In this document: in pieces, positions 1 to 64,000 of the stretch | Layout of the letters: the number at the start of each line of letters is the position of its first letter | Position numbering within the stretch: the first letter of the stretch is position 1 | NCBI RefSeq assembly: GCF_000613845.1 | Contig: NZ_BAJT01000008.1 | Span: 1-64,000, forward strand | Length of the DNA stretch: 64,000 nucleotides | Direction: 5' to 3' | Source: Asaia astilbis JCM 15831 | GTDB taxonomy: Bacteria > Pseudomonadota > Alphaproteobacteria > Acetobacterales > Acetobacteraceae | Program-made: the position numbers and the translations under genes | The notes under the pieces: model-generated | Databases searched by the model: none | Seen by the model: the letters and a program-made list of their open reading frames with translations, nothing else | What the model was told of the DNA's origin: nothing

Positions 1-1320
1 GGCGGTGGCGCAGCGTTTCGCCGGGCTTGGCAGGGGCCGGAAGCCGTCCTCTGCGTCGCAACTCGGGGGCAATCAGCGTTGCGTAATCATCGAGCGTTTC
101 CGAGCTGTGATACTGACGCAGATTGATGCCATCGATCCCGTCTTCATCGAGCCAGGTCTCGAGCGCATCGACAATTTGTTCAGGCGTGCCAACGGCAAAG
201 AACCGTCCTTCATCAAAGCTTGCAATCTGTTCCAGCGCGGCGCCCACGGTCTGCTCCGTGCCGAAGCGACGGCCCATATTGCCGAGGCTGCGCCCGCTTT
301 GTTCCAGAGCCTGACCGATCGTGATCGAGGGGTCGAATTGTCTCAGATCGAGCTCCGACTGAGCATGAACGAGCGCGCCTTCGACACTGTAATAAGCGCG
401 ATACCGGGCGAGTTTGGCCTGAGCTTCTTCCTCGGTTCGTCCCACAATCAATCCGGCCATGACGTAGAATTTCAGCTCGGCAGGATCACGACCATGCGCT
501 GCCGCTGCGTCTCGTGTCCGCGCTATGTGAGACCGGACTTCTTCCTGCGTGCGCCCGCCGATGAAAACCGCTTCGGCATGGCGGGCCGCCGTCTGCAATC
601 CGCGCGCGGAGCCGGTCGCCTGAAACAGGACGGGTGTGCGTTGGGGGGTGGGCTGAACGAGATGCGGCCCTTCGACGCGGAAATGCGTCCCCTCATGGTT
701 GATGTGCCGCACCCGGGCCGGATCGGTGAAGCGGTCTGAGTCTCGGTCCTGAATGATGGCGTCTTCGTGCCAGCTCCCTTCCCAAAGCTTGTAGAGCACG
801 TCGAGATATTCATCGGCGCGGTCATAGCGGCTGTCATGTTCGAGCTCGCCATCGAGGCCGAAATTACGGGCCGCGTTGGGCAGATAGGAGGTGACGACAT
901 TCCACCCCACGCGCCCGTTTGTCAGCAGGTCGAGCGTGCTCATCCGGCGCGCAAAAGCGAAGGGAGGCTCGTAGGTGGTCGAAAAAGTCGCCGCAAAACC
1001 GAGCGTCTCGGTCACGGCGGCCATCGCCGGGATCAGCGAAAGAGGATCGAGATTGGGTATTTGCAGACCCAGACGCAGTGACGCGTCGAGGCCACCGAAA
1101 CGGTCATAGATCCCGATCACGTCGGCCAGAAAAATAGCGTCGATCCCGGCATCTTCGGCCCGTCGGGCCAGATCCAGCCAGAAGCCCATTTCACCGAAAC
1201 GATGGCGGGTATTGCCTTCCTCGCGCCACATGCCGTGCACGATATGGCTCACACAGGCCATCTCGAAGAGGTTCACGTGGAGTGTTTTTTTGCGGCTGTC
1301 GGGCGCGAGGAGAGGGTCAT
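1..1320 (-). CDS. LLM-class flavin-dependent monooxygenase (NtaA/SnaA/DszA type), frameshifted near start, cut by left edge
   Basis: Reading the minus strand gives a long open frame that starts VNLFEMACVSHIVHGMW, continues through GIDAIFLADVIGIYD and RMSTLDLLTNGRVGWNVVTS, and runs off the window within a few residues of the usual C-terminus. These are hallmarks of the FMNH2-dependent NtaA/SnaA/DszA monooxygenases, which use reduced flavin from a partner reductase. The only well-placed ATG (1318-1320) overlaps the stop of the upstream acyl-CoA-dehydrogenase-like gene by 4 bp (ATGA), as in coupled operon genes, but that frame stops after 15 codons. One extra A in the A7 run at about 1287-1293 (minus strand) would join MTLSSRPTAAKK to TLHVNLF. 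The alternative is a GTG start at VNLF. The pairing with an SfnB-like protein suggests organosulfur scavenging; the substrate is inferred only. Confidence 0.8.
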
Positions 1321-2510
1321 GCGGCTTGGTCCGTGTGGCGGGCCTCGGCCAGGCGGCGCAGTCCATCGCGATACGGCGTCCACAGACGGGTACCGTTCAG
1401 CGCGACATCGCCAAGTTCGCGCTGACGCTGGGCGGCGGGATTATGCGAGGCGAGCGTGCGGGCATTGCGCCAATGGCGGTCGAGATCCAGTGATTCCGAG
1501 GTGGCGGAGGCGCCTCCGACTTCGAAGAGCGTCGTTGCGGCTTCGAGTGTCTGTTGGGTAATGATCTGCTGCGCCTTGAAGATCTCCTCCTGCGCGCTTT
1601 CGATGGCGTCGTCGTCATGCGCTCCTGAGAGGAAGAGCGGCTCAATGGTCTCGAGCGCTCTTGCCCCCTGATCGGCCAGAACCGCTGTGGAATAGGCGAG
1701 GGACGACAGACGTCCGACGACGGTCTGAACAATCGGATCGTGTCTCTGGCTGACTTTCCCCGGGACGCCGAAGACTCGCTCACGCGGACGGACGAAGCTC
1801 AGCGCATCCTGCAGCACGGCTTGGGCAATCCCGGCCAGGGTCGTGTTATGGAATTGCTGGTAATAGGCCCCGAGGAAAGGCTGGCTCGGCGGGGTATCTC
1901 CGGGTGCACGCTCCACGATCTGTTCGGGTGAGAGGGCGACCTGCTCGAAGAGTGTCGTGCCGCTTCCGGTCAGGCGTTGGCCGAAACCATCCCAATCGTC
2001 CAGCCGTGTGACACCCGGCGCAGTGGCGGGAACGAGAACCCGAACCCGGTCGCTCCCGAAAATTGCCCAGACGATGATCCAGTCAGCATAGAGCGTCCCG
2101 GTGGAATAATATTTCCGCCCGTTTAGGACGAGTCCTTGAGCGCCTTGTGTCACTTCGGTGGTGACGCTCGTTTCATTGGCACGTTCCGCCATGGCGGCAC
2201 CAAATACCGAGCCCTCGCGGATGAGCTTTTCCCAGCGAGCGGCCTCCGGCAGTCGCGCGCGCAGCGTTTCGACGAAAGCAAAATGAGCCCGGAAAATCTG
2301 CGGGATATTCGAGTCTGCGCTGGCCAGATTGCGTAGCAGGCGGAAGGCTTCCGTAAGACCGAGCCCGAGCCCCCCGGATTTTTGATCGAGCCGTAACCGG
2401 CCGAACCCGGCTCTGGCGAGACCCGAAACAGCCTCATGAGGAAGGCGTCTCTCGCGGTCGCGAAGCGCGGCGTCACGCGCAATTATGCTAAACGATTCTG
2501 TGAAATCCAT
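1317..2510 (-). CDS. SfnB/DszC-like acyl-CoA dehydrogenase-family flavoprotein
   Basis: About 397 aa with the acyl-CoA dehydrogenase fold: an N-terminal helical part (LPHEAVSGLARAGFGRLRL), a central beta domain with GRKYYSTGTLYADWIIVWA, and a C-terminal helical part (GGASATSESLDLDRHWRNAR). This is the pattern of the SfnB/DszC branch, which acts as flavin-dependent monooxygenases or desulfurisation oxygenases rather than fatty-acid dehydrogenases. It overlaps the downstream LLM monooxygenase by 4 bp, so the two are almost certainly co-transcribed. I chose the ATG at 2510 (MDFTESF) because the family starts close to this point; ATGs at 2525 and 2540 are in frame. The gene diverges from a MocR regulator across a short AT-rich region with an inverted repeat. 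Substrate unknown; sulfones, sulfonates or related sulfur compounds are the likely class. Confidence 0.82.
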   Translation of the reverse strand: MDFTESFSIIARDAALRDRERRLPHEAVSGLARAGFGRLRLDQKSGGLGLGLTEAFRLLRNLASADSNIPQIFRAHFAFVETLRARLPEAARWEKLIREGSVFGAAMAERANETSVTTEVTQGAQGLVLNGRKYYSTGTLYADWIIVWAIFGSDRVRVLVPATAPGVTRLDDWDGFGQRLTGSGTTLFEQVALSPEQIVERAPGDTPPSQPFLGAYYQQFHNTTLAGIAQAVLQDALSFVRPRERVFGVPGKVSQRHDPIVQTVVGRLSSLAYSTAVLADQGARALETIEPLFLSGAHDDDAIESAQEEIFKAQQIITQQTLEAATTLFEVGGASATSESLDLDRHWRNARTLASHNPAAQRQRELGDVALNGTRLWTPYRDGLRRLAEARHTDQAA

Positions 2511-2564
2511 GAGTCTAATTTCCATGAAGATTATGGACACAAGACGATTTCACATCGTCCGACT

Positions 2565-2637
2565 GTTGTTATTTTTTTATAACAGAACCATTGCGCTGAT
2601 GTGTCAACAAAGAATGTCGTTGATTATAAATAACAAC
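2565..2637. promoter_or_regulatory. Inverted repeat in the divergent monooxygenase/MocR promoter region
   Basis: GTTGTTATTT at 2565-2574 is matched by its exact reverse complement AAATAACAAC at 2628-2637. The region between is AT-rich, including a shorter ATTTTTTTATAAC element directly after the first arm. It lies between divergently transcribed genes and is a plausible operator for the adjacent MocR protein. No binding data; inference from position and symmetry. Confidence 0.4.
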
Positions 2638-2778
2638 GAAAAATTATAGTTTAATACGGTCATGCGTCCCAACTGCTCTCGGCGTCTCCCGACCGTGCTG
2701 TTGGGTTAGGCAGTTTCCGGCTTTGCTGAGCAGGTCTAGAAGGAGCGGAGCATTCTGCGACGGGAAGAGGGAAGCGAT

Positions 2779-4182
2779 ATGGCGGGCGAGGCATATCTCG
2801 AAGGGTGGAAAGCCGCGATCAGTCGCGATACCGGCGCGCTTTATCTCGCAATTGTCGAGGCCATTGCTCATTCCATCCGCAAGGGAGAGGTGCAGGAAGG
2901 CGAGAAGCTTCCCCCGCAACGGGTGATTGCCGCCCGGCTGGGGACAAATCTGAGCACCGTGACCCGAGCGATTGCCGAAGCGCAGAAGCGTGGTCTGCTC
3001 GACGCAACGATTGGGCGCGGTACCTTCGTCAAGCTCAATGCCGGTGAGGGATCCTGGCGTCAGACCAGCGCGAGCGTCATCGACCTGACGATGAATTCCC
3101 CTCCCATGCCGCGCGATCCCGGCCTGCAGGAAATGATCCAGGGCGAGATCGCCTCCATCTTTCGTCAGCAGGACGCGCAATCGCTCATGTCTTACCGCGT
3201 GACCGGCGGGACGCAGCAGGATCGTCTTCTTGGTCTGCAATGGCTCATGCCGGTTCTGGGCAGAAGACGCGCGAGCGAGGTGCTGATCGTGCCCGGAGCT
3301 CAGGTGGCGCTGTCTGCGATCATGAGTTCTCTGGTGCGGCCGGGCGAGGCGATTGTGACCGATCAGCTCACTTATCCCGGCATGCGCGCGATCGCCGCAC
3401 AGTTTGGATATGTTCTGCTCGGCGTGGATCAGGATCAGGAGGGAATGATCCCCGAAGCGCTGGACGAGATTTGTGCCCGACATCGCCCGAGAGTGCTGTA
3501 CTGCACGCCGACCCTGCAGAACCCGACCACAGCGACCTGGTCTGTCGCGCGACGCGAGGCCATTCTGGCCATCGCGCGTCGCCATCAGATCCAGGTGGTT
3601 GAGGACGATCCTTATAGTCTGTTGCTTAAAACACCGCCGCCCACACTCGCCATGCTGGACCCGACACGGGTGATTTACGTCGCGACCCTGTCAAAGGTGC
3701 TGAGCCCCGGCTTGCGCACGGCCTATATCGTGCTGCCCGGAGCAGAAATGACCCGGCGGATTACGTCGGGGATACGGGCGATCTGTCTGGCCAAGGCAGG
3801 CATTCTCGACGCGTTGGTGTCACGCTGGATCGATACGGGTCTTGCGCAGCAATGTCTGCGGGATATTCGGGAGGAATTGACGCAGCGCCATCTCGTCTTG
3901 CGCCAGATCATGGGCGCAAGAGTGCCGGACAGCACTCCCAGCCCCCATGTCTGGCTGTCTTTGCCCGAATGGTGGAGCAGCGCCGATTTTGTGGCTTTCG
4001 CCCGCAAACAGGGTCTGGCTCTCGTACCGAGCTCAGTCTTCGCTGTCAGCGGCGACCCTCCAGCGGCGATCAGAATGGCATTGGGGAGTGCCCCCGATGT
4101 GACGGAGCTGAAGGACTCACTTATCAATCTGCGCTCTGTGCTCGATTACAGACCGGCAGAGGGATTTTCCGACATTGTCTGA
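2779..4182 (+). CDS. MocR-family (GntR HTH plus aminotransferase domain) transcriptional regulator
   Basis: 467 aa. Residues about 20-85 form a GntR winged helix (EGEKLPPQRVIAARLGTNLSTVTRAI, then GRGTFVKL). The rest is a fold-type I aminotransferase domain with the PLP-site features LQNPTTATW, VEDDPYSLL and the Schiff-base lysine K306 in TLSKVLSPGLRTAY. MocR proteins bind PLP or an amino-compound ligand and usually regulate a divergent neighbour, here the flavin monooxygenase pair. The ATG at 2779 follows a purine-rich stretch (GAAGAGGGAAG). All core PLP residues appear present, so effector sensing through an aldimine is likely. The effector cannot be named from sequence. Confidence 0.9.
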   Translation: MAGEAYLEGWKAAISRDTGALYLAIVEAIAHSIRKGEVQEGEKLPPQRVIAARLGTNLSTVTRAIAEAQKRGLLDATIGRGTFVKLNAGEGSWRQTSASVIDLTMNSPPMPRDPGLQEMIQGEIASIFRQQDAQSLMSYRVTGGTQQDRLLGLQWLMPVLGRRRASEVLIVPGAQVALSAIMSSLVRPGEAIVTDQLTYPGMRAIAAQFGYVLLGVDQDQEGMIPEALDEICARHRPRVLYCTPTLQNPTTATWSVARREAILAIARRHQIQVVEDDPYSLLLKTPPPTLAMLDPTRVIYVATLSKVLSPGLRTAYIVLPGAEMTRRITSGIRAICLAKAGILDALVSRWIDTGLAQQCLRDIREELTQRHLVLRQIMGARVPDSTPSPHVWLSLPEWWSSADFVAFARKQGLALVPSSVFAVSGDPPAAIRMALGSAPDVTELKDSLINLRSVLDYRPAEGFSDIV

Positions 4183-4580
4183 AGGCGGAAGCATCGCGCC
4201 TCTGCAGGAGCGGTTAAAGCTCGGCACGTCAGCGAGAAACGCATGAGGATATCATTCACGAAAACGAGAGGAGAAATCGAAGCCAGAACAAGGGATTAGA
4301 GGGGGGAACCCTTATTGTATGGTCTGAATAAATAAATTGTATGGCATAATATCTCAATTTCTGGGCGATCTTCTGATTATGAACTCATTGTATGGTTATT
4401 TATCCCAGACAATTTCTTGCAGTTTCGATCAAGACTTACCATAAAAGGCTCATAGTCCTTCCATGGCTCGATGAGAGGTCTGTTATCTGGCTTCGCGAGC
4501 GATTGGGCGGCACTGTATTTTTGATAGGGGCGAAGCGGCTTTTCGCGAGGCCGCTGATGCTTCTCTAACGGAGAGTCAGA
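4183..4580. other. Intergenic region with three ATTGTATGG direct repeats
   Basis: No credible gene. The nonamer ATTGTATGG occurs three times on the plus strand, at 4314-4322, 4336-4344 and 4387-4395, in an AT-rich stretch (about 4310-4420) upstream of the small membrane-protein gene. The spacing is 22 and 51 bp. These could be regulator half-sites or part of a promoter; no family assignment is possible. Confidence 0.4.
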
Positions 4581-4817
4581 ATGAACGCAGAACTCGCCAG
4601 CCTGTCTTCGGCAGCGCAGGAACAAGCGGCACAGCGACGTTTGCGTTATCGCATGATCGCAATGGTTGTGGGCGTCCTGATGTTCCATGTCTGTCTGGCC
4701 TGGGCAGTCGCCGGAACGTCGATCGATCTGGATGACCATTTTCACACGAATTACTGGGCTCTTGGGGGCACCCTGTTCTGGGCAATGTACGCTGTCTACA
4801 ATATGAGCGTCTCCTGA
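4581..4817 (+). CDS. Small membrane protein of unknown function
   Basis: 78 aa. A charged N-terminal stretch (residues 1-27, ending AQRRLRYR) is followed by a hydrophobic segment MIAMVVGVLMFHVCLAWAVAG (about 28-48). A polar loop (TSIDLDDHFHTNY) and a second hydrophobic segment WALGGTLFWAMYAVYNM (about 59-75) complete the protein. This predicts a two-helix inner-membrane protein. The ATG is preceded by a good ribosome site (TAACGGAGAG). I do not recognise the family. It ends 7 bp from the stop of the convergent decayed treY, so the two are probably not functionally linked. Confidence 0.6.
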   Translation: MNAELASLSSAAQEQAAQRRLRYRMIAMVVGVLMFHVCLAWAVAGTSIDLDDHFHTNYWALGGTLFWAMYAVYNMSVS

Positions 4818-4824
4818 AAGAAGC

Positions 4825-7411
4825 TCAGCCCGTTCGGATCAGGATATCGAACGGGATCGTCCCGTTCAGATGAGCGAGTGAGAACGGGCTTCCTTCGACC
4901 GAGATGTTTTTATGGACGAGGCTCTTCCACGATCCAAAAGCGGAGAGCGTCGTTTCCGTCCATCCCAAATGGGTTGTGATGAGGGCATCGTCTGGTGCCA
5001 GGCTCAGCGTCAAACGGGGCGCGACGATCAGACAGGAGCCGTTGAGGCTCCTCCGCTCGAAGGCCACCACATGCTCTGCAAGAGGGCCTTGAGTCTTGCA
5101 GGGAACATAACGCCCGGCGTCGAACAATTCGGGGTTGGACAGACGGAACGTCAACACGCGCTCAATCAGCGCCTGTCTGCCGCGCCCTGATTTCCAGTCA
5201 CCAATGCTCTCCAGAATGGATTGCCGTGCTTCAGAGTGCTCGCCCTTCGTTGAGTGCTGAGCGGCTGGGTCGAAAATCCTCCTTGCGTCTTGTTGAGAGA
5301 GATCCGGGGCACCTGGCTGGTCATCCACAAGAGCGCCTGTGCCAGGCTGTTCAACGCCGCAGCGTTGTCGAGGCGCGTGACATAGGCAGAAAGATCGCTC
5401 TGGAGCGGGCCCGTGATGAATTTTCCGGCAAAGCCGAGACAGGCCGCCTCATAGCTTTCGTCCGGACTGGCCCAGTTCGTGTGCTGATCAGCATCGCGCA
5501 ATGCGCTGAGAAGAGACCTGTTGAAGCGTTCAGCGTAGCCGGTCCTACCGCTCTCCTCGAGCGACCAGGAAGCAATCAGGCTTTGGAAAATGCGATACGC
5601 ATCAGCCGAAACAGGTGAAGGCCCGTGCGATGTGATCGTCAGGAACGTTCTTGTCTGCTCTAGCCATTGCTGTGCCTTGAGAGGCCATTCCGCTTCGGGC
5701 TCGCTGAGCACCATGAGGCGGCCCCGCTCGGTCTCCCCCCACTCCGTATCCGGCGTAGCGATGCGGAGAAGCGCCTGCGGATGGGTGGCCTGACGCGCTT
5801 CATTCGACTTGTGAAAATCAGCAATCCCTGCCGAGAAGCGACCGGGGTGACCTCCAGTCCCGTTATGCGACAGAAGGCGGCTGTACCGCGCGAGGGCCGT
5901 TTCCGCTTCTTCGGCGAGCTGCGTGGTCAGGCTCTCGAAGCGTTCCAAAATATTCTGTCGCTCGGGCGTGTCGATGCGTGCGTCGGCCAGATACTGACAG
6001 ATACGGCCCATGGCGGCGAGTTGGTCACCCCTCAAAAGAGGCTGGGCGGCAAGGTGGGCCCGGTCGATGGCACGGAAATCGGCACCTGAATCGCCACCAT
6101 CGGCAAAATAGCTGCGCGTCACCGGAAACACGGCCAGAATGGCACGCAGCGCCGGATCGAGATCGCGATCGGCCGCCCTCCCATTCGATTTGAAGTCGGA
6201 TGCGAGCAAAGTCCTGAGAGTCTCAAATTCCTTAGCGAACCGCGTATCGAGCGCCTCCAGTCGCGTGGCACGCTCGATTTCCCCAAACGTAGCCTGTCCG
6301 AGGCTAGACCAAAGGGCCGAAACTGGCGCCTCACCGTCCGGATGGTGCAGCACAAGGCTGACCTGCTCCAGAAAGTCATGCCCCGTCGTGCCTGTAACTG
6401 GCCATTCGAGCGGCAGAATCTCGTCCTGCGCGAGAGACTTCTCAATGAAGAGAGGCGCCTGACTTTGAAGGTGGGAAGGCCGCTCGCGTCGCAGAGAGTC
6501 GAGTTTGGCCCGCATACGGGTGCAATATTCAGCAGGCCGTGTCAGGCGATCGATCCTGTCGACCTGCGTCCCGTCGATCAGTCCCTCGCGATAAAGCTCG
6601 AAGATAAAACCATGCACATCGTCAAAGACCGGACGACGGTCCATCTTCAGGGTGACCAGAGCAGACGCACCGGAATGGTCCAGTCGCCTTCGATGAGCTG
6701 ATAATGCTGTGCAGCGAGAAAGGTCTCGAGATGTGACCGTCCCTCCGTTGTTCCGGGGTCCAGAAGCGTTACGTCAGGAGCAATCGAGGCACGGTCTGTC
6801 GCAGATGACTCACAATTTGAATCGGTCTGCGGAGGGGAGGGGCAATTCAGCTCTCCCCAAAGCGCCTCTTCGCTCTCAGATGAAACGGGGTAACGTTGGT
6901 CGCCATAGCGAATTTCTACATGACCGGTCTCGTCGAGACCGAGCTTGAGGGCGCCACAACGGATGGCGGCATCAAGCGGGCTTGTGAGAACGGGCAGGAG
7001 GACCTTCTCGGACTGGCCCGGCGTGGCGGCGCTCCAGACGATATCGAAATATTGGGCATAGGCACTGCGTTTTCCCTGCCGCAAAACGTTCCTCCACCAG
7101 CCATTTCCGGGACTGATGTTCATGGCGTCAGGCGCGACAGTGAGGATCAGCCCCATTCTCTCTTGTCTGAGGGCGTGCACAAAACGACGCAGCCCGTCCA
7201 AACCGCCGAGATCAGGATCGATATGGGTGAAATCGACGATGCCTCGGCTTTTGTGAGAGTCGGAAGCAGATGGCAGAAGGGAGGACGCGATGACATGGCT
7301 GATGCCCAGCTTCCTCAGGTGAGGAATATAAGGAATTGCCTGATCCAGAGTGAAGCCGCGGTGAAACTGCAAGCGAAGCGTGGCTGACAGGGGGAGGGGA
7401 TTCATGCGCAA
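4825..7411 (-). pseudogene. treY: Degenerate, twice-frameshifted maltooligosyl trehalose synthase (TreY-like)
   Basis: Three consecutive minus-strand frames (7411 to about 6650, 6644 to about 5315, then to 4825) align in order with TreY, the GH13 enzyme that converts the reducing end of maltodextrins to a trehalosyl unit. Landmarks are LRLQFHRGFTLDQAIPYIPHL, LGISHVIAS, NGWWRNVL, IEKSLAQDEILPLEWP followed by TGTTGHDFLEQ, and the C-terminal RQALIERVLTFRLSNPELF. The breaks are at about 6650-6690 and at the GG run near 5315; in the second, one extra base restores TSPGAPDL. Catalytic motifs are also eroded: the usual VPNHM is APDAM, GLRIDHIDGL is GTQVDRIDRL, and HDTKR is DFHKS. No treZ is nearby. 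Loss of active-site residues argues for real decay rather than sequence error alone. Confidence 0.8.
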
Positions 7412-7585
7412 AACTCCAGACCGGCGGCAGGACTGCCAGAGGGAGTTTTTTCTAGAGCGCAGCGTGCTTCAGGGCCATAGCAAGGTCGGTCCGTTTTCAT
7501 GATCCTGCCTGCATTGTGATCGAAGGAGTTTTACGTGGATCGAGGGACGTAAGGGCTTGTGCTGCTTGTGTCGAAGCCGCCCGGA

Positions 7586-8044
7586 TCAGACCGGCATGTC
7601 CCTGTTATTCGCGATGGCTTCCATCGAGAGATAGGAGGTCACGGTGTCGAGTTCGACCTTGCTGATCAGAGTCTGATAAATGCCATCGAAGGCATTCATG
7701 TCCTTGGCGACAATCTTGAGCATGTAGTCGTAATCGCCCGCCAGGCGGTGAAAATCGACAATGTGCGGAATCGAGAGCACGGCCTCACGGAACTGGCTCA
7801 GCCAGTCATGGGAGTGAAAGCGCGTACGCACCATCACAAAGACGGTCACGCCCAACCCCACAGCCTCGTGCGAGAGGCGCAGCGTTTCGCCAAGAATGAC
7901 ACCATTGGCCCGGAGGATCGTCAGGCGTCTCCAGCAGGCGTTCTGGGAGAGCCCGACCTTGTCTGCCAGCTCGCGCTGCGAAAGCGAGGCATCGTTTTGC
8001 AGAGCACGGAGAATGGCTTTATCGATATGATCCATAAAATTCAT
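7586..8044 (-). CDS. Lrp/AsnC-family transcriptional regulator
   Basis: 152 aa. The N-terminal HTH reads DKAILRALQNDASLSQRELADKVGLSQNACWRRLTILRANGVI (about residues 7-50), followed by a RAM/AsnC ligand-binding domain with HDWLSQFREAVLSIPHIVDFHRLAGDYDYMLKIVAKDMNAFD. Members bind amino acids and form octamers that bend DNA. It is divergent from the class V aminotransferase gene at 8155 with about 110 bp between, so it probably controls that gene in response to an amino acid. Confidence 0.92.
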   Translation of the reverse strand: MNFMDHIDKAILRALQNDASLSQRELADKVGLSQNACWRRLTILRANGVILGETLRLSHEAVGLGVTVFVMVRTRFHSHDWLSQFREAVLSIPHIVDFHRLAGDYDYMLKIVAKDMNAFDGIYQTLISKVELDTVTSYLSMEAIANNRDMPV

Positions 8045-8154
8045 AAAAACAGATCACATGATAGAACGATAGCACATTTTGTGCAGGAAATAGGAGAAGT
8101 TTTCCCAGATTGATCGCTCTATCCTGATGTCAGCATCACGAGGAGACGCATACG

Positions 8155-9611
8155 ATGATCGATCCTGATACCTGTCTGGCCGATTTTGCCCGTACTCTGG
8201 GCGGACCCGGGGGGATCGAGGCGCTTCGTAAGGGGGTCATCGGGGAGGGCGTGCCCGTATCCGGGCCCTTTGGCGATCACCCTCTGCTCTACGCCGATTA
8301 TGTCGCGTCAGGGCGGGCTCTACAGCAGATCGAGAGCTTCATGCTCACTCAGGTTCTGCCCTATTACGCCAATAGCCATACTCAGGCTTCTTTTTGCGGA
8401 CGGATGATGACGCGACTGCGTGCGTCAGCACGCGCGCAGATCGCAAGGCTTTGTCAGGCTCCGGCTGGGTACAGCGTTGTTTTCACAGGGTCAGGGGCGA
8501 CAGCCGGGATCAACAGGCTGGTCAGCCTCATGGGCGTTACGAAGGCGGTTGAAGACGGTCAGACACCGCTTGTCGTCATCGGGCCGTATGAACATCATTC
8601 CAACATTCTGCCCTGGCGCGAGAGCGGTGCAGAAATCATCGAGATCGACGAGGGGCCAGAAGGCGGACCCGATCTCGCGATGCTGGAGCGCGTGCTGAAC
8701 GAGGTCGAGCCGGGCCGACTGGTCGTCGGGGCGTTCTCGGCTGCGTCCAACGTCACCGGCATTCTGAGTGATGTCGATGCAGTTTCCCGCCTGCTCAATG
8801 CCCATGGGGCGCGCTCGGTATGGGATTATGCCGGGGGCGGTCCCTATCTCGCCATCGAAATGGCAGCTGGCACACCAGAGCAGAAAGACGCTGTTGTGAT
8901 CTCGTCGCACAAGTTTCTGGGTGGTCCCGGAGCATCGGGTGTGATGATCGTGCGCGACGCCGCGGTCGCCATTACCCGACCCAGCCAGCCGGGCGGCGGT
9001 ACCGTGCGCTTTGTCTCGCCCTGGGGACATGATTATTCTGATCGTCTGAGTGATCGTGAAGAAGCCGGCACACCCAATGTCGTTGGCGATATACGGGCGG
9101 CGCTGGTTTTTCTGGTTAAAGAGGCGATCGGGCAGGACTTCATGGATCAGCGCCATGCAACGCTGCGTCAGCGTGCGCTTTCTGCGTGGCGGGACGTGCC
9201 TGAAATCGACCTGATCGGTGCGTCCGGCAAGAGTCCGGCTTTGCCGATATTTTCCATGCGTATTCGCGATCGCCAGCGCGGCGGCTATCTGCACCAGCAG
9301 CTCTTCACCCGTCTGCTTTCCGATTGCTATGGCATTCAGGCGCGTGGCGGATGTGCGTGCGCAGGGCCTTACGCCCATCGTCTGCTCTCGATCGACGCGC
9401 CCGCTTCGGCCCTGATGCGTCAGGCGATCCTCTCAGGCAATGAGATCGAAAAGCCGGGATGGACGCGGCTCAATTTCAGCGTTCTCATGGATGACGAAAA
9501 AGTCGGACGGGTGATCGACGCCGTCTCGACCTTGCGCGTCAGCCTTACCCGATGGCCGATTTCTACCGTTGCGATGAACAGACGGCGCGCTTCGAGGCTC
9601 TCTCGGCCTGA
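8155..9611 (+). CDS. Class V (cysteine desulfurase-like) PLP-dependent aminotransferase, C-terminal frameshift
   Basis: The open frame has the class V aminotransferase layout: N-terminal LLYADYVASGRAL, VVFTGSGATAGINRLVSLMG, YEHHSNILPWRESGAEIIEI, the aspartate site VWDYAGGGPY, and the PLP lysine in VISSHKFLGGPGASG. Near the C-terminus there is GGCACAGPYAHRLL, resembling the mobile Cys loop of SufS-like enzymes, then GWTRLNFSVLMDDEKV. Around 9534 one missing base (TTGCGC where TTGGCGC would fit) sends the frame into a nonsense extension antisense to crcB, to 10086. Restoring it gives ARQPYPMADFYRCDEQ and a stop at 9609-9611, 7 bp before the convergent crcB stop. It may act as an amino-acid lyase, desulfurase or transaminase. 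The divergent Lrp regulator fits amino-acid metabolism. Confidence 0.82.
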
Positions 9612-9618
9612 GGCGTCG

Positions 9619-10053
9619 TTAGGCGTCCTCTTCTGTCTCGTTCTGCGCGATCTGAAAGGCGCCTGCATTGAGTTTCGATGCCGCCTGATGGCCGAGCGAG
9701 ACAGCGCCAAGGCAAAGAAGAGCCGAGAGCGCGATATTCAGCGCCGCCCGTCCCCACGCATCCGCCCGAAGCAGATCGAGCGTTTGCAGGCTGAAGGACG
9801 AGAAGGTGGTGTACCCGCCGCAGATGCCGACCATCACGAACAGGCGTGTATTCTCCGAAACCGGAAAGCGCCCGTGAGCAAGGGTCAGCGTGCCGAAGAA
9901 CCCGATGACGAAAGATCCCAGCGTGTTGATGGCCAGGATCGTGCCCCACGGCATGGTGCGGCTGTAAGGCGCGGTCGCGACAGTCACGAGATAGCGCGCC
10001 AGAGTGCCCAGGGCGCCGCCGAGCATGACGACAAGACAGGTAGCAAAAGACAT
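9619..10053 (-). CDS. crcB: CrcB/Fluc fluoride channel
   Basis: 144 aa from ATG 10053 (MSFATCLVVMLGGALGTLARY). Four hydrophobic segments and the signature sequences GGALGTLARYLV, GTILAINTLGSFVIGFFGTL and GICGGYTTFSSFSLQT identify the Fluc/CrcB family, small dual-topology dimeric fluoride exporters. Longer in-frame extensions up to 10164 overlap the upstream levanase gene and look like noise. The gene follows the GH32 gene on the same strand with about 40 bp between, so it may be read from the same transcript. No crcB-type fluoride riboswitch is visible in that gap. Confidence 0.93.
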   Translation of the reverse strand: MSFATCLVVMLGGALGTLARYLVTVATAPYSRTMPWGTILAINTLGSFVIGFFGTLTLAHGRFPVSENTRLFVMVGICGGYTTFSSFSLQTLDLLRADAWGRAALNIALSALLCLGAVSLGHQAASKLNAGAFQIAQNETEEDA

Positions 10054-10093
10054 CGAAAGAGGGCACTCCAGCCGGTTCAGAGATAGTCCGGAC

Positions 10094-11806
10094 TTATAGC
10101 AAGGCGGTTTCGCGCGGCATAACCTTCTTGAGGCGATAAAGCGCCAGTGTCTCGATCGTGGCACCGGCTCCGGTCGCCTCGAGCTTGAGGAAGGTGAGCG
10201 GGTTGGCGGGGAAGATCAGTGCTGTCCCGACCGACAGGCCGTTATTGGCAAATACTTCGAGCGTGCAGGCATCGAGAACGAGCCTGAGATCGAAATGCCG
10301 GTCTTCCGGGTTGAGCACCGTGGAGAATTGACCGGTGAAGAAGGGCTGCTTGAAGCCGTTCAGATCACCCCGATCAATCCAGAGCTGACCGCTAAAGGCA
10401 TCGAACCCGATCGTGAGACTCTCACCCTGATCATTGCCGAACACGATTACAAAACGCCCCGTACGCCCCTTGTCGCCCAAAGGAAGGTCCGGGTTCATCT
10501 GATCGACGGTGACGCTCAGGGCGAGCTCAAAAGCTGTGCCCATCGGCAGCTGGACAGTGGCACTGGCCCCGGCCGCCAGTTTTGGACAGGTGAACGCAAT
10601 GGGGGCCTCGCGCAGGGTTTCGAGCCCTCTCGGTGCCTGTGCAAGACGCAGCCAGCCCGCAGCGTCATGACGCAAGGTCATGTTTCGTGGCAGCGTCATG
10701 CAGCCGCGCCAGCTTTGAGTGGGCAGCTCCTGACAATATTGCCAGTTGCTAAGCCAGGAGATGGCGACGGCTTCCTTGCCCGGCATGTTCTCGAAGCACT
10801 GCAACGCGTACGCATCTTTGGCAAAATCGATCAGGCCGATCACAGTGTCGTCCGGCGTAAAACGGCTGCCATCGAAACTGCCGACAAAATATTGCGTCGT
10901 GCTGCCGCCCGTCGGGCTGCCGGGATTGACTGAGATGAAGAGGACCCAGCGTGACCCGCCGCCTTCGACGGGAATCTCGATCAGATTGGGGCACTCATAA
11001 TCGACACCGAAAATTCCTGAGGGGCCGAAATCGCTGAGATGGGTCCAGCGTTGCAGATCGATCGAGGCATAAAAGGCGATCTTGTGCAGGCGCGCCTTGG
11101 CCACGACCATGACCCATTGCCCGGTTGGTTCGTGGAAAATGACCTTCGGATCGCGGAAAGAATTGCTGCTGATATCCAGCACTGGATTATGCGCGACATC
11201 CTTGAAGCTTTTGCCGCCGTCATTGCTGATCGCAAGATGCTGGGTCTGCTTCTTGGGCGTGGCACGTGTGTAAAGCGCAGCAAGTCCGCCTTTGTCGGAG
11301 GGGAACAGCCCTGAGCTGTTTCGACCATCCATGACGGCGCACCCGGTATAGACCTCGCCTTCCGTCGTCTCGTTGATGGCGATGGGCTGGTCTTCCCATG
11401 TGAGCAGATCCTGGCTTGTCGCGTGCCCCCAATGCACATGACCTGCGTAAGGCGCGAAGGGGTCGTACTGATAATAAAGGTGGAAGGTTTTACCGTCATA
11501 AACGAGTCCGCAAGGGTCGTTCATGAAGCCATGTTCGGGCGTGTAGTGAAGGATCGGGCGATAAAACGCATCGGCACGCGTGCGGATAACCGCATGGGCT
11601 GTGGCACCCGGCTGATCGGCAGGGGAGGGGTGGGAGGCATTCGGCTCGGCTTTACGGTCCGGCTCTGGAGCACGCGGCGCCACCACAGGGCCGGGCTCGG
11701 ATGCACGGGCGGCCGCCAGGCTCGCGATGCCACCGCCTGTGACGATGAACGAGGCAAGCGCCTTGCGTCGGCTTAGACCTGGGACGGCACTTGGTTTCTC
11801 TGCCAT
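10094..11806 (-). CDS. Tat-exported GH32 levanase/fructanase
   Basis: 570 aa from ATG 11806, which has GAGGAAG 9 nt upstream. The N-terminus carries a twin-arginine-like signal (SRRKALASFIVTGGGIASLAAARA) and then a Pro-rich linker. The GH32 five-bladed propeller shows all three acid motifs: HGFMNDPCGL (nucleophile Asp), NSFRDPKV (transition-state Asp) and YECPNLIEI (acid/base Glu). LYYQYDPFAP and WGHATSQDLLTWEDQP are further family marks. The C-terminal part is the GH32C beta-sandwich (DACTLEVFANNG). Substrates are sucrose, levan or inulin, hydrolysed to fructose in the periplasm or outside the cell. Levan metabolism is common in acetic acid bacteria. No levansucrase is present in the window. 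Confidence 0.93.
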   Translation of the reverse strand: MAEKPSAVPGLSRRKALASFIVTGGGIASLAAARASEPGPVVAPRAPEPDRKAEPNASHPSPADQPGATAHAVIRTRADAFYRPILHYTPEHGFMNDPCGLVYDGKTFHLYYQYDPFAPYAGHVHWGHATSQDLLTWEDQPIAINETTEGEVYTGCAVMDGRNSSGLFPSDKGGLAALYTRATPKKQTQHLAISNDGGKSFKDVAHNPVLDISSNSFRDPKVIFHEPTGQWVMVVAKARLHKIAFYASIDLQRWTHLSDFGPSGIFGVDYECPNLIEIPVEGGGSRWVLFISVNPGSPTGGSTTQYFVGSFDGSRFTPDDTVIGLIDFAKDAYALQCFENMPGKEAVAISWLSNWQYCQELPTQSWRGCMTLPRNMTLRHDAAGWLRLAQAPRGLETLREAPIAFTCPKLAAGASATVQLPMGTAFELALSVTVDQMNPDLPLGDKGRTGRFVIVFGNDQGESLTIGFDAFSGQLWIDRGDLNGFKQPFFTGQFSTVLNPEDRHFDLRLVLDACTLEVFANNGLSVGTALIFPANPLTFLKLEATGAGATIETLALYRLKKVMPRETALL

Positions 11807-12350
11807 GGGGCGCTTCCTCTTTGTCTCTGACGATTGATGCGAGAACCGCATTGTCAGAGGCAGGTATGACGAATCTCAACAGTTAACCCAACCTGAGTAT
11901 GTGACGAGGGAGCCTGATGAAGGCTTTCGCACAGGTCGGATTATTCCTGGGGGTCTAAACCCGCATCGATAGGGCAAGGTTCAACTCAAGCGATAAAGTC
12001 GGGTCGATCCGTCAAACTGGGATGGCCGGGCGGCCGTCCCGCTGCCATGAGCTCTAAGGCAATGAGACGAATAGTCCGTTGATGAGACGTGAGGTGCAGG
12101 AAGGGGCCGCTTATGCGGCACGACGCATCTCATAGCCGTGTCCACCGATAAGAAGATCTCTCAATATTGTTAAGCTGGACTCATAAAACGTTATGTTATC
12201 AAGGATTTTGTTATAATTCAGGAGGAGTGATCAGGCTTTTTCTGGATTGAAAGAGAAAATTTTCTGGATGAGATGCACGACTAGAGCGTCAGGGCGAGTA
12301 ATACGCCTGACAATTCCCGAGGATTTTAAAGAAAAGGACTGACATCTTCC
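11807..12350. other. Intergenic region between levanase and SDR genes
   Basis: About 540 bp with no convincing gene; the frames covering it are shadows. It contains the palindromic CATAAAACGTTATG element at 12182-12195. The stretch just after it (TTATAATTCAGGAGG, about 12210-12226) is AT-rich and promoter-like. No tRNA or riboswitch fold was recognised by eye. Confidence 0.4.
12182..12195. promoter_or_regulatory. CATAAAACGTTATG palindromic element, copy 1
   Basis: Inverted repeat CATAA-aacg-TTATG about 155 bp upstream of the SDR start. The identical 14-mer recurs at 18303-18316, about 65 bp upstream of the porin gene. Two identical palindromes in front of two plus-strand genes suggest a shared regulator, perhaps for sugar or acid use. 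Family unknown. Confidence 0.4.
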
Positions 12351-13120
12351 ATGACGGCTCTCCCGGAACGCTTTTCTCTTGTCGGCAAATGCGCGGTTGT
12401 CACTGGTGCGTCGCGCGGGCTCGGTGTGACACTCTGTGAGGTCCTGAGTCAGGCGGGTGCCGATATCGTGGCTGTCGCGCGAGATGAGTCCTTGTTGACC
12501 GAAACGCAGGCCATCGTGACGAAGAACGGTCGACGCTGTCTGCCCATTGCCGCCGATCTTCTGGATGCTGCGGCCGCTGACCGGGTGAAAGAACGGATCC
12601 AGAGTGAAGTTGGATCGCCGACCATCCTCGTCAATAATGCGGGGATGACCATCCCGAAATTGCTGGTCGATCAAACTGTCGAGGAATGGGACGCAATCCT
12701 TAATCTCAATTTGCGTGCTCCCTGGCTCATGGCGCGTGCGCTCGCGCCGGGCATGATGGCAGCCGGTGGCGGCAAAATTATCAATATCAGTTCCATGACA
12801 AGCTCAGTGGCATTGACCGAACATGGGGCCTATCTGGCCTCCAAAGCAGGGCTCAATGGGCTGACCAAAGTCATGACCGCGGAATGGGGCCCCATAATAT
12901 TCAGGCCAATGCCGTCTGCCCCACGATTGTCTGGACTCCGATGGGCGAACGCGTCTGGAGCGAGGGAGACAAGCTCAAGCGCTTTGTCGAAAAAATCCCT
13001 GCCGGGCGCGTCGCGACGCCCGAAGAGGTTGTCGATCTGGTGCTTTATCTCGCTTCTCCTGCCTCCGGCATGGTCAATGGACAGGAGATCTTCGTCGATG
13101 GTGGTTACACGGCTCTCTAA
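12351..13120 (+). CDS. SDR-family oxidoreductase (gluconate 5-dehydrogenase-like), frameshifted
   Basis: Classical SDR of about 256 aa when repaired. It starts FSLVGKCAVVTGASRGLGVTL (Rossmann TGxxxGxG), then has LVNNAGMTIPKLLVDQTVEEWD and INISSMTSSVALTEHGAYLASKAG with the Ser-Tyr-Lys triad. The last third lies in a second frame: NIQANAVCPTIVWTPMG, GRVATPEEVVDLVLYLASPASGMVNGQEIFVDGGY. The break is at the GGGGCCCC run (12886-12893); one additional C gives AEWGPHNIQANAV. The family includes gluconate 5-dehydrogenase and 3-oxoacyl-ACP reductase. The spacing and neighbours favour sugar or polyol oxidoreduction, but the substrate is uncertain. A 16-bp perfect palindrome (13158-13173) separates it from the convergent TPP enzyme and may act in transcript ending. 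Confidence 0.8.
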
Positions 13121-13194
13121 ACGACGCAGTCGAGGTTTCTAAAACCGGGCGGCTGAAGCTCTCGATCGAGAGCGTCAGTCCGTTTCGGTACTGC

Positions 13195-14988
13195 TCATAA
13201 TTTTTTGCCCGGTAGAAAACTTGCCAGCATCTCCTTCGCTGAACCACGAATGACGTTCAGCAACTCTGGTTCGGTCGGCAGGGAAGAGAGAAAAGCCTTC
13301 GCCTGTTGTAGGGTGATATGAGGCGGCAGGGGCGGCACATCGGGATCGGTGCGCGCTTCCAGAATGACCGGACGATCCGCGCTAAGGGCTTCGTCCCACG
13401 CTCCGGCAACCTGATCGGGTTGGTCGACCAGAATACCTTTCAGATCGAGCAACTCAGCATATTTGTGATACGGAAAATCAGGGATGGATTGGGTTGCCGT
13501 TGTTTTGCCCTTGCCCAGCTGCACGCGCTCTTCCCATGTCACCTGATTCAGATCCTGATTATTCAGGACAAGCACGATCAGCCTGGGGTTTTCCCATTGC
13601 TTCCAGTATTTGGAGATCGTGATCATGACGTTCAGCCCGTTCATCTGCATCGCGCCATCGCCCATGCAGGCAATGACCGTGCGTTCGGGAAACGCCATCT
13701 TGGCAGCAACAGCATAAGGTGTTCCCGCACCGAGCGAGGCCAGACCGCCCGAAAGCGACGCTTTCATACCGCGACGGATTTTCAGATCACGGGCAAACCA
13801 GTTGGCGACCGAGCCTGAATCGGCGGTGATGATCGCGTTGTCAGGCAGGCGGGAGGAGAGCTCCCAGAAAACGCGTTGTGGGTTGACCGGGTTGGCGTCT
13901 GTCATGGCGCGTGCTTCCAGCACTTTCCACCAGGCCGCGACTTCCTTCTCGATTTTCTGCTGCCAGCTGCGATCGCTTTTGCGTTCGATCAGCGGAATGA
14001 GGGCGCGCAGGGTCGCCGCGCTATCCCCTTGCAGGCACAGCTCCATCGGGTATCGAAGGGACAGACTGGCCGGATCGATATCGATCTGTATGCCGCGCGC
14101 CTGGCCCGGTTCGGGCAGGAATTCGCTATAGGGAAAAGCCGAACCGACCATCAGAAACGTGTCGCAGCCCTTCATCAGGTCCCAGGATGGCTTGGTGCCC
14201 AGCAGACCGAGCGAACCTGTGACGAAAGGCAGATCGTCAGGCACGGCAGCCTTGCCAAGAAGGGCTTTGGCAATGCCAGCGCCAAGCAGATCGGCAAGTT
14301 CAATCAGGTCGTCAGTAGCTTCGAGAGCGCCAGCTCCGGCGAGGATAGCGATTTTCTTGCCCGAGTTCAGGATATCAGCGGCGGCTTGCAGACCGTCTTT
14401 TTCGGGTATCTTGCTGATGAGCGTCTCGCCGATACCGGTATGGGTATAGCCGTGGGCCACAGGCCCGTCCTTATAGGGAAGAAGTTGCAGGTCGTTGGGC
14501 ACGATCACAATGGTTGGTGCGCGCTTGTCGCGTGCAATCCGAACCGCACGATCGATGGCATGCCGTATTTGCGAGGGTTCGGAGACGGTGACGATATACT
14601 CCGAACCGACATCCTTGCAGAGCGACTGTAAATCGACTTCCTGCTGATAATTTGCGCCGATACTGCTCCGCGCCTGCTGACCCATGATGGCAACCACGCC
14701 AACATGATCCAGCTTGGCGTCGTAAAGCCCGTTCAGGAGATGAATGGCACCCGGTCCCGATGTGGCGAAACACAGACCGACCTGACCAGTGAATTTAGCA
14801 TGGGCAGACGCCATGAACGCCGCCATTTCTTCATGACGGACCTGCACATATTCGAGACGTCCCGCATCGATCTCGCGTTGAAGCGCCACATCGATCCCGC
14901 CCGCGCCGTCTCCGGGATAGCCATAGGCCCGTTTCAGACCCCATTCCTGAAGGCGTTTCCACATGAACTCGCTGACATTCATGGACAT
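13195..14988 (-). CDS. Thiamine pyrophosphate-dependent enzyme, pyruvate oxidase/dehydrogenase (PoxB) type
   Basis: 597 aa with the three-domain TPP decarboxylase layout. The N-terminal PYR domain has RAYGYPGDGAGGID and the activating Glu in QVRHEEMAAFMASAHAKFTG. A central FAD/CoA-type domain has KKIAILAGAGALEATDDL. The C-terminal PP domain has the TPP/Mg motif MGDGAMQMNGLNVMITI through VLVLNNQDLNQVTWEE. This subfamily includes pyruvate oxidase, acetolactate synthase-like and pyruvate:quinone enzymes. The next gene upstream, transcribed divergently, is an alpha-hydroxy-acid oxidase, so the pair may convert lactate to pyruvate and then to acetate or acetyl-phosphate. That pairing is inference; the family call is firm. 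Confidence 0.87.
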   Translation of the reverse strand: MSMNVSEFMWKRLQEWGLKRAYGYPGDGAGGIDVALQREIDAGRLEYVQVRHEEMAAFMASAHAKFTGQVGLCFATSGPGAIHLLNGLYDAKLDHVGVVAIMGQQARSSIGANYQQEVDLQSLCKDVGSEYIVTVSEPSQIRHAIDRAVRIARDKRAPTIVIVPNDLQLLPYKDGPVAHGYTHTGIGETLISKIPEKDGLQAAADILNSGKKIAILAGAGALEATDDLIELADLLGAGIAKALLGKAAVPDDLPFVTGSLGLLGTKPSWDLMKGCDTFLMVGSAFPYSEFLPEPGQARGIQIDIDPASLSLRYPMELCLQGDSAATLRALIPLIERKSDRSWQQKIEKEVAAWWKVLEARAMTDANPVNPQRVFWELSSRLPDNAIITADSGSVANWFARDLKIRRGMKASLSGGLASLGAGTPYAVAAKMAFPERTVIACMGDGAMQMNGLNVMITISKYWKQWENPRLIVLVLNNQDLNQVTWEERVQLGKGKTTATQSIPDFPYHKYAELLDLKGILVDQPDQVAGAWDEALSADRPVILEARTDPDVPPLPPHITLQQAKAFLSSLPTEPELLNVIRGSAKEMLASFLPGKKL

Positions 14989-15259
14989 GGCGTCAATGCT
15001 CCGATGTGTGACGATCTGATGCGGAAACGCCTCACCGGCCGGGAATGTTCGATTCCAGCGGCGGTAAAATTATCTTTTGTCCATGAAGTGGCATGAGCAC
15101 TGGCGCTTCAGCTAGGCTCTGTCTGCGCTCGAAGCTCTGACCGGGCCGCGTGTGCAGCTTCACCTTAACGTGACTTAATCGGGAGCAGGCAAAGCCATCG
15201 GAAGGCCGTTCTGATCGCGATGGCAAGTGCCTTGCACAATTCTTACGTGGAGCTTCCTG

Positions 15260-16443
15260 ATGTCCATGACGGCCAAGCGGCGTCTGCACGACGTTTATCA
15301 ACTGACCGATTTCGAAACTGCCGTTAGGCGTTATCTGCCCAAGGCGGTCTTCGAATATATCCGCAACGGTGCGGGTAACGAGTTCAGTCTGCGTCGGAAC
15401 CGGACGATCTTCGAGCGCTTTCTCTGGCGGCCTTACCGGTTGCGTGACGTGTCTCCCATCAGGACGAAGGTGACGCTGTTCGGCGAGGAATATGACCAAC
15501 CTTTGGGTTTGCGCCAACGGGTGGCGCAGCCATGGCCCGTTTCGATGCCGACCGCCTCGAAGCGGCTGCTGCCCGCCGTCATAATCTGTTTTACGCTCTC
15601 TCGGCCAATTCACTGACGCCGCTCGAAGACGTTATCAGGATCAATCCCCGCACCTGGTTTGCAGCCTATTTGCCGAGCGATCTCGACGTGATCGACGGCA
15701 TGATTGATCGCGTCCAGAAGGCTGGATATCCGGTGTTTCTGATAACATGCGATGTGCCGGTTCCTGCGCAGCGTCTTGCGGAGACGCGTGCCGGATATTC
15801 CATGCCCATTCGTCCCAACTTGCGCTCGATCATGGGGGCCATACGTCACCCTGGTTGGACTCTGGGCACGTTGGGACGCACCGTTTTGCGCGACCGCAAT
15901 CCAAAGATCGTGAATATTCGGCCAAAGGGAGGGCCGGGCCTGTTTTCCAGTGAGATCGCCTCAGTTGGAGGATCTCCTCATTTCACCTGGGACCATATCC
16001 GTCATATCCGCGCGCGGTGGAAGGGCAAGCTGGTCCTGAAGGGCATTTTGCGTCCTGAAGATGCGGCTGAAGCGGCGCGCATCGGTGTGGACGGTATTGT
16101 CGTCTCCGATCATGGCGCACGCCTGCTTGAGTCTTCTGTCACACCGCTTGAGACATTGAAGGAGATCAAGCAAAGCTCGGGCGCGATGAGTGTCATGATC
16201 GATAGCGGGTTCCGTTGTGGCGGTGACGTGCTCAAGGCCATTGCATTGGGCGCTGACGCGGTGATGCTGGGCCGTCCTTTTCTGCAAGCCTGTGCCCTTG
16301 CAGGAAGAGCCGGGCTCGACAGAGCCGTCGCTATTCTCAAGACGGAAATCGGTCGCGATCTGGGGTTGCTGGGCGTGACGGATCTCAATGAACTCGATCT
16401 TTCTTTCCTCAAAGATCTGCGCGCTCCGGATCTTGCGGAATGA
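15260..16443 (+). CDS. FMN-dependent alpha-hydroxy-acid oxidase/dehydrogenase (lactate type), frameshifted
   Basis: Two frames join to about 394 aa. The first starts at ATG 15260 after GTGGAG (RRLHDVYQLTDFETAVRRYLPKAVFEYIRNGAGNE; YDQPLG). The second holds ALSANSLTPLEDV, TWFAAYLPSDLDVIDGMI, VFLITCDVPVPAQRLAE, LVLKGILRPEDAAEAARIGVDGIVVSDHG and IDSGFRCGGDVLKAIALGADAVMLGRPFL. The break is in the TTT at 15508-15510; one more T restores PLGFAPTGGAAMARF. The family binds FMN and oxidises L-lactate, mandelate or glycolate to 2-oxo acids. The usual SNHGGRQLD active-site loop reads SDHGARLLE: the catalytic His and Arg remain, but the flanking residues differ, so the substrate may be atypical. Confidence 0.82.
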
Positions 16444-16532
16444 TGTTCTGATCAGATCTGTTCGATGTGAGACATCCGTCTCATGTCCTGCGGCAGCGTC
16501 ATGCTGCTGACCTCTGAACGAAAGGATGGCTG

Positions 16533-17489
16533 ATGAACGCAACCGAACGCGGAATCCGGGAACAGTTCTCTTTCTGGAGGGCTTTATCCAGTCCCCGCAT
16601 CTCGCCCCGTACAGGCGAGATGCATGTCGTCATTGGATGTGGGACATCGATGCATGTCGGTGAAAGTATCGCCTGTGCCCTGAATGAAGCCGGGTTCGCG
16701 GCACGGGCCGTGCCCGGGAACGAATGGACGAGGCGCTCGAGCTCCTATGTGCCGTCAGACATGAAGACGCGGCTTATTGCCCTCTCACGCAGCGGAGAAT
16801 CTTCCGAAACGGTCGCTGCCTCTGTGCTTCGCCGGCACTCGGATCAGGAAGTGCTGGCAATCACCTGCTCTCCGGGGAGCACGCTGACGCGCCTCGTCTC
16901 CGAAGTGATTGCGGCAGAGACTCATCCTGAGGAAGGAATCATCCTTACAGCGTCAGCCAGTCTCATGCTCATGGCGGGGTTGCGTTACGCGGGCGTTGAG
17001 ATCGGTCCTGCCAGCATCACGGCGGCGGAAATCCTGCTTGACGCTGCGGAGACGGCGCTTGTTGCCCTTTACCGCGGACAGTCTCACTTCGTTTTTCTGG
17101 GCGGCGGCGCATTTCACGGGGTTGCACGCGAAGGGGCTCTGAAAATGAAGGAGATGAGCCTGTGTCAGAGCGAGGCCCATCATCCGCTCGAATATCGCCA
17201 CGGGCCGGTCAGCATCATCGACGAGCACTCCTTCGTGGTCATGCTTTACCATCCGGATACACGTGAAGAAGAGGCACAGCTTTCTCAGGAACTCATGGAT
17301 AAAGGCGCTGTCGTCCTTGGGCTCGGTGGCCCCGGGACGGTTTCCCTCGCCGTAGAGGGAGAGGTAGGAGCCGGTCCGCTGATCTGTCTGCCGGTGCTTC
17401 AGCTTCTGGGAGAGCATGTGGCTCGCGCCAAGGGGATCGATACGCAGACTCCCCGTCATCTGGCGAAGGTCGTCACGTTCAGTCATTGA
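16533..17489 (+). CDS. Double-SIS-domain sugar isomerase-like protein (GlmS C-terminal/AgaS type)
   Basis: 318 aa with two sugar isomerase (SIS) domains. The first is at about residues 28-155 (HVVIGCGTSMHVGESIACAL; IALSRSGESSETVAASV). The second is at about 185-300 (HFVFLGGGAFHGVAREGALKMKEMS; AHHPLEYRHGPVSI). There is no glutaminase domain, so this is not a full GlmS. Relatives act as ketosamine deglycases, aldose-ketose isomerases or deaminases (AgaS, FrlB, GlmS-like). The EGALKMKEMS and YRHGP segments are the sugar-phosphate site. It follows the hydroxy-acid oxidase on the same strand, separated by about 90 bp. Confidence 0.85.
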   Translation: MNATERGIREQFSFWRALSSPRISPRTGEMHVVIGCGTSMHVGESIACALNEAGFAARAVPGNEWTRRSSSYVPSDMKTRLIALSRSGESSETVAASVLRRHSDQEVLAITCSPGSTLTRLVSEVIAAETHPEEGIILTASASLMLMAGLRYAGVEIGPASITAAEILLDAAETALVALYRGQSHFVFLGGGAFHGVAREGALKMKEMSLCQSEAHHPLEYRHGPVSIIDEHSFVVMLYHPDTREEEAQLSQELMDKGAVVLGLGGPGTVSLAVEGEVGAGPLICLPVLQLLGEHVARAKGIDTQTPRHLAKVVTFSH

Positions 17490-17662
17490 GCAGTGAGGAC
17501 GCGTATTGGTCCTTACGCTGGGCAGGATATCGCCGTCAGCTCGTCATAAAAGCTGTGTCATCGCAAGATATGCCTGTCTGAAAGGGAGCTCTTTGCGTGG
17601 GTTTGCGTTGCTCACGAGGGCTTCTGGATCCTGCAGAAACTCGGCCCTTGGAGAAATGTATC

Positions 17663-18058
17663 ATGACGATCGAATTCTACGTCCTTGCGGGCCTCGTTCT
17701 TCTCGCGCTCTTTAATATCCTGTGGGCCGGAGCTGCCAAGACGCAGCAATATGGAAAGGGCTGGAATGTCGGTGCGCGTGACGGCCAGATGCCAGAGCTC
17801 AAGCCATTTCCGGCGCGACTGGCCCGGGCGCAGACCAATCTTTTCGAGACACTTCCCCTCTTTGTTGCGGCTCTTCTGGGCGCGCTCGTGGCTGGGCATC
17901 AGGGATGGAAGACAGAATGGGGCAGCAGCATCTATCTCGCTGCCCGCGTTATCTATCTCCCGCTTTATGCCGCGGGTATTCCTGTCATTCGCTCTGTCGT
18001 CTTCATGATCTCTCTTATTGGGCTCCTCCTCACGACCTGGGCTCTCGTTGCTGCGTGA
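17663..18058 (+). CDS. MAPEG-family membrane protein
   Basis: 131 aa from ATG 17663 with TTGGAGAAA upstream; a longer in-frame start at 17597 adds a non-membrane leader and is less likely. There are four hydrophobic segments (FYVLAGLVLLALFNILWAG; LPLFVAALLGALVAG; IYLAARVIYLPLYAAGIPVIRSVVF; MISLIGLLLTTWALVAA). The PARLARAQTNLFETLPLF and ARVIYLPLYAAGIP segments are typical of bacterial MAPEG proteins (the DUF1772/YecN/Mgst-like class). The family includes glutathione-dependent membrane enzymes. The function of this subgroup is not established. Confidence 0.85.
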   Translation: MTIEFYVLAGLVLLALFNILWAGAAKTQQYGKGWNVGARDGQMPELKPFPARLARAQTNLFETLPLFVAALLGALVAGHQGWKTEWGSSIYLAARVIYLPLYAAGIPVIRSVVFMISLIGLLLTTWALVAA

Positions 18059-18381
18059 GAGGCTGAATTGGTCTTTTCACTTTCTCTCTGAAACGCCGTC
18101 TGAAAAGGGACGCCGCGATAGTGCTCAGCTTTCGTGGCTCTCTGCTCCCGTCACCGCCTCAACGGGACCGGTTTTGCGCGTGCACGGCGTCACCCAGAAC
18201 TGTTTTTCATTGTCCGACCAAAATACTGTGATGATATCGGGCATGGTTGAGCGGTGTTCTTTGGATAATGGTCTCTGTTCGATCAAGAGCAGAAGCTTTT
18301 GTCATAAAACGTTATGTGATTGATTTAACAGGTCGTTTATAGCTGCCCGCAGTCCGTTCAGTTCAGAGATTTATCGAACCA
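18059..18381. other. Intergenic region upstream of the OprP-like porin
   Basis: 323 bp without a convincing gene. It holds the second copy of the CATAAAACGTTATG palindrome (18303-18316) and a downstream AT-rich segment, TGATTGATTTAACAGG, likely within the porin promoter region. Confidence 0.4.
18303..18316. promoter_or_regulatory. CATAAAACGTTATG palindromic element, copy 2
   Basis: Exact copy of the element at 12182-12195, here 66 bp upstream of the porin ATG. The identity over all 14 bases and the CATAA/TTATG symmetry argue for a common operator. Confidence 0.42.
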
Positions 18382-20245
18382 ATGCGCGTGCGCCAGCTTA
18401 CGACCTTGATGCTGCTCTGCAGCGTCACGATTCCTGTTTCCGCTCTTGCAGCAGGCCAGTCGGATGATATTGCGGCATTGAGGCGCGAGATGCTGGAAAT
18501 GCGCGCGCAGATGCAGGGTCAGATCACCGATCTGAAGCGTGAGCTCGGCAAGGAACGCGCGATGCGTCGCAAGTTCGAGCTGGCACAGGCGCATCCGACC
18601 GGGACTGAACCAGCTCGAAATGGACACGCCTCTCGTCGATCTGCCACACAGTCTCAGGATATTTCGGCGTTGCGAGCGGGATCGAAAACGCCTCCCGCAA
18701 GGGAGGGCAGTATTCCGGCTCTCCCAAGACTGAGCTTGCCAGTGCGTCGACTAGGCCGGACACGGGGCGTGTTTCTGACCAGGGAAAGGCATCGCCTCGA
18801 ACACCGTCAGAGCCGTCTTCCTCTGCACCGGTCCAGCTCGCCTCGGCATCGCCGTCGCATGAGGGCAAGCCATCGAACCCACAGGTGGGCTACGACACGC
18901 AGTCAATCCCGCCCCCCGATCACGGTCTCAACCTCTCCTTTGCGGATTTCAAAAGGGCGACACGGACGGCAGAAACTGTCGATGTCGGGGGTATCAGGAT
19001 CGGCTTTCCGGCAGGGCGCCCAACCATCGCATCGAGTGATGGGCTCTACGCTTTTTCAGTCGGCCTCGTCATGCATCTCGATATCGGCGGATTTCCCTCC
19101 TCCGGGGGCAGTGCCGAGGGACAAACGGGCCGTTTTCCGAAAATGAACGAAAATGCCCGCCGTCTTCGCCTGCCGCTGACCTGGCGCTACGGCAATCTAT
19201 TGGCGAACCTGACCCCGGAATGGGGAAGTACGGTCGATGGGACGGCCGGACTCTATGAAGCCAATATCGTCTATAGCGGTATCCATAATTCACAGTTCAC
19301 CGTTGGGTATTACCAGCCTCGCGTGACCATGCAGGATTCTGAATCGTCGAACGGTTTCATTCTCATGGAGCGTGCCTCGATCTCCGAAGTCGTGCGTCAG
19401 ATCGCGGCAGGGGATACGAGGCTGAGTCTCGGTGGTCGAACGCATCAGAATCGTTGGTATCTGGGTGCCTATCTGACGGGGCAGACCTATGGTGATCGCA
19501 CCAACAATCCGACGGTATCGGATAGTCAGCTGGGCGGGTTGATCCGTGTGGCCGGGCGACCGGTTGCAACCAAAGATGTCGATCTGCATGTCGGCGTCTC
19601 GTCCACAATGTCGTTCAAGCGTAACCAAACCTCGCAGGGCCGGGTGCTCTCGCTCTCTGATCGTCCAGAGACGCGTCTGACCAATGAGCGACTGGTGTCC
19701 AGCGGGACGCTGTTGAATATAGGCAAGGTCTGGGCTGTCGGGCCGGAACTTGCGCTGCGTTACGACAAGGCGCTGCTTCAGGCGGAATATTATCATATCG
19801 GGGTCGACCGGAACGATGATGCGCGCAGCACGGGCCCGGCCCCCAATCTGGGCTTCGATGGCTATTACGTTGCCGGTAGCTACACGCTGTTTGGTCAGGC
19901 TCGTCGGTATAGCCCCAAGGACGCCGCTTTTCAGCGCCGGCGCCGAAAGAGAATTTCGATTTCTGGAATAATCAGTGGGGTGCGCTTGAAATCGTCGGAC
20001 GCTGGAGCGTCATGGATTTCAACAGCAACATCATCAAGGACACATCAGCCACTGTGACCGGCGGTGTACGGGGTGGCGTCCAGACGGTGTGGTCTGGCGG
20101 TCTGAACTGGTACATCAACCGTCACTTCCGCATGCAGCTGGAATATAGCCACATCAACGCCACCCGCTCTCAAACTGTCGGCAGCGTCAATTCGAAAGGT
20201 CGATCGGTGAACGCGCTTGGCAGCCGTATTCAGGCTGCGTTCTAG
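18382..20245 (+). pseudogene. OprP/OprO-like outer-membrane porin with at least three frame breaks
   Basis: The N-terminus is a signal peptide (LTTLMLLCSVTIPVSALAAG) followed by a coiled-coil segment (DDIAALRREMLEMRAQMQGQITDLKREL), as in OprP-type trimeric porins. The barrel portion in the next frames has GLNLSFADFKRATRTAE, LRLPLTWRYGNLLANLTPEW, FTVGYYQPRVTMQDSE, ALRYDKALLQAEYYHIGV and GYYVAGSYTLFGQ. The C-terminus, WSGGLNWYINRHFRMQLEYSH to IQAAF, ends in the terminal phenylalanine typical of barrels. Frame changes occur near 18596-18612, near 18641-18650 and at the TTTT of 19928-19931, where one added T restores SAPAPKENFDFWNNQWG. Between coiled coil and barrel is a Ser/Pro-rich linker of about 100 residues. 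It could be a decayed gene or several sequence errors. Confidence 0.72.
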
Positions 20246-20288
20246 GGCGAGGAATTACGCAGCCGGGTTTGTGTCGCTGCCTCTTGGC

Positions 20289-20867
20289 CTAGTCTGTGGC
20301 GAGGGTAGGGGAGATCCGGTCAGCTAGCTGCTCAAAAAGTTTTTGCAGCAGGGCTGTCTTGGCTGCGTCATCGGTCACGCTGCCCTTCACGCTGATCTGG
20401 GTGCGCCCCTGACGTGCAGGGTGGGATTCCTCGCGTGGCAAGTCGGTCCATGAGGCGACAAGGGCCGCCTCTCCCTGCTGTGTCAGATCCATGCGCTCGA
20501 TCGTGACGCTCAGTCGCGAGGCTGGTGTGTCCAGAGGCAGATAGCCTGTGATCATGCGGTGGGGATTGTCTTGCGACAGCCGCGCCACAATGAGGTCTGT
20601 CGCTGATTGCGACAGGCGGCTGGCCCATCGACTATTGCTGCTGCGTGTCAGGGCACTGCCATCGCGGGTAAGAATATCCTGAGTGTCGAGATAATCCGGC
20701 AACGACAGGCGCGGCACATAGGTGACTGGCGCATCCTGCTGAGATGCCGTGATCTCGGTCGCTGACGGAGCGAGAGTATAAAAGCGCACAGGGGCGGAGG
20801 CACAGGCTGAGAGCAGTCCCAGAGGTATTCCCAGAGCGAGCGCAGAAAAGAGCGGGCGCGTTCTCAT
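20289..20867 (-). CDS. PqiC/MlaB-type ABC transport auxiliary lipoprotein
   Basis: 192 aa with a lipoprotein signal peptide (LALGIPLGLLSACASAP; lipobox Cys about residue 22) and the family core APVRFYTLAPS then YVPRLSLPDYLDTQDILTR. This is the DUF330/PqiC auxiliary lipoprotein that accompanies MCE proteins. It is the last gene of a four-gene operon with E-F-D components and overlaps the MCE gene by 4 bp (ATGA). It is expected to sit in the outer membrane or periplasm and help dock the MCE lipid tunnel. Confidence 0.88.
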   Translation of the reverse strand: MRTRPLFSALALGIPLGLLSACASAPVRFYTLAPSATEITASQQDAPVTYVPRLSLPDYLDTQDILTRDGSALTRSSNSRWASRLSQSATDLIVARLSQDNPHRMITGYLPLDTPASRLSVTIERMDLTQQGEAALVASWTDLPREESHPARQGRTQISVKGSVTDDAAKTALLQKLFEQLADRISPTLATD

Positions 20868-21826
20868 TGGCGGCGTCCTGTCAGCAGAAGTTGCGGATTG
20901 CGTTCGATGTCATTGGCAAAACCGCGCATGGCCGCGGCGGCTGCGGCGATATCGCGCAAGCTGGCATCGAGATTGGCCCGATCGATCGAGCGTGATGACG
21001 TCATGCCTTGCAGGTTGACCATCGTCTTGTTGGCACTCGCCATGGTCTCGCGGCTGGTCAGCAGCAGCGAGCGGAGCTCTTCTCCGCGTGTCGAAAGCTG
21101 GTTCGTCCCGGTGATGGCGAGCTGATCGATGCTTTGCAACGTGTGCAGAAGCTGAGGCTGAAGCGCGGTGATCATCTCATGAGCAGCGTCGATGGCGGCA
21201 CGGCTGTGATCCGACGTCTGTTGCAGACTATCTGCCAGCATGGGCAGTCGCTGATCGAGCGTCTCGGATAAATGGCGGACGACAGCCAGGGTCTCCGCGG
21301 CGTTGTCGCTGATCTGGCGCAAAGGCAGATGGGTGAGCGTATTCGTCATGGCCTGGATGGACGATTGTCGTGTCGGGATTTCCAGCCGGTCGGTCAGCGT
21401 CGGGTGAAGCATCGCGGGGGAGCCGGGGGACATATCGAGATCGATCTGTGAGGTCCCGGTGACGAAGCTCTTGAGATTGATTTCCCCACGAAGCCCATGC
21501 GCAACCAGTTCACCCAGTTCGGGGACGTGGCCATGCTTTTCGCCCGCAACGAGAATATCGTTCTGCCGCACTGTGACATAGACAGGGATATAGGCTTCCC
21601 GGTCTTTCGGGTCGTATTCGATGGCAATGCGATCGACCGCGCCAACCTGCACGCCACGAAAATTGACGGGTGCTCCGACAGACAGGCCGTTCGTCGAGCC
21701 ACGAAAGATCAGGACGGCTTTTTCGGTCTGGGTGAAGGGATGAAAATTGCCAAAAAAGACGAAGGCACTCACCAGGAGCGCGAGCCCTCCCAGAACGAAC
21801 GCACCGACAAGCGCCTGTCTGTTCAT
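20864..21826 (-). CDS. MlaD/MCE-family lipid-transport substrate-binding protein
   Basis: 320 aa. One N-terminal TM anchor (LVGAFVLGGLALLVSAFVFFG) is followed by a single MCE domain (about 40-130; VLIFRGSTNGLSVGAPVNFRGVQVGAVDRIAI) and a long helical tail with repeated polar heptads to the C-terminus. MCE proteins form hexameric tunnels for phospholipids between membranes. It overlaps the ATPase gene by 4 bp upstream and the lipoprotein gene by 4 bp downstream. The helical extension beyond the MCE domain resembles the longer, needle-like MCE members. Confidence 0.9.
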   Translation of the reverse strand: MNRQALVGAFVLGGLALLVSAFVFFGNFHPFTQTEKAVLIFRGSTNGLSVGAPVNFRGVQVGAVDRIAIEYDPKDREAYIPVYVTVRQNDILVAGEKHGHVPELGELVAHGLRGEINLKSFVTGTSQIDLDMSPGSPAMLHPTLTDRLEIPTRQSSIQAMTNTLTHLPLRQISDNAAETLAVVRHLSETLDQRLPMLADSLQQTSDHSRAAIDAAHEMITALQPQLLHTLQSIDQLAITGTNQLSTRGEELRSLLLTSRETMASANKTMVNLQGMTSSRSIDRANLDASLRDIAAAAAAMRGFANDIERNPQLLLTGRRQ

Positions 21827-22593
21827 GATGCCTGTCCTTCTTCGTTGCGTTGTCTGTTCATAAAGGCGCGAACCTGTGGGTCGGTACTGTGATCGCGCAA
21901 AGCGCGGGGTGAGCCATGAGCGATGGGGCGTTTGGTGATGGCGTCGAGAAAGATACCGTCATCAGCGATTGAAAACAGGCTGGGAAGCTCATGGCTGACA
22001 ATGACGATGGTTGCTCCCAGACCGTCGCGCAGGTTGAGGATCAAATCGTCCAGACGCGCTGACGTGATCGGATCGAGACCTGCTGAAGGCTCGTCGAAGA
22101 ACAGGATGTCGGGGTCGAGGGCAAGGGCCCGCGCCAGTCCGGCACGTTTGCGCATCCCGCCGCTGATCTCCGAAGGCGTGAGATTGATTGCGTCACTCAG
22201 CCCGACAAGAGCGAGCTTGAGTTCCACCAGACGCTGAATCGCGCGGGCATCGAGCTTTGTGAACATCTGCAGCGGTAACGCGACATTCTCGCCGACAGTC
22301 ATCGAGCTCCACAACGCGCCGCTCTGAAACAGCACGCCAAAGCGGTGATTGATCTCGGTACGCTCGGCATCTGTACCCGCCCAGTAATCGTCTCTGCCGA
22401 CATGGAAGCTGCCCCGACTGGGGCGGAGCAACCCGATCATGCTCTTGAGCAATGTCGATTTGCCGCAGCCCGATCCACCCATGACGGCAAAGATGCTGCC
22501 GCGTTTTACCGAAAGAGAGATGTCGGACTGAATCACTTTGGGCCCGAAGGCCAGGGTCACGTCCGTCATGCTCATGATGGGACCGTCTGTCAT
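21823..22593 (-). CDS. MlaF-type ABC transporter ATP-binding protein
   Basis: 256 aa complete ABC ATPase: Walker A GGSGCGKST, Q-loop region FGVLFQSGALWSSMTVGENVALPL, signature EISGGMRKRAGLARAL (the SGGM variant typical of MlaF), Walker B DILFFDEPSAGLDP, and switch His in VIVSHELPS. It powers lipid transport through the permease encoded immediately upstream; the gap is 4 bp. It lies in the cytoplasmic membrane complex. Confidence 0.95.
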   Translation of the reverse strand: MTDGPIMSMTDVTLAFGPKVIQSDISLSVKRGSIFAVMGGSGCGKSTLLKSMIGLLRPSRGSFHVGRDDYWAGTDAERTEINHRFGVLFQSGALWSSMTVGENVALPLQMFTKLDARAIQRLVELKLALVGLSDAINLTPSEISGGMRKRAGLARALALDPDILFFDEPSAGLDPITSARLDDLILNLRDGLGATIVIVSHELPSLFSIADDGIFLDAITKRPIAHGSPRALRDHSTDPQVRAFMNRQRNEEGQAS

Positions 22594-22597
22594 GAGG

Positions 22598-23830
22598 TCA
22601 GATCCCGATACTATTGGCGATGATGGCGAAAATCGCGTCGAGCGCGATTACCCCGACGATGCCGATGACGACGGCGCGGGTGGCTGCAATGCCGACATCG
22701 GCGGCAGAACGGCCTGCCCTGAGGCCGATGCGACAACTCGTCAATCCGATGAAGGCTCCGAAAACAAGGCTCTTGATAAAGCCGAAAATGAACTGACTGA
22801 TTCCGAAGGCAATGACGGTCTGGTGAAAATAGCCCAGGCTCGTGATGTCGAGCATCGAGATGGCGACGATATAGCCGCCCAGCATGCCGATTAGACACCC
22901 ATACAGGTAGAGAAACGGCATGGTGATGACGAGGGAGAGGACAGCGGGCAGGATGAGGTAAGACGACACCGAAATGCCGAAAACCTTCAGGGCGTCGATC
23001 TCCTCATTGCCCTGCATGGTCGAGATGCGGGCTGCATAAGCGCCTCCCGTGCGACCGGCCATGATGATAGCCGTCATGACAGGAGCCATTTCCCGCACGG
23101 TCGCGATGCCGACAAGGCTCGCGACATAGATGCCAGCGGCGAATTTCTGAAGCTGGACAGCGCCGACGAAGGCAAGAATGGCGCCGATCAGAAAATTGAC
23201 GACGCCGACAATGAGAAGGGCAGAAGGCCCGGCATTGAAAAGGTCAGAAAAGAGATCGCTGCTGCGAAGACCTCCCCTGCGAAAGATTGCCTGGTAGCAG
23301 GCACGCGCCGTGTGCCCGGCCAGCTCTGCGATGGTGCCGATCTCGGCGAGGGTGGCGATGGATTTAATGCCCACACGCTCGAGAAAAGAGTGGCGTGTTC
23401 CCTTCATAGGCGCAGTCGGCGCTTGCCTGTCCGGAAGCAGGTCGAGCAGCTGCTGCATCGGATGAGGGAGCGCATGCGCCTCGAATTCTCTGCCTTCGCG
23501 ATCGCACCAGCGTCTGACATCCCAGAGAAACCCGATCAGCCCTGTGTCCCATCGTGTCACGTCAGCAGCGTTGCATGTCACGTTGTCGAAAGACCCGGCG
23601 TGAAGAAGGGCATCTCCGGAGAAAACAGGAAGCGCGGTATTCTGCCCAAGCCATACGCCTGTGAGGACCAGACAGGCCGTATTTCCCTCCGAGACCACCT
23701 CCCATTGGGGCGACGCGTCGATTTCCGCGCTGCCCGCCGAGGCTTTCGTCTCTGTCAGGACCACGGGGCGTTCCTTGGTTTTAATGCCATCATGACGCGG
23801 CATTCTGGTCGCAACGGCGCCCTGTTGCAA
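22598..23830 (-). CDS. MlaE-type lipid ABC transporter permease with N-terminal STAS-like domain
   Basis: 410 aa. The C-terminal 260 residues are a MlaE permease (RRGGLRSSDLFSDLFNAGPSALLIVGVVNFLIGAILAFVGAVQLQ; REMAPVMTAIIMAGRTGGAYAARISTMQGNEEIDAL; the end IIANSIGI). The N-terminal 130 residues resemble the STAS/MlaB-like extension (LVLTGVWLGQNTALPVFSG; VTRWDTGLIGFLWDVRRWCDREG). A fused MlaB function explains the lack of a separate mlaB gene here. It is the first gene of the E-F-D-lipoprotein operon. The start is uncertain; shorter in-frame ATGs exist before the STAS part. Confidence 0.9.
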   Translation of the reverse strand: MQQGAVATRMPRHDGIKTKERPVVLTETKASAGSAEIDASPQWEVVSEGNTACLVLTGVWLGQNTALPVFSGDALLHAGSFDNVTCNAADVTRWDTGLIGFLWDVRRWCDREGREFEAHALPHPMQQLLDLLPDRQAPTAPMKGTRHSFLERVGIKSIATLAEIGTIAELAGHTARACYQAIFRRGGLRSSDLFSDLFNAGPSALLIVGVVNFLIGAILAFVGAVQLQKFAAGIYVASLVGIATVREMAPVMTAIIMAGRTGGAYAARISTMQGNEEIDALKVFGISVSSYLILPAVLSLVITMPFLYLYGCLIGMLGGYIVAISMLDITSLGYFHQTVIAFGISQFIFGFIKSLVFGAFIGLTSCRIGLRAGRSAADVGIAATRAVVIGIVGVIALDAIFAIIANSIGI

Positions 23831-23966
23831 GGAGACGCGCTTTCACCTCTGTGCACAAAGCGGGTTTCGCCCGGCGGAGAGGACCACAAAGGAGGCTTCT
23901 TGCCTGCAGGCCGCTTGTCCAGAGCGAAGGTCACAACCGCTTCATGACGTCGTTACACGCTGGGCG

Positions 23967-24860
23967 TCAGCGACCATCCAGATAGAATTCGATTGGCACC
24001 GTCAGTGTCAGAGTGGCGCCGGCGATCGTGTCGGGTGGCTCGGGCAGGGGCTCGGCACGATGGATCAGCGCCAGCGTTTCATCGTCAAGCAGCGCGTATC
24101 CTGTTGGACGCACGAGCTTGGCGGAAAGCACATGGCCTTTGCGGTCCATGGTAAAGCGCAGCATCACCGTGCCCTCCTGATGATCGGCCTGGGCAGCGGA
24201 CGGGTAACGCTTGAATCGCTCCAGTCGGGCAAGAAGTGTGCCCTGCCAGCTCGCCTTGGCTTCCGACGCTTCACGCGCCGAGGGAGCGCCCTTGGCGGAA
24301 GTTGCCGACACGGCTGATGGCGGCGCGTCCGACGGGGGCGGTGCCGTATTGGCTGTCGACTGTGTCGGCACGGGCGGTGGCGGATGCTTTTCCACGGGAG
24401 GCGTTGGCGCAACCTTGCGATGCACCGGCGTGATCTTGATTTTTTTCGGCACGGGGATCGGTGGCAATGCCGCCGGGGAGGGGGGCGCCATCACCTCGGG
24501 TGGTTTTTCCGGTGCGGGAAGTTCAGGGGGCGAAATCTGCGGGGGGCCGGGAGGCCGCTCCTGAGGGGAGGACGCGATGCTCGCAGGCTCTGGTGCCAGA
24601 TCGATGGCAATGGCGGCAGGAGGAGGCGAGTAGGGAGGGGGCGAGCTCGCTGGCATTTTGGCCACCAGCCAAAGGCCACCAGCGGCGAGGAGCGCAATGA
24701 ACGCGGACGACCATCCGCCCAGCCGCAGACGCCGCCTGGCCTCCAGCTGCAGATGCAGCTGATAGGCTTCTCTAAACGAGAGAGCTTCGCTTTGTAGCGT
24801 TGCTCCCTGAGCAGGAGGCCGGGCAGAAATGGCGGTGGAGCGGAGGTCTCTGGCGGTCAC
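23967..24860 (-). CDS. tonB: TonB energy-transducing protein
   Basis: 297 aa. One TM segment (WSSAFIALLAAGGLWLVAKM, about 49-68) is followed by a very Pro-rich periplasmic spacer (about 70-200, with PPPYSPPPAA and PVEKHPPPPVP) and a C-terminal TonB fold (RFKRYPSAAQADHQEGTVMLRFTMDRKGHVLSAKLVRPTGYALLDDETLALI). The start overlaps the exbD stop by 4 bp. It couples the proton-motive force to outer-membrane receptors such as the Fiu-like receptor at 33947. The operon lies back-to-back with a PiuC/YbiX hydroxylase, pointing to iron. Confidence 0.93.
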   Translation of the reverse strand: MTARDLRSTAISARPPAQGATLQSEALSFREAYQLHLQLEARRRLRLGGWSSAFIALLAAGGLWLVAKMPASSPPPYSPPPAAIAIDLAPEPASIASSPQERPPGPPQISPPELPAPEKPPEVMAPPSPAALPPIPVPKKIKITPVHRKVAPTPPVEKHPPPPVPTQSTANTAPPPSDAPPSAVSATSAKGAPSAREASEAKASWQGTLLARLERFKRYPSAAQADHQEGTVMLRFTMDRKGHVLSAKLVRPTGYALLDDETLALIHRAEPLPEPPDTIAGATLTLTVPIEFYLDGR

Positions 24861-25291
24861 GGTGCGTCGCCCTCCTCCTGCCCCTGCAGATTGACCAGAG
24901 CGACCTTCAGAAAACCGGCTTTGCGCAGGAGATCCATGGTCTTCATCAACGTCTCGTAATCGACCGTCTTATCCGCACGGAGAAAGAGACGTTCGTCCTT
25001 GTGCCCGTTGGTCAGGGTCATCAGCCGTGCCGGAAGCGCGTCATTGCTGACATCGTCTTCGCCAAGCGCGAGAGAATGATCGGCTTTCACGGTGACAAAG
25101 ATCGGATTGGCCGGGCGCGGTGCGGGCTTCTCGGTCGAAGAGGGCAGATCGACCGGCACGTTCACGGTGCTTAGCGGTGCCGTGACCATGAAGATGACCA
25201 GCAGAACGAGCATCACGTCGATGAGCGGCGTGACGTTCAGCTCGTGGGCGTCGAGTGCGGTTTCATCCGCATGGCGCATGCGTAGTGCCAT
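24857..25291 (-). CDS. exbD: ExbD biopolymer transport protein
   Basis: 144 aa. The N-terminal TM carries the key Asp: ELNVTPLIDVMLVLLVIFMVTAPL, where the Asp of PLIDV is the proton-relaying residue. A small periplasmic domain follows (VTVKADHSLALGEDDVS; DKTVDYETLMKTMDLLRKAGFLKVALV). It is separated from exbB by 2 bp and overlaps tonB by 4 bp. Confidence 0.95.
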   Translation of the reverse strand: MALRMRHADETALDAHELNVTPLIDVMLVLLVIFMVTAPLSTVNVPVDLPSSTEKPAPRPANPIFVTVKADHSLALGEDDVSNDALPARLMTLTNGHKDERLFLRADKTVDYETLMKTMDLLRKAGFLKVALVNLQGQEEGDAP

Positions 25292-25293
25292 GG

Positions 25294-26046
25294 TCAGCGT
25301 CCGGTCTGATCGGCGCGATGGGTGGCAAAACGCAGGACCTGACCGCTATTGCCCTGCACATGCAGGCGGCTCAGATCGCGTGAGACGAGGCGCAGGATCA
25401 GCGCGGTAAGATCACCGACCTGAGCCTTGCATCCAAGGCACTGACGGGACAGGTAATTATAGATGACGACGGCCGGAATGGCGGCGACGAGACCCAGGGC
25501 AGTCGCCAGAAGCGCTTCGGCAATACCGGGGGCAACGACGGCCAGACTCGTGGCTTTGGTTGCGGCGATCCCGGTGAAGGAGGTCATGATTCCCCAGACC
25601 GTGCCGAACAGACCGACGAAGGGAGACGTTGCTCCGATCGTGGCCAGAATGCCGGTGCCCCGCATCAGATGACGACCTTCGGCGGCTTCAAGCCGCTCGA
25701 GATGCAGCATGATGCGCTCTTTGAGACCCTCCCGGTCTTCAAGAATTTCGGCAGAGCGTGTCCACTCATTAGAGGCCGCCAGCAACAATGCCTTGACGAT
25801 ACCGATATCCGGGCAGAGCTCATGTGCAGCCGAGAGAGAGGGTGCGTCTTCGAGCGTGAGCTCCGTTTTGGCCAGAGCGCGTTTCACGCGCTGCATCTCC
25901 ACAACCTTGGCGATGAAGAGAACCCAGCTGATGACGCAGGCGATGATCAGAATCATCATCACAAAGCGCACGACGGGACCGGCGCCGAGGAACATTTCCC
26001 AAGGCGTAAAGGGAAGGGAGGCGAGATCGCCAGCCGGCGTGGCCAT
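25294..26046 (-). CDS. exbB: ExbB proton-channel protein
   Basis: 250 aa with the MotA/TolQ/ExbB core. It has an N-terminal TM (RFVMMILIIACVISWVLFIAKVVEMQR), a cytoplasmic loop, then GTGILATIGATSPFVGLFGTVWGIMTSFTGIA and GIAEALLATALGLVAAIPAVVIYN, the two proton-channel helices. A ribosome site (GGAGAG) precedes ATG 26046. It is the first gene of exbB-exbD-tonB. It shares its 150-bp upstream region with the divergent iron-linked hydroxylase. Confidence 0.95.
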   Translation of the reverse strand: MATPAGDLASLPFTPWEMFLGAGPVVRFVMMILIIACVISWVLFIAKVVEMQRVKRALAKTELTLEDAPSLSAAHELCPDIGIVKALLLAASNEWTRSAEILEDREGLKERIMLHLERLEAAEGRHLMRGTGILATIGATSPFVGLFGTVWGIMTSFTGIAATKATSLAVVAPGIAEALLATALGLVAAIPAVVIYNYLSRQCLGCKAQVGDLTALILRLVSRDLSRLHVQGNSGQVLRFATHRADQTGR

Positions 26047-26142
26047 GGGGCTCTCCTGTTTCGCAATAAGGCGAGGCTAAGGCGGCCGTTTTGAGGGCGC
26101 CTGGTTCTTTGTTACGGGGTGTAACGACACGATCAGAGTGTG

Positions 26143-26166
26143 TTAATCAGATTCATTCTCAATTAC
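26143..26166. promoter_or_regulatory. Possible Fur-like site between exbB and the PiuC/YbiX gene
   Basis: On the minus strand the segment reads as repeated GAGAAT / GAATCT / GATTAA-like hexamers, a loose match to GATAAT arrays bound by Fur. A separate GTTAC-ggggt-GTAAC inverted repeat lies at 26111-26125. Both flanking operons are iron-related, which supports Fur control, but the sequence match alone is weak. Confidence 0.28.
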
Positions 26167-26194
26167 AAGAAAACGATTCCTGAGGAGAACGCCG

Positions 26195-26878
26195 ATGCTG
26201 GTCCACATTCCCAACGTTCTGACGCCCGAGGAGCTGCGCTACTGTCGGGAGACGCTCGAAAGGGCGGCGTGGCTCGATGGCAAGGTGACCGCCGGGCAGC
26301 AGTCGGCCAAGGCCAAAAACAACCTTCAGGTTCCGCAGGACTCGGAGACGTCACGAGAGCTCGGTGAAATTGTCCTGCGCGCGCTGGGCAGAAACCCTGT
26401 CTTTAACAGTGCAGCCCTGCCGCTTCGGGTCTTCCCCCCGCTGTTCAACAGATATGACGTCGGAATGGGGTTTGGCGCGCATGTCGATAATGCGATCCGT
26501 CCCATTCCCGAAAGCGGCTTTCGGATCAGGACCGATGTGTCTTCAACACTCTTCATCACGGGTCCTGACGAATATGATGGCGGTGAGCTGGTCATTCAGG
26601 ACACTTATGGCGAGCAGAGAGTGAAGCTGCCCGCAGGCGATATGGTAGTCTATCCGTCCACCAGCCTTCATCGCGTAAGCGACGTGACGCGCGGCAGTCG
26701 CTGGGCCTCGTTTTTCTGGACCCAGTCGATGGTGCGTGACGACACCAGACGCGCCCTGCTCTATGATTTCGATCTCTCGATCATAGAGACACGCAAATCC
26801 CTGCCGGACGACCATCCGGGCGTGTTGGGTCTGACGTCGACCTACCACAACCTGCTTCGTCAATGGGCCGAGCTCTGA
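26195..26878 (+). CDS. PKHD-type Fe(II)/2-oxoglutarate-dependent hydroxylase, PiuC/YbiX family
   Basis: 227 aa, the usual length for the family. It starts [21 protein letters not shown]. The double-stranded beta-helix core has the metal ligands in [10 protein letters not shown] (His, Asp) and [19 protein letters not shown] (His, plus Arg for 2-oxoglutarate); [29 protein letters not shown] is also characteristic. YbiX and PiuC are Fur-regulated and linked to catecholate siderophore receptors (Fiu, PiuA). Here the gene instead faces exbB-exbD-tonB, with the receptor and Sel1 gene about 7 kb away. The physiological substrate is unknown. Confidence 0.93.
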
Positions 26879-26969
26879 TCGAGATGGACCTAATGGATTA
26901 GGTGCTGGCCCCGGGGAGGGGGTTGCCTGTAGATCGTGGCGTTGAGTTCAGGATTACAGGGTGCGCGCC

Positions 26970-27182
26970 ATGTCTGCTTCTTCGCCACGCACGCGTTTGC
27001 GGTTCGGTCTGCTGGCCTTGCCCTTCGGCGCCGTCTTGCTGCCGATGCCATTTCTTTATGGACTGTCGTTCCGCCTTCTAGGGGTGCCTGTCGCGCTGGT
27101 GTGGCTTTTTCTTTGCCTTCCGCTCACGACACTCTGTCTGGCTTGGTCCTCTGCGCCTCTCGGTCGCGGGCACACGCAATGA
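26970..27182 (+). CDS. DUF3311-like small membrane protein
   Basis: About 70 aa with two hydrophobic segments (FGLLALPFGAVLLPMPFLYGLSFRLLGVPVALVWLFLCLPLTTLCLAW). It sits directly before a sodium:solute symporter, with the stop overlapping the next ATG (ATGA at 27179-27182). That arrangement is typical of DUF3311 proteins paired with SSS transporters, like the YhdT/PanF pair. GTG 26961 is an alternative start. Confidence 0.75.
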   Translation: MSASSPRTRLRFGLLALPFGAVLLPMPFLYGLSFRLLGVPVALVWLFLCLPLTTLCLAWSSAPLGRGHTQ

Positions 27183-28578
27183 GGCTCGGTGGTTTTCTGT
27201 TCATTCTCGTGCTGGCGCTGGGCCTTTCGTTTATCCCGGTTAAAAGCGGCGCATCGCAGGATCCCAAAGCGTTTTTTGCCGCACGGGGGCAGTTCGGCGC
27301 GCTCCTGTTTTTCCTGCTTGCTGCGGGAGAAACCTATTCGATCGGGTCCGTGCTTGGGTTTCCCGGAGGCATCGCGGCCACCGGGTCCATCGATGTCGCA
27401 CTCTGGTTCATCGGCTATATCCTGCTGGCCTTCCCCATTGGGATGCTGCTCTATCCCCGCTTATGGCAGGTGGGCCAGAAATACGGTGCGATTACGCTCC
27501 CTGACCTGCTCGGCGGGTATTTCGAGAGCCGACTAGTCGCCTCCCTGACCGGCTGCCTGCTGGTTGTCCTGATGCTGCCTCTGGGGACGATGCAGTTCAT
27601 GGGGTTGAGCGCTGTTTTCTCCCAACTGGCTCTGCCCTTGCCGACATGCGTTCTCTCCGCCTGCGCAGCAGTTCTGGCCTTTTTGTTTGTTGCCAGCGCA
27701 GGGCTGCGCGGTGCGGCCTGGGCAGCGGCTCTAAAGGATATTTCGGTTCTTGGAGCCATTTTATGTGTCGCGCTTGTCGCGTTGACGCAGTGGTCGCACG
27801 GCTCAGCGGTTCCGCTCGCAGACGTATTGCACGGGGCGAGTACGACTCCGGGCGCATCCTGTGTCATGATTTTGAGCACGATTATCGTGCAGGCCTTGGG
27901 GTTTTGTATTGCGCCACAAACTGCGGCGGCAATTTTCTCGGCACGAAGCTCCGAGACGATCAGGCGCGCCCAGATCTGGATGCCGCTCTATATGGTTCTG
28001 TTTCCTCTTCTTTTTGTCGTCGCAGCCTATGGGCTTACCCATCATGCGTGATGACACGGCCTGACGGGGTGTTCCTCTCTGTTGCCTCGGCGCTTTTACC
28101 GGACTGGTTGACGGGATTGGTGGCGGGGGCCGTTGCCCTGACAGCGCTTGTCTGGCTCGGCGCTGTCTGTCTCAGCCTTGCGGCGATTGTGACCCGCACG
28201 ATCGTGCCGCATGTTCGGCCCGAGGCCCAAAAGCGCATGGGTCTGTTCGTCATCGCCTTCTATCTCGGGCTGTCCGTTCTGACCTCTGCCGGACACAGCA
28301 CCCTGATCGTCACCCTGAACCGGCTTTTCTACGTCGGTTTGGTCCAGCTCTTACCGGCCGTCTTTCTCTGCGTGTCGGGATATCGCGTGTCCCCGGTGCG
28401 TCTGCTGGCCGCGCTGGCAGGCGGTCTGGTCTCGGGGATCGGGTTGTTCATTTCCGGTGCGGTGCTCGGGGGGCTCAGTCCCGCTTTGCCGGGTCTTTTG
28501 GTCAATCTGCTGATCCTGCTGCAGGGAGGGAGACCTTCACCCTCAGGGCAAGGTCCCAAACGGCGCAACGACGTTTGA
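27179..28578 (+). CDS. Sodium:solute symporter (SSS family), frameshifted
   Basis: Two frames give about 466 residues. The first has the SSS signatures KAFFAARGQFGALLFFLLAAGETYSIGSVLGFPG, GYILLAFPIGMLLYPRLWQVGQKYGAITLPDLLGGYFESRL and QALGFCIAPQTAAAIFSARSSETIRRAQ. It stops at 28051. The second continues DGVFLSVASALLPDWLTGLVAGAVALTALVWLGAVCLSLAAIVTR and further TM helices to 28578. One base is missing between about 27960 and 28046. The family imports amino acids, carboxylates, pantothenate or sugars with sodium. The C-terminal part retains the late TM helices, so a repaired gene would be full length. Substrate unknown. Confidence 0.8.
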
Positions 28579-29046
28579 TCCCTGCCTGAGCAGCGGGGGG
28601 TAAGTAAACCGGGCATCATTTTTGTGCCCCGAAGAGACGTTGCCCCCCGAAAAGATGACGCAATGAGAAAAGTGTTCACGTTCCTTGCCGCAAGAGAGTC
28701 AGAGCGTGGACCGTGGGCAGGATAAGGGGGCTCTGCCAGACGCTGTCATGATCCGCAAAGGGTGATCGTGACGCTGTAACATCACTTCGGGTGTTATTTC
28801 CTGCGGAGCGACGGTTTTGGTCTCTTTCGGTGAGACAATCACCAATGGATAACGTCCTGTTATAAAGAGATATTCAGGTTTTTCGTCTTCACGTAAGCGG
28901 AAAATTCTGGTGGAAAACTGCTCAAAAATAACAAAAACAGTCACATAATAACTCTCATTAGTGTGATTATGTGAAATTGATGTGTGATGGTTAAGACGGT
29001 TCGGCACATAAGGGTGCTTTCCCGGCACTGAGTATTGGGGCCCATC
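28579..29046. other. Intergenic region upstream of the DhaKL-type kinase
   Basis: About 470 bp, with no supported gene; a minus-strand frame across it runs antisense into the kinase and is not credible. The right half is AT-rich and contains the long inverted repeat at 28941-28974. Confidence 0.4.
28941..28974. promoter_or_regulatory. Perfect 9-bp inverted repeat upstream of the DhaKL/threitol operon
   Basis: TCACATAAT at 28941-28949 and ATTATGTGA at 28966-28974 are exact reverse complements with a 16-bp spacer. They lie 73 bp before the kinase ATG. The shape suits an operator of a dimeric regulator; the arms resemble CRP half-sites but in the inverted order. Confidence 0.5.
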
Positions 29047-30873
29047 ATGGATCATTCTTCCCAGCACAGAGCGCAATCCGACCACAGCGCTTCTTTCCAG
29101 TCCTTCGCAGCGCGGCCCAAGCTGGACCGTATTTTCAACGACCCGGATGGCGTGATCGAAGACGGTGCGCGCGGTGCGCTTCTTGCGCATCCGGACATCA
29201 TTGCCAGAACGTCCAATCCGCGGGTCGTCAAGCGCGCCCAGACTACAGGGCGTCGTAAAGTGGGTGTGATAACCGGGGGCGGTTCAGGACATGAGCCAGC
29301 CTTCCTTGGATATGTCGGCAAGGGTCTGCTCGACTCAGTCGCGATTGGCGAAATCTTCTCGTCGCCGACCGCCGTCAGCTTTCTCGATGCGATGCGTGAG
29401 GCCGACAAGGGTGCGGGCGTGGCGTGCCTTTTCGGCAATTATGCCGGTGATACGATGAATGTCCGCATGGCTGTCCGGGACGCCCAGCAGGCGGGGATCA
29501 AGGTCGAGACAGTCGTTGCGACCGATGATGTGGCCTCGGCTCCCGCCAGCGAAGCGGATCGCCGTCGCGGCGTTGCTGGCGAGATCCTGATGTGGAAAGC
29601 GGCAGGTGCGCGCGCTGAGGAAGGGGGCGCGCTCGACGAGGTGATCGCTGTCGCCCGCAAGGCCATTGCCAATACGCGCTCCATAGGTGTGGGTCTCACG
29701 CCATGCACCATCGTTGCCAATGGTCATCCGAACTTCGCCATTGAGCTTGGCAAGATGGAGGTCGGCATCGGCCATCACGGCGAACCGGGTGTTTCGGTGC
29801 AGGAGCTCGGTCGCTCACGCGACATCGCGAAGCTGATGCTGGACTATGTCCTGCCAGACCTGCCTTTCACTAAGGGCGACCGCGTGACGGTACTGCTCTC
29901 GGGTCTCGGCGCGACGCCGGTCATCGAGCTTTACGTGCTTTACGCCGACGTTGCCGACATCCTGAGAGACAAGGGCATCGAAGTCGCTCATCGCTTCGTC
30001 GGTAATCTCTTCACCTCGCTGGAGATGAAGGGGGCGACGCTGACGTTGATGAAGACCGATGACGAACTCGACCGCCTTATGGGCGCACCCGCTGAATCGA
30101 TCGGTCTGGTGCGCGTGGGGGCCGAGGCGCAGGGCGTATCAGCCGTCGAAGCGCCTGAAGTCAGAGCCGAGCCCGTTGAAGAACGGAGCGAGACGAGTGC
30201 TGGCGAGAGATACGTTCCCAAAAAAGGCGTGCCCGTTTCCGAGACGACGCCGGTCGTCCCGGCGCTGGTCGACGCGATCGTCAAGGCACGTGACTGGCTG
30301 AGCGAGATCGACGGCAGGATCGGTGATGGGGATCACGGGATCAACATGGCCAAGGGTTTCGCTCGATGCGGCGAGGCTCTCGGCGCCACGCCACCGGTCA
30401 TGGAAAAGGGACTCGCCATGCTGTCTGACTCCCTGATGGCCGGGATCGGCGGCTCGATGGGCCCGCTTTACGGTCGCTTCTTCGAGGGCATGGCCGCCCC
30501 ATTACAGGGCGTCGCATTCCTCGATGGCAAGCTTTTCGGCCAGATGCTCGATGGGGCTCTTGCCGGGATCAACAGTCTCGGTAACGCCCGTGTCGGCGAC
30601 AAGACGCTCATCGATACCCTGCAGCCAGCTGTGGAGGCGTTTCATCAGGCCTTGAAGGACGGAAAGTCGTTCGACCAGGCGCTGGCGGCGATGTCGGAGG
30701 CCGCAGAGCGCGGTCGCGATTCAACAGTGGATTTGGTTGCCCGTATCGGCCGTGCCAGCCGTCTGGGTGAGCGCTCGCGTGGCGTGCTCGATGCCGGAGC
30801 GACGTCCTGCTGCCTGATTTTACAGACCCTTGCAAAAGAGCTTGAGGCCCCGGCGCGCAAGCACAGCGCCTGA
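29047..30873 (+). CDS. DhaK-DhaL fused dihydroxyacetone/erythrulose kinase
   Basis: 608 aa from ATG 29047. The DhaK domain spans about residues 10-360: KVGVITGGGSGHEPAFLGYVGKG, ACLFGNYAGDTMN, and the substrate-binding His in GIGHHGEPGV. After a linker rich in Glu and Ser, the DhaL ATP domain spans about 405-605: DGRIGDGDHGINMAKGF (Mg-binding Asp residues) and SDSLMAGIGGSMGPLYGRFFEG. The fused ATP-dependent layout matches DHA kinases and the D-/L-erythrulose kinases (DerK/LerK) described in mycobacterial tetritol pathways. The threitol-type dehydrogenase 28 bp downstream makes erythrulose the more likely substrate. The long inverted repeat upstream may regulate the pair. Confidence 0.88.
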   Translation: MDHSSQHRAQSDHSASFQSFAARPKLDRIFNDPDGVIEDGARGALLAHPDIIARTSNPRVVKRAQTTGRRKVGVITGGGSGHEPAFLGYVGKGLLDSVAIGEIFSSPTAVSFLDAMREADKGAGVACLFGNYAGDTMNVRMAVRDAQQAGIKVETVVATDDVASAPASEADRRRGVAGEILMWKAAGARAEEGGALDEVIAVARKAIANTRSIGVGLTPCTIVANGHPNFAIELGKMEVGIGHHGEPGVSVQELGRSRDIAKLMLDYVLPDLPFTKGDRVTVLLSGLGATPVIELYVLYADVADILRDKGIEVAHRFVGNLFTSLEMKGATLTLMKTDDELDRLMGAPAESIGLVRVGAEAQGVSAVEAPEVRAEPVEERSETSAGERYVPKKGVPVSETTPVVPALVDAIVKARDWLSEIDGRIGDGDHGINMAKGFARCGEALGATPPVMEKGLAMLSDSLMAGIGGSMGPLYGRFFEGMAAPLQGVAFLDGKLFGQMLDGALAGINSLGNARVGDKTLIDTLQPAVEAFHQALKDGKSFDQALAAMSEAAERGRDSTVDLVARIGRASRLGERSRGVLDAGATSCCLILQTLAKELEAPARKHSA

Positions 30874-30901
30874 TCAGCCTCATTTCTGGAAAGACAAGAC
30901 C

Positions 30902-32029
30902 ATGAATAAAATCGTCACACCCGATATGGGCGCTCTGCAACAGGAAGCAGCGAGCGTGACCTTGCCGAGCCGCATGCAGGCCGTTGTTGCCTACGAGCCC
31001 GGAGATTATCGCTGGGAAGAGGTGGATGTCCCTCGCGCTGGCCCCGATGACATCATTATCGAAGTCGAGGCCGTTGGCATCTGCGCCGGTGACATCAAGT
31101 GCTTCCTCGGGGCGCCGTCCTTCTGGGGCGATAAGGAGCAGCCCCGCTACGTGAAGCCGCCGATGATCCCGGGTCATGAATTTGTCGGTCGCGCTGTCGA
31201 GATCGGAGAGAACTTGCGCAGCCAGTACACGCTCGGTGACCGGCTGATTAGCGAGCAGATCGTTCCCTGCGATGAGTGTCGCTATTGCAAGGGTGGTCAG
31301 TATTGGATGTGCGAGCGGCACGATCTTTATGGCTTCCAGAACAACACCAACGGCGCCATGGCAAAATACATGCGCTTCCCCAAAACATCGCGCACTCATC
31401 GTGTTCCCGAGAATATGCCGCTCGACGCTGCGGCTTTGATCGAGCCCTATGCCTGTTCCGTTCACGCAGTGAACCGCGCCAATATCCAGTTGGATGATGT
31501 TGTCGTTTTAGCTGGTGCTGGCACGCTGGGTCTCGGCATGGTAGGCGCGGCGCGTCTAAAAAACCCGAGCACGCTGATCGTGCTCGACACCAAGCAGGAT
31601 CGTCTCGATCTGGCTCGAAAATTCGGGGCGGATCTCGTGATGAACCCGCTTGAGGAGGATGTTGTCGCCAAGGTGAAAGAGCTGACAGGCGGCTATGGAT
31701 GCGATGTCTATATCGAGGCAACGGGGCACCCGTCGAGCGTGCGTCAGGGTTTGCATATGATCCGCAAGCTCGGTCGTTTTGTCGAGTTCAGTGTGTTCGG
31801 TGATGAAGTGACCTGTGACTGGTCCATCATTTCAGACCGGAAAGAGCTGGATGTCCTCGGCTCGCATCTCGGCCCGTATTGTTATCCCTTTACCATCGCG
31901 GCGATTGCCGATGGCCGTCTGCCGGTCGAGGGCGTGGTGACCCATACTTTGCCTTTGAGTCAGTGGAAGGAAGGGTTCGACCTGATGAAGAAGGGCGACA
32001 AATCGATCAAGACGGTTCTGATTCCGTAA
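30902..32029 (+). CDS. Zinc-dependent medium-chain alcohol dehydrogenase, erythritol/L-threitol dehydrogenase type
   Basis: 375 aa. The Zn-ADH pattern is complete: VGICAGDIKCF (catalytic Cys region), PPMIPGHEFVGRAVEIG (GHE), the structural zinc Cys cluster CDECRYCKGGQYWMCERH, and the Rossmann segment VVLAGAGTLGLGMVGAARL. The long N-terminus and the FLGAPSFWGDKEQPRYVKPP insertion are features I associate with the EltD/L-threitol dehydrogenase group. It oxidises a tetritol to erythrulose with NAD. It forms a two-gene unit with the kinase upstream and is followed by a strong terminator. Substrate is assigned from resemblance and context only. Confidence 0.85.
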   Translation: MNKIVTPDMGALQQEAASVTLPSRMQAVVAYEPGDYRWEEVDVPRAGPDDIIIEVEAVGICAGDIKCFLGAPSFWGDKEQPRYVKPPMIPGHEFVGRAVEIGENLRSQYTLGDRLISEQIVPCDECRYCKGGQYWMCERHDLYGFQNNTNGAMAKYMRFPKTSRTHRVPENMPLDAAALIEPYACSVHAVNRANIQLDDVVVLAGAGTLGLGMVGAARLKNPSTLIVLDTKQDRLDLARKFGADLVMNPLEEDVVAKVKELTGGYGCDVYIEATGHPSSVRQGLHMIRKLGRFVEFSVFGDEVTCDWSIISDRKELDVLGSHLGPYCYPFTIAAIADGRLPVEGVVTHTLPLSQWKEGFDLMKKGDKSIKTVLIP

Positions 32030-32050
32030 GATTGCGTACGCTTCAGTGTC

Positions 32051-32083
32051 GAAAGGCGGCTTTGAAAAGGTCGCCTTTCTTTG
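32051..32083 (+). terminator. Rho-independent terminator after the threitol dehydrogenase
   Basis: GAAAGGCG (32051-32058) pairs with CGCCTTTC (32072-32079) across a 13-nt loop, and a short T-rich tail follows. It is 20 bp past the dehydrogenase stop. Confidence 0.75.
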
Positions 32084-32331
32084 TCAGATCGCGTCTTCGA
32101 GACGAGGTCTCGCCACGTCTTTGAGCCGGATGTCTTACTCGCGTCATCCGCCGGAAATCTGGTCATTAGGGTCGAGTACGGTGCATCCGCTGCGCCGCTG
32201 TCTCTCGCGGCGTTCTGGGGAAATGATTGTTCAATCGTAACAGACAAAGCGTTACAAGAAGATCGATCTCTGGAAAAGGCAACAAACCGGTGTCATAGCC
32301 CCGGCCTGTCATGGACCGAGGAGGCAGACCG

Positions 32332-33672
32332 ATGACAGGAAGTGTCCGTGGTGTTCTGACAATGGCACCGGTTTTTTTCTTGATGGTGTTTGTCTCGGCC
32401 TGCCGTCCTGCCCTTGCCGGTACAGGCAAGGTTCTGCCGGTTCTCTCCGCCTTGCGCGATAAAGGTGTTACGCTCCACCTGCAGAACACGAACGAGATGC
32501 AGGCTATGCTTTCTGATCCCGACCCATCTCTGAAAAAGGGCGTCGGCAATGTTGGGATTGTCACTTATGGCGCGGACATAGACTGGGAGCGTCTGGCGGG
32601 AATGTCAGGCGTCACAACCCATATCGTTCTCGCCAGCGGTTATGGTGCCACGACAAGCCGCAAATTCGGCGATCATCTGACGCCGAGCCAGGCGACCTAT
32701 GGCGGTGTCGGCAATGTCGTCATTCATCTTGTCTCGGCCTATATCGAGCGATCCCTTTTCTATGACCGCGTTAATGCAGCGGTCGGGCGTATGACGTTTC
32801 TATCCGACTTCTCTGCGAACCCGCTTTACTGCAACTTCATGAGTGCAGCGTTCTGCGGTAATCCTCGGGCGGCGAGCGATAACACGGCTCATGCAGCGTT
32901 TCCGACGGCGACATGGGGCGCGCGGTTCAAAGTCGAGATCGCCGAGGCGCTCAAGCTCCAGTCCGGCGTCTATCTCACACAGGCAGGAACCCAGTATGCG
33001 CTGTCGCAGATGCGCAGCGGCTTCAAATTCAATGGCGCGACGATCGATGGGGCCGCCATACCGCTCGAACTCGCCTGGGAGCCGCGGGCAGGGAGAGGGG
33101 GCACCCTGCCGGGGCATTATAAAATCGGGTTCGTTTATGACACAGCGCCCCATACCAGCTTGTTCGAGGATCATGACGGTGAGATCCTTGGGGTGACCGA
33201 TGCGCCAGCCCGCGTCGTCAACGGCTCATGGGCAACATGGATACTGGCTGACCAGCAGGTGATCCGTTTCCCGGGGCGTGGCCCCGATGCCGGGGTGACG
33301 GTGCTTGTCAGTGCCTACTGGAACAACCCACGCACGGCGCTTCGCGCGACCCAGTATTCATTCGGCGTGATGGTCCAGGGGCTTTTCCGGCAACGCCCTC
33401 GGGACAGGTTCGCAGTCAATCTGGCTTACACACGTATCGCTCATCATGTGACGCGAGCACAGCGTCATCATGCAAGGCTGCACAGGGGCGGGAGTGGCCT
33501 GCCCCCGATCGTGCAGGAAGACGGACTGATTCTCGAAATCCTCTATCAGATTCATGTGATGCACGGCATGACGCTGGCCCCGGACCTGCAATATTATGTC
33601 AATCCCAACGCGCAAAAATCGTTGCCCGATCAGCTCATGCTCGGCGTCAAAACCCAGATCGAGTTCATCTGA
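32332..33672 (+). CDS. OprB-family carbohydrate-selective porin
   Basis: 446 aa from ATG 32332, preceded by GAGGAGG. A signal peptide (VLTMAPVFFLMVFVSACRPALAG) is followed by the OprB barrel: GVTLHLQNTNEMQAML, VGNVGIVTYGADIDWERLAG, FYDRVNAAVGRMTFLSDFSANPLYCNFMSAAFCGNPRA, and the C-terminal AGLLDPDLQYYVNP-like segment (MTLAPDLQYYVNPNAQ), ending TQIEFI. Two Cys residues lie in the conserved loop CNFMSAAFCGNP. OprB porins admit glucose and other sugars or polyols in the outer membrane. It lies after the terminator of the tetritol genes, so it is transcribed separately but may serve the same diet. Confidence 0.9.
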   Translation: MTGSVRGVLTMAPVFFLMVFVSACRPALAGTGKVLPVLSALRDKGVTLHLQNTNEMQAMLSDPDPSLKKGVGNVGIVTYGADIDWERLAGMSGVTTHIVLASGYGATTSRKFGDHLTPSQATYGGVGNVVIHLVSAYIERSLFYDRVNAAVGRMTFLSDFSANPLYCNFMSAAFCGNPRAASDNTAHAAFPTATWGARFKVEIAEALKLQSGVYLTQAGTQYALSQMRSGFKFNGATIDGAAIPLELAWEPRAGRGGTLPGHYKIGFVYDTAPHTSLFEDHDGEILGVTDAPARVVNGSWATWILADQQVIRFPGRGPDAGVTVLVSAYWNNPRTALRATQYSFGVMVQGLFRQRPRDRFAVNLAYTRIAHHVTRAQRHHARLHRGGSGLPPIVQEDGLILEILYQIHVMHGMTLAPDLQYYVNPNAQKSLPDQLMLGVKTQIEFI

Positions 33673-33946
33673 TCCTGTCGCAGTCTCCGTATTTTCAGGC
33701 GGAACACAGACGCGGTGCGTGTCATAAAAGGCACAGTTTCGGTCCGAGTTAAGAAAGATTTTAAGAATCGTTTGCATCTGAGCGTAACATGACGGTAACA
33801 CCGCCGGCGAAGACAATCTTGGTGCATGCCATGTAATTCTTTGTCTCTATCTTCATGATTTGGAGAGGAGGTGGAATGATTACAAAACATTTCCGAGTTA
33901 TAGTTGAATTGTTTTCGGATTTGAAACCAGAACAGTGGTGAAATCT

Positions 33947-36274
33947 ATGCCAGAAGATTACGGATCTCGTCTCGTGCCTCAATCTCGTCATGAAGAAACA
34001 GGGTCTTCATCTCGTGATACATCGAGAAAGCAGAAACGGCTTCTTCTTCTGGCCTTGACCGCGGGTGTTGGCCTAGGCAGCGCAGAAGAGGCTGAGGCTC
34101 AGGAAGCGGCCTCAACCGAGACAAAGGCCTCTGAGAGCAGCTCGATGCAGTTGCCTGCCGTGAAGGTGCATGGCGCAACGCCCACCAACACGATGAACAC
34201 CAATACGACGTCGCTCGATATCGGTCGTATGCCTGCTACGGTGCGTGAAACTCCGCAGACGGTCAGCGTCGTGCCGAAAAAGCTGATCGAGGAGCAGCGT
34301 GTGTTCACGCTCGATCAGGCGCTCTCCAACGTGCCGGGGATCACCATGTCTGCCGGTGAGGGGAATGGTGGCATGAGCGGTGACCAGTTTCGTATTCGTG
34401 GCCAGCAGGCCCGTGGCGATATTTACGAAGACGGTCTGCGCGACTTTGGCAATTACACGCGCGACGTGTTCAACGTCGAAAGCGTCGAGGTCGTCAAAGG
34501 CCCCTCGGGTCAGTATTTCGGTGCGGGCAATGTGGGTGGTGTGATCAATCAGACTCTTAAAAAAGCCCATCTCGGCAAGTCTTTTGACGCCGATCAGTCA
34601 GTCGGCAGCGGGATGCTTTACCGTGGGACGGCTGACGCAAACTATGAGATCAACTCCCATACCGCGCTGCGTGTGAACGGTATGTATAACAAGCAAATGA
34701 TGGCCGATCGCAATAACGTCCGCACCGATCGCTACGGCGCAGCTGCAGATCTTGGTGTTGGTCTTGGCACCAAAAATGTCTGGCATCTGAATTATCAGTG
34801 GTTGGGCAGCCGTGGTCGCCCCGATTATGGTGTGCCGATGATCCAGATCGGGGGTATTTCCCGTCCGATCACTGAATACGGTCTTCCCCGCGACACAAAC
34901 TATTCGCGCAACTTCGATCGTGACCGTGGAAATGTCCACATGGTGACGTCCAAGTTCTCGTCAGAGATCGCCAAATGGCTGACCTTGTCGAACGATACGC
35001 GCTACTCACATTATACGCGTGATTTCGCTGCGACGAACCCGGCCGGCTGCACCGGCGCCTGTGCAACCGCGTTCTTGGCCGGGAAAAACCCGCCTCTGAC
35101 TTATGGCGCCGGCGGTGGCATGGCCTATGAGCAGGCTGGCTGGGGCGTTCAGAACGTCACCATGGGCCATTCCCGATTCAAGACAGGCTTCCTGCGTCAC
35201 GATGTCCGCGCCGGTGTGGATATCAATTACACCAAAGACAATCGCGCCTACGGTACCTACGTCAACCGGAGCAACAACCAGTCGATCCGGACGCCGCAAT
35301 TCGAGTACCCGGGCACCGACATCACCTATCCGACCTCAGGCAACCGCACGTCCGATTTCCGGGACGTAGGACTGTTCCTCGCGGACAAGATCAATCTGAC
35401 GAAGCAACTCTCCGTTTACGGCACGGTACGCTGGGATAGCTATCATTCGACTTATTGGAGCGCATTGACACCGGCACAGGGCGTTCAGAAGCAGGACACG
35501 AACAAGTTCAGTCCCTCTGCCAGCATCATGTATGAGCCGTTCGAAAATACGACGTTCTACTTCACCTATGCGCAGTCCTATAAGCCTGTCGGTACGGATG
35601 TGTCCTCTCAGACTGCGAGCAATGCGTCGATTGGCGACGTGCCGCTCAACGGACGCGATCTCAAGCCGCAGCGCAGTGATCTGTATGAGCTTGGGGGCAA
35701 GGCTGACTTCCTGAACAAGAAACTCGGTGTTACGGCAGCGATCTTCCAGATCGAGCAGAATAACTCTTTCACCGTGGACGATTTCGGACAGATCATCACA
35801 GGCTTCCAAGATGCCGGTTCGGGCCGACGGACGCGCGGTCTTGAGGTGAGTGCGACCGGCAAGATCACTAATGAATGGGAGATCTATGGATCCTACGCCT
35901 ATATGGGCGGCAAGGTGACGCATAGCGCCAATTATGGAGGTAACAAGGCACCTCAGCTGCCGCATAACAGCCTGTCAGTCTGGAGCACCTATAATCTTTC
36001 GCGTCTGATCCTGAAGCCCAGCCAAGGCAAGCTGCAAGCCGGTGGTGGTGTGCAGTATTCGTCCGGTTACTGGACGAATGAAGCCAATACAGCGCGTATG
36101 CCGGACAATGTCTCTTTGAACATGATGGCATCCTATGACTATGATCGCTACCATGTGCAGTTTAATGCCAATAATCTGACCAATAATCTGAACTACGCGT
36201 CTGCGTTCTCCGGATCGCGCGCTGTGCCGCTCTCGGGCCGTACCTTCATGGGAACGATCGGGTTGCGCTTCTAA
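33947..36274 (+). CDS. TonB-dependent catecholate-type siderophore receptor (Fiu/FcuA-like)
   Basis: 775 aa from ATG 33947 (GTG 33935 is also in frame). It has a long N-terminal leader (RKQKRLLLLALTAGVGLGSAEEAEA signal), then the plug domain (RETPQTVSVVPKKLIEEQRVFTLDQALSNVPGIT; QFRIRGQQARGDIYEDGLRDFGNYTRDVFNVESVEVVKGPSGQYFG) and a 22-strand barrel (GTVRWDSYHSTYW; FFYFTYAQSYKPV-type segment; YELGGKADFLNKKLGVTAAIFQIEQNN). The C-terminus is SGRTFMGTIGLRF with terminal Phe. The receptor imports ferric siderophores with TonB-ExbBD energy. The Sel1 gene directly downstream matches the PiuA/Fiu neighbourhood. Confidence 0.92.
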   Translation: MPEDYGSRLVPQSRHEETGSSSRDTSRKQKRLLLLALTAGVGLGSAEEAEAQEAASTETKASESSSMQLPAVKVHGATPTNTMNTNTTSLDIGRMPATVRETPQTVSVVPKKLIEEQRVFTLDQALSNVPGITMSAGEGNGGMSGDQFRIRGQQARGDIYEDGLRDFGNYTRDVFNVESVEVVKGPSGQYFGAGNVGGVINQTLKKAHLGKSFDADQSVGSGMLYRGTADANYEINSHTALRVNGMYNKQMMADRNNVRTDRYGAAADLGVGLGTKNVWHLNYQWLGSRGRPDYGVPMIQIGGISRPITEYGLPRDTNYSRNFDRDRGNVHMVTSKFSSEIAKWLTLSNDTRYSHYTRDFAATNPAGCTGACATAFLAGKNPPLTYGAGGGMAYEQAGWGVQNVTMGHSRFKTGFLRHDVRAGVDINYTKDNRAYGTYVNRSNNQSIRTPQFEYPGTDITYPTSGNRTSDFRDVGLFLADKINLTKQLSVYGTVRWDSYHSTYWSALTPAQGVQKQDTNKFSPSASIMYEPFENTTFYFTYAQSYKPVGTDVSSQTASNASIGDVPLNGRDLKPQRSDLYELGGKADFLNKKLGVTAAIFQIEQNNSFTVDDFGQIITGFQDAGSGRRTRGLEVSATGKITNEWEIYGSYAYMGGKVTHSANYGGNKAPQLPHNSLSVWSTYNLSRLILKPSQGKLQAGGGVQYSSGYWTNEANTARMPDNVSLNMMASYDYDRYHVQFNANNLTNNLNYASAFSGSRAVPLSGRTFMGTIGLRF

Positions 36275-36410
36275 GATCCGATTTAAAGAGGCGGAGGAGA
36301 GCCTGAACTTTCCTTTGCCTCAAAAGGGTACCTTGATACGCCCTTTAGTCCAGCCGGCACATTCGCAGGGTCTGGCCTTGGGCGTATTTTTTTGAGGCTC
36401 TTGCCGATCA

Positions 36411-36923
36411 ATGTCACCTCCTTCCTCGCTTCCTGCCTTGGATGAGCGTCTTCAAGCCGAGCTGTATCTTGCACAGTGGCATCTAGATCGCGGTGCATTG
36501 CGGGAAGCCTACGCTCTTTTTCTAAAGGCAGCCCAGTCGCAGCATCCTGTTGCGCTCAATATGCTGGGGCGTGCTTATGAGCGAGGTTGGGGCGTCGTGC
36601 GAGATGTCACCCTTGCGCGGAACCTGTTCGAAGCAGCTTCAGAAGGCGGGGAGGGCTGGGCCTTTTATAATCTCGCCGATCTCTATCTGACTGGTGACGG
36701 CGTCGTCCGTGACAGAGTCCAAGCTCATGCTCTTTATGTCGAGGCGGCACGACGGGGTATCGGCAAGGCGTTCAATATGCTTGGCCTGCTCAGCGAAGAG
36801 GGATTTGGCTCTCTTCTACCCAGCCAAAACGACGCCCGCGCCTATTTCGAAGCGGGGAGTGCTTGCGGTGACAAGGCTGCGAAGGTCAATCTTGAGAGAA
36901 TGAGAGTGCGAGCGCTGCTCTGA
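36411..36923 (+). CDS. Sel1-repeat (SLR/TPR-like) protein linked to the siderophore receptor
   Basis: 170 aa with at least three Sel1-like repeats: LNMLGRAYERGWGVVRDVTLARNLFEAASEGG, FYNLADLYLTGDGVVRDRVQAHALYVEAARRG and FNMLGLLSEEGFGSLLPSQNDARAYFEAGSACGD. There is no signal peptide, so it is likely cytoplasmic. Sel1 proteins accompany PiuC/PiuA-type loci in pseudomonads. Its position 137 bp downstream of the Fiu-like receptor on the same strand repeats that arrangement, with the hydroxylase gene relocated. Confidence 0.85.
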   Translation: MSPPSSLPALDERLQAELYLAQWHLDRGALREAYALFLKAAQSQHPVALNMLGRAYERGWGVVRDVTLARNLFEAASEGGEGWAFYNLADLYLTGDGVVRDRVQAHALYVEAARRGIGKAFNMLGLLSEEGFGSLLPSQNDARAYFEAGSACGDKAAKVNLERMRVRALL

Positions 36924-36938
36924 GCAACAGTGCAGCGC

Positions 36939-37223
36939 TCAGTTGACCGAAGCTTCCTTGCGTTCGCCCATGGCGAAGGCTTTCAGGATCGATTCAGCCA
37001 AAAGCTTGGCCGCCTTAGGTGTCAGTCTGAGATGGGCTGTCGGCGCGATAACGATTTCGTTGCCGTGAGGTCGTTCTGCAGCGAGGGTGACTGTGATGAT
37101 GCCGCCAACATGCCCGTAGACCGGGACATTATCTGCGAAAATAATTGGAGCAGATTCGGCGTTAAGTGAAGCGATACCTTGCGCGATCTGGTGCAGGATC
37201 TTGTCTGAATTGTTGTCTGCCAT
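36939..37223 (-). CDS. Conserved-looking hypothetical protein (94 aa)
   Basis: 94 aa, convergent with the Sel1 gene. It reads MADNNSDKILHQIAQGI, then PIIFADNVPVYGHVGGIITVTLAAERP, then NEIVIAPTAHLRLTPKAAKLLAESILKAF. A beta-rich core followed by a helix (MSP-like AHLRLTPKAAKLLAESI) loosely resembles DUF3467-type proteins, which I cannot confirm. No signal or TM segments. Function unknown. Confidence 0.55.
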   Translation of the reverse strand: MADNNSDKILHQIAQGIASLNAESAPIIFADNVPVYGHVGGIITVTLAAERPHGNEIVIAPTAHLRLTPKAAKLLAESILKAFAMGERKEASVN

Positions 37224-37500
37224 TTGCAGAATGCCTTTGGATAGTGAGGTAGATGCTGCCGGATCACAATGAGAATGTCACAATGAGAAGCGGCTCACAA
37301 GTTTCGTGCATGAATGGCGGATGTGAACGAACATCCTTGGCCCTGCGCGGTAGTCCATACGTGACCTGTTCGGCATTCGACAAGGCCGAGTTTGTTGGAT
37401 ATCTTTAATGTTATGTTAACGAATGATGTCAAGCATGCTTTTTGCACGGTAGGAAGTCGGCATTTTACCCTGGATCGAGCAAGCCTTTCCTGCCCCCCTG

Positions 37501-39249
37501 CTAGATCATCTGATCAAGTCCGGTCGCGACCGGAGAGCGCGTGTCGCCCGTCTTCAGAATGGAAGATTTCTCTGCAAGAATGTTCTCCAGAGTGAGATCT
37601 GCCCGGATTTTTCCGCTCGGTGTGCGAATCACATAGCCCCGCCGGATGACATAATAAGTAAATTCTGTGATCCCGTAACGTTTCATTGTTTCGAACAGAA
37701 TGGGCCTGATCGCAGTTGCATCGTTCGCGGAGTCGTGTTCGACAATCAGGCAGGGTGCATTTCGTTCGGGAAGGAGAGGCGGCACGACCACACATAATGC
37801 GCCGTTGCAAGCCTGACCAAGTGAAAGGCTGATGTCGTTCGTATAATATGTGCTTCCATTGAAAGAGAATTTCTCACTCATCCGGCCCACATGAAAGAGA
37901 TCTCCTTCGTACTCGAAACCGAAATCCTGCGTGCGGAGATAACGTATCCCGTTGCGTTCGATGAAGGACTGTGCGGTACGATTTTCATCGTTCAAGTAGC
38001 CCACGCCCACGCTAGGGCTGGAAATCCAGATCTCACCGATCAGGCCTTGTGACAGGAAGCGCTGTGTTTCAGGATCCACGATATGGATTTTCTGATCTTC
38101 GTGGGGTGCGCCGCAGCTGGCGAGAAAAATGGCCGCGTCGTTTTCGGGCTGCCGGGCGCATTCTGCGCGACCGCGACTCAGGGCGGTGCGATCGAAGGCA
38201 ACCAGCCGGACACCCTCTCCTTTGAGCCCTGACGTCACGAGCAGGGCATTCTCTGCTAGACCATAACAAGGAAAGAACGCGGTTTTGCAAAAGCCTTGCG
38301 CCTCAAACTTGCTGTGGAAGTGTTCCAGCGTGTTGGGGCTGATGCTCTCGGACCCATTGAACGCGATGGTCCAACGCGAGAAATCCCAGTGCGGAGAGAT
38401 TTCATGCGGGGGGAGGCGCGCGCAATAGCGGTAAGCAAAATCGGGGCCGCCGGAAATGGTCGCGCCGTAACGACTGATGGCTTCAAGCCAGCGTGATGGC
38501 TTTTCGATAAATTTGTCAGGGGCCATAAAATAGAACGGATTTCCTGCTGCGAGCGCGGGAAGAACGGCACCGACAAGACCCATGTCGTGCGTAAAGGGAA
38601 GCCAACTCAATCCAGTGTCATCATCCTGATATTGGAAGGAAATCAGCTGCGCATGGATATTGTGGCAGATATTGCGATGAGTGAGACAGACGCCTTTGGG
38701 ATTTTCCGTCGAGCCCGATGTGTACTGGATCAATGCCAGATGCTCTGAACCTGTTTCCACTGGGTCTATCGAGCGCGCTGATTTCAGGGCGCTTTCGAGG
38801 GGGATCCATTTCAATGCCGAGGGGCTTTCCGCCTCCTGGTGGAACAGGTGAAGCGTCGCCTTGAGCCCGAGAACGGCGTCTGCGTTGCTGTCACGCAGAA
38901 TGAAGGCAAAGCGCTCTGCCGCGCCGATGGCGCTGGGGTAAAGTCCCGAAATCGGCGTGAGACCTGCATATAGGCAGGAAAAAAAACCAACAATGTAGTC
39001 AATCCCGTTCTCGAAGAGCAGGAGAACCCTCGATTGGGGTGAGAGAGTGCGCGCGAGATGTGCTGATGCTCTTGAAGCCTGACGATGGAGCTCCGCAGCA
39101 CTCAAGGTCTGAGTGACGGTTTCGCCATCTCCGAGAAAGAGGAAGATGGGGCTCTCACCTTTGGTCAGGTGCCGAAACCGAACCAGATCGACAAGGGTGC
39201 GCTCTTTCCACGCGTGAGGACCGACAAGTGCCTGCTCGTCATCGTACAT
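37501..39249 (-). CDS. Fatty acyl-AMP ligase (FAAL-like ANL enzyme)
   Basis: 582 aa. Adenylation motifs are present: P-loop QYTSGSTENPKGVCLTHRNI, SWLPFTHDMGLVGAVLPALAAGNPFYFM (the WLPxxHDMGL box characteristic of FAALs), FFPCYGLAENALLVTSG, LRTQDFGFEYEGDLFHVGRMSEKFSFNGSTYY (hinge Asp and Arg), and the C-terminal lysine in RTPSGKIRADL. FAALs activate fatty acids as acyl-AMP and load them on acyl carrier proteins of PKSs. Here it is the last gene of a minus-strand operon with a GT and two heptosyltransferases; the PKS lies 12 kb away on the other strand. The combination suggests lipid tailoring of a surface product. Confidence 0.9.
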   Translation of the reverse strand: MYDDEQALVGPHAWKERTLVDLVRFRHLTKGESPIFLFLGDGETVTQTLSAAELHRQASRASAHLARTLSPQSRVLLLFENGIDYIVGFFSCLYAGLTPISGLYPSAIGAAERFAFILRDSNADAVLGLKATLHLFHQEAESPSALKWIPLESALKSARSIDPVETGSEHLALIQYTSGSTENPKGVCLTHRNICHNIHAQLISFQYQDDDTGLSWLPFTHDMGLVGAVLPALAAGNPFYFMAPDKFIEKPSRWLEAISRYGATISGGPDFAYRYCARLPPHEISPHWDFSRWTIAFNGSESISPNTLEHFHSKFEAQGFCKTAFFPCYGLAENALLVTSGLKGEGVRLVAFDRTALSRGRAECARQPENDAAIFLASCGAPHEDQKIHIVDPETQRFLSQGLIGEIWISSPSVGVGYLNDENRTAQSFIERNGIRYLRTQDFGFEYEGDLFHVGRMSEKFSFNGSTYYTNDISLSLGQACNGALCVVVPPLLPERNAPCLIVEHDSANDATAIRPILFETMKRYGITEFTYYVIRRGYVIRTPSGKIRADLTLENILAEKSSILKTGDTRSPVATGLDQMI

Positions 39250-39268
39250 TCTGAAGGACCTGCAAAAG

Positions 39269-40660
39269 TTAGTCGAGCGACAAGGGAGCCGCCGCCCCGC
39301 TCTCGCTTGTGCGCTTAGAGCTCAGCTGGTGATGGAGATCATCGCAATAGGCAATAACATGCTCGGCCATGATGAGGCGTGTGCATTCGAAGTGTCTCGG
39401 CGTGTTCTCGTGACGGGGACAGAAGAGCAGGTTGCCGTGCTCGAAAGGGGTGCGCACGTCATGCCAGCAACTATTGCAGACATGGGGATTGAACACGCGA
39501 TAAGGCGTGTTGAACTCGTTGATGGGGTGCGTGAAGCCGCTGATCATCACAACGGGCGTTCCTGCGGCCCAGGCCAGCCAAGAGAGACCGCTCGATAATC
39601 CCACGAAAAAAGCCGCGTGCCGTAGCCAGTATGCACGCTCTGCGAGCGGACGATCTCCTGTCTCGTCTCGCGTCCCGTGCGGAATATGGTTCCAGTGATT
39701 GCGGTGCCCGCTCACAGAGGCTTTGTCGATGCAAACGACCTCGTAGCCCAGTGATTTCAGGTGGCTGATGACACGAGACCAGCCATGGGGATTATTCCAT
39801 ATCTTGCATTGGCTCGAAGCTTGGGTCGCAATCACCACGTAAGGGTTTTCGATCGGTCGACGCGGCTCTGGCCAGGAGGCAATGCGAGGGGGTTTTTCCT
39901 CCGGATCTACCCCCAAAATGTGTGCGGCAGTTCGATGGAGGCCGACCAGGCGGAAATCGGAGGGCTGCCAGTCGTGATTCTCATCATGAAAATAAAGACC
40001 GATATGATACGTCGCATAGGTCCGGTGCTTGATTTCCTCGTATTCCGCAAAGCTGCAGCATTTAATGCCGGGGTATTGTCCGACGAAGAGCTTGCAGGCC
40101 TCCGGATTCATAGCAACTGTCAGCCGACAACGGTGTTTCTTCTGGAATTGCACAGCGTACGAAAACCAGCCGATCGCGTCTCCCAGGGTCTCACCCGGGA
40201 GTAGAATGGCGACCTCGCGATCTTCGCAATTAAAATCATGGGTGAAGACTGTCTCTCCGGTCTCCAAAGATCGAACTTCAATACGGGTTCGAATGAAATA
40301 CTTCTTCGAGCCGATCACCATGCAATTTCCAGCATCCGAACTGTAAAGGCAGACAGTGCGGTCGAGATCAGTGAAGGTAACATGCCATCTACCTTCAGGC
40401 AGGCTTACTCGCGCCCCATGATTGAAGTCGAAAGCGATGCCATCGACTGTAGTTCTTTGGGTTGCAACGCCACAAGGCTCGGGAAATGCGCTGGTATCTG
40501 ATGGTGGCTTGGTATTTTTAGGTCGAGGACTTGCCTTGGACGCGGTGGCTTCTCTCTTTTCCTCCATGCTTTTGGGCGAAGCGATGTCGCTTTCGGAGCC
40601 AGTCTTCGTTGTTCCCGAATAGTTCAATATCGAGTCGATGATCGCATTTACATCGCTCAT
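39269..40660 (-). CDS. TibC/AAH-like protein O-heptosyltransferase (BAHT family), paralogue 2
   Basis: 463 aa. A low-complexity N-terminal region (1-65) precedes a small beta domain (GIAFDFNHGARVSLPEGRWHVTFTDLDRTVCLYSSDAG) and a GT-B heptosyltransferase core: LPGETLGDAIGWFSYAVQFQKKHRC, VVIATQASSQCKIWNNPHGWSRVI, GLSSGLSWLAWAAGTPVVMISGFTHPINEFNTPYRV. A four-Cys cluster CNSC-x15-CPRH-x11-C follows, as in the iron-binding finger of TibC. The family transfers ADP-heptose to serines of strand-loop-strand repeats in AIDA/TibA autotransporters. Its start is 1 bp from the stop of paralogue 1. The Hint proteins at 43449 and 46143 carry such repeats and are likely substrates. Confidence 0.9.
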   Translation of the reverse strand: MSDVNAIIDSILNYSGTTKTGSESDIASPKSMEEKREATASKASPRPKNTKPPSDTSAFPEPCGVATQRTTVDGIAFDFNHGARVSLPEGRWHVTFTDLDRTVCLYSSDAGNCMVIGSKKYFIRTRIEVRSLETGETVFTHDFNCEDREVAILLPGETLGDAIGWFSYAVQFQKKHRCRLTVAMNPEACKLFVGQYPGIKCCSFAEYEEIKHRTYATYHIGLYFHDENHDWQPSDFRLVGLHRTAAHILGVDPEEKPPRIASWPEPRRPIENPYVVIATQASSQCKIWNNPHGWSRVISHLKSLGYEVVCIDKASVSGHRNHWNHIPHGTRDETGDRPLAERAYWLRHAAFFVGLSSGLSWLAWAAGTPVVMISGFTHPINEFNTPYRVFNPHVCNSCWHDVRTPFEHGNLLFCPRHENTPRHFECTRLIMAEHVIAYCDDLHHQLSSKRTSESGAAAPLSLD

Positions 40661-40661
40661 A

Positions 40662-41813
40662 CTATGCTTGCCTCTGAAGATCGTCGATTAGCTGATCGAT
40701 TACCTGCTCTACATGAGAGGACGTAATCATCTTGGTGCACTCGAAGTCACGTTCGGTATTTGCATGTCGAGGGCACCACATATAATTGGTGCGTTCGAAT
40801 TCAATTGTCACGTCGTTAGAACAGCTATTGCAGACATTGCGGTTGATCACACGGTACGGCGTGGCAAACTCATTATAGGGCTCGGTAAAGCCGCTAATCA
40901 TGACGACAGGACAATTTGCAGCCCAAGCTAACCAGGATAGGCCACTTGAGAGGCCAATGAAAAACGAGGCATGTTTCAGCCACCGAGCTCGCTCACTTAG
41001 CGGGATCGTGCCGGTCAGATCTTCTACACCGTGCGGGATGTGATGCCAGATCGTCCCGCTTCCACCGACACGGTCACGATCAATGCAAATGACCCGGTAG
41101 CCTTTCTTTTTAAGAAAAGGAATGATGCTGGCCCAACCCGTGGGGTTGTTCCAGTATTTGTTGTGACCTGTCGCCTGAGTGGCAAGGCATACATAGTCTT
41201 CAGATATCGGCCGACCGCCTTCGGCAATTCTAATTTCTGGTTGGCGATTGACGGCGCTCAGCCCTAAAATATAAGCCCCGGAGACGCCCAATCCTACCTG
41301 TCTGTAATCAGTCGGTTGATAATCGCGGGCAAAATCGTTGAAAAATATGAGAACCTTGTAGCGTGCGTAGAACGACTTCTCCAGAAGGCCTGTATCGTCA
41401 CTGACGGTCAGGTTCGGAACGTTCGTGTCGAAGAGTTCAGCGAGGCCCTGACGAACAACGCAGGTGAGTCTGCAGCCATGCTGTGTGGCAAATCTCTCCA
41501 CGTGCCCCATCCAGGCAATATGGTCACCGATGCCGCCCAGATGCATGTCGATCAAAACGTCTCGATCCTGTAAATTCAGATCGTGCTCAAATACAATCCG
41601 ATCAGAATGCCGGACCGTGATCGAAAAAGGGACGAAGTACTTTTTCGTGCTGGCGACTGTACCGCCCTTGCTCTCGCCTGCGTAAAGGAGGGTCTGGGTT
41701 AGACGGTCCCGAATCTCCAGATGCCAGTCTCCTTGAGGCAGGCTGACGCGGCAACCATCCTGAAAATCATATCTGATCCCATCGGGTCCGGTCTGGCTCG
41801 GCGTGCTATCCAT
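40662..41813 (-). CDS. TibC/AAH-like protein O-heptosyltransferase (BAHT family), paralogue 1
   Basis: 383 aa, the usual family length. The beta domain (GIRYDFQDGCRVSLPQGDWHLEIRDRLTQTLLYAGESKGG; STKKYFVPFSITVRHSD) is followed by the heptosyltransferase core: MHLGGIGDHIAWMGHVERFATQHGCRLT, CLATQATGHNKYWNNPTGWASII, GLSSGLSWLAWAANCPVVMISGFTEPYNEFATPYRVI. The four-Cys cluster has the same spacing as paralogue 2 (CNSC-x15-C-x11-C). It lacks the N-terminal low-complexity arm of paralogue 2. Two adjacent copies may form hetero-oligomers or act on different repeats. It follows the GT gene with a 36-bp gap. Confidence 0.9.
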   Translation of the reverse strand: MDSTPSQTGPDGIRYDFQDGCRVSLPQGDWHLEIRDRLTQTLLYAGESKGGTVASTKKYFVPFSITVRHSDRIVFEHDLNLQDRDVLIDMHLGGIGDHIAWMGHVERFATQHGCRLTCVVRQGLAELFDTNVPNLTVSDDTGLLEKSFYARYKVLIFFNDFARDYQPTDYRQVGLGVSGAYILGLSAVNRQPEIRIAEGGRPISEDYVCLATQATGHNKYWNNPTGWASIIPFLKKKGYRVICIDRDRVGGSGTIWHHIPHGVEDLTGTIPLSERARWLKHASFFIGLSSGLSWLAWAANCPVVMISGFTEPYNEFATPYRVINRNVCNSCSNDVTIEFERTNYMWCPRHANTERDFECTKMITSSHVEQVIDQLIDDLQRQA

Positions 41814-41849
41814 GGGCTCCTGCTCTGCAAATGTCCTGAGGGCAGGCCA

Positions 41850-42812
41850 TCAGCCTGACTGCGCGAGAATATCGCCATAGACCCGAACTACGGCTTGATA
41901 GGTCGCGTTGATTGAATATTGCTTGGCTGTCTTCTCTGCTTCGTCCAGCATTCTGTCAATCCTAGGCTCTCCACGGCTCAAGCCATCAATCAGATACGCA
42001 ATAGAATCGACGATTTCTTCGCATTGTTCGGGGGAAAACCAGTGTCCGTTAAGGTCAGTTGCGTAATCCTTTCCTCCGGTTCCTCTGAGTCCGACGAGGG
42101 CGCAGCGCGAAGCCATGGCCTCCAGAGGCGTCAAAGGAAAAGCCTCCTGTCGTGACAGAGCCACAAAAATGGGTGCCATCCCCATGACGTCAGCAACATC
42201 ACGTTGGGACATATTTGTCAGCGCTATCCAGGGGACTTCAGCGGTGTGAGGGTATTTGAGATGCAGCATCGTTTTAAGTAGTTGCGCCATGGCAGAATTC
42301 GTTCCTTCTGCTGGCCACTTTGCCGGGTTGGTAGCGATGCAAAGCCGTTTTTGTCTTGGGTAGAAGAGACCTGAATCGACGGAGTTGGGAATGATATGCA
42401 CGTTACCTACCCCGAGCATCGACGTGAGCGATCGCGCCGTTTCCCGACCCGGCACGATGAAATGACTGAATCCGAGCTCAGCCAGGGTCTGTCCGCTCAA
42501 TCCATAACTGTAGAGATAGAACTGATTCTGACAGAAGATGATTTTGGTGGCCGGAGTGGGGATTCGGACATAGTCCAGCATCCCTTCACTCAAGGTTTCC
42601 GGGAATACGACGAGCGCAGCATCCTCTGGCGAAAACCGATCACTCACAGTGATGCGGCTTGAAACATCCAGCCACGTCGGCCGACCGGCCGGTTGATATA
42701 CCAAAACCTCGTAGCCTTGCTTTGCGAGGATGCCAGCATGTTGATATGTCACTTTGATGCCGCCAGAGACGACATCTGGGCCGAAGGGATTGAAAAATAT
42801 GATTTTTTTCAA
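41850..42812 (-). CDS. Family 4-like glycosyltransferase
   Basis: About 320 aa from a TTG start at 42812 (LKKIIFFNPFGPDVVSGGIKVTYQHAG) with AAAGGTGA upstream; the longer frame to 42968 adds an unlikely Cys-rich leader. GT-B features: NPFGPDVVSGGIKVTYQHAGILAKQGYEVLVYQP, FSHFIVPGRETARSLTS, VHIIPNSVDSGLFYPR, and the C-terminal donor site MAPIFVALSRQEAFPLTPLEAMASRCALVGLRGTGGKDYA. It is the first gene of the operon GT, heptosyltransferase 1, heptosyltransferase 2, FAAL. It may extend the heptose glycan on the Hint proteins or build a related sugar. Donor and acceptor unknown. Confidence 0.85.
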   Translation of the reverse strand: MKKIIFFNPFGPDVVSGGIKVTYQHAGILAKQGYEVLVYQPAGRPTWLDVSSRITVSDRFSPEDAALVVFPETLSEGMLDYVRIPTPATKIIFCQNQFYLYSYGLSGQTLAELGFSHFIVPGRETARSLTSMLGVGNVHIIPNSVDSGLFYPRQKRLCIATNPAKWPAEGTNSAMAQLLKTMLHLKYPHTAEVPWIALTNMSQRDVADVMGMAPIFVALSRQEAFPLTPLEAMASRCALVGLRGTGGKDYATDLNGHWFSPEQCEEIVDSIAYLIDGLSRGEPRIDRMLDEAEKTAKQYSINATYQAVVRVYGDILAQSG

Positions 42813-43448
42813 CGCATCATCACCTTTTAAAGCGCAGGTTTCATCTTTGCAGCCCTCATCTGAAACAGCAATGAGTGCGCAAGAACATGAGGGTGTGTGC
42901 CAAGCGAGCTTTTTTCTCGTCTCTCTTTGCGAATAAATAGAACTTGACCAAATAGGGTGTGCACACAAGGTGATGTGGTGCGGAAATTTTCACTATGATA
43001 TAAAGAATAAATATTTACTCGTTAATATTTTTTTCTGAAAGTAATTTATTCGATTTTCATCATTGGATCAGGTGAGTCCAATTGGCTGTGTATTCGTGCA
43101 TGGACTTTTATCTTTGTAAAAAGGACAGCGTAGACACGGAAAAGACAATCGTTTCTGAAGTGCTTATTTAAGATAGGTTGATAAAATATCGTCAAAATTA
43201 ATGATATTGTAGTTAATGTGCTTTATGCCAAAGATTTGATGGGTTTTTACAAACAATTTAACATTGTCTTGAGTAGGTGGTTGTGTCTAAAATGTTAGCA
43301 TAAAGACAACATGGACCCGAGTGGCCCGGTAGGGTGCTGAGAAAGTTCGTCTCAGTAGTTCGCGCGGAGCCAGAGTCGTCTTCACTTAATGCTCTAAGGC
43401 CGATGAGATCAGCATCGTATCGCGCCGAACTTTCTTGGGAATTCACGC
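42813..43448. other. Long AT-rich divergent promoter region between the GT operon and the first Hint gene
   Basis: About 636 bp with no supported gene; the short frames here are random. The stretch 42975-43280 is clearly more AT-rich than the surrounding coding DNA, with runs such as AATAAATATTTACTC and TTAATATTTTTTTCTG. It must hold divergent promoters for the glycosylation operon and the Hint gene, and possibly a long 5' leader of the latter. The composition suggests silencing by an H-NS/MvaT- or Ros-like protein, or acquisition; no motif decides this. Confidence 0.45.
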
Positions 43449-45697
43449 ATGGGTATTACATCCAACACCGGGACCGCAGGCGCTAAGATCACCAAAAACG
43501 GCTCGAAATATAGCGTTCTGAGTGGGGCGACTCTCACAGTCGAAGGCGCCGGAACCACTGTAACCGGGGCTCTTGTCTCTGGTTTCGGGAGGGGAAGCGA
43601 AAACCAGCCTGGGGCTGTTCCTGGCGTATCCGGCGGTACGGATCACCCGGCCCTCGTGTTGCTATCGGCTGGTGGCGTCGCGTCGGGAGCGACGGTTGGC
43701 TTCGGTGGCGTCGTGATGGCCGTCAACAAGGGATCGGCTGTTGGTGGATCGGCGTTTAATAGTGGCTCGTTCGCTGCTGCAAACGGCGGCATTGTGGACG
43801 GCGCGACGATTGGCTCTGGTGGTGGCGTGTTGGCTCCATGGTCTCCGGTTATGACGGCGGAGCTGGCGTCGTTACGAATACCCATGTTCAAACTGGTGGT
43901 TACGGTTTGGCCGGAGGTGGTTTCACCATCAAAGGGCAGAAATTCGAGGGATCGGGCGTTATCTCCAACGGTCGGTTCGACGTGGGTTCCACGGAAATCC
44001 TCGATTCTGCAGGAACTGACATAGGAAGTACCATAGGTGGAACACAGCTCGTTTCATCCGGGGGTGTATCCCAGAGATCGATTTTCAGTGCTGGGACGCA
44101 GATCGTATTGGGTGATGGCGTGTCAATCGGAGCGACAGCCAGTGCGGGAGGGCGGATCGAAGTTCGCAATGGCGGAGTAGGCTCGTCCATCGTACTCGGT
44201 TCTGGAGGAAGTTTGCAGGTCGGCGCTGGTGGGCGTGTCAATGGACTTCAGGTTCAGGCTGCTGCAGCGGCGACCGCAAATCAGGCGGCTGTCGTGTCGG
44301 GGGTCGTTGTGTCGGGAGGGGGGACGTTTACTCTTAATTCCGGTGCGACACTCATCAACGCAGTGATCTCGGGCACTTCGACGGATGGTGGTCCCGGTGG
44401 GTTGCTGGTCCTTCAATCCGGGGCCGTACTCAGCGGTGTGACCTCGATGGGTTGGAAAAGCCGCCTCGATATCGACAGTGTGCAATACTCGTCGGGATCC
44501 AAGGTCACCTATAGCGGTAATACGCTTACGGTACGAGACGCCAACGGCAATGTTGTCTGGTCGGGGCCGGTAGCTGGCTTGCCGAGCGGTGCAGCGAAGG
44601 ATTTCCATCTGGAGCGTGATGCTGCTGATGGAAGCATGGTTGTCGTCTTCGACAAGTGCTTCCTCAAAGGGACAATGATCCGCACCGATCAAGGTGAGCG
44701 TGCCGTAGAAGAGCTTGCTGTTGGAGATCGGGTTGCAGCATTTGTCGATGGCAAGGAGGTTTTCCGAGAGATCATCTGGATCGGTCGCCGGACCGCTTCG
44801 GTACGTTCAGGGCAGTATGATGATGAGGTCGGTTACCCCGTGCGTATTCTGCGTGGGGCACTGGGGGATAACGTGCCTCATAAGGATCTTCTGGTAACGC
44901 CCGAACATGCGCTTTTCATGAATGGCGCCTTCGTGCCTGCGCGCATGCTTACTAACGGCCGTAGCATCTTCTATGATCGGACGATTGCAAATTTTGATTA
45001 CTACCATGTCGAAACCGACGAGCACTCGATCCTTTGGTCGGATGGAGCGCTGAGTGAGAGTTACCTCGACACAGGTGATCGTGATACTTTCTCTCGGGGT
45101 GGTCCTGTTGTTCGCCTGCTTAATGCGCCAGTCAAAGAATGGGCGAAGGATGCTGCGGTTCCGTTGCGTACCGACCGAGACTTTGTAGAGCCTTTACATG
45201 CAGGTCTGAATGCAAGGGCAGATGGACTCGAACTTGGTCTGGAACGTGCCGGGTTGGTGCAAACGGAAGATGCAGATCTGCATCTCGTTGATGATCAGGG
45301 CAGGGAAATCCGCTCGCTCCGTACAGTCAACAAGGCTCACATCTTTACGATCCCGGCCGATGTGCGGAGCTTGAAGCTTGTCTCGCGTGTTGCTCGCCCC
45401 GTCGACACGGAAGGGCCGTTTGTTGACGATCGACGTCGTCTCGGAGTGCTGGTGGGAGACATTCAGGTGTGGGAGGCCGGTCAGACCCGTCAGATCAGTG
45501 CGCATCTGACAACGCCAGCCTTAGCAGGGTGGTCGAGTGTCGAAGACGAGGGTCATCGGTGGACGACCGGTAATGCTGAACTGCCTTTGGATGATCTGGT
45601 GCAAAACAGTATTTCGATGCTTTCGATCGAAATTCTTGCAGGCGGCCCCTACACGAGTGAATCAAGCGAGCCAGCGGTTCTGCCGGTGGCGATATAA
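43449..45697 (+). CDS. Strand-loop-strand (AIDA-like) repeat protein with C-terminal Hint domain, copy 1, frameshifted
   Basis: About 749 aa after repair. It starts MGITSNTGTAGAKITKNGS with no classical signal peptide. Residues about 20-370 are Gly/Ser/Val-rich strand-loop-strand repeats (LVSSGGVSQRSIFSAG, SAGGRIEVRNGG, VLGSGGSLQVGAGG, TLNSGATLINAVISG). A Hint_2-type domain begins at Cys 44657-44659 (KCFLKGTMIRTDQGERAVEELAVGD) with the TPEH motif at 44897-44908 and NFDYYHVETDEHSILWSDGALSESYLDTGD. A C-terminal 200-residue domain follows and ends PVAI; no beta-barrel is visible. One base is missing near 43834-43837. The Hint fold catalyses N-S shift and backbone cleavage or transfer. The repeats are probable heptosylation sites for the neighbouring BAHT enzymes. 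Confidence 0.82.
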
Positions 45698-46142
45698 GGG
45701 CACTGGGGTTGTTGAACTGGTCGACCTCCTAAGGGATGTCGACCAGTTTACTCTTGATTTGTTATATCAGCGAACCTTTCAAAATCAGGTCGAATAAGGT
45801 TGATGTACGAAAACATACTTCCGTGGAACCTTATTTAAGAAGCGCTCGTACGAGATTAAAATCAGGAATGATTTTTACAGCATCAGTAATATGCTTCATG
45901 ATTTCTGGAGGTTGGTAATTTAGAAACCAATGCCAGGTGATCTATATAGTTATATTCTATATATCAGAACGTTGCTTGAGTCATTCTTATGTGTCAGGTG
46001 CAGGATAGTTAACTAAATATGAACGACTATAGTGTGTTCGCGATAATAAGATTCTCAATGATGGGGTAATGGATCTCATATTCTCATTATAGACAGTCTT
46101 TTTTGTGGGCACTCACTCGTTTATCCTTGCGAGGGCTGGCAT
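45698..46142. other. AT-rich spacer between the two Hint genes
   Basis: About 445 bp, AT-rich from 45760 on, without a gene. It carries the strong hairpin at 45715-45748 and then likely an independent promoter for the second Hint gene. Composition resembles the 42.8-43.4 kb region. Confidence 0.4.
45715..45748 (+). terminator. Strong hairpin after the first Hint gene
   Basis: AACTGGTCGAC (45715-45725) and GTCGACCAGTT (45738-45748) are exact complements around a 12-nt loop, 18 bp after the stop codon. The T-tract behind it is poor (TACTCTTGATTT), so it may stop transcription weakly or protect the 3' end. Confidence 0.6.
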
Positions 46143-48355
46143 ATGGGTATCACTTCCACTGGAATAAGCGGCGGCGCATCGGTCACGAAGCGGGGTATTA
46201 TGGATATCGGGTCATAAGTGGCGCGACCTTGATCACGACGGGCAAGGATGGCGCAACGGTTAACGCTTATGTTGAAGGATTGGGCGGAGGTGGCACAGAT
46301 AATCCGGCCATGCTGATTGCTTCGGCAGCAGCAGTCGCGTCCGGTGCTACCGCCGTCTCAGGGGGCGTGGTGTTGGCTGGCGGTGATGGGAGAGCGATCG
46401 GCGGCACCGCTTATGCAAGCGGTGGGTTTGCCGCCATCAATGATGGTATTGTCAGCGGTGTCACAGTTGGATCGATGGGGGGAGTTCTCGCCAGCAAGAT
46501 GCCCGATTATGGAGGTGGGGCGGGTCTTGTTATCGATGCCCATGTGCAGGCAGGGGGTGGTAGGCCTGGCGGGGGGGGGATTTACGCTTAAGGGCCAACA
46601 TTTCAACGGACCAGGGGTCATTTCGGCGAGTAAGTTCGATGTCGGATCGACGGAGATGCTGGCCAGCGGCGGAACGGATTTGGGGAGCACGATTGGGGGA
46701 ACTCAGGTGGTTTCCTCTGGAGGCACGGCGTTGAGAAGCATCTTCAGTGCAGGCACGCAGTTGCTGAGCGCTGGAGCTGTAGCGGACCAGAATATTGTCT
46801 CTGCCGGCGGTCGGATAGCGGTTGGTCGCGGTGCAGTCACGAAAAACGTGACTGTTGGCGCTGGTGGCAGTCTCCATGCAGAGAGGGGGGGCAAATTAAC
46901 GTAGCGAGTATCGCAGCCCATGGCGCTGCGACGATCGAGGCAGAGGCTGTTGCCAGCGCTGTCAAGATCGAGCGTGGTGGGACCATGACGGTCAATTCGG
47001 GGGCAACACTGACCAATGTCACGATCTCGGGTATCGCTTCTGAGGGCGAAGGCGCCGGCGGTCTGCTCATTGTTCAATCCGGAGCCGTTTTGAGCGGCGT
47101 CACCATCGGTTGGAAAGGGCGGATCGATGTCGATACGCTTGGCTGGGATGAGGGACAACGCATCGTTTATAGCAATTCGCAGATCAGTGTTGTCGACCGA
47201 TCGGGAAGGGTGCTCTGGTCTGCTCCGGTGAGAGGTGCGCGATCCGTCTCGACAGCTGATTACCATCTCGAGCGCGATCCCGCCGATGGCAGCACGGTTA
47301 TTGTCTACGATAAGTGTTTTCTAAGGGGCACCTTGATCCGCACCGAACGAGGTGAGGTAGCGGTGGAAGATCTTGCCGTTGGAGATCAGATTGCTGCCTT
47401 AGTCGATGGAAACGAAGTTTTCCGTGATGTCGTCTGGATCGGCCAGCGTTCGACCATTGTACGCACCTGGCTCGATGACGACGAGGCTGGCTATCCTGTT
47501 CGTATCCTGCGGAACGCGCTGGGCGATAACATGCCGCATAAAGACCTTCTTGTGACACCAGAGCATGCGATGTTCCTTAATGGAGCGTTCGTGCCAGCGC
47601 GCATGCTCGTCAACGGACGAAGCATTTTCTATGATCGCTCGATCACGCATTTCGATTATTATCATATCGAGACGGATACTCATTCGATCATCTGGTCTGA
47701 CGGCGCGCTGAGTGAGAGCTATCTCGACACGGGTGATCGCAAGCGCTTTGCTCAGGCTAACTCGGTCGTTCATCTCTTAAATTCGCCGGATCGGGACTGG
47801 GAAAACGACGGTGCAGCACCGTTGCGTATCGATCGAAGCTTCGTTGAACCGCTTCATGCGTCCCTGTCCTATCGTGCCAGCGCCCTGGGATTGGGCCGTG
47901 TCGTACGCGAGCCAGAGGTCACAGAAGATCCCGACCTGCATCTTATCGATGAGAAAGGGCGTATTCTGCGCAAGATGCGTGTGGTGAACAAATCGAGCGT
48001 GTTCATGTTGCCGCCGGATGCACAGATGGTGCGTATTGTTTCGCGTGTTTCGCGTCCGGCAGATGCAATCGGGCCGTTCCACGATGATCGTCGCCATCTC
48101 GGTGTGCTCGTCGGCGATATCCAGCTCTGGGAGTCTGATCAGACGCGCTATCTCGGCAAGCACCTGACGGATGAAGCACTGGACGGATGGGCCAATATCG
48201 AAGACGGACGACAGCGCTGGACGACGGGGTCCGCCGTTCTCGATCTCAGCGACCGCCAGTCGGACGCAGTCTGCATCCTGGCAATCGAAGTTCTGGCTGG
48301 TGGTCCCTATCTGGCCAAATCCTCGGAATTATTTCGAGGTGCTCAGGCTGGCTAG
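46143..48355 (+). CDS. Strand-loop-strand repeat protein with C-terminal Hint domain, copy 2, three frame breaks
   Basis: Paralogue of copy 1 with the same plan. It starts MGITSTGISGGASVTKRG at 46143, has repeats (VVSSGGTALRSIFSAG, SAGGRIAVGRGAVTKNV, TVGAGGSLHAERGG), a Hint domain from Cys 47315-47317 (KCFLRGTLIRTERGEVAVEDLAVGD; TPEH at 47555-47566; HFDYYHIETDTHSIIWSDGALSESYLDTGD) and the same C-terminal domain (RHLGVLVGDIQLWESDQTR). Breaks: GGGG at 46192-46195 (add one), GGGGG at 46553-46557 (remove one), and G7 at 46885-46891 (add one). Each fix restores repeat continuity, e.g. RGYYGYRVISGATL. All three are homopolymers, so sequence error is likely. If real, the gene is dead while copy 1 carries one break. 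Confidence 0.8.
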
Positions 48356-48396
48356 CTCCAATAAATTTTTTACTTCCCGCTTTCTTGGGGTAAACA

Positions 48397-48425
48397 GGGT
48401 GGCTGTCATGGCCACCCCATTTTTG
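48397..48425 (+). terminator. Rho-independent terminator after the second Hint gene
   Basis: GGGTGGC (48397-48403) pairs with GCCACCC (48411-48417) over a 7-nt loop, followed by a T-rich run ATTTTT. It separates the Hint genes from the ANL/PKS genes, whose ATG is 18 bp downstream. Confidence 0.8.
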
Positions 48426-48442
48426 TTTTGGGATTGAACTCG

Positions 48443-49906
48443 ATGTTTCATGTTATCGCCTTGCGACACGCCAGGCAGAATCCTCAATCCCTGGCGTTCG
48501 ATAGCCTGTCACAGGATTGGACATTTGCGCAGCTGGACCGGGATGTGAAGGCAGTTGCATCCGCCCTTGGTAAGCTCCGCGAGGCAGATCCACGCCTGAT
48601 CGGTATCCACTGTGGCAACCTCTACTGGCATTGGGTTTTCATTTTCGCGCTCGCATCTCTTGGCTTGGCAAGTGCGTCGCTACCAGAAAGTTCAAGCCCG
48701 TCCTTCTTGCGCGATGTTCAGCTTCTTGAGCCCGACATTGTGTTGTCACTAGGTGGATTGTCTCTACTGGATACGCAGGTGCTCGAGGTGAGTGAAGGCT
48801 GGCTCACCCGTGTCCGCGAGGCCGAACCGCAAGAGCTTGATGTGGTGATCGATTGCGACAAGATCTGTCGCTATGCGATTGCGGCAGGCACGGATGCTGA
48901 GCGTCGCGCTCTGTCCATGACGTTTCGTCAGGCTGAAACAGCAATCATGCATATGATTTTCCAGGATCAGATTTTGGGAAAATCGAGTGCTGAGCGTCCC
49001 CATGTCTTGTCGACTATCGGTGTCATCTCCCTGACCGGGTTTATTGTTGGGTGCGCCAGTTTGTGCGGCGGCTCACCACTGAATTTTGTCAGCCATACTG
49101 ATATCGGCATTCTGATTGCACGTAGAATCCCAACCGTGGCGGTTGTGACGCCAAGTCATCTTGCTCACATTATCGAGGTTCTTCCTCCCGGCATGAGCCC
49201 GCTTGAGACGCTGAAACTGATCGTGACTGGAGGCAGGTTGAGCCGCCTCTTGCGGGACCAGACGCTCTCAAAACTGACGCCAACGTTGATTACGGCTTAT
49301 GGCACCGATGAGGTCGGCGCGGTCGCACTCGGTGACGCCTCTGGTTTCGAAGCGGACGAGATGGTTGGCACGCCTTTGCCTTGGGTAACTCTTCAGATCG
49401 TGAGTCAAGAGGGAGAAATTCTTCCGATGGGGCAGGAAGGGATCGTCCGCGTCAAAAGCTCGGGCCTGCTCGATGGGTATGTCGATGTGCAAGAGGACCA
49501 ATCACGACATTTCGCAGACGGCTGGTTCTACCCCGGGGACCGAGGCAAACTTGCTGCTGATGGAAGTCTTCGTCTCCTGGGACGCGTAGATGATCTGGTC
49601 TCTATTGGCGGTGAAAAGTTCGACCTCGGCGTGATCGACGATATCGCCCGCGATATTCTTGGGCAGCGCGATCTGGGAAGTTTCCTCTCACTCGATGAGA
49701 CGGGTCGCGACCGGATCAATATCGCACTGGCCTCAGATAAAGGATTTGATGCGGATAGATTGGCGCAGGCGCTGCGCGCCTTCTATCCATCTCTGCCTCC
49801 AGTCCGAGTGATGTCGGTCGATCACATCCCGTGTTCTTTGGACGGTCAGGTGGATCGCGAGCGGCTTGGGCATGCCTTTAAGCGCTCAGACGCGGCAAAT
49901 GCCTGA
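48443..49906 (+). CDS. Degenerate ANL-superfamily (AMP-binding) protein lacking the P-loop
   Basis: 487 aa from ATG 48443. The overall ANL fold is recognisable: DWTFAQLDRDVKAVASALGKL, LIGIHCGNLYWHWVFIFALASLGLASASLPESSSPSF, ITAYGTDEVGAVALGD, ADGWFYPGDRGKLAADGSLRLLGRVDDLVSIGGEKFDLGVID (hinge and A8 loop). However, the ATP-grasping TSGTTGxPK motif is absent; the region reads IIAAGTDAERRALSMTF-like sequence instead (about residues 155-185). The C-terminal lysine expected in PxxxxGKxxR is LDGQVDRERL. It may be a non-adenylating thioester-handling or regulatory relative. It precedes the PKS by about 95 bp on the same strand. Confidence 0.75.
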   Translation: MFHVIALRHARQNPQSLAFDSLSQDWTFAQLDRDVKAVASALGKLREADPRLIGIHCGNLYWHWVFIFALASLGLASASLPESSSPSFLRDVQLLEPDIVLSLGGLSLLDTQVLEVSEGWLTRVREAEPQELDVVIDCDKICRYAIAAGTDAERRALSMTFRQAETAIMHMIFQDQILGKSSAERPHVLSTIGVISLTGFIVGCASLCGGSPLNFVSHTDIGILIARRIPTVAVVTPSHLAHIIEVLPPGMSPLETLKLIVTGGRLSRLLRDQTLSKLTPTLITAYGTDEVGAVALGDASGFEADEMVGTPLPWVTLQIVSQEGEILPMGQEGIVRVKSSGLLDGYVDVQEDQSRHFADGWFYPGDRGKLAADGSLRLLGRVDDLVSIGGEKFDLGVIDDIARDILGQRDLGSFLSLDETGRDRINIALASDKGFDADRLAQALRAFYPSLPPVRVMSVDHIPCSLDGQVDRERLGHAFKRSDAANA

Positions 49907-50002
49907 TCATGACGGCACTCTCTTAACATCGGTCAAGTGAAACACACCGGGACTGGCCAATTTGGGCCGTCTCGATACGGAAAACAGGGTTCGGTTCTCG
50001 TT

Positions 50003-53000
50003 ATGTCGCGCAAGAAAAATGCTGATATTGCCATCGTTGGAATAGGGTGCCGCCTTGCACCCAACATAACGAATGTCGATGAACTCTGGTCCTTCCTCTG
50101 TAATGAGGGCGAAGCGGTCACGGATGTGCCGCAAGAGCGATGGAGCGTAAAACGTTTCTACGCTGAGGAAATCGAGTCGCCGTCGAAAACCTATATGCGA
50201 CGAGGCAGTTTTTTAAAAAGGAACATCCACGAATTCGAGCCGCTCTTCTTCGGAATCTCTCCAAGAGAGGCACAGATCCTCGATCCTCAACAAAAGCTGT
50301 TGCTCGAAGTGACGTGGGAAGCGATGGAGATGGCGCGCATCGTGCCGTCGCGATTGTCGGGTCATCGGACCGGTGTGTTCATCGGTATTTTTGCCGTCGA
50401 TGCCCACGCTCATACATCCAGTCCGTATAACCTGCCGACGGTGCGCGACCATTTTGCGGCGACTGCCACTCCTTCGACCATGCTCTCGGCACGCCTTGCT
50501 CATGTCTACGATCTGCAGGGGCCTTGCATGTCGATCGACACGGCTTGCTCGTCATCGCTCGTTGCCTTGCATCAGGCCTGTCGGAGCCTGAATGAAGGTG
50601 AGACTGACGTCGCCATAACAGGCGGTGTCAGTCTCATGATTGCGCCGCAAACGTCGATTTTCATGTCTAAAGGGCACTTCATTGCGCGTGACGGGCGCTC
50701 GAAAAGCTTCGACGCTGCTGCAGACGGTTATGGTCGTGGCGAAGGGAGTGTCGTCTTCGTCCTCAAGCGGCTGGAGGATGCCGAGCGCGACGGAGACACG
50801 GTTCATGCGATTGTAAGCGCTACGGGCGTCAATTCCGACGGTCGTACGCAGTTCCTGACCTCGCCTGATGCTGGAGCGCAGTCGCGCCTCATGACCGAGG
50901 TTCTCAATGTTGCTCAGGTTGAGCCGGGCGATGTCGCTTACGTGGAAACGCACGGCACGGGCACCCCGGCGGGCGATCCAATCGAGACTTATGCTCTCTC
51001 GCAATCCATCGCGCGCTTCAAGGAAGAGAAGCTCGTGATCGGCGCGATCAAGGCCAATCTGGGCCATACGGAAGCCTCAGCGGGAGTTCTGGGAACACTC
51101 AAGGCCGCTCTCTGTTTGCGTCATCAGGAGGTGCCGCCCCAGCCAGGACTGCAAAAGATCAATCCGTCCATCCATCTGGATGACTGGAATCTCGATATCG
51201 CGCGGGGAGAAAAGCGTTCTTTTACGCCGGAAAAACCGGCTCGTTATGCCGGGGTGAATTCCTTCGGCTACGGGGGGACAAACGCGATCGCGCTGCTGCG
51301 TCGTCCTGAACCGGCAAAGAAAAAGGCTGAGCACAAACAGCCAGCACGTCGGATCAATGGGAAAATTCCCTTCCTTTTGACGGCGTTTTCTAAAACCTCG
51401 CTGCCGCTTATGGCATCGGCGTATTGCGAAAAGCTCGGTGCCGAACCTGACCTGATACTCGGCGATCTCTCTTTCAGCCTTGCCACGTCCCGCACCCTGT
51501 TTCGCCATCGTCTTCTGGTGTTGGCGCAGGACGAGACAGAGCTCAGGTCGAGACTGGAGGCCTATCTTCAGAACAAGCCCGAAGAGGGTCTCTTCCAGAC
51601 AGTGGTGGAGGCACAATCCGGCCGGGGGATCGTCTTCGTCTATTCCGGTGTCGGGCCGCAATGGTGGGGCATGGGGCGCTATCTTCTGCACCATGCGCCT
51701 GAGCCCGTTCTGGCCAAGGCGCGCCGCTGCGATACGCTTTTCAAGGCGCTTGCAGGGTTCTCGATCTGCGATGAAATCCTCAAAGAAGAAGAGGTCTCGC
51801 GGATCCATAATACGGCGATCCTGCAGCCTGCGATTTTTGTCATCCAGATCCTCGTCACAGAATATCTGGCTCATCAGGGCATTCTGCCCGATGCTGTTCT
51901 CGGTCACAGCATGGGTGAGGTCGCGGCTGCCCATATCTCGGGAGCTCTGACGCTGGACGACGCCGTGGCGGTCATTTTCCATCGGAGCACCCTGCAAGCG
52001 TCTGGATGGAACCGGTCGCATGCTTGCCGTCGGGCTCTCAGCTGAGGCCGCACAGGAACTTCTGGACAAGGAAGCGCCAGAGCTCTGTGTTGCCGCTATC
52101 AACGCGCCCAGCACCTGCACGCTTGCCGGGCCTGAAACAGCGATCAAGGCGCTTGCGGCCCATCTGACGCAAAAGGGTCTTTTCAACCGCATTCTGAGCG
52201 TGGACGTTCCCTTCCACAGCCCCGTGATGGATCGCATTGAGACCGATCTGACATCGGCATTGTCGGCTCTTTCTCCCCACGCGGCGACCATACCTTTCTA
52301 TTCGACTGTTCATGGTGCCGTGACGGATGAAGATCATCGCGTCGATGCCGCGTACTGGTTCAAAAACGCCCGACAGCCTGTTCTCTTCTCAGCTGCTGTC
52401 GAAGCCTGTCTGAGCGACGGATTTACCCAGTTTGTTGAAATTGGGCCGCATCCGGTTATCGGCAGATCCCTGAAATCGGTTGCGGACAAGCAGCAGGCCA
52501 AGCTGAGTGTCATCAGTACGCTCAATCGTCAGGAAGACGAGGCGAAATGTCTCGAAAACGCGGTCGCCAATATAATTCTGCAAACCGCGCGTCTCGACTG
52601 GCAGGGGATTACGGGCGGATCGCTGATCGACCTTCCGACCTATCGCTGGTCCAGAGAGGAATGCTGGATCGAGAACGAGCGCGAGCGCCGTTTCCGCCAG
52701 GGGGGAGAGGCTCATCCGCTCATCGGCTTCGGCGCGATGACACCGGGAAAATCCTGGGTGGTCGACCTTACCGAGCTTGGCGTGCCCTGGCTGAAAGATC
52801 ATTGCATCGACACTGTGATCCTCCTGCCGGCTGCCGGGTTTGTCGAGGCGGCTCTGGCCGTCGGGCACGAGGTTGAGGGTCAGACGGGTGTTGTGCTCGA
52901 AAACTTCGAGATTATCGCACCGCTCGTCGTACAGACCGGCGATAACCCTGTGATGCACCTCGTTTACGACGAGGTTAAAAAGACGCTGCGGTTCTTTAGT

Positions 53001-56000
53001 GCCAAGGAAGAATTCAGCGAGATGTGGCTCGACCACGGCAAGGTCGATGTCCTCTCTTCGGCGCCTTGGCCGATGGCGGTGATCGATCAGAATGAGGCGC
53101 GCGACTGGCTTGCACAGGGGCCAGAAGGGGCACTGCTCTATGACAGGATACGCGATCACGGTTTTCATTACGGTCCAAGCTTCCGGACCCTTCAGCGTCT
53201 GGCTGTGCAAGGGCGTGTCGCCTATGCGCAAATCGCCTTGAATGAAGCAGAGAGAGAGGCAGGGGATCAGTATTTCCTGCATCCAGCGCTTCTTGACGGT
53301 GCAATGCATGCGCTGATCGGTCTCGTGCCGGAGAGCTTCTCCGACCATATGTATGTGCCTGTCGGTTTCGAGCGCCTGAGCTGTTTCGGCAAGGGCTACA
53401 CTGAGATCCTTGCGCGCGCCGAAATCACGTCGATCTCGCAGAGAGAAATTGACGCGATTTTGCGTCTCTACACTCCCGAAGGCGTGCCGGTCGCCGAAAT
53501 CAAGGGATTGCGCTTCGCCGAAGTGCCTCGCTCCCGCAAGGAAGCAGCGAAAGCTGTTGCGGCAGAACAATATTTCACCAAATGGACCGAAACCGAGGCG
53601 TCCATTCTCTTCGCCGAACCCAAGACGATCCTCGTTGCTGGGCATAAGAGCGCGGCTCAGAAGAAGCTTTGCGCTTTGCTGGAAGAGAATGGCGTCACGC
53701 TTCTTACGGTGCCCCGTCAAGGCGCGATCACAGCCGAGACGATCGGCCTGGAGGCCGGTCTCGCTCTGGACGCCGTTCTCTATCTTGCAGGTGGGTCAGG
53801 TGAGGGTGCTTTCGAGGCACTTGTCGAGCAGGTGAGTGCTCTGGTCAAATTCGACAAGCGCCTGTCGCTGGAAGCGTCCAACCAGCAGCCAAAATTCATT
53901 TTGGTGTCGGAGAATGCAGCATTTTTCGACCCCGAAGACCTGCTGGCGTCACCGTCGACTGTGACCCCCGATGGGGCTGCTCTGGTCGGCTTCTTCAAAG
54001 GCCTCGTCGATGAGCGACCCGAGTTCCGAGGGAAGGTCATCGACGTCGCCACGTTCTCGACGGAAGAAACCCGGATCGCGCTTGCTGCTGAAATCCTGCA
54101 TGACGATCAGGAAGCCGAGGTGGCGTTGCGTGAGGGACGGCGTTTCGTGCCTCGTTTCATGCCGGTCGAGGGGCAGCCAGACAGGCCACTCGCTCAGCTG
54201 CCTGGGAACCCGGCCATCAAGCTGCAAAAGAGCCGCACGGGAACGCTCGATGGCCTGAGCTATCAGGCTTTCGATGTCCGGCCGCCGGGGCGTGGCGAAA
54301 TCACGATCCGCATCCTGGCCACGTCACTCAACTTCAAAGACATGCTCAAGGGTATCTCTGTCCTGCCCGAAAAATTCCTGCTCGACACCTATCATACGGT
54401 GGAGATGGGCATGGAATGCTGTTTTGAGGTCGTGGCAGTCGGCAAAGGCGTGAAGCGATTCAAGGTCGGCGAGCGCTATCTTACCTGCCATCCGGGTTGT
54501 TTTGCTTCGCATATGACGCTCCCCATCAAGGGATTCCGTGTCATGCCGCTCAACCTTTTCGAGACCGGGGGGCGCCCCCTGACAGTCGCCGAGGCAACGG
54601 GGCTCCCGATCGCGATTGCGACGGCACTTTATTGCCTGCACGATCTGGCTCATCTGAAGAAGGGCGAAATCCTGCTCGTTCACTCTGCGGCAGGCGGTGT
54701 TGGACTTGCTGCCATCGAAATTGCCAAGATCATCGGCGCACGTATTTTCGCGACGGCGAGTAATGACGAAAAGCGTCAGATCCTGCTCGATCGTGGCTGT
54801 GAGGCGGTCTGGGATTCACGCAGCCTTGCGTTCTACGATGGTATCCTTGAGGTCACTGGTGGCAAGGGCGTCGATGTGGTGCTCAACAGCCTTCCCGGTG
54901 AGATGCAGGCTCATAGCCTTGCGCTTTTATGCAATACGGGTCGCTTCGTAGAGATCGGGAAGAAGGATATCTGGGAGAAGCGCGATCTCTCGCAGTTCAG
55001 CTTTAACGGAAACGTATCGTTCCATAGCTTCGATCTCGACCTGATGATGGCAAATGACCATCGCAAGGCCGTCTCGATCTTCGATCGTATCCCTTACCTG
55101 TCGCGTAAATTCGATACGGTCATCCTGCCGCACAAGGTCTACCCGGCCTCCGAGGTGCGCGATGCGTTCAAGTTTATGTCGTCGGCAAAACATATCGGCA
55201 AAATTCTCGTCTCCTACGAGGATCTCTCGAATGTTCGAGCCCAGAGACAGCCCGTTCGCCCGATCGATCCTCAGGCAGCCTATCTCATTACTGGCGGTCA
55301 GGGTGGTCTTGGCCTGGCAACGGCCAAATGGCTTGTCGAGCAGGGCGCGCGTCATCTGCATCTCATGGGGCGCAGCAAGCGTGACGACGTGGAGACGCTG
55401 GCCAAAATCAAGGCGTTGAAAAAGACGGGTGCGCGGGTGACGTTGCATTACGGCGATGTCAGCGTCCATGACGATGTCGCGCGGATCAAGACGGAAATTC
55501 ACGGTAAGGGAAAGCCGTTAAAGGGAGTTTTCCACGCAGCAGGTGTGCTGGATGATCGGTTGGTCTCCAATTATGCCGAAGACAGCTTGCGCCGGGTGCT
55601 GGCTCCCAAGGTCTTGGGGGCACATCATCTCGACCAGCTGACGCGAGACTGTCCGCTCGATTATTTCGTCCTCTACTCCTCGATCGTGACGGTCACGGGC
55701 AATGTCGGTCAGAGCAGCTATCTTGCTGCCAATTCCTGGCTCGATGCACTGGCGAGCGCGCGCCGCAAGGCAGGCTACCCAGCCGTTGCGGTTCAGTGGG
55801 GGCCGATTGCGAGGTGGGGATGCTTTCGCAAGAGGGCAGCGTCGTGCAGTTTTTCGAGAATGCGGGCTTCCGTCTCTTGCAGGCTGAAGAGGCGCTGTCG
55901 CATCTCCCCGATCTGATCGACCGGGATCGGGATACAGTTGCGGCGTTGGCGATCGACTGGGAGACGTGCTTCGCCAATCATGGAGCCTTGGAGCGAAATC

Positions 56001-56347
56001 CGAAATTCGCTCTTATCCGTCGTGAGAAGAACGTCCGAAACTCTTCGGCACAGAAACTGGCGCATCTTCAGGCCCTGACGCCGGAGGCGCGGTACGAGTT
56101 CGTGCTTGAGAATGTGAAAACCATCCTGGGAAGTGTTCTCAAGATGGAGCCTGACAGCATCGATCCCGGCGCACGTCCCAACGAGCTCGGGGTGGACTCC
56201 CTCGCTGGTGTAGAGATTCAGACGGCAATTAAGACAGAGTTCAATGTCGAGATTTCGCTTCTCGTTCTGTCACGTAACGAGCCCATTCGTGAGATCGCTA
56301 AGAACGTCTTGCGTCAGATCAGTCTGAATGCGATGGCGTCTGCCTGA
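50003..56347 (+). CDS. Single-module highly reducing type I polyketide synthase (KS-AT-DH-ER-KR-ACP), two frame breaks
   Basis: About 2,114 aa after repair; GTG 49937 is an alternative start. Domains: KS (C182 in DTACSSSLV; VETHGTGTPAGDP; KANLGHTEASAG); AT (S636 in GHSMGEV); DH (52713-53570: HPLIGFGAM, WLKDHCIDTVILLP, HPALLDGAMHAL); a structural pseudo-KR/linker without methyltransferase; ER (54230-55215: HSAAGGVGLAAIEIAKIIGA); KR (55260-55800: LITGGQGGLGLATAKWLV, YSSIVTVTGNVGQSSYLAANSW); ACP (ELGVDSLAGVEIQ, Ser at 56198-56200). There is no thioesterase. Breaks: AA at 51996-51997 (one extra; repaired LQRLDGTGRMLAVG) and G5 at 55798-55802 (one missing; repaired QWGADCEVGML). The layout matches mycocerosic-acid-synthase-like iterative enzymes making saturated chains. 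The FAAL at 37501 could supply the starter acyl chain. Confidence 0.85.
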
Positions 56348-56368
56348 GCGTTCCGAACATCAGATATC

Positions 56369-56406
56369 AAAAAACCCGGGAGCACAGGCTTCCCGGGTTT
56401 TTCTTT
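56369..56406 (+). terminator. Strong terminator between the PKS and the convergent MFS gene
   Basis: A run of A, then CCCGGGA with its matching TCCCGGG around a short AG-CACAGG-CT loop, then TTTTTCTTTT. It is symmetric, so it can end transcription from both directions, the plus-strand PKS and the minus-strand transporter. Confidence 0.9.
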
Positions 56407-56424
56407 TGGCGAATGGCCTCGTCG

Positions 56425-57693
56425 TCAGTGGTGCTCGATTTCCATGGTTTCGCCAGGAAGCTCCTTGGGCTTGATGAGCGCAATGGCGCCGACGATGACG
56501 CTGGAACCCACGACGAAGATCTGCGCAGAAAGCGGCAGGCCCAGCGGGCGACCGCAAAGCGGCACCAGCTTTCCGGCAAGACCTTGTCCAAGCGAACCTA
56601 TCGCGTAGCTCAGGCCCATGCCAAAGCTCCTCGTGTCGGAAGGAAAGCGCTTGGCGAGATAATGGGGCACCAGCGCAAAGACGCCTGAAGCAGCGAGCCC
56701 CATGATCACGGCAGCGATCAGGAGCAGGGGATAGTTCGTGGCGCTCAGGAACGGATAGATCGTCAGCACGACGACGATCAGCGTCCCGATGATCACGCGC
56801 AGATCGCCGAAGCGGCTCGCCAAAGCACCGCAGCCGAGCTTGCCGACTAGCGACCCGATGCAGAAACAGCCGATCGGCCAGAAGACGAGAGCCGGTGTCA
56901 GATGGTGCACACTGCGTAAAATCGTCGGATAGAGGCTGTAGATGGCCGCTTTCTGGAATTCCAGAAAGGACATCAGCGCAATAGCCTGAATGGCGGCGAT
57001 GGTCAGAACGAATTTGGCCTTGGAGGCAGGGGCGTCCGCTGGGGCATTACGGCGTTCTTCCTGCTTCAGCTTCCATACCGGGCTCTCCTGCACACCGATC
57101 CGGATGAAGAGGGCAAGCAGGGCGGGTGCGAGGCCGATGAAGAAAAGGAGGCGCCACGAATAATGAGGGAGAATGATGGCCTGGGCAGCCGTGGCCGCCA
57201 GAAAGCCGAGCTCATACCCTGACATCATGATGGCCGAGGCCATGGCGCGGCTCCGGCCGGGCACGCTCTCCATGAGCAGGGCAGCAGACGCGGTCCATTC
57301 TCCCCCGAAGCCGATCCCGAACAGGAACTGGATGATGATCATGCTGATGATCCCCGTCGACAGACCTGTCGCTGCGGAGAAAACACCAAACCACAAGACC
57401 CCGAGCAAAAACGCGAGGCGGCGGCCATAGTGATCCGCCAGCCATCCCCAGCCGGTATTGCCAATCGCACGTCCAACGCTTTGTGCAAGCAGGACGGTTC
57501 CCATGGCGCTGATCGTGACGCCGAAATCATGAGAGATATCGGGGAGCGTCAGAAGAAGCGAAGTCTGGTCGAACGCGTCGAGGAACCAGCCAAGAAAGGC
57601 GGCCACGGTGACACGCCAGTAGGGTTTCAGGGCCACAAGCGGGGGGTAGGAGATAAGCTGTGACAGGAGCGAAGGGCGGGCGGAGGCCGTCAT
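56425..57693 (-). CDS. MFS transporter (SHS-like carboxylate permease)
   Basis: 422 aa from ATG 57693, preceded by AAGGACG; a TTG at 57711 is in frame but less likely. Twelve TM segments with the MFS loop motif GWGWLADHYGRRLAF between TM2 and TM3. The N-terminal WRVTVAAFLGWFLDAFDQTSLLLTLPDI and the FGIGFGGEWTASAALLMESVPGRSRA segment are typical of the sialate/lactate:proton (SHS) and aromatic-acid type carriers. It likely imports a carboxylate such as lactate by proton symport. It is convergent with the PKS and not obviously part of that locus. Confidence 0.87.
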   Translation of the reverse strand: MTASARPSLLSQLISYPPLVALKPYWRVTVAAFLGWFLDAFDQTSLLLTLPDISHDFGVTISAMGTVLLAQSVGRAIGNTGWGWLADHYGRRLAFLLGVLWFGVFSAATGLSTGIISMIIIQFLFGIGFGGEWTASAALLMESVPGRSRAMASAIMMSGYELGFLAATAAQAIILPHYSWRLLFFIGLAPALLALFIRIGVQESPVWKLKQEERRNAPADAPASKAKFVLTIAAIQAIALMSFLEFQKAAIYSLYPTILRSVHHLTPALVFWPIGCFCIGSLVGKLGCGALASRFGDLRVIIGTLIVVVLTIYPFLSATNYPLLLIAAVIMGLAASGVFALVPHYLAKRFPSDTRSFGMGLSYAIGSLGQGLAGKLVPLCGRPLGLPLSAQIFVVGSSVIVGAIALIKPKELPGETMEIEHH

Positions 57694-57850
57694 GGTCTCG
57701 TCCTTGAACAAGAAGGAAAAACTGAGCGAAAGGGTATAGCGCGCCAGATAAGGGACCGTTTCACTCCTTGTTTGCCCTGTCGGCGAACGGAAATCGAGTC
57801 CTGTCTCACATTCTTGTCAGAAGCCCCGTTAAGCGCGTGTTAGATTTCGG

Positions 57851-58903
57851 ATGTTAGCGTCCGGCGTTCGATCTGGAGAGGGCGTCTCGAAGCCTGTTCC
57901 AGGATGTTTCCGAAGAGTGCCGGAAACGATGGAGCAGGAGCACCAGACTTTGCCGTCACAAGAGCGGAGAACCTCACGTCCAGACAATTTCGTGTTGGAC
58001 GGGGAGAACGCGCCTTTTGCCTTTCGGTTGCGTCGCTCACGCTTACAGTCCGGCTCTACGTCCTGCCGGAAGTCCCAGCCTTTGCAATGGACAGCGCGTT
58101 TTGCTTGTCGCTCAGGGCAGACGCGCGTGATCGGCTGGGAGGCGGAGCTGGATCTTGCCGCCTCGATCAAGCGTGGCCGACGGAGCTTGGGCAATTCGTC
58201 CCCCCCTGCTTCAGAGGCACGTGACATAAGCCTGTTGCGAGAGATCTGTCTTCAGGCAGCGTCCAGGATTGGCTCGCATTCGGTCACGATGACCCTGTCC
58301 GATCCGATGGCGCCCGGCGAGACCTTTATCGCGGCGTTGCAAGAAATTCTCGCTGAGACGGGCTTTCCGCCAACCGGGCTCAGGCTGACCCTGCATGAGC
58401 GACGTCTTGCAGATAACGATCGCGAGCAGGCCTTCGTACTGGCTGTTCTGATCGACTGGGGTGTTCAGATATGGGTCGCGAGATTCGGGCAGGACCCGTC
58501 CAGCCTGAGGCTTCTCAGAGAATGTGCGGCCTCGGGACTGATATCGGGAATTGGCCTCGATGCCATCCTGCTCAAAATACCAACCGGATCGTGGCGGCCT
58601 GTGGAAGAAGCTGGTCGGGAGACTGACGAGTTGCTGGATCCGGTCGCGTCGCGCTTTTACGCCGCCTCCTGCACGGCAATGCAGCGCTGGGTCTCAAGAC
58701 TCACCTCAGCCGAATCACGAATTCCACACAATATGCTTTCGCGCTCTCGGCAGGTTTCGATGAACTGGGAGGGGGGTGCCGAGAACTCGAAAGTATTGCG
58801 TCCCTGGAGGCGCTGCCCTGCCCCTAACGCAGGGCTCAAGGATCGATCCCTTCTCGAGACATGGTTTTCGATTGAATTTCCCGACAGACAACCGCATCGA
58901 TAA
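57851..58903 (+). CDS. Degenerate EAL-like domain protein
   Basis: 350 aa. The middle and C-terminal parts follow an EAL-domain pattern: RVIGWEAELDLAASIKRGRR (the position of the GxEAL motif, without an intact EAL-leucine-tryptophan run), LLREICLQAASRI, SVTMTLSDP, ILAETGFPPTGLRLTLHERRLAD and VLIDWGVQIWVARFGQDPSSLRLLRECAASGLISGIGLDAILLKIP. The metal and catalytic residues of c-di-GMP phosphodiesterases (ExLxR, N, E, DDFGTG) are mostly gone (ARFGQD in place of DDFGTG). It is probably enzymatically inactive and may serve as a scaffold or sensor. It lies about 70 bp before hemA on the same strand. The N-terminal 90 residues are low-complexity and the start is uncertain. Confidence 0.6.
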   Translation: MLASGVRSGEGVSKPVPGCFRRVPETMEQEHQTLPSQERRTSRPDNFVLDGENAPFAFRLRRSRLQSGSTSCRKSQPLQWTARFACRSGQTRVIGWEAELDLAASIKRGRRSLGNSSPPASEARDISLLREICLQAASRIGSHSVTMTLSDPMAPGETFIAALQEILAETGFPPTGLRLTLHERRLADNDREQAFVLAVLIDWGVQIWVARFGQDPSSLRLLRECAASGLISGIGLDAILLKIPTGSWRPVEEAGRETDELLDPVASRFYAASCTAMQRWVSRLTSAESRIPHNMLSRSRQVSMNWEGGAENSKVLRPWRRCPAPNAGLKDRSLLETWFSIEFPDRQPHR

Positions 58904-58971
58904 CATCAGTTTAACTTGCTCTACGCCGCGTGAAGCTGTTTTGCGCTAGGTCCCGATGAGAAGGAAAGAAT

Positions 58972-60192
58972 ATGGCGCAGGTGGATGCGGTCTATGACCG
59001 GTATTTTCAGACAGCCCTCGATGGTCTCAAGGCAGATGGAAGCTATCGGCACTTTGCTGAGCTTGAGCGTCGTGCCGGGCAGTTTCCTCACGCTTATCAT
59101 CATGGCCTGGAACGCGAAATTACGGTCTGGTGCTCGAACGATTATCTCGGGATGGGTCAGCATCCTGACGTCCTCAAGGCGATGCATGAAAGCCTTGACC
59201 GCAGCGGGGCCGGCGCGGGTGGCACGCGCAATATTTCCGGCACCAATCACGAGCACGTAGCGCTCGAGCGCGAACTGGCCGATCTGCACGGCAAGGAAGC
59301 GGCGCTCCTCTTCAATTCAGGCTACTTGTCGAACTGGGCGACGCTCGGGACGATCGCAGCAAGGCTGAAAGGCTGTGTCGTCCTCTCGGACGCAGCCAAT
59401 CACGCGTCGATGATTGAAGGCATACGCCACTCCCGTGCCGAGAAGATGATTTTCGCTCATAACGACGTCGTCGATCTGGAAGAGAAGCTCAAGAGCCTTC
59501 CGCTCGAGACGCCCAAGATCATTGCTTTCGAGTCAGTGTACTCGATGGACGGCGATATTGCGCCAATCGAAGCCATTTGCGATCTGGCCGACCGCTACAA
59601 TGCCCTGACCTATCTTGATGAGGTCCATGCCGTTGGCCTGTATGGCCATCAGGGCGGGGGCGTTGCAGAAGAGCGCGGCATTGCTCATCGACTCTCTGTA
59701 ATCGAAGGCACGCTGGGTAAGGGGTTCGGTGTGGTCGGTGGCTATATCACCGGCACCGCAGCCTTGTGTGATTTTGTTCGCTCCTTTGCGTCGGGATTCA
59801 TCTTTTCAACAGCGCTTCCGCCAATGGTTGCAGCTGGAGCGCTCGCAAGCATCCGTCACCTGCGCCAGAGCCAGGAAGAACGTCTGGCGCATCGTCAGGC
59901 TGTCGCCTGGCTGCGTGAGAGCCTCGACCGTGCCCACATCCCGCATCTCCCTAATCCGTCGCACATCGTCCCGGTCATGGTGGGGGATGCCGTGCAGTGC
60001 CGCGCGCTCTCCGATGCGCTGCTGAAGCGTTTCGGCCATTATATCCAGCCGATCAACTATCCGACTGTTCCACGGGGAATGGAGCGTCTGCGTATCACAC
60101 CAGGACCTCTGCATAGCCGGGAAGACGTCGACTCCCTTGTCTCGGCATTAGCTGTTTTGTGGCGTGAACACCGTCTATCAGAAGCAGCCTGA
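58972..60192 (+). CDS. hemA: 5-aminolevulinate synthase (ALAS)
   Basis: 406 aa, the usual length for alphaproteobacterial ALAS; ATG 58972 follows AGAAGGAAAGA. The alpha-oxoamine synthase signature is complete: ITVWCSNDYLGMGQHPDVLKAMHESL, GAGAGGTRNISGTNHEHVALERELADLHGKEAALLFNSGY, DEVHAVGLYGHQGGGVAEERG and the PLP lysine K250 in EGTLGKGFGVVGGYITG, then QPINYPTVPRGMERLRITP. It condenses succinyl-CoA with glycine to 5-aminolevulinate for heme. The full match to housekeeping ALAS makes an accessory role with the nearby PKS unlikely. Confidence 0.95.
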   Translation: MAQVDAVYDRYFQTALDGLKADGSYRHFAELERRAGQFPHAYHHGLEREITVWCSNDYLGMGQHPDVLKAMHESLDRSGAGAGGTRNISGTNHEHVALERELADLHGKEAALLFNSGYLSNWATLGTIAARLKGCVVLSDAANHASMIEGIRHSRAEKMIFAHNDVVDLEEKLKSLPLETPKIIAFESVYSMDGDIAPIEAICDLADRYNALTYLDEVHAVGLYGHQGGGVAEERGIAHRLSVIEGTLGKGFGVVGGYITGTAALCDFVRSFASGFIFSTALPPMVAAGALASIRHLRQSQEERLAHRQAVAWLRESLDRAHIPHLPNPSHIVPVMVGDAVQCRALSDALLKRFGHYIQPINYPTVPRGMERLRITPGPLHSREDVDSLVSALAVLWREHRLSEAA

Positions 60193-60199
60193 AGTAACG

Positions 60200-60217
60200 G
60201 GGTGGCTTCGGCCACCC
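60200..60217 (+). terminator. Hairpin after hemA (weak terminator)
   Basis: GGGTGGC and GCCACCC pair around a TTCG tetraloop, 8 bp past the hemA stop. There is no T-tract (GAAAAATCG follows), so it may act mainly as an mRNA 3' stabiliser or terminate the opposite strand. Confidence 0.5.
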
Positions 60218-60380
60218 GAAAAATCGCCTGAACGACATCGTCTCTTTTACCTGAATCGGGTCCTGAGACAGTCCACTTCCTCGTTACGATATCAAGACTT
60301 TGGTGGGTTTGCCTCGTTCTGGCCACCGTTATAGGGAAGAGGTCAGAACGCCTCACTTTTACCCTGCAAGGAAGTCTTGA

Positions 60381-62813
60381 ATGTTGTCCTGCTCTCGAGC
60401 GTTGCTGCGCTACGCCCGGTTTCCAGCGTTTTTAGTCCTCTTCTTGGGCCTTTTAACCTCTGGCTCCGCGCCCACTCATGCGCAGACTGCTCCGGTCAGT
60501 AACGCCCTTCCTCACATCACAAGCGAGCAGGCAAAGCAGCTTGCCTCGGTTCTGAACGATGACGCCAAGCGCCGCGAATTTCTCACAACCTTACAAAATC
60601 TGACTCGCGCCCAGCAGGGGGGCGGTCAGGATGGTGGCGCGCAGACCCAACCCAAGCTGAAGCCGGACGGGCTTGGTGCTGAACTGTTGGGGAGCGTCTC
60701 CGATTGGGGGCGGGTTGCTGGCAATCAGGCGCATACCTTGCTGCGCACCGTGGTCGATGTGCGGGCAATCGGGCCCTGGTGGCGCCATATGCGCACGAAC
60801 CCGGCGGATCGTCAGGAATCTCTGAAGCTTCTCCTGCGCGCCATTCTGCTGGCCGGGATCAGCACCGGCCTCTTCTATGGGCTGCGTTTTCTGCTGAGAG
60901 GGCCGCGAGATCGGGTCGAGACCATGGCGCGGGTTCGGGGCCGTGTTAATCTTGTGAAGGGCGAAGACGATAGGCAGGCGGCCGAAGAAGCCGTCGATCG
61001 TGAGGCCACTTCCGATCCAGCGACCGAAACCGAGGAAGATCAGGACAAGGAACGTGAAACGCGCCTGCGTCACCAAGGGGCGCTTGCACGCCTGATGCTG
61101 GTGCTGAAGCGTCTTCCTTTCAGCGCGCTATGTCTTGTTCTGGACAGTTTGCCAGTGCTGGTCGTGCCAGCGGTCGCGCTGCTGATGATCGTGCTCGATC
61201 CTGATGCAGACGATAATACCACGGGATTGCTGCGTGTTCTGAGTATCACGGCGTTGATTGCCGGAGGCCTGATCGTCGCAGCTCGTACGGTTCTTGCGCC
61301 TCAGCGCCCATGGCTGCGTCTGGCGTTGCTCTCGGACTCCGCTTCAGCGTTTCTCTTTCACTGGTTCCGCCTCCTTGTCGTGACAACCGGCATTTCTGCT
61401 GCAGCGCTTGAGACCCTGAATGATTGCGGTTTGCCCGATCGCGTGATCGAGGCCCTTTTGAAGATCCTGACGCTCGTCCTGCATCTGATGGTGGCCGTGA
61501 TGATCATGCGGAGCCGTCCGCGGGTCATGCGGTTCTGTGACCGGGGTGACAAACGTGGCTTTGGCGCCAACGCGCTCCATCTGTTCGGGCGAGTCTGGTG
61601 GATCGTGGCCTTGTTCTTCGATATGGGGCTCTGGCTCGTCTGGGCTGCCGAGATCCATCATGGTTATGCTGCGATCTGGAAAGTATTCCTTCGTAGCGCC
61701 GTCGCCCTTGTTCTAGCTCGTCTGGTAAGCATCGTGCTCTATGGGGTGCTGGAACGCCTCTTCCGAACGGCTCCGGACTGGGTCGCGCTCAACGAGGATA
61801 CCCAGACCCGCTTCACCCGCTATTACGGGCCTGCCCAGCGGATCACCTCGGTGATCATCATCGCCCTGACGGTGCTTGCTCTGGCGAGTGCATGGGCGCG
61901 CCCTCAAGCCCTGTTCGGCGTTGGCGGGTTGGGTTATCGCCTGATCTCCTCGTCCATGACCGTCCTGATCGCGCTTTTGTTCGGGGTCATCGTCTGGGAA
62001 GCGAGCAACATCATGCTCGAGCGCTACGCCCGCAAGGTTGGCTCGCAGGCGGAGGGCGCTGCGCGCGTTGCCCGTGTCCGCACGCTGCAGCCCATGCTGA
62101 GGATTGTTCTGATGGTTGTTCTGGTGACTGTCATCGGCCTGACCATTCTGAGCGAGATCGGGGTCAATGTCGCACCGCTTCTGGCAGGGGCATCGATCTT
62201 TGGTGTTGCGCTCGGCTTTGGCTCGCAAAAGCTGGTGCAGGATTTCATCAACGGGATTTTCCTGTTGATGGAGAATGCTCTGACTGTCGGGGATGCGGTG
62301 ACACTGAACGGCACATACGGTGTCGTCGAGCACCTGTCCTTGCGTACGGTGCATGTAAGAGCCAATGACGGCTCGATGAATATTTTTCCCTTCAGCTCTC
62401 TGGGTCAGATCATCAATTTCAATCGCGATTTTGCGCGCGCCATTATCGTTGCGGAAGTCGGCTATGAAACCGACACCGACGATGTTGTTGCGACGATCAA
62501 CGAGATCACGGCGGAGATGCGGGCGGATGAGCGCTTCAAGACGTTTATCATCGACGACTTCCAGATGTGGGGTGTCGATGCTCTGAATCAGACCTCCGTC
62601 ACCGTACGCGGCACGCTGCCGACGACGACAGCGGGACGTTGGCCTGTTCAGCGCGAATTCTATCGCCGTATGAAAAAGGCTTTCGAGGCACGTGGCATCC
62701 ATCTGCCTTATCCGACACGCTTCGTTGAGGTGACAGGCCTGGCCGGGTTGCAGACCGGGCAAGAGCATGACCGATCTGTGCAAGCGCCTGAAACGGGTAC
62801 CGAGCCTTCCTAG
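60381..62813 (+). CDS. Large MscS-family mechanosensitive channel (YbiO/MscM-like)
   Basis: 810 aa with a signal peptide (RFPAFLVLFLGLLTSGSAPTHAQ). A periplasmic domain (about 25-130: ITSEQAKQLASVLNDDAKRREFLTTLQNLTRAQ) precedes a large set of TM helices. An acidic cytoplasmic loop follows the first (about 195-235: EEAVDREATSDPATETEEDQDKE). The C-terminal MscS core contains the pore helix region ASIFGVALGFGSQKLVQDFINGIFLLMENALTVGDAV (about 600-640), the beta domain VEHLSLRTVHVRANDGSMNIFPFSSL and a C-terminal alpha/beta domain. It likely protects against hypo-osmotic stress. It stands alone between hemA and a convergent histidine kinase. Confidence 0.9.
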   Translation: MLSCSRALLRYARFPAFLVLFLGLLTSGSAPTHAQTAPVSNALPHITSEQAKQLASVLNDDAKRREFLTTLQNLTRAQQGGGQDGGAQTQPKLKPDGLGAELLGSVSDWGRVAGNQAHTLLRTVVDVRAIGPWWRHMRTNPADRQESLKLLLRAILLAGISTGLFYGLRFLLRGPRDRVETMARVRGRVNLVKGEDDRQAAEEAVDREATSDPATETEEDQDKERETRLRHQGALARLMLVLKRLPFSALCLVLDSLPVLVVPAVALLMIVLDPDADDNTTGLLRVLSITALIAGGLIVAARTVLAPQRPWLRLALLSDSASAFLFHWFRLLVVTTGISAAALETLNDCGLPDRVIEALLKILTLVLHLMVAVMIMRSRPRVMRFCDRGDKRGFGANALHLFGRVWWIVALFFDMGLWLVWAAEIHHGYAAIWKVFLRSAVALVLARLVSIVLYGVLERLFRTAPDWVALNEDTQTRFTRYYGPAQRITSVIIIALTVLALASAWARPQALFGVGGLGYRLISSSMTVLIALLFGVIVWEASNIMLERYARKVGSQAEGAARVARVRTLQPMLRIVLMVVLVTVIGLTILSEIGVNVAPLLAGASIFGVALGFGSQKLVQDFINGIFLLMENALTVGDAVTLNGTYGVVEHLSLRTVHVRANDGSMNIFPFSSLGQIINFNRDFARAIIVAEVGYETDTDDVVATINEITAEMRADERFKTFIIDDFQMWGVDALNQTSVTVRGTLPTTTAGRWPVQREFYRRMKKAFEARGIHLPYPTRFVEVTGLAGLQTGQEHDRSVQAPETGTEPS

Positions 62814-62839
62814 AAGTTTCTCGGGAAGCCTCAGAGCCG

Positions 62840-64000
62840 TCAGGCAGCTGACAGCGTGGCTCTGAGTTTCTCCTCGAAATGAGGCGTGGTGAAGGGCTTG
62901 GGGAGAATGTGAATTTTCTCCCCGGGCATCCCGCCGCTGAAGACAGCTTGCTCGGCATAGCCTGTGATGAAGAGGACCGGGAGACCGGGTCTGAGCTCGC
63001 GGGCAGCATCAGCGAGCTGGCGCCCGTTCAGGCCACCCGGGAGGCCGACATCGGTAACCATGATGTCGAAGAGCAGTTCCTGATGGTTGAGCAGGGCAAG
63101 GGCTGCCGTGCTATCGCCAGCTTCGTGAACGACCGCCCCCCAGTCTTCCATCGTTTCACGCATGGTAAAGCGCAGCGTTTCCTCATCGTCGACGAGCAGG
63201 ACCCTCAAATGCCGCAGAGACACGCCGCTTTGCTCGCGCTCGGGGAGTGCGGGCGCGACCGGGAGCGTGGCCGTATGGCTGGGGAGCCAGATATGCACCG
63301 ATGTGCCAGCAGCGGGGGTCGAGACGATACTCACCCGTCCGCCAGACTGGCGAGCAAACCCATAGATCATGCTCAGACCGAGCCCGGTGCCTTGGCCTAT
63401 GGGCTTGGTGGTGAAAAACGGGTCGAATGCGCGTGCCATGACGTCGGTGCTCATGCCAACGCCTGTGTCTGTGACTGACAGGACCAGATAGGGGCCGGGG
63501 CGGAGTCCCCATTCTTCGGCCTGGAGCGAACCAAGTATTGCACGAGACGTGGCGATACGAAGGATGCCGCCTTCCGGCATGGCGTCGCGTGCATTGATCG
63601 AGAGATTGAGCAGGGCGTTTTCGAGCTGATTCATATCGACCAAAGCCGGGCCGATTGTCTCATTAAGTTGAAGGTCGAGCGTTATTCCCGGTCCGACGGT
63701 CCCGTCTAGCAAGTCATTCATGCTGAGAATGAGGGCGTTAACGTCCGCTGCCTGAGGGTCGAGAGTCTGCCTGCGCGAGAAGGCAAGCAGACGATGGGTC
63801 AGGGCCGCAGCGCGGTCAGTAGCGCCTCTTGCTGCGGTGATGTAGCGGTCCAGCCCTTCCGTGCGTCCCTGTTCCAGGCGACGCGTGAGAAGATCGAGCG
63901 CGCCGCCAATGCCTCCCAGAATATTGTTGAAATCATGAGCAAGGCCGCCGGTGAGCTGCCCGACCGCTTCCATTTTCTGGGACTGGCGGAGCTGGTCTTC
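62840..64000 (-). CDS. Hybrid sensor histidine kinase/response regulator, N-terminus beyond right edge
   Basis: At least 386 residues read in from the edge (EDQLRQSQKMEAVGQLTGGLAHDFNN). The HisKA motif with the phospho-accepting His is GGLAHDFNNILGGIGG. The catalytic ATPase domain follows (NALLNLSINARDAMPEGG, VTDTGVGMSTDVMARAFDPFFTTKPIGQGTGLGLSMIYGFARQSGG). A receiver domain closes the protein (VLLVDDEETLRFTMRETM; DIMVTDVGLPGGLNGRQLADAARELRPGLPVLFITGYAE; KPFTTPHF). The short GQGTGLGLSM HWE/HATPase form and the C-terminal receiver are typical of PAS-type hybrid kinases in alphaproteobacteria. It ends 26 bp from the convergent MscS gene. Confidence 0.92.
   Translation of the reverse strand, partial: EDQLRQSQKMEAVGQLTGGLAHDFNNILGGIGGALDLLTRRLEQGRTEGLDRYITAARGATDRAAALTHRLLAFSRRQTLDPQAADVNALILSMNDLLDGTVGPGITLDLQLNETIGPALVDMNQLENALLNLSINARDAMPEGGILRIATSRAILGSLQAEEWGLRPGPYLVLSVTDTGVGMSTDVMARAFDPFFTTKPIGQGTGLGLSMIYGFARQSGGRVSIVSTPAAGTSVHIWLPSHTATLPVAPALPEREQSGVSLRHLRVLLVDDEETLRFTMRETMEDWGAVVHEAGDSTAALALLNHQELLFDIMVTDVGLPGGLNGRQLADAARELRPGLPVLFITGYAEQAVFSGGMPGEKIHILPKPFTTPHFEEKLRATLSAA

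Follow-up and report, generated by a model that had tools for sequence, protein, structure and literature searches.

Hedgehog proteins and some bacterial intein-like domains form a cysteine thioester, which is followed by release or by transfer to a nucleophile. In lipid systems of the mycobacterial MAS/Pks2 type, a fatty acyl-AMP ligase (FAAL) is combined with a single-module reducing polyketide synthase (PKS); FAALs are distinguished from acyl-CoA ligases by a FAAL-specific insertion. Protein O-heptosylation is represented by the TibC/TibA and Aah/AIDA-I pairs, and the description of TibC in PMC4358343 assigns Asp110 as the catalytic base, Lys230 to sugar binding and cysteine residues to an iron finger. 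Lastly, PMC8776678 (2021) describes a beta-group type-1 PKS cluster of Acetobacteraceae with acyl ligases, an O-heptosyltransferase and a product given as unknown, in which thioesterases could not be identified for the PKS and whose Asaia version includes hint-domain proteins. A type-1 PKS (T1PKS) cluster with two adenylation domains has also been proposed as an antifungal candidate in Bombella apis (PMC8262860), and such a cluster was found in all Bombella genomes of PMC9147383, as well as in Saccharibacter floricola, Gluconacetobacter diazotrophicus and Asaia bogorensis.

The locus characterized here lies in a window of 64,000 nucleotides from Asaia astilbis JCM 15831 (contig C42 of a 3.14 Mb draft genome, completeness 88.8%). 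Judging from its gene content as described in PMC8776678, the beta-group cluster is very probably the same as ours. The original prediction had held that no system with this combination was described; PMC8776678 lists it, as a biosynthetic cluster. The gene combination is already recorded, and what appears to be new is its reading as a glycoprotein system. In the open-access PMC literature, we found no paper linking Hint proteins to heptosylation, no FAAL-heptosyltransferase link in such a system, and no glycoprotein-system reading of the cluster.

Open reading frame (ORF) and profile checks placed genes for a FAAL, two TibC-type O-heptosyltransferases (BAHT2 and BAHT1) and a group 1 glycosyltransferase (GT) on the minus strand, and those for HintA, HintB, an ANL relative and a PKS on the plus strand. 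Each gene named in the original prediction was recovered by ORF, Pfam and NCBIfam checks at the coordinates given below. The GT (41850..42968, minus strand; Glycos_transf_1, 40 bits) probably has its true start near 42812, where homology to a relative begins. On sequence grounds, we think that these genes probably act as a single unit, dedicated to a surface protein that is heptosylated and processes itself, and to an acyl chain of its own.

BAHT2 (39269..40660, minus strand), which carries an N-terminal extension of ~65 residues, and BAHT1 (40662..41813, minus strand) both exceed the TIGR04414 equivalog cut-off of 200 bits (550 and 554 bits, respectively) and match TibC (4rap) with 395 and 375 bits. 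Alignment of these two enzymes with eight other BAHTs showed that Asp110, Lys230, Arg286, Trp305 and Cys339/342/358/370 of TibC are kept throughout. BAHT1 retains all nine of the TibC residues compared; 8 of the 10 enzymes in the alignment, BAHT2 among them, have Ser in place of Thr226.

With regard to the likely target of these enzymes, all 66 matches counted for TIGR04415, the heptosylation-target repeat, fell in frames that also bear Hint_2. This count covers 17 cluster-bearing genomes plus G001, 4 of these 18 being devoid of any TIGR04415 match, and excludes G000 (14 rows) and G016 (10 rows), due to broken frames or an incomplete Hint list, as well as two Hint fragments of G040. Across Acetobacteraceae, the co-occurrence of BAHT and Hint_2 that the original prediction had proposed to look for was indeed found, with Hint_2 in 69 of 70 BAHT genomes compared with 117 of 179 others (Fisher p 1e-9, related genomes being treated as independent; cut-offs, E 1e-40 for BAHT and E 1e-10 for Hint_2). 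The presence of Hint_2 in those 117 genomes without a BAHT indicates that Hint does not need heptosylation. Amongst 57 BAHT stretches without a PKS, a Hint gene was located within ~1.7 kb in 20 and none was seen in 37. We infer, with good support, that the BAHTs would O-heptosylate the solenoids of HintA and HintB, as TibC does TibA.

The same enzymes might instead act with the GT on a polyketide lipid, giving a heptose glycolipid for which the Hint proteins would be binding partners. The operon structure, in which BAHT follows FAAL, and the GT found in 22 of the 47 clusters described below would suit such a product. We nevertheless regard it as improbable, given that the BAHTs keep the catalytic and iron-finger residues of TibC, that a Hint gene is close by in 20 of the 57 stretches without a PKS, and that the match to the strand-loop-strand (SLS) repeats is the substrate of TibC itself.

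HintA (43449..45697, plus strand) comprises an SLS beta-solenoid, a Hint_2 domain (44657-45073; 130 bits) and a C-terminal domain (45080-45697). HintB (~46143..48355, plus strand) has the same layout, with its Hint_2 domain at 47315-47731 (132 bits) and its C-terminal domain at 47738-48355. Pfam and NCBIfam searches of the two proteins for SLS repeats gave weak matches only, TIGR04415 being matched in HintB alone (25 bits, E 1.2e-5, where the cut-off is 30 bits), so profile and fold searches were needed; an operon Hint protein of another cluster (L214) scored 95 bits, above the cut-off. When a profile built from 16 Hint proteins of Asaia and Swaminathania was compared by sequence with the PDB, it found TibA (E 1.5e-14), Ag43-type structures and one bacterial intein-like domain. 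The structural model of HintA (mean pLDDT 69, pTM 0.50; residues 61-170 mostly >90) likewise had TibA as its best structural match (Foldseek E 6.6e-6). A second model had a mean pLDDT of 70 and a pTM of 0.57; most blocks of its Hint region scored 68-91, and this region matched intein-like domains, inteins and Hedgehog in a fold search. At the sequence level, HintA and HintB are shown to consist of a TibA-like SLS solenoid, an intein-like Hint domain and a C-terminal domain.

The architecture originally proposed, i.e., strand-loop-strand repeats joined to Hint, is borne out, as the TibA-like solenoid and a Hint domain that has its Cys and TxxH form one protein. The proteins do not, however, end in Hint as had been claimed, for a C-terminal domain of ~200 residues follows Hint_2. 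Neither Pfam nor NCBIfam assigns this domain to a family, and in the fold search with the second model the significant matches were of Hint type. No outer-membrane beta-barrel was found in HintA or HintB, for which Pfam shows Hint_2 only and no family for the C-terminal domain. On this ground, the two proteins were not classed as SLS autotransporters.

Amongst 38 aligned Hint domains, all contain Cys1, His84 of TxxH, His117, His123 and Glu134. The Cys search pattern missed 3 of 41 frames (L082, L084 and L118), which were left out of the 38; Cys1 is present in all three, and L082 and L084 gave no [ST]PxH match. Cys1 and TPEH were also present in 11 of 11 further operon Hint proteins, that of L219 being left out as it is cut by a contig end. 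By eye, no terminal His-Asn was seen at the displayed Hint domain ends. Splicing by an intein, which needs a C-terminal His-Asn and a downstream nucleophile, was rejected on this ground, and N-terminal cleavage or transfer is to be expected instead.

We also considered whether the Hint proteins could be polymorphic toxins of the pretoxin-Hint kind, in which Hint would release a C-terminal toxin, as a weak PT-HINT match in one Hint protein (L142, E 0.0085) might hint. We rejected this reading as highly improbable. The C-terminal part is even in length (~190-214 residues) in 37 of 37 operon Hint proteins, with conserved positions present and no variable end, and in the cluster maps the Hint gene is followed by ANL, PKS or a further Hint gene. 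Hint paralogs are numerous, with 9-27 matches per Asaia genome, most of them outside the operon, and a tree searched for a single clade of operon Hint proteins did not yield one (5 changes).

In the acyl branch, the FAAL (37501..39249, minus strand; AMP-binding, 189 bits) has a P-loop and an A10 lysine. Fatty acyl-AMP ligase models are among its best NCBIfam matches, although these fall short of the model cut-offs (275 bits where 600 are required, for example), and its solved relatives include FadD32, FadD23 and FadD28. In two sets of 18 and 20 clusters, every FAAL retains both motifs and every second ANL lacks both; the sets have one locus in common and therefore comprise 37 distinct copies. 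The ANL relative of the original prediction (48428..49906, plus strand) does have an AMP-binding fold (71 bits), with A5 and A8 regions that are still recognisable; however, the adenylation motifs are missing in all 37 copies, and we refer to it as a pseudo-ANL. Related ANLs beside Hint genes in two genomes, G146 and G072, have kept the lysine and lack the P-loop, so the loss of adenylation seems to have been stepwise.

The reducing PKS that had been predicted was found as well, as a single-module type I enzyme (49937..56347, plus strand) whose domain matches, KS-AT-DH-ER-KR-ACP, are spread over three pieces. Its AT motifs are GHSMGE and VPFHS, which we take to be malonyl-type, and the best NCBIfam match of the second piece is the Pks2 model, below cut-off.

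Comparison with relatives located one frame break in HintA (43829-43835), at least two in HintB (about 46545 and 46883), with a likely third near 46190, and two in the PKS (about 52003 and 55778-55853). Both HintA and HintB are in one frame in 7 of 8 Asaia relatives. In the same seven, the PKS is unbroken over the part read, although it mostly runs past the end of the stretch; in L056 and L058 it continues in one frame through to the ACP. The exception, G005, has breaks in HintA, HintB and PKS, and also in BAHT1 and GT. The breaks are thus not common to the genus Asaia. Further interrupted frames elsewhere in the window, as judged by eye, suggest that the breaks stem from sequencing error or, less probably, from decay.

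Nine Asaia genomes and Swaminathania (G016) maintain the order TonB-Sel1-[FAAL-BAHT2-BAHT1-GT] facing [HintA-HintB-ANL-PKS], spread over two contigs in G008 and with only the start of the PKS seen in G016. In other genera the usual arrangement is ANL-PKS-FAAL-BAHT(-BAHT) on a single strand. The frames of PKS and FAAL abut or overlap by a few bases in several of these clusters (L068, L071 and L081), and in many, at least one Hint gene is found immediately upstream of ANL. Scoring a gene as present at 100 bits or more (Hint, 45 or more) with the best query, we found PKS, ANL and FAAL in 47 of 47 Acetobacteraceae clusters, BAHT in 45, Hint in 32 and GT in 22. These comprise 27 clusters (the window and places found through BAHT), in which the presence of BAHT results from selection, and 20 that were found with an ANL profile. 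Amongst the latter, PKS and FAAL occur in all 20, BAHT in 18 and Hint in 12; however, seven (L215, L216, L217, L221, L222, L227 and L231) are on contigs that were also found through BAHT, L222 being identical to L158, one row of the ANL profile. The 13 clusters met through ANL alone contained PKS and FAAL in every case, BAHT in 11 and Hint in 11. One cluster, L213, starts at a contig end ahead of ANL, and another, L230, has only PKS, ANL and FAAL, in a different gene order. In L226, Hint, ANL, PKS and FAAL are adjacent without a local BAHT, one BAHT being present elsewhere in that genome, an arrangement that links the Hint gene with the PKS branch.

The ANL profile scored at least 540 bits in 23 of 249 Acetobacteraceae genomes, the same 23 in which we saw a BAHT-PKS cluster; of the 70 BAHT genomes, 62 contributed stretches to this comparison. 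The next score, 409 bits, came from the related ANL of G146, which is flanked by a Hint gene and a BAHT in a stretch without a PKS. Amongst 385 genomes drawn from the class, the profile matched three at E 1e-70, all Acetobacteraceae, and a 299-genome draw from the order gave 43 ANL matches; every genome listed in the latter draw is of Acetobacteraceae, so it carries little information on other families. The claim that the genes belong together thus agrees with their conservation across 47 clusters and with the Asaia and Swaminathania gene order. A PKS standing as a separate unit in relatives, which the original prediction had named as evidence against itself, was looked for and did not occur.

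Fifteen of the 47 clusters have no neighbouring Hint gene i.e., two in Saccharibacter, 11 in the Bombella genus group, and those of G698 and G633 (contig end); in the seven of these that were checked, Hint_2 is encoded elsewhere in the genome. The Bombella apis MRM1 contig (L167) reads ANL-PKS-FAAL-BAHT-BAHT, a gene content which makes it very probable that the Bombella T1PKS cluster is the cluster described here. These Bombella and Saccharibacter clusters lend themselves to a different reading, under which the PKS branch would yield a specialised metabolite in free form, conceivably the antifungal of Bombella, while the neighbouring Hint and BAHT genes would be inherited along with it and serve another function. 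Consistent with this, the cluster is named as a type-1 PKS biosynthetic cluster in PMC8776678 and as an antifungal candidate in PMC8262860, where the activity in Bombella spent medium withstands protease and heat; should the cluster be its source, this would fit a small molecule in free form. In addition, an MFS transporter gene, as might be expected of a metabolite exporter, adjoins the PKS in the window and in L058, the two stretches long enough. Evidence against a free metabolite comes from the BAHT in 45 of 47 clusters, from SLS targets that, where compared, are all in Hint proteins, and from a Hint gene directly upstream of ANL in 11 of the 13 newly met clusters, and PMC9147383 separates the wide spread of the cluster from bee symbiosis. 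We hold this reading to be unlikely, while giving it more weight than the glycolipid. Observations that run counter to a single unit are the 15 of 47 clusters without an adjacent Hint gene, the many Hint paralogs encoded away from the operon, the MFS gene next to the PKS, the 37 of 57 BAHT stretches without a Hint gene, and the operon Hint proteins not being one clade.

Taking the genes as one glycoprotein unit, the BAHTs would O-heptosylate the solenoids, and the Hint cysteine, given the conserved catalytic residues, would form a thioester at the N-terminal junction of the domain, from which the solenoid would be released or passed to a nucleophile. The FAAL would activate a fatty acid and load it onto the PKS, which in turn would lengthen and reduce the chain. 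As there is no thioesterase, the chain may, speculatively, be handed on to the glycoprotein, perhaps with the help of the pseudo-ANL. The attachment point could conceivably be the heptose, or else the C-terminus via the Hint thioester, and the acyl chain might then anchor the glycoprotein at the cell surface. That the PKS chain becomes joined to the Hint glycoprotein at all is a tentative proposal, which we think rather doubtful. Similarly tentative is its more specific form, in which the Hint domain would join the C-terminus of the heptosylated solenoid to the FAAL-PKS acyl chain, or to a carrier bearing it, with the adenylation-dead ANL as the hand-over factor. This would be a bacterial counterpart of Hedgehog lipidation, and could be the true function of the Bombella and Asaia "T1PKS cluster".

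Should the glycoprotein reading be correct, a PKS cluster that has been filed as the source of an unknown metabolite, or as an antifungal candidate of bee symbionts, would become a testable protein-modification system. Solenoid-Hint proteins, instead of autotransporters, would then form a substrate class for heptosyltransferases in acetic acid bacteria, the widespread Hint_2 proteins would gain a functional context, and attention would be drawn to a strictly conserved pseudo-adenylase. The gene set is conserved in acetic acid bacteria, bee symbionts included. Asaia is associated with mosquitoes and other insects. Given this association and the life of Bombella with bees (PMC8262860), the proposed surface system may bear on colonisation.

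When set against known systems, the locus shares with TibC/TibA and Aah/AIDA-I its equivalog heptosyltransferases, their catalytic and iron-finger residues and a TibA-like solenoid, but differs in that the substrate has a Hint and a C-terminal domain with no barrel found, and in the FAAL, PKS and pseudo-ANL alongside. Its Hint domains have the fold, Cys1 and TxxH of bacterial intein-like domains and Hedgehog Hint, whereas no terminal His-Asn was seen and a C-terminal domain follows. FAAL motifs and PKS domain order are as in the FAAL plus single-module reducing PKS lipid systems, from which the locus is set apart by its AT motifs, GHSMGE and VPFHS, which look malonyl-type. With the beta-group cluster, as described in PMC8776678, it has in common KS-AT-DH-ER-KR-PP, the flanking acyl ligases, the O-heptosyltransferase, the Asaia hint-domain proteins and the lack of a thioesterase. 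The Asaia PKS is given there as two genes and is one frame here in L056 and L058, and the section of that paper on the cluster does not mention Hint as a heptosylation substrate, the upstream Hint genes of other genera or the pseudo-ANL. What is read there as a metabolite cluster is read here as a probable protein-modification system.

Hint genes adjoining an ANL relative were found at two loci, L184 (11995-17747), where a BAHT gene is also present, and L185 (9510-13850). The PKS was absent from the stretches read at both loci, and the ANL relatives beside these Hint genes have kept the A10 lysine, with the P-loop missing. An MFS transporter gene (56425-57711, minus strand) lies convergent with the PKS in the window, and an MFS transporter gene likewise adjoins the PKS in the cluster of an Asaia relative (L058).

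When compared with relatives, the reading frames of HintA (43829-43835), HintB (46545-46883) and the PKS (52003 and 55778-55853) were found to be broken, with G runs lying close to the HintB breaks. These interruptions may reflect either sequencing error or decay. Judged by eye, further genes in the window are apparently frame-interrupted, i.e., those at 12351-13142, 18382-20057 and 26936-28578.

The N-terminal extension of BAHT2 (40465-40660, minus strand), also present in Bombella copies, opens with a short helix-like segment and is perhaps a docking element. Adjoining the FAAL gene is a 94-residue ORF (36939-37223, minus strand), for which a Pfam search returned no match. This ORF shares 98% identity with its counterpart in another Asaia species, whereas Sel1, FAAL, GT and the BAHTs exhibit 69-79% identity in the same comparison.

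Beyond the cluster, the window's genome encodes a third BAHT (contig C49, 47614-48762), of a type found in eight of the nine genomes of the genus Asaia. A Hint_2 gene lies approximately 17 kb from it. Sixteen Hint_2 matches above the cut-off occur across this whole genome, and up to 27 matches in the genome of an Asaia relative.
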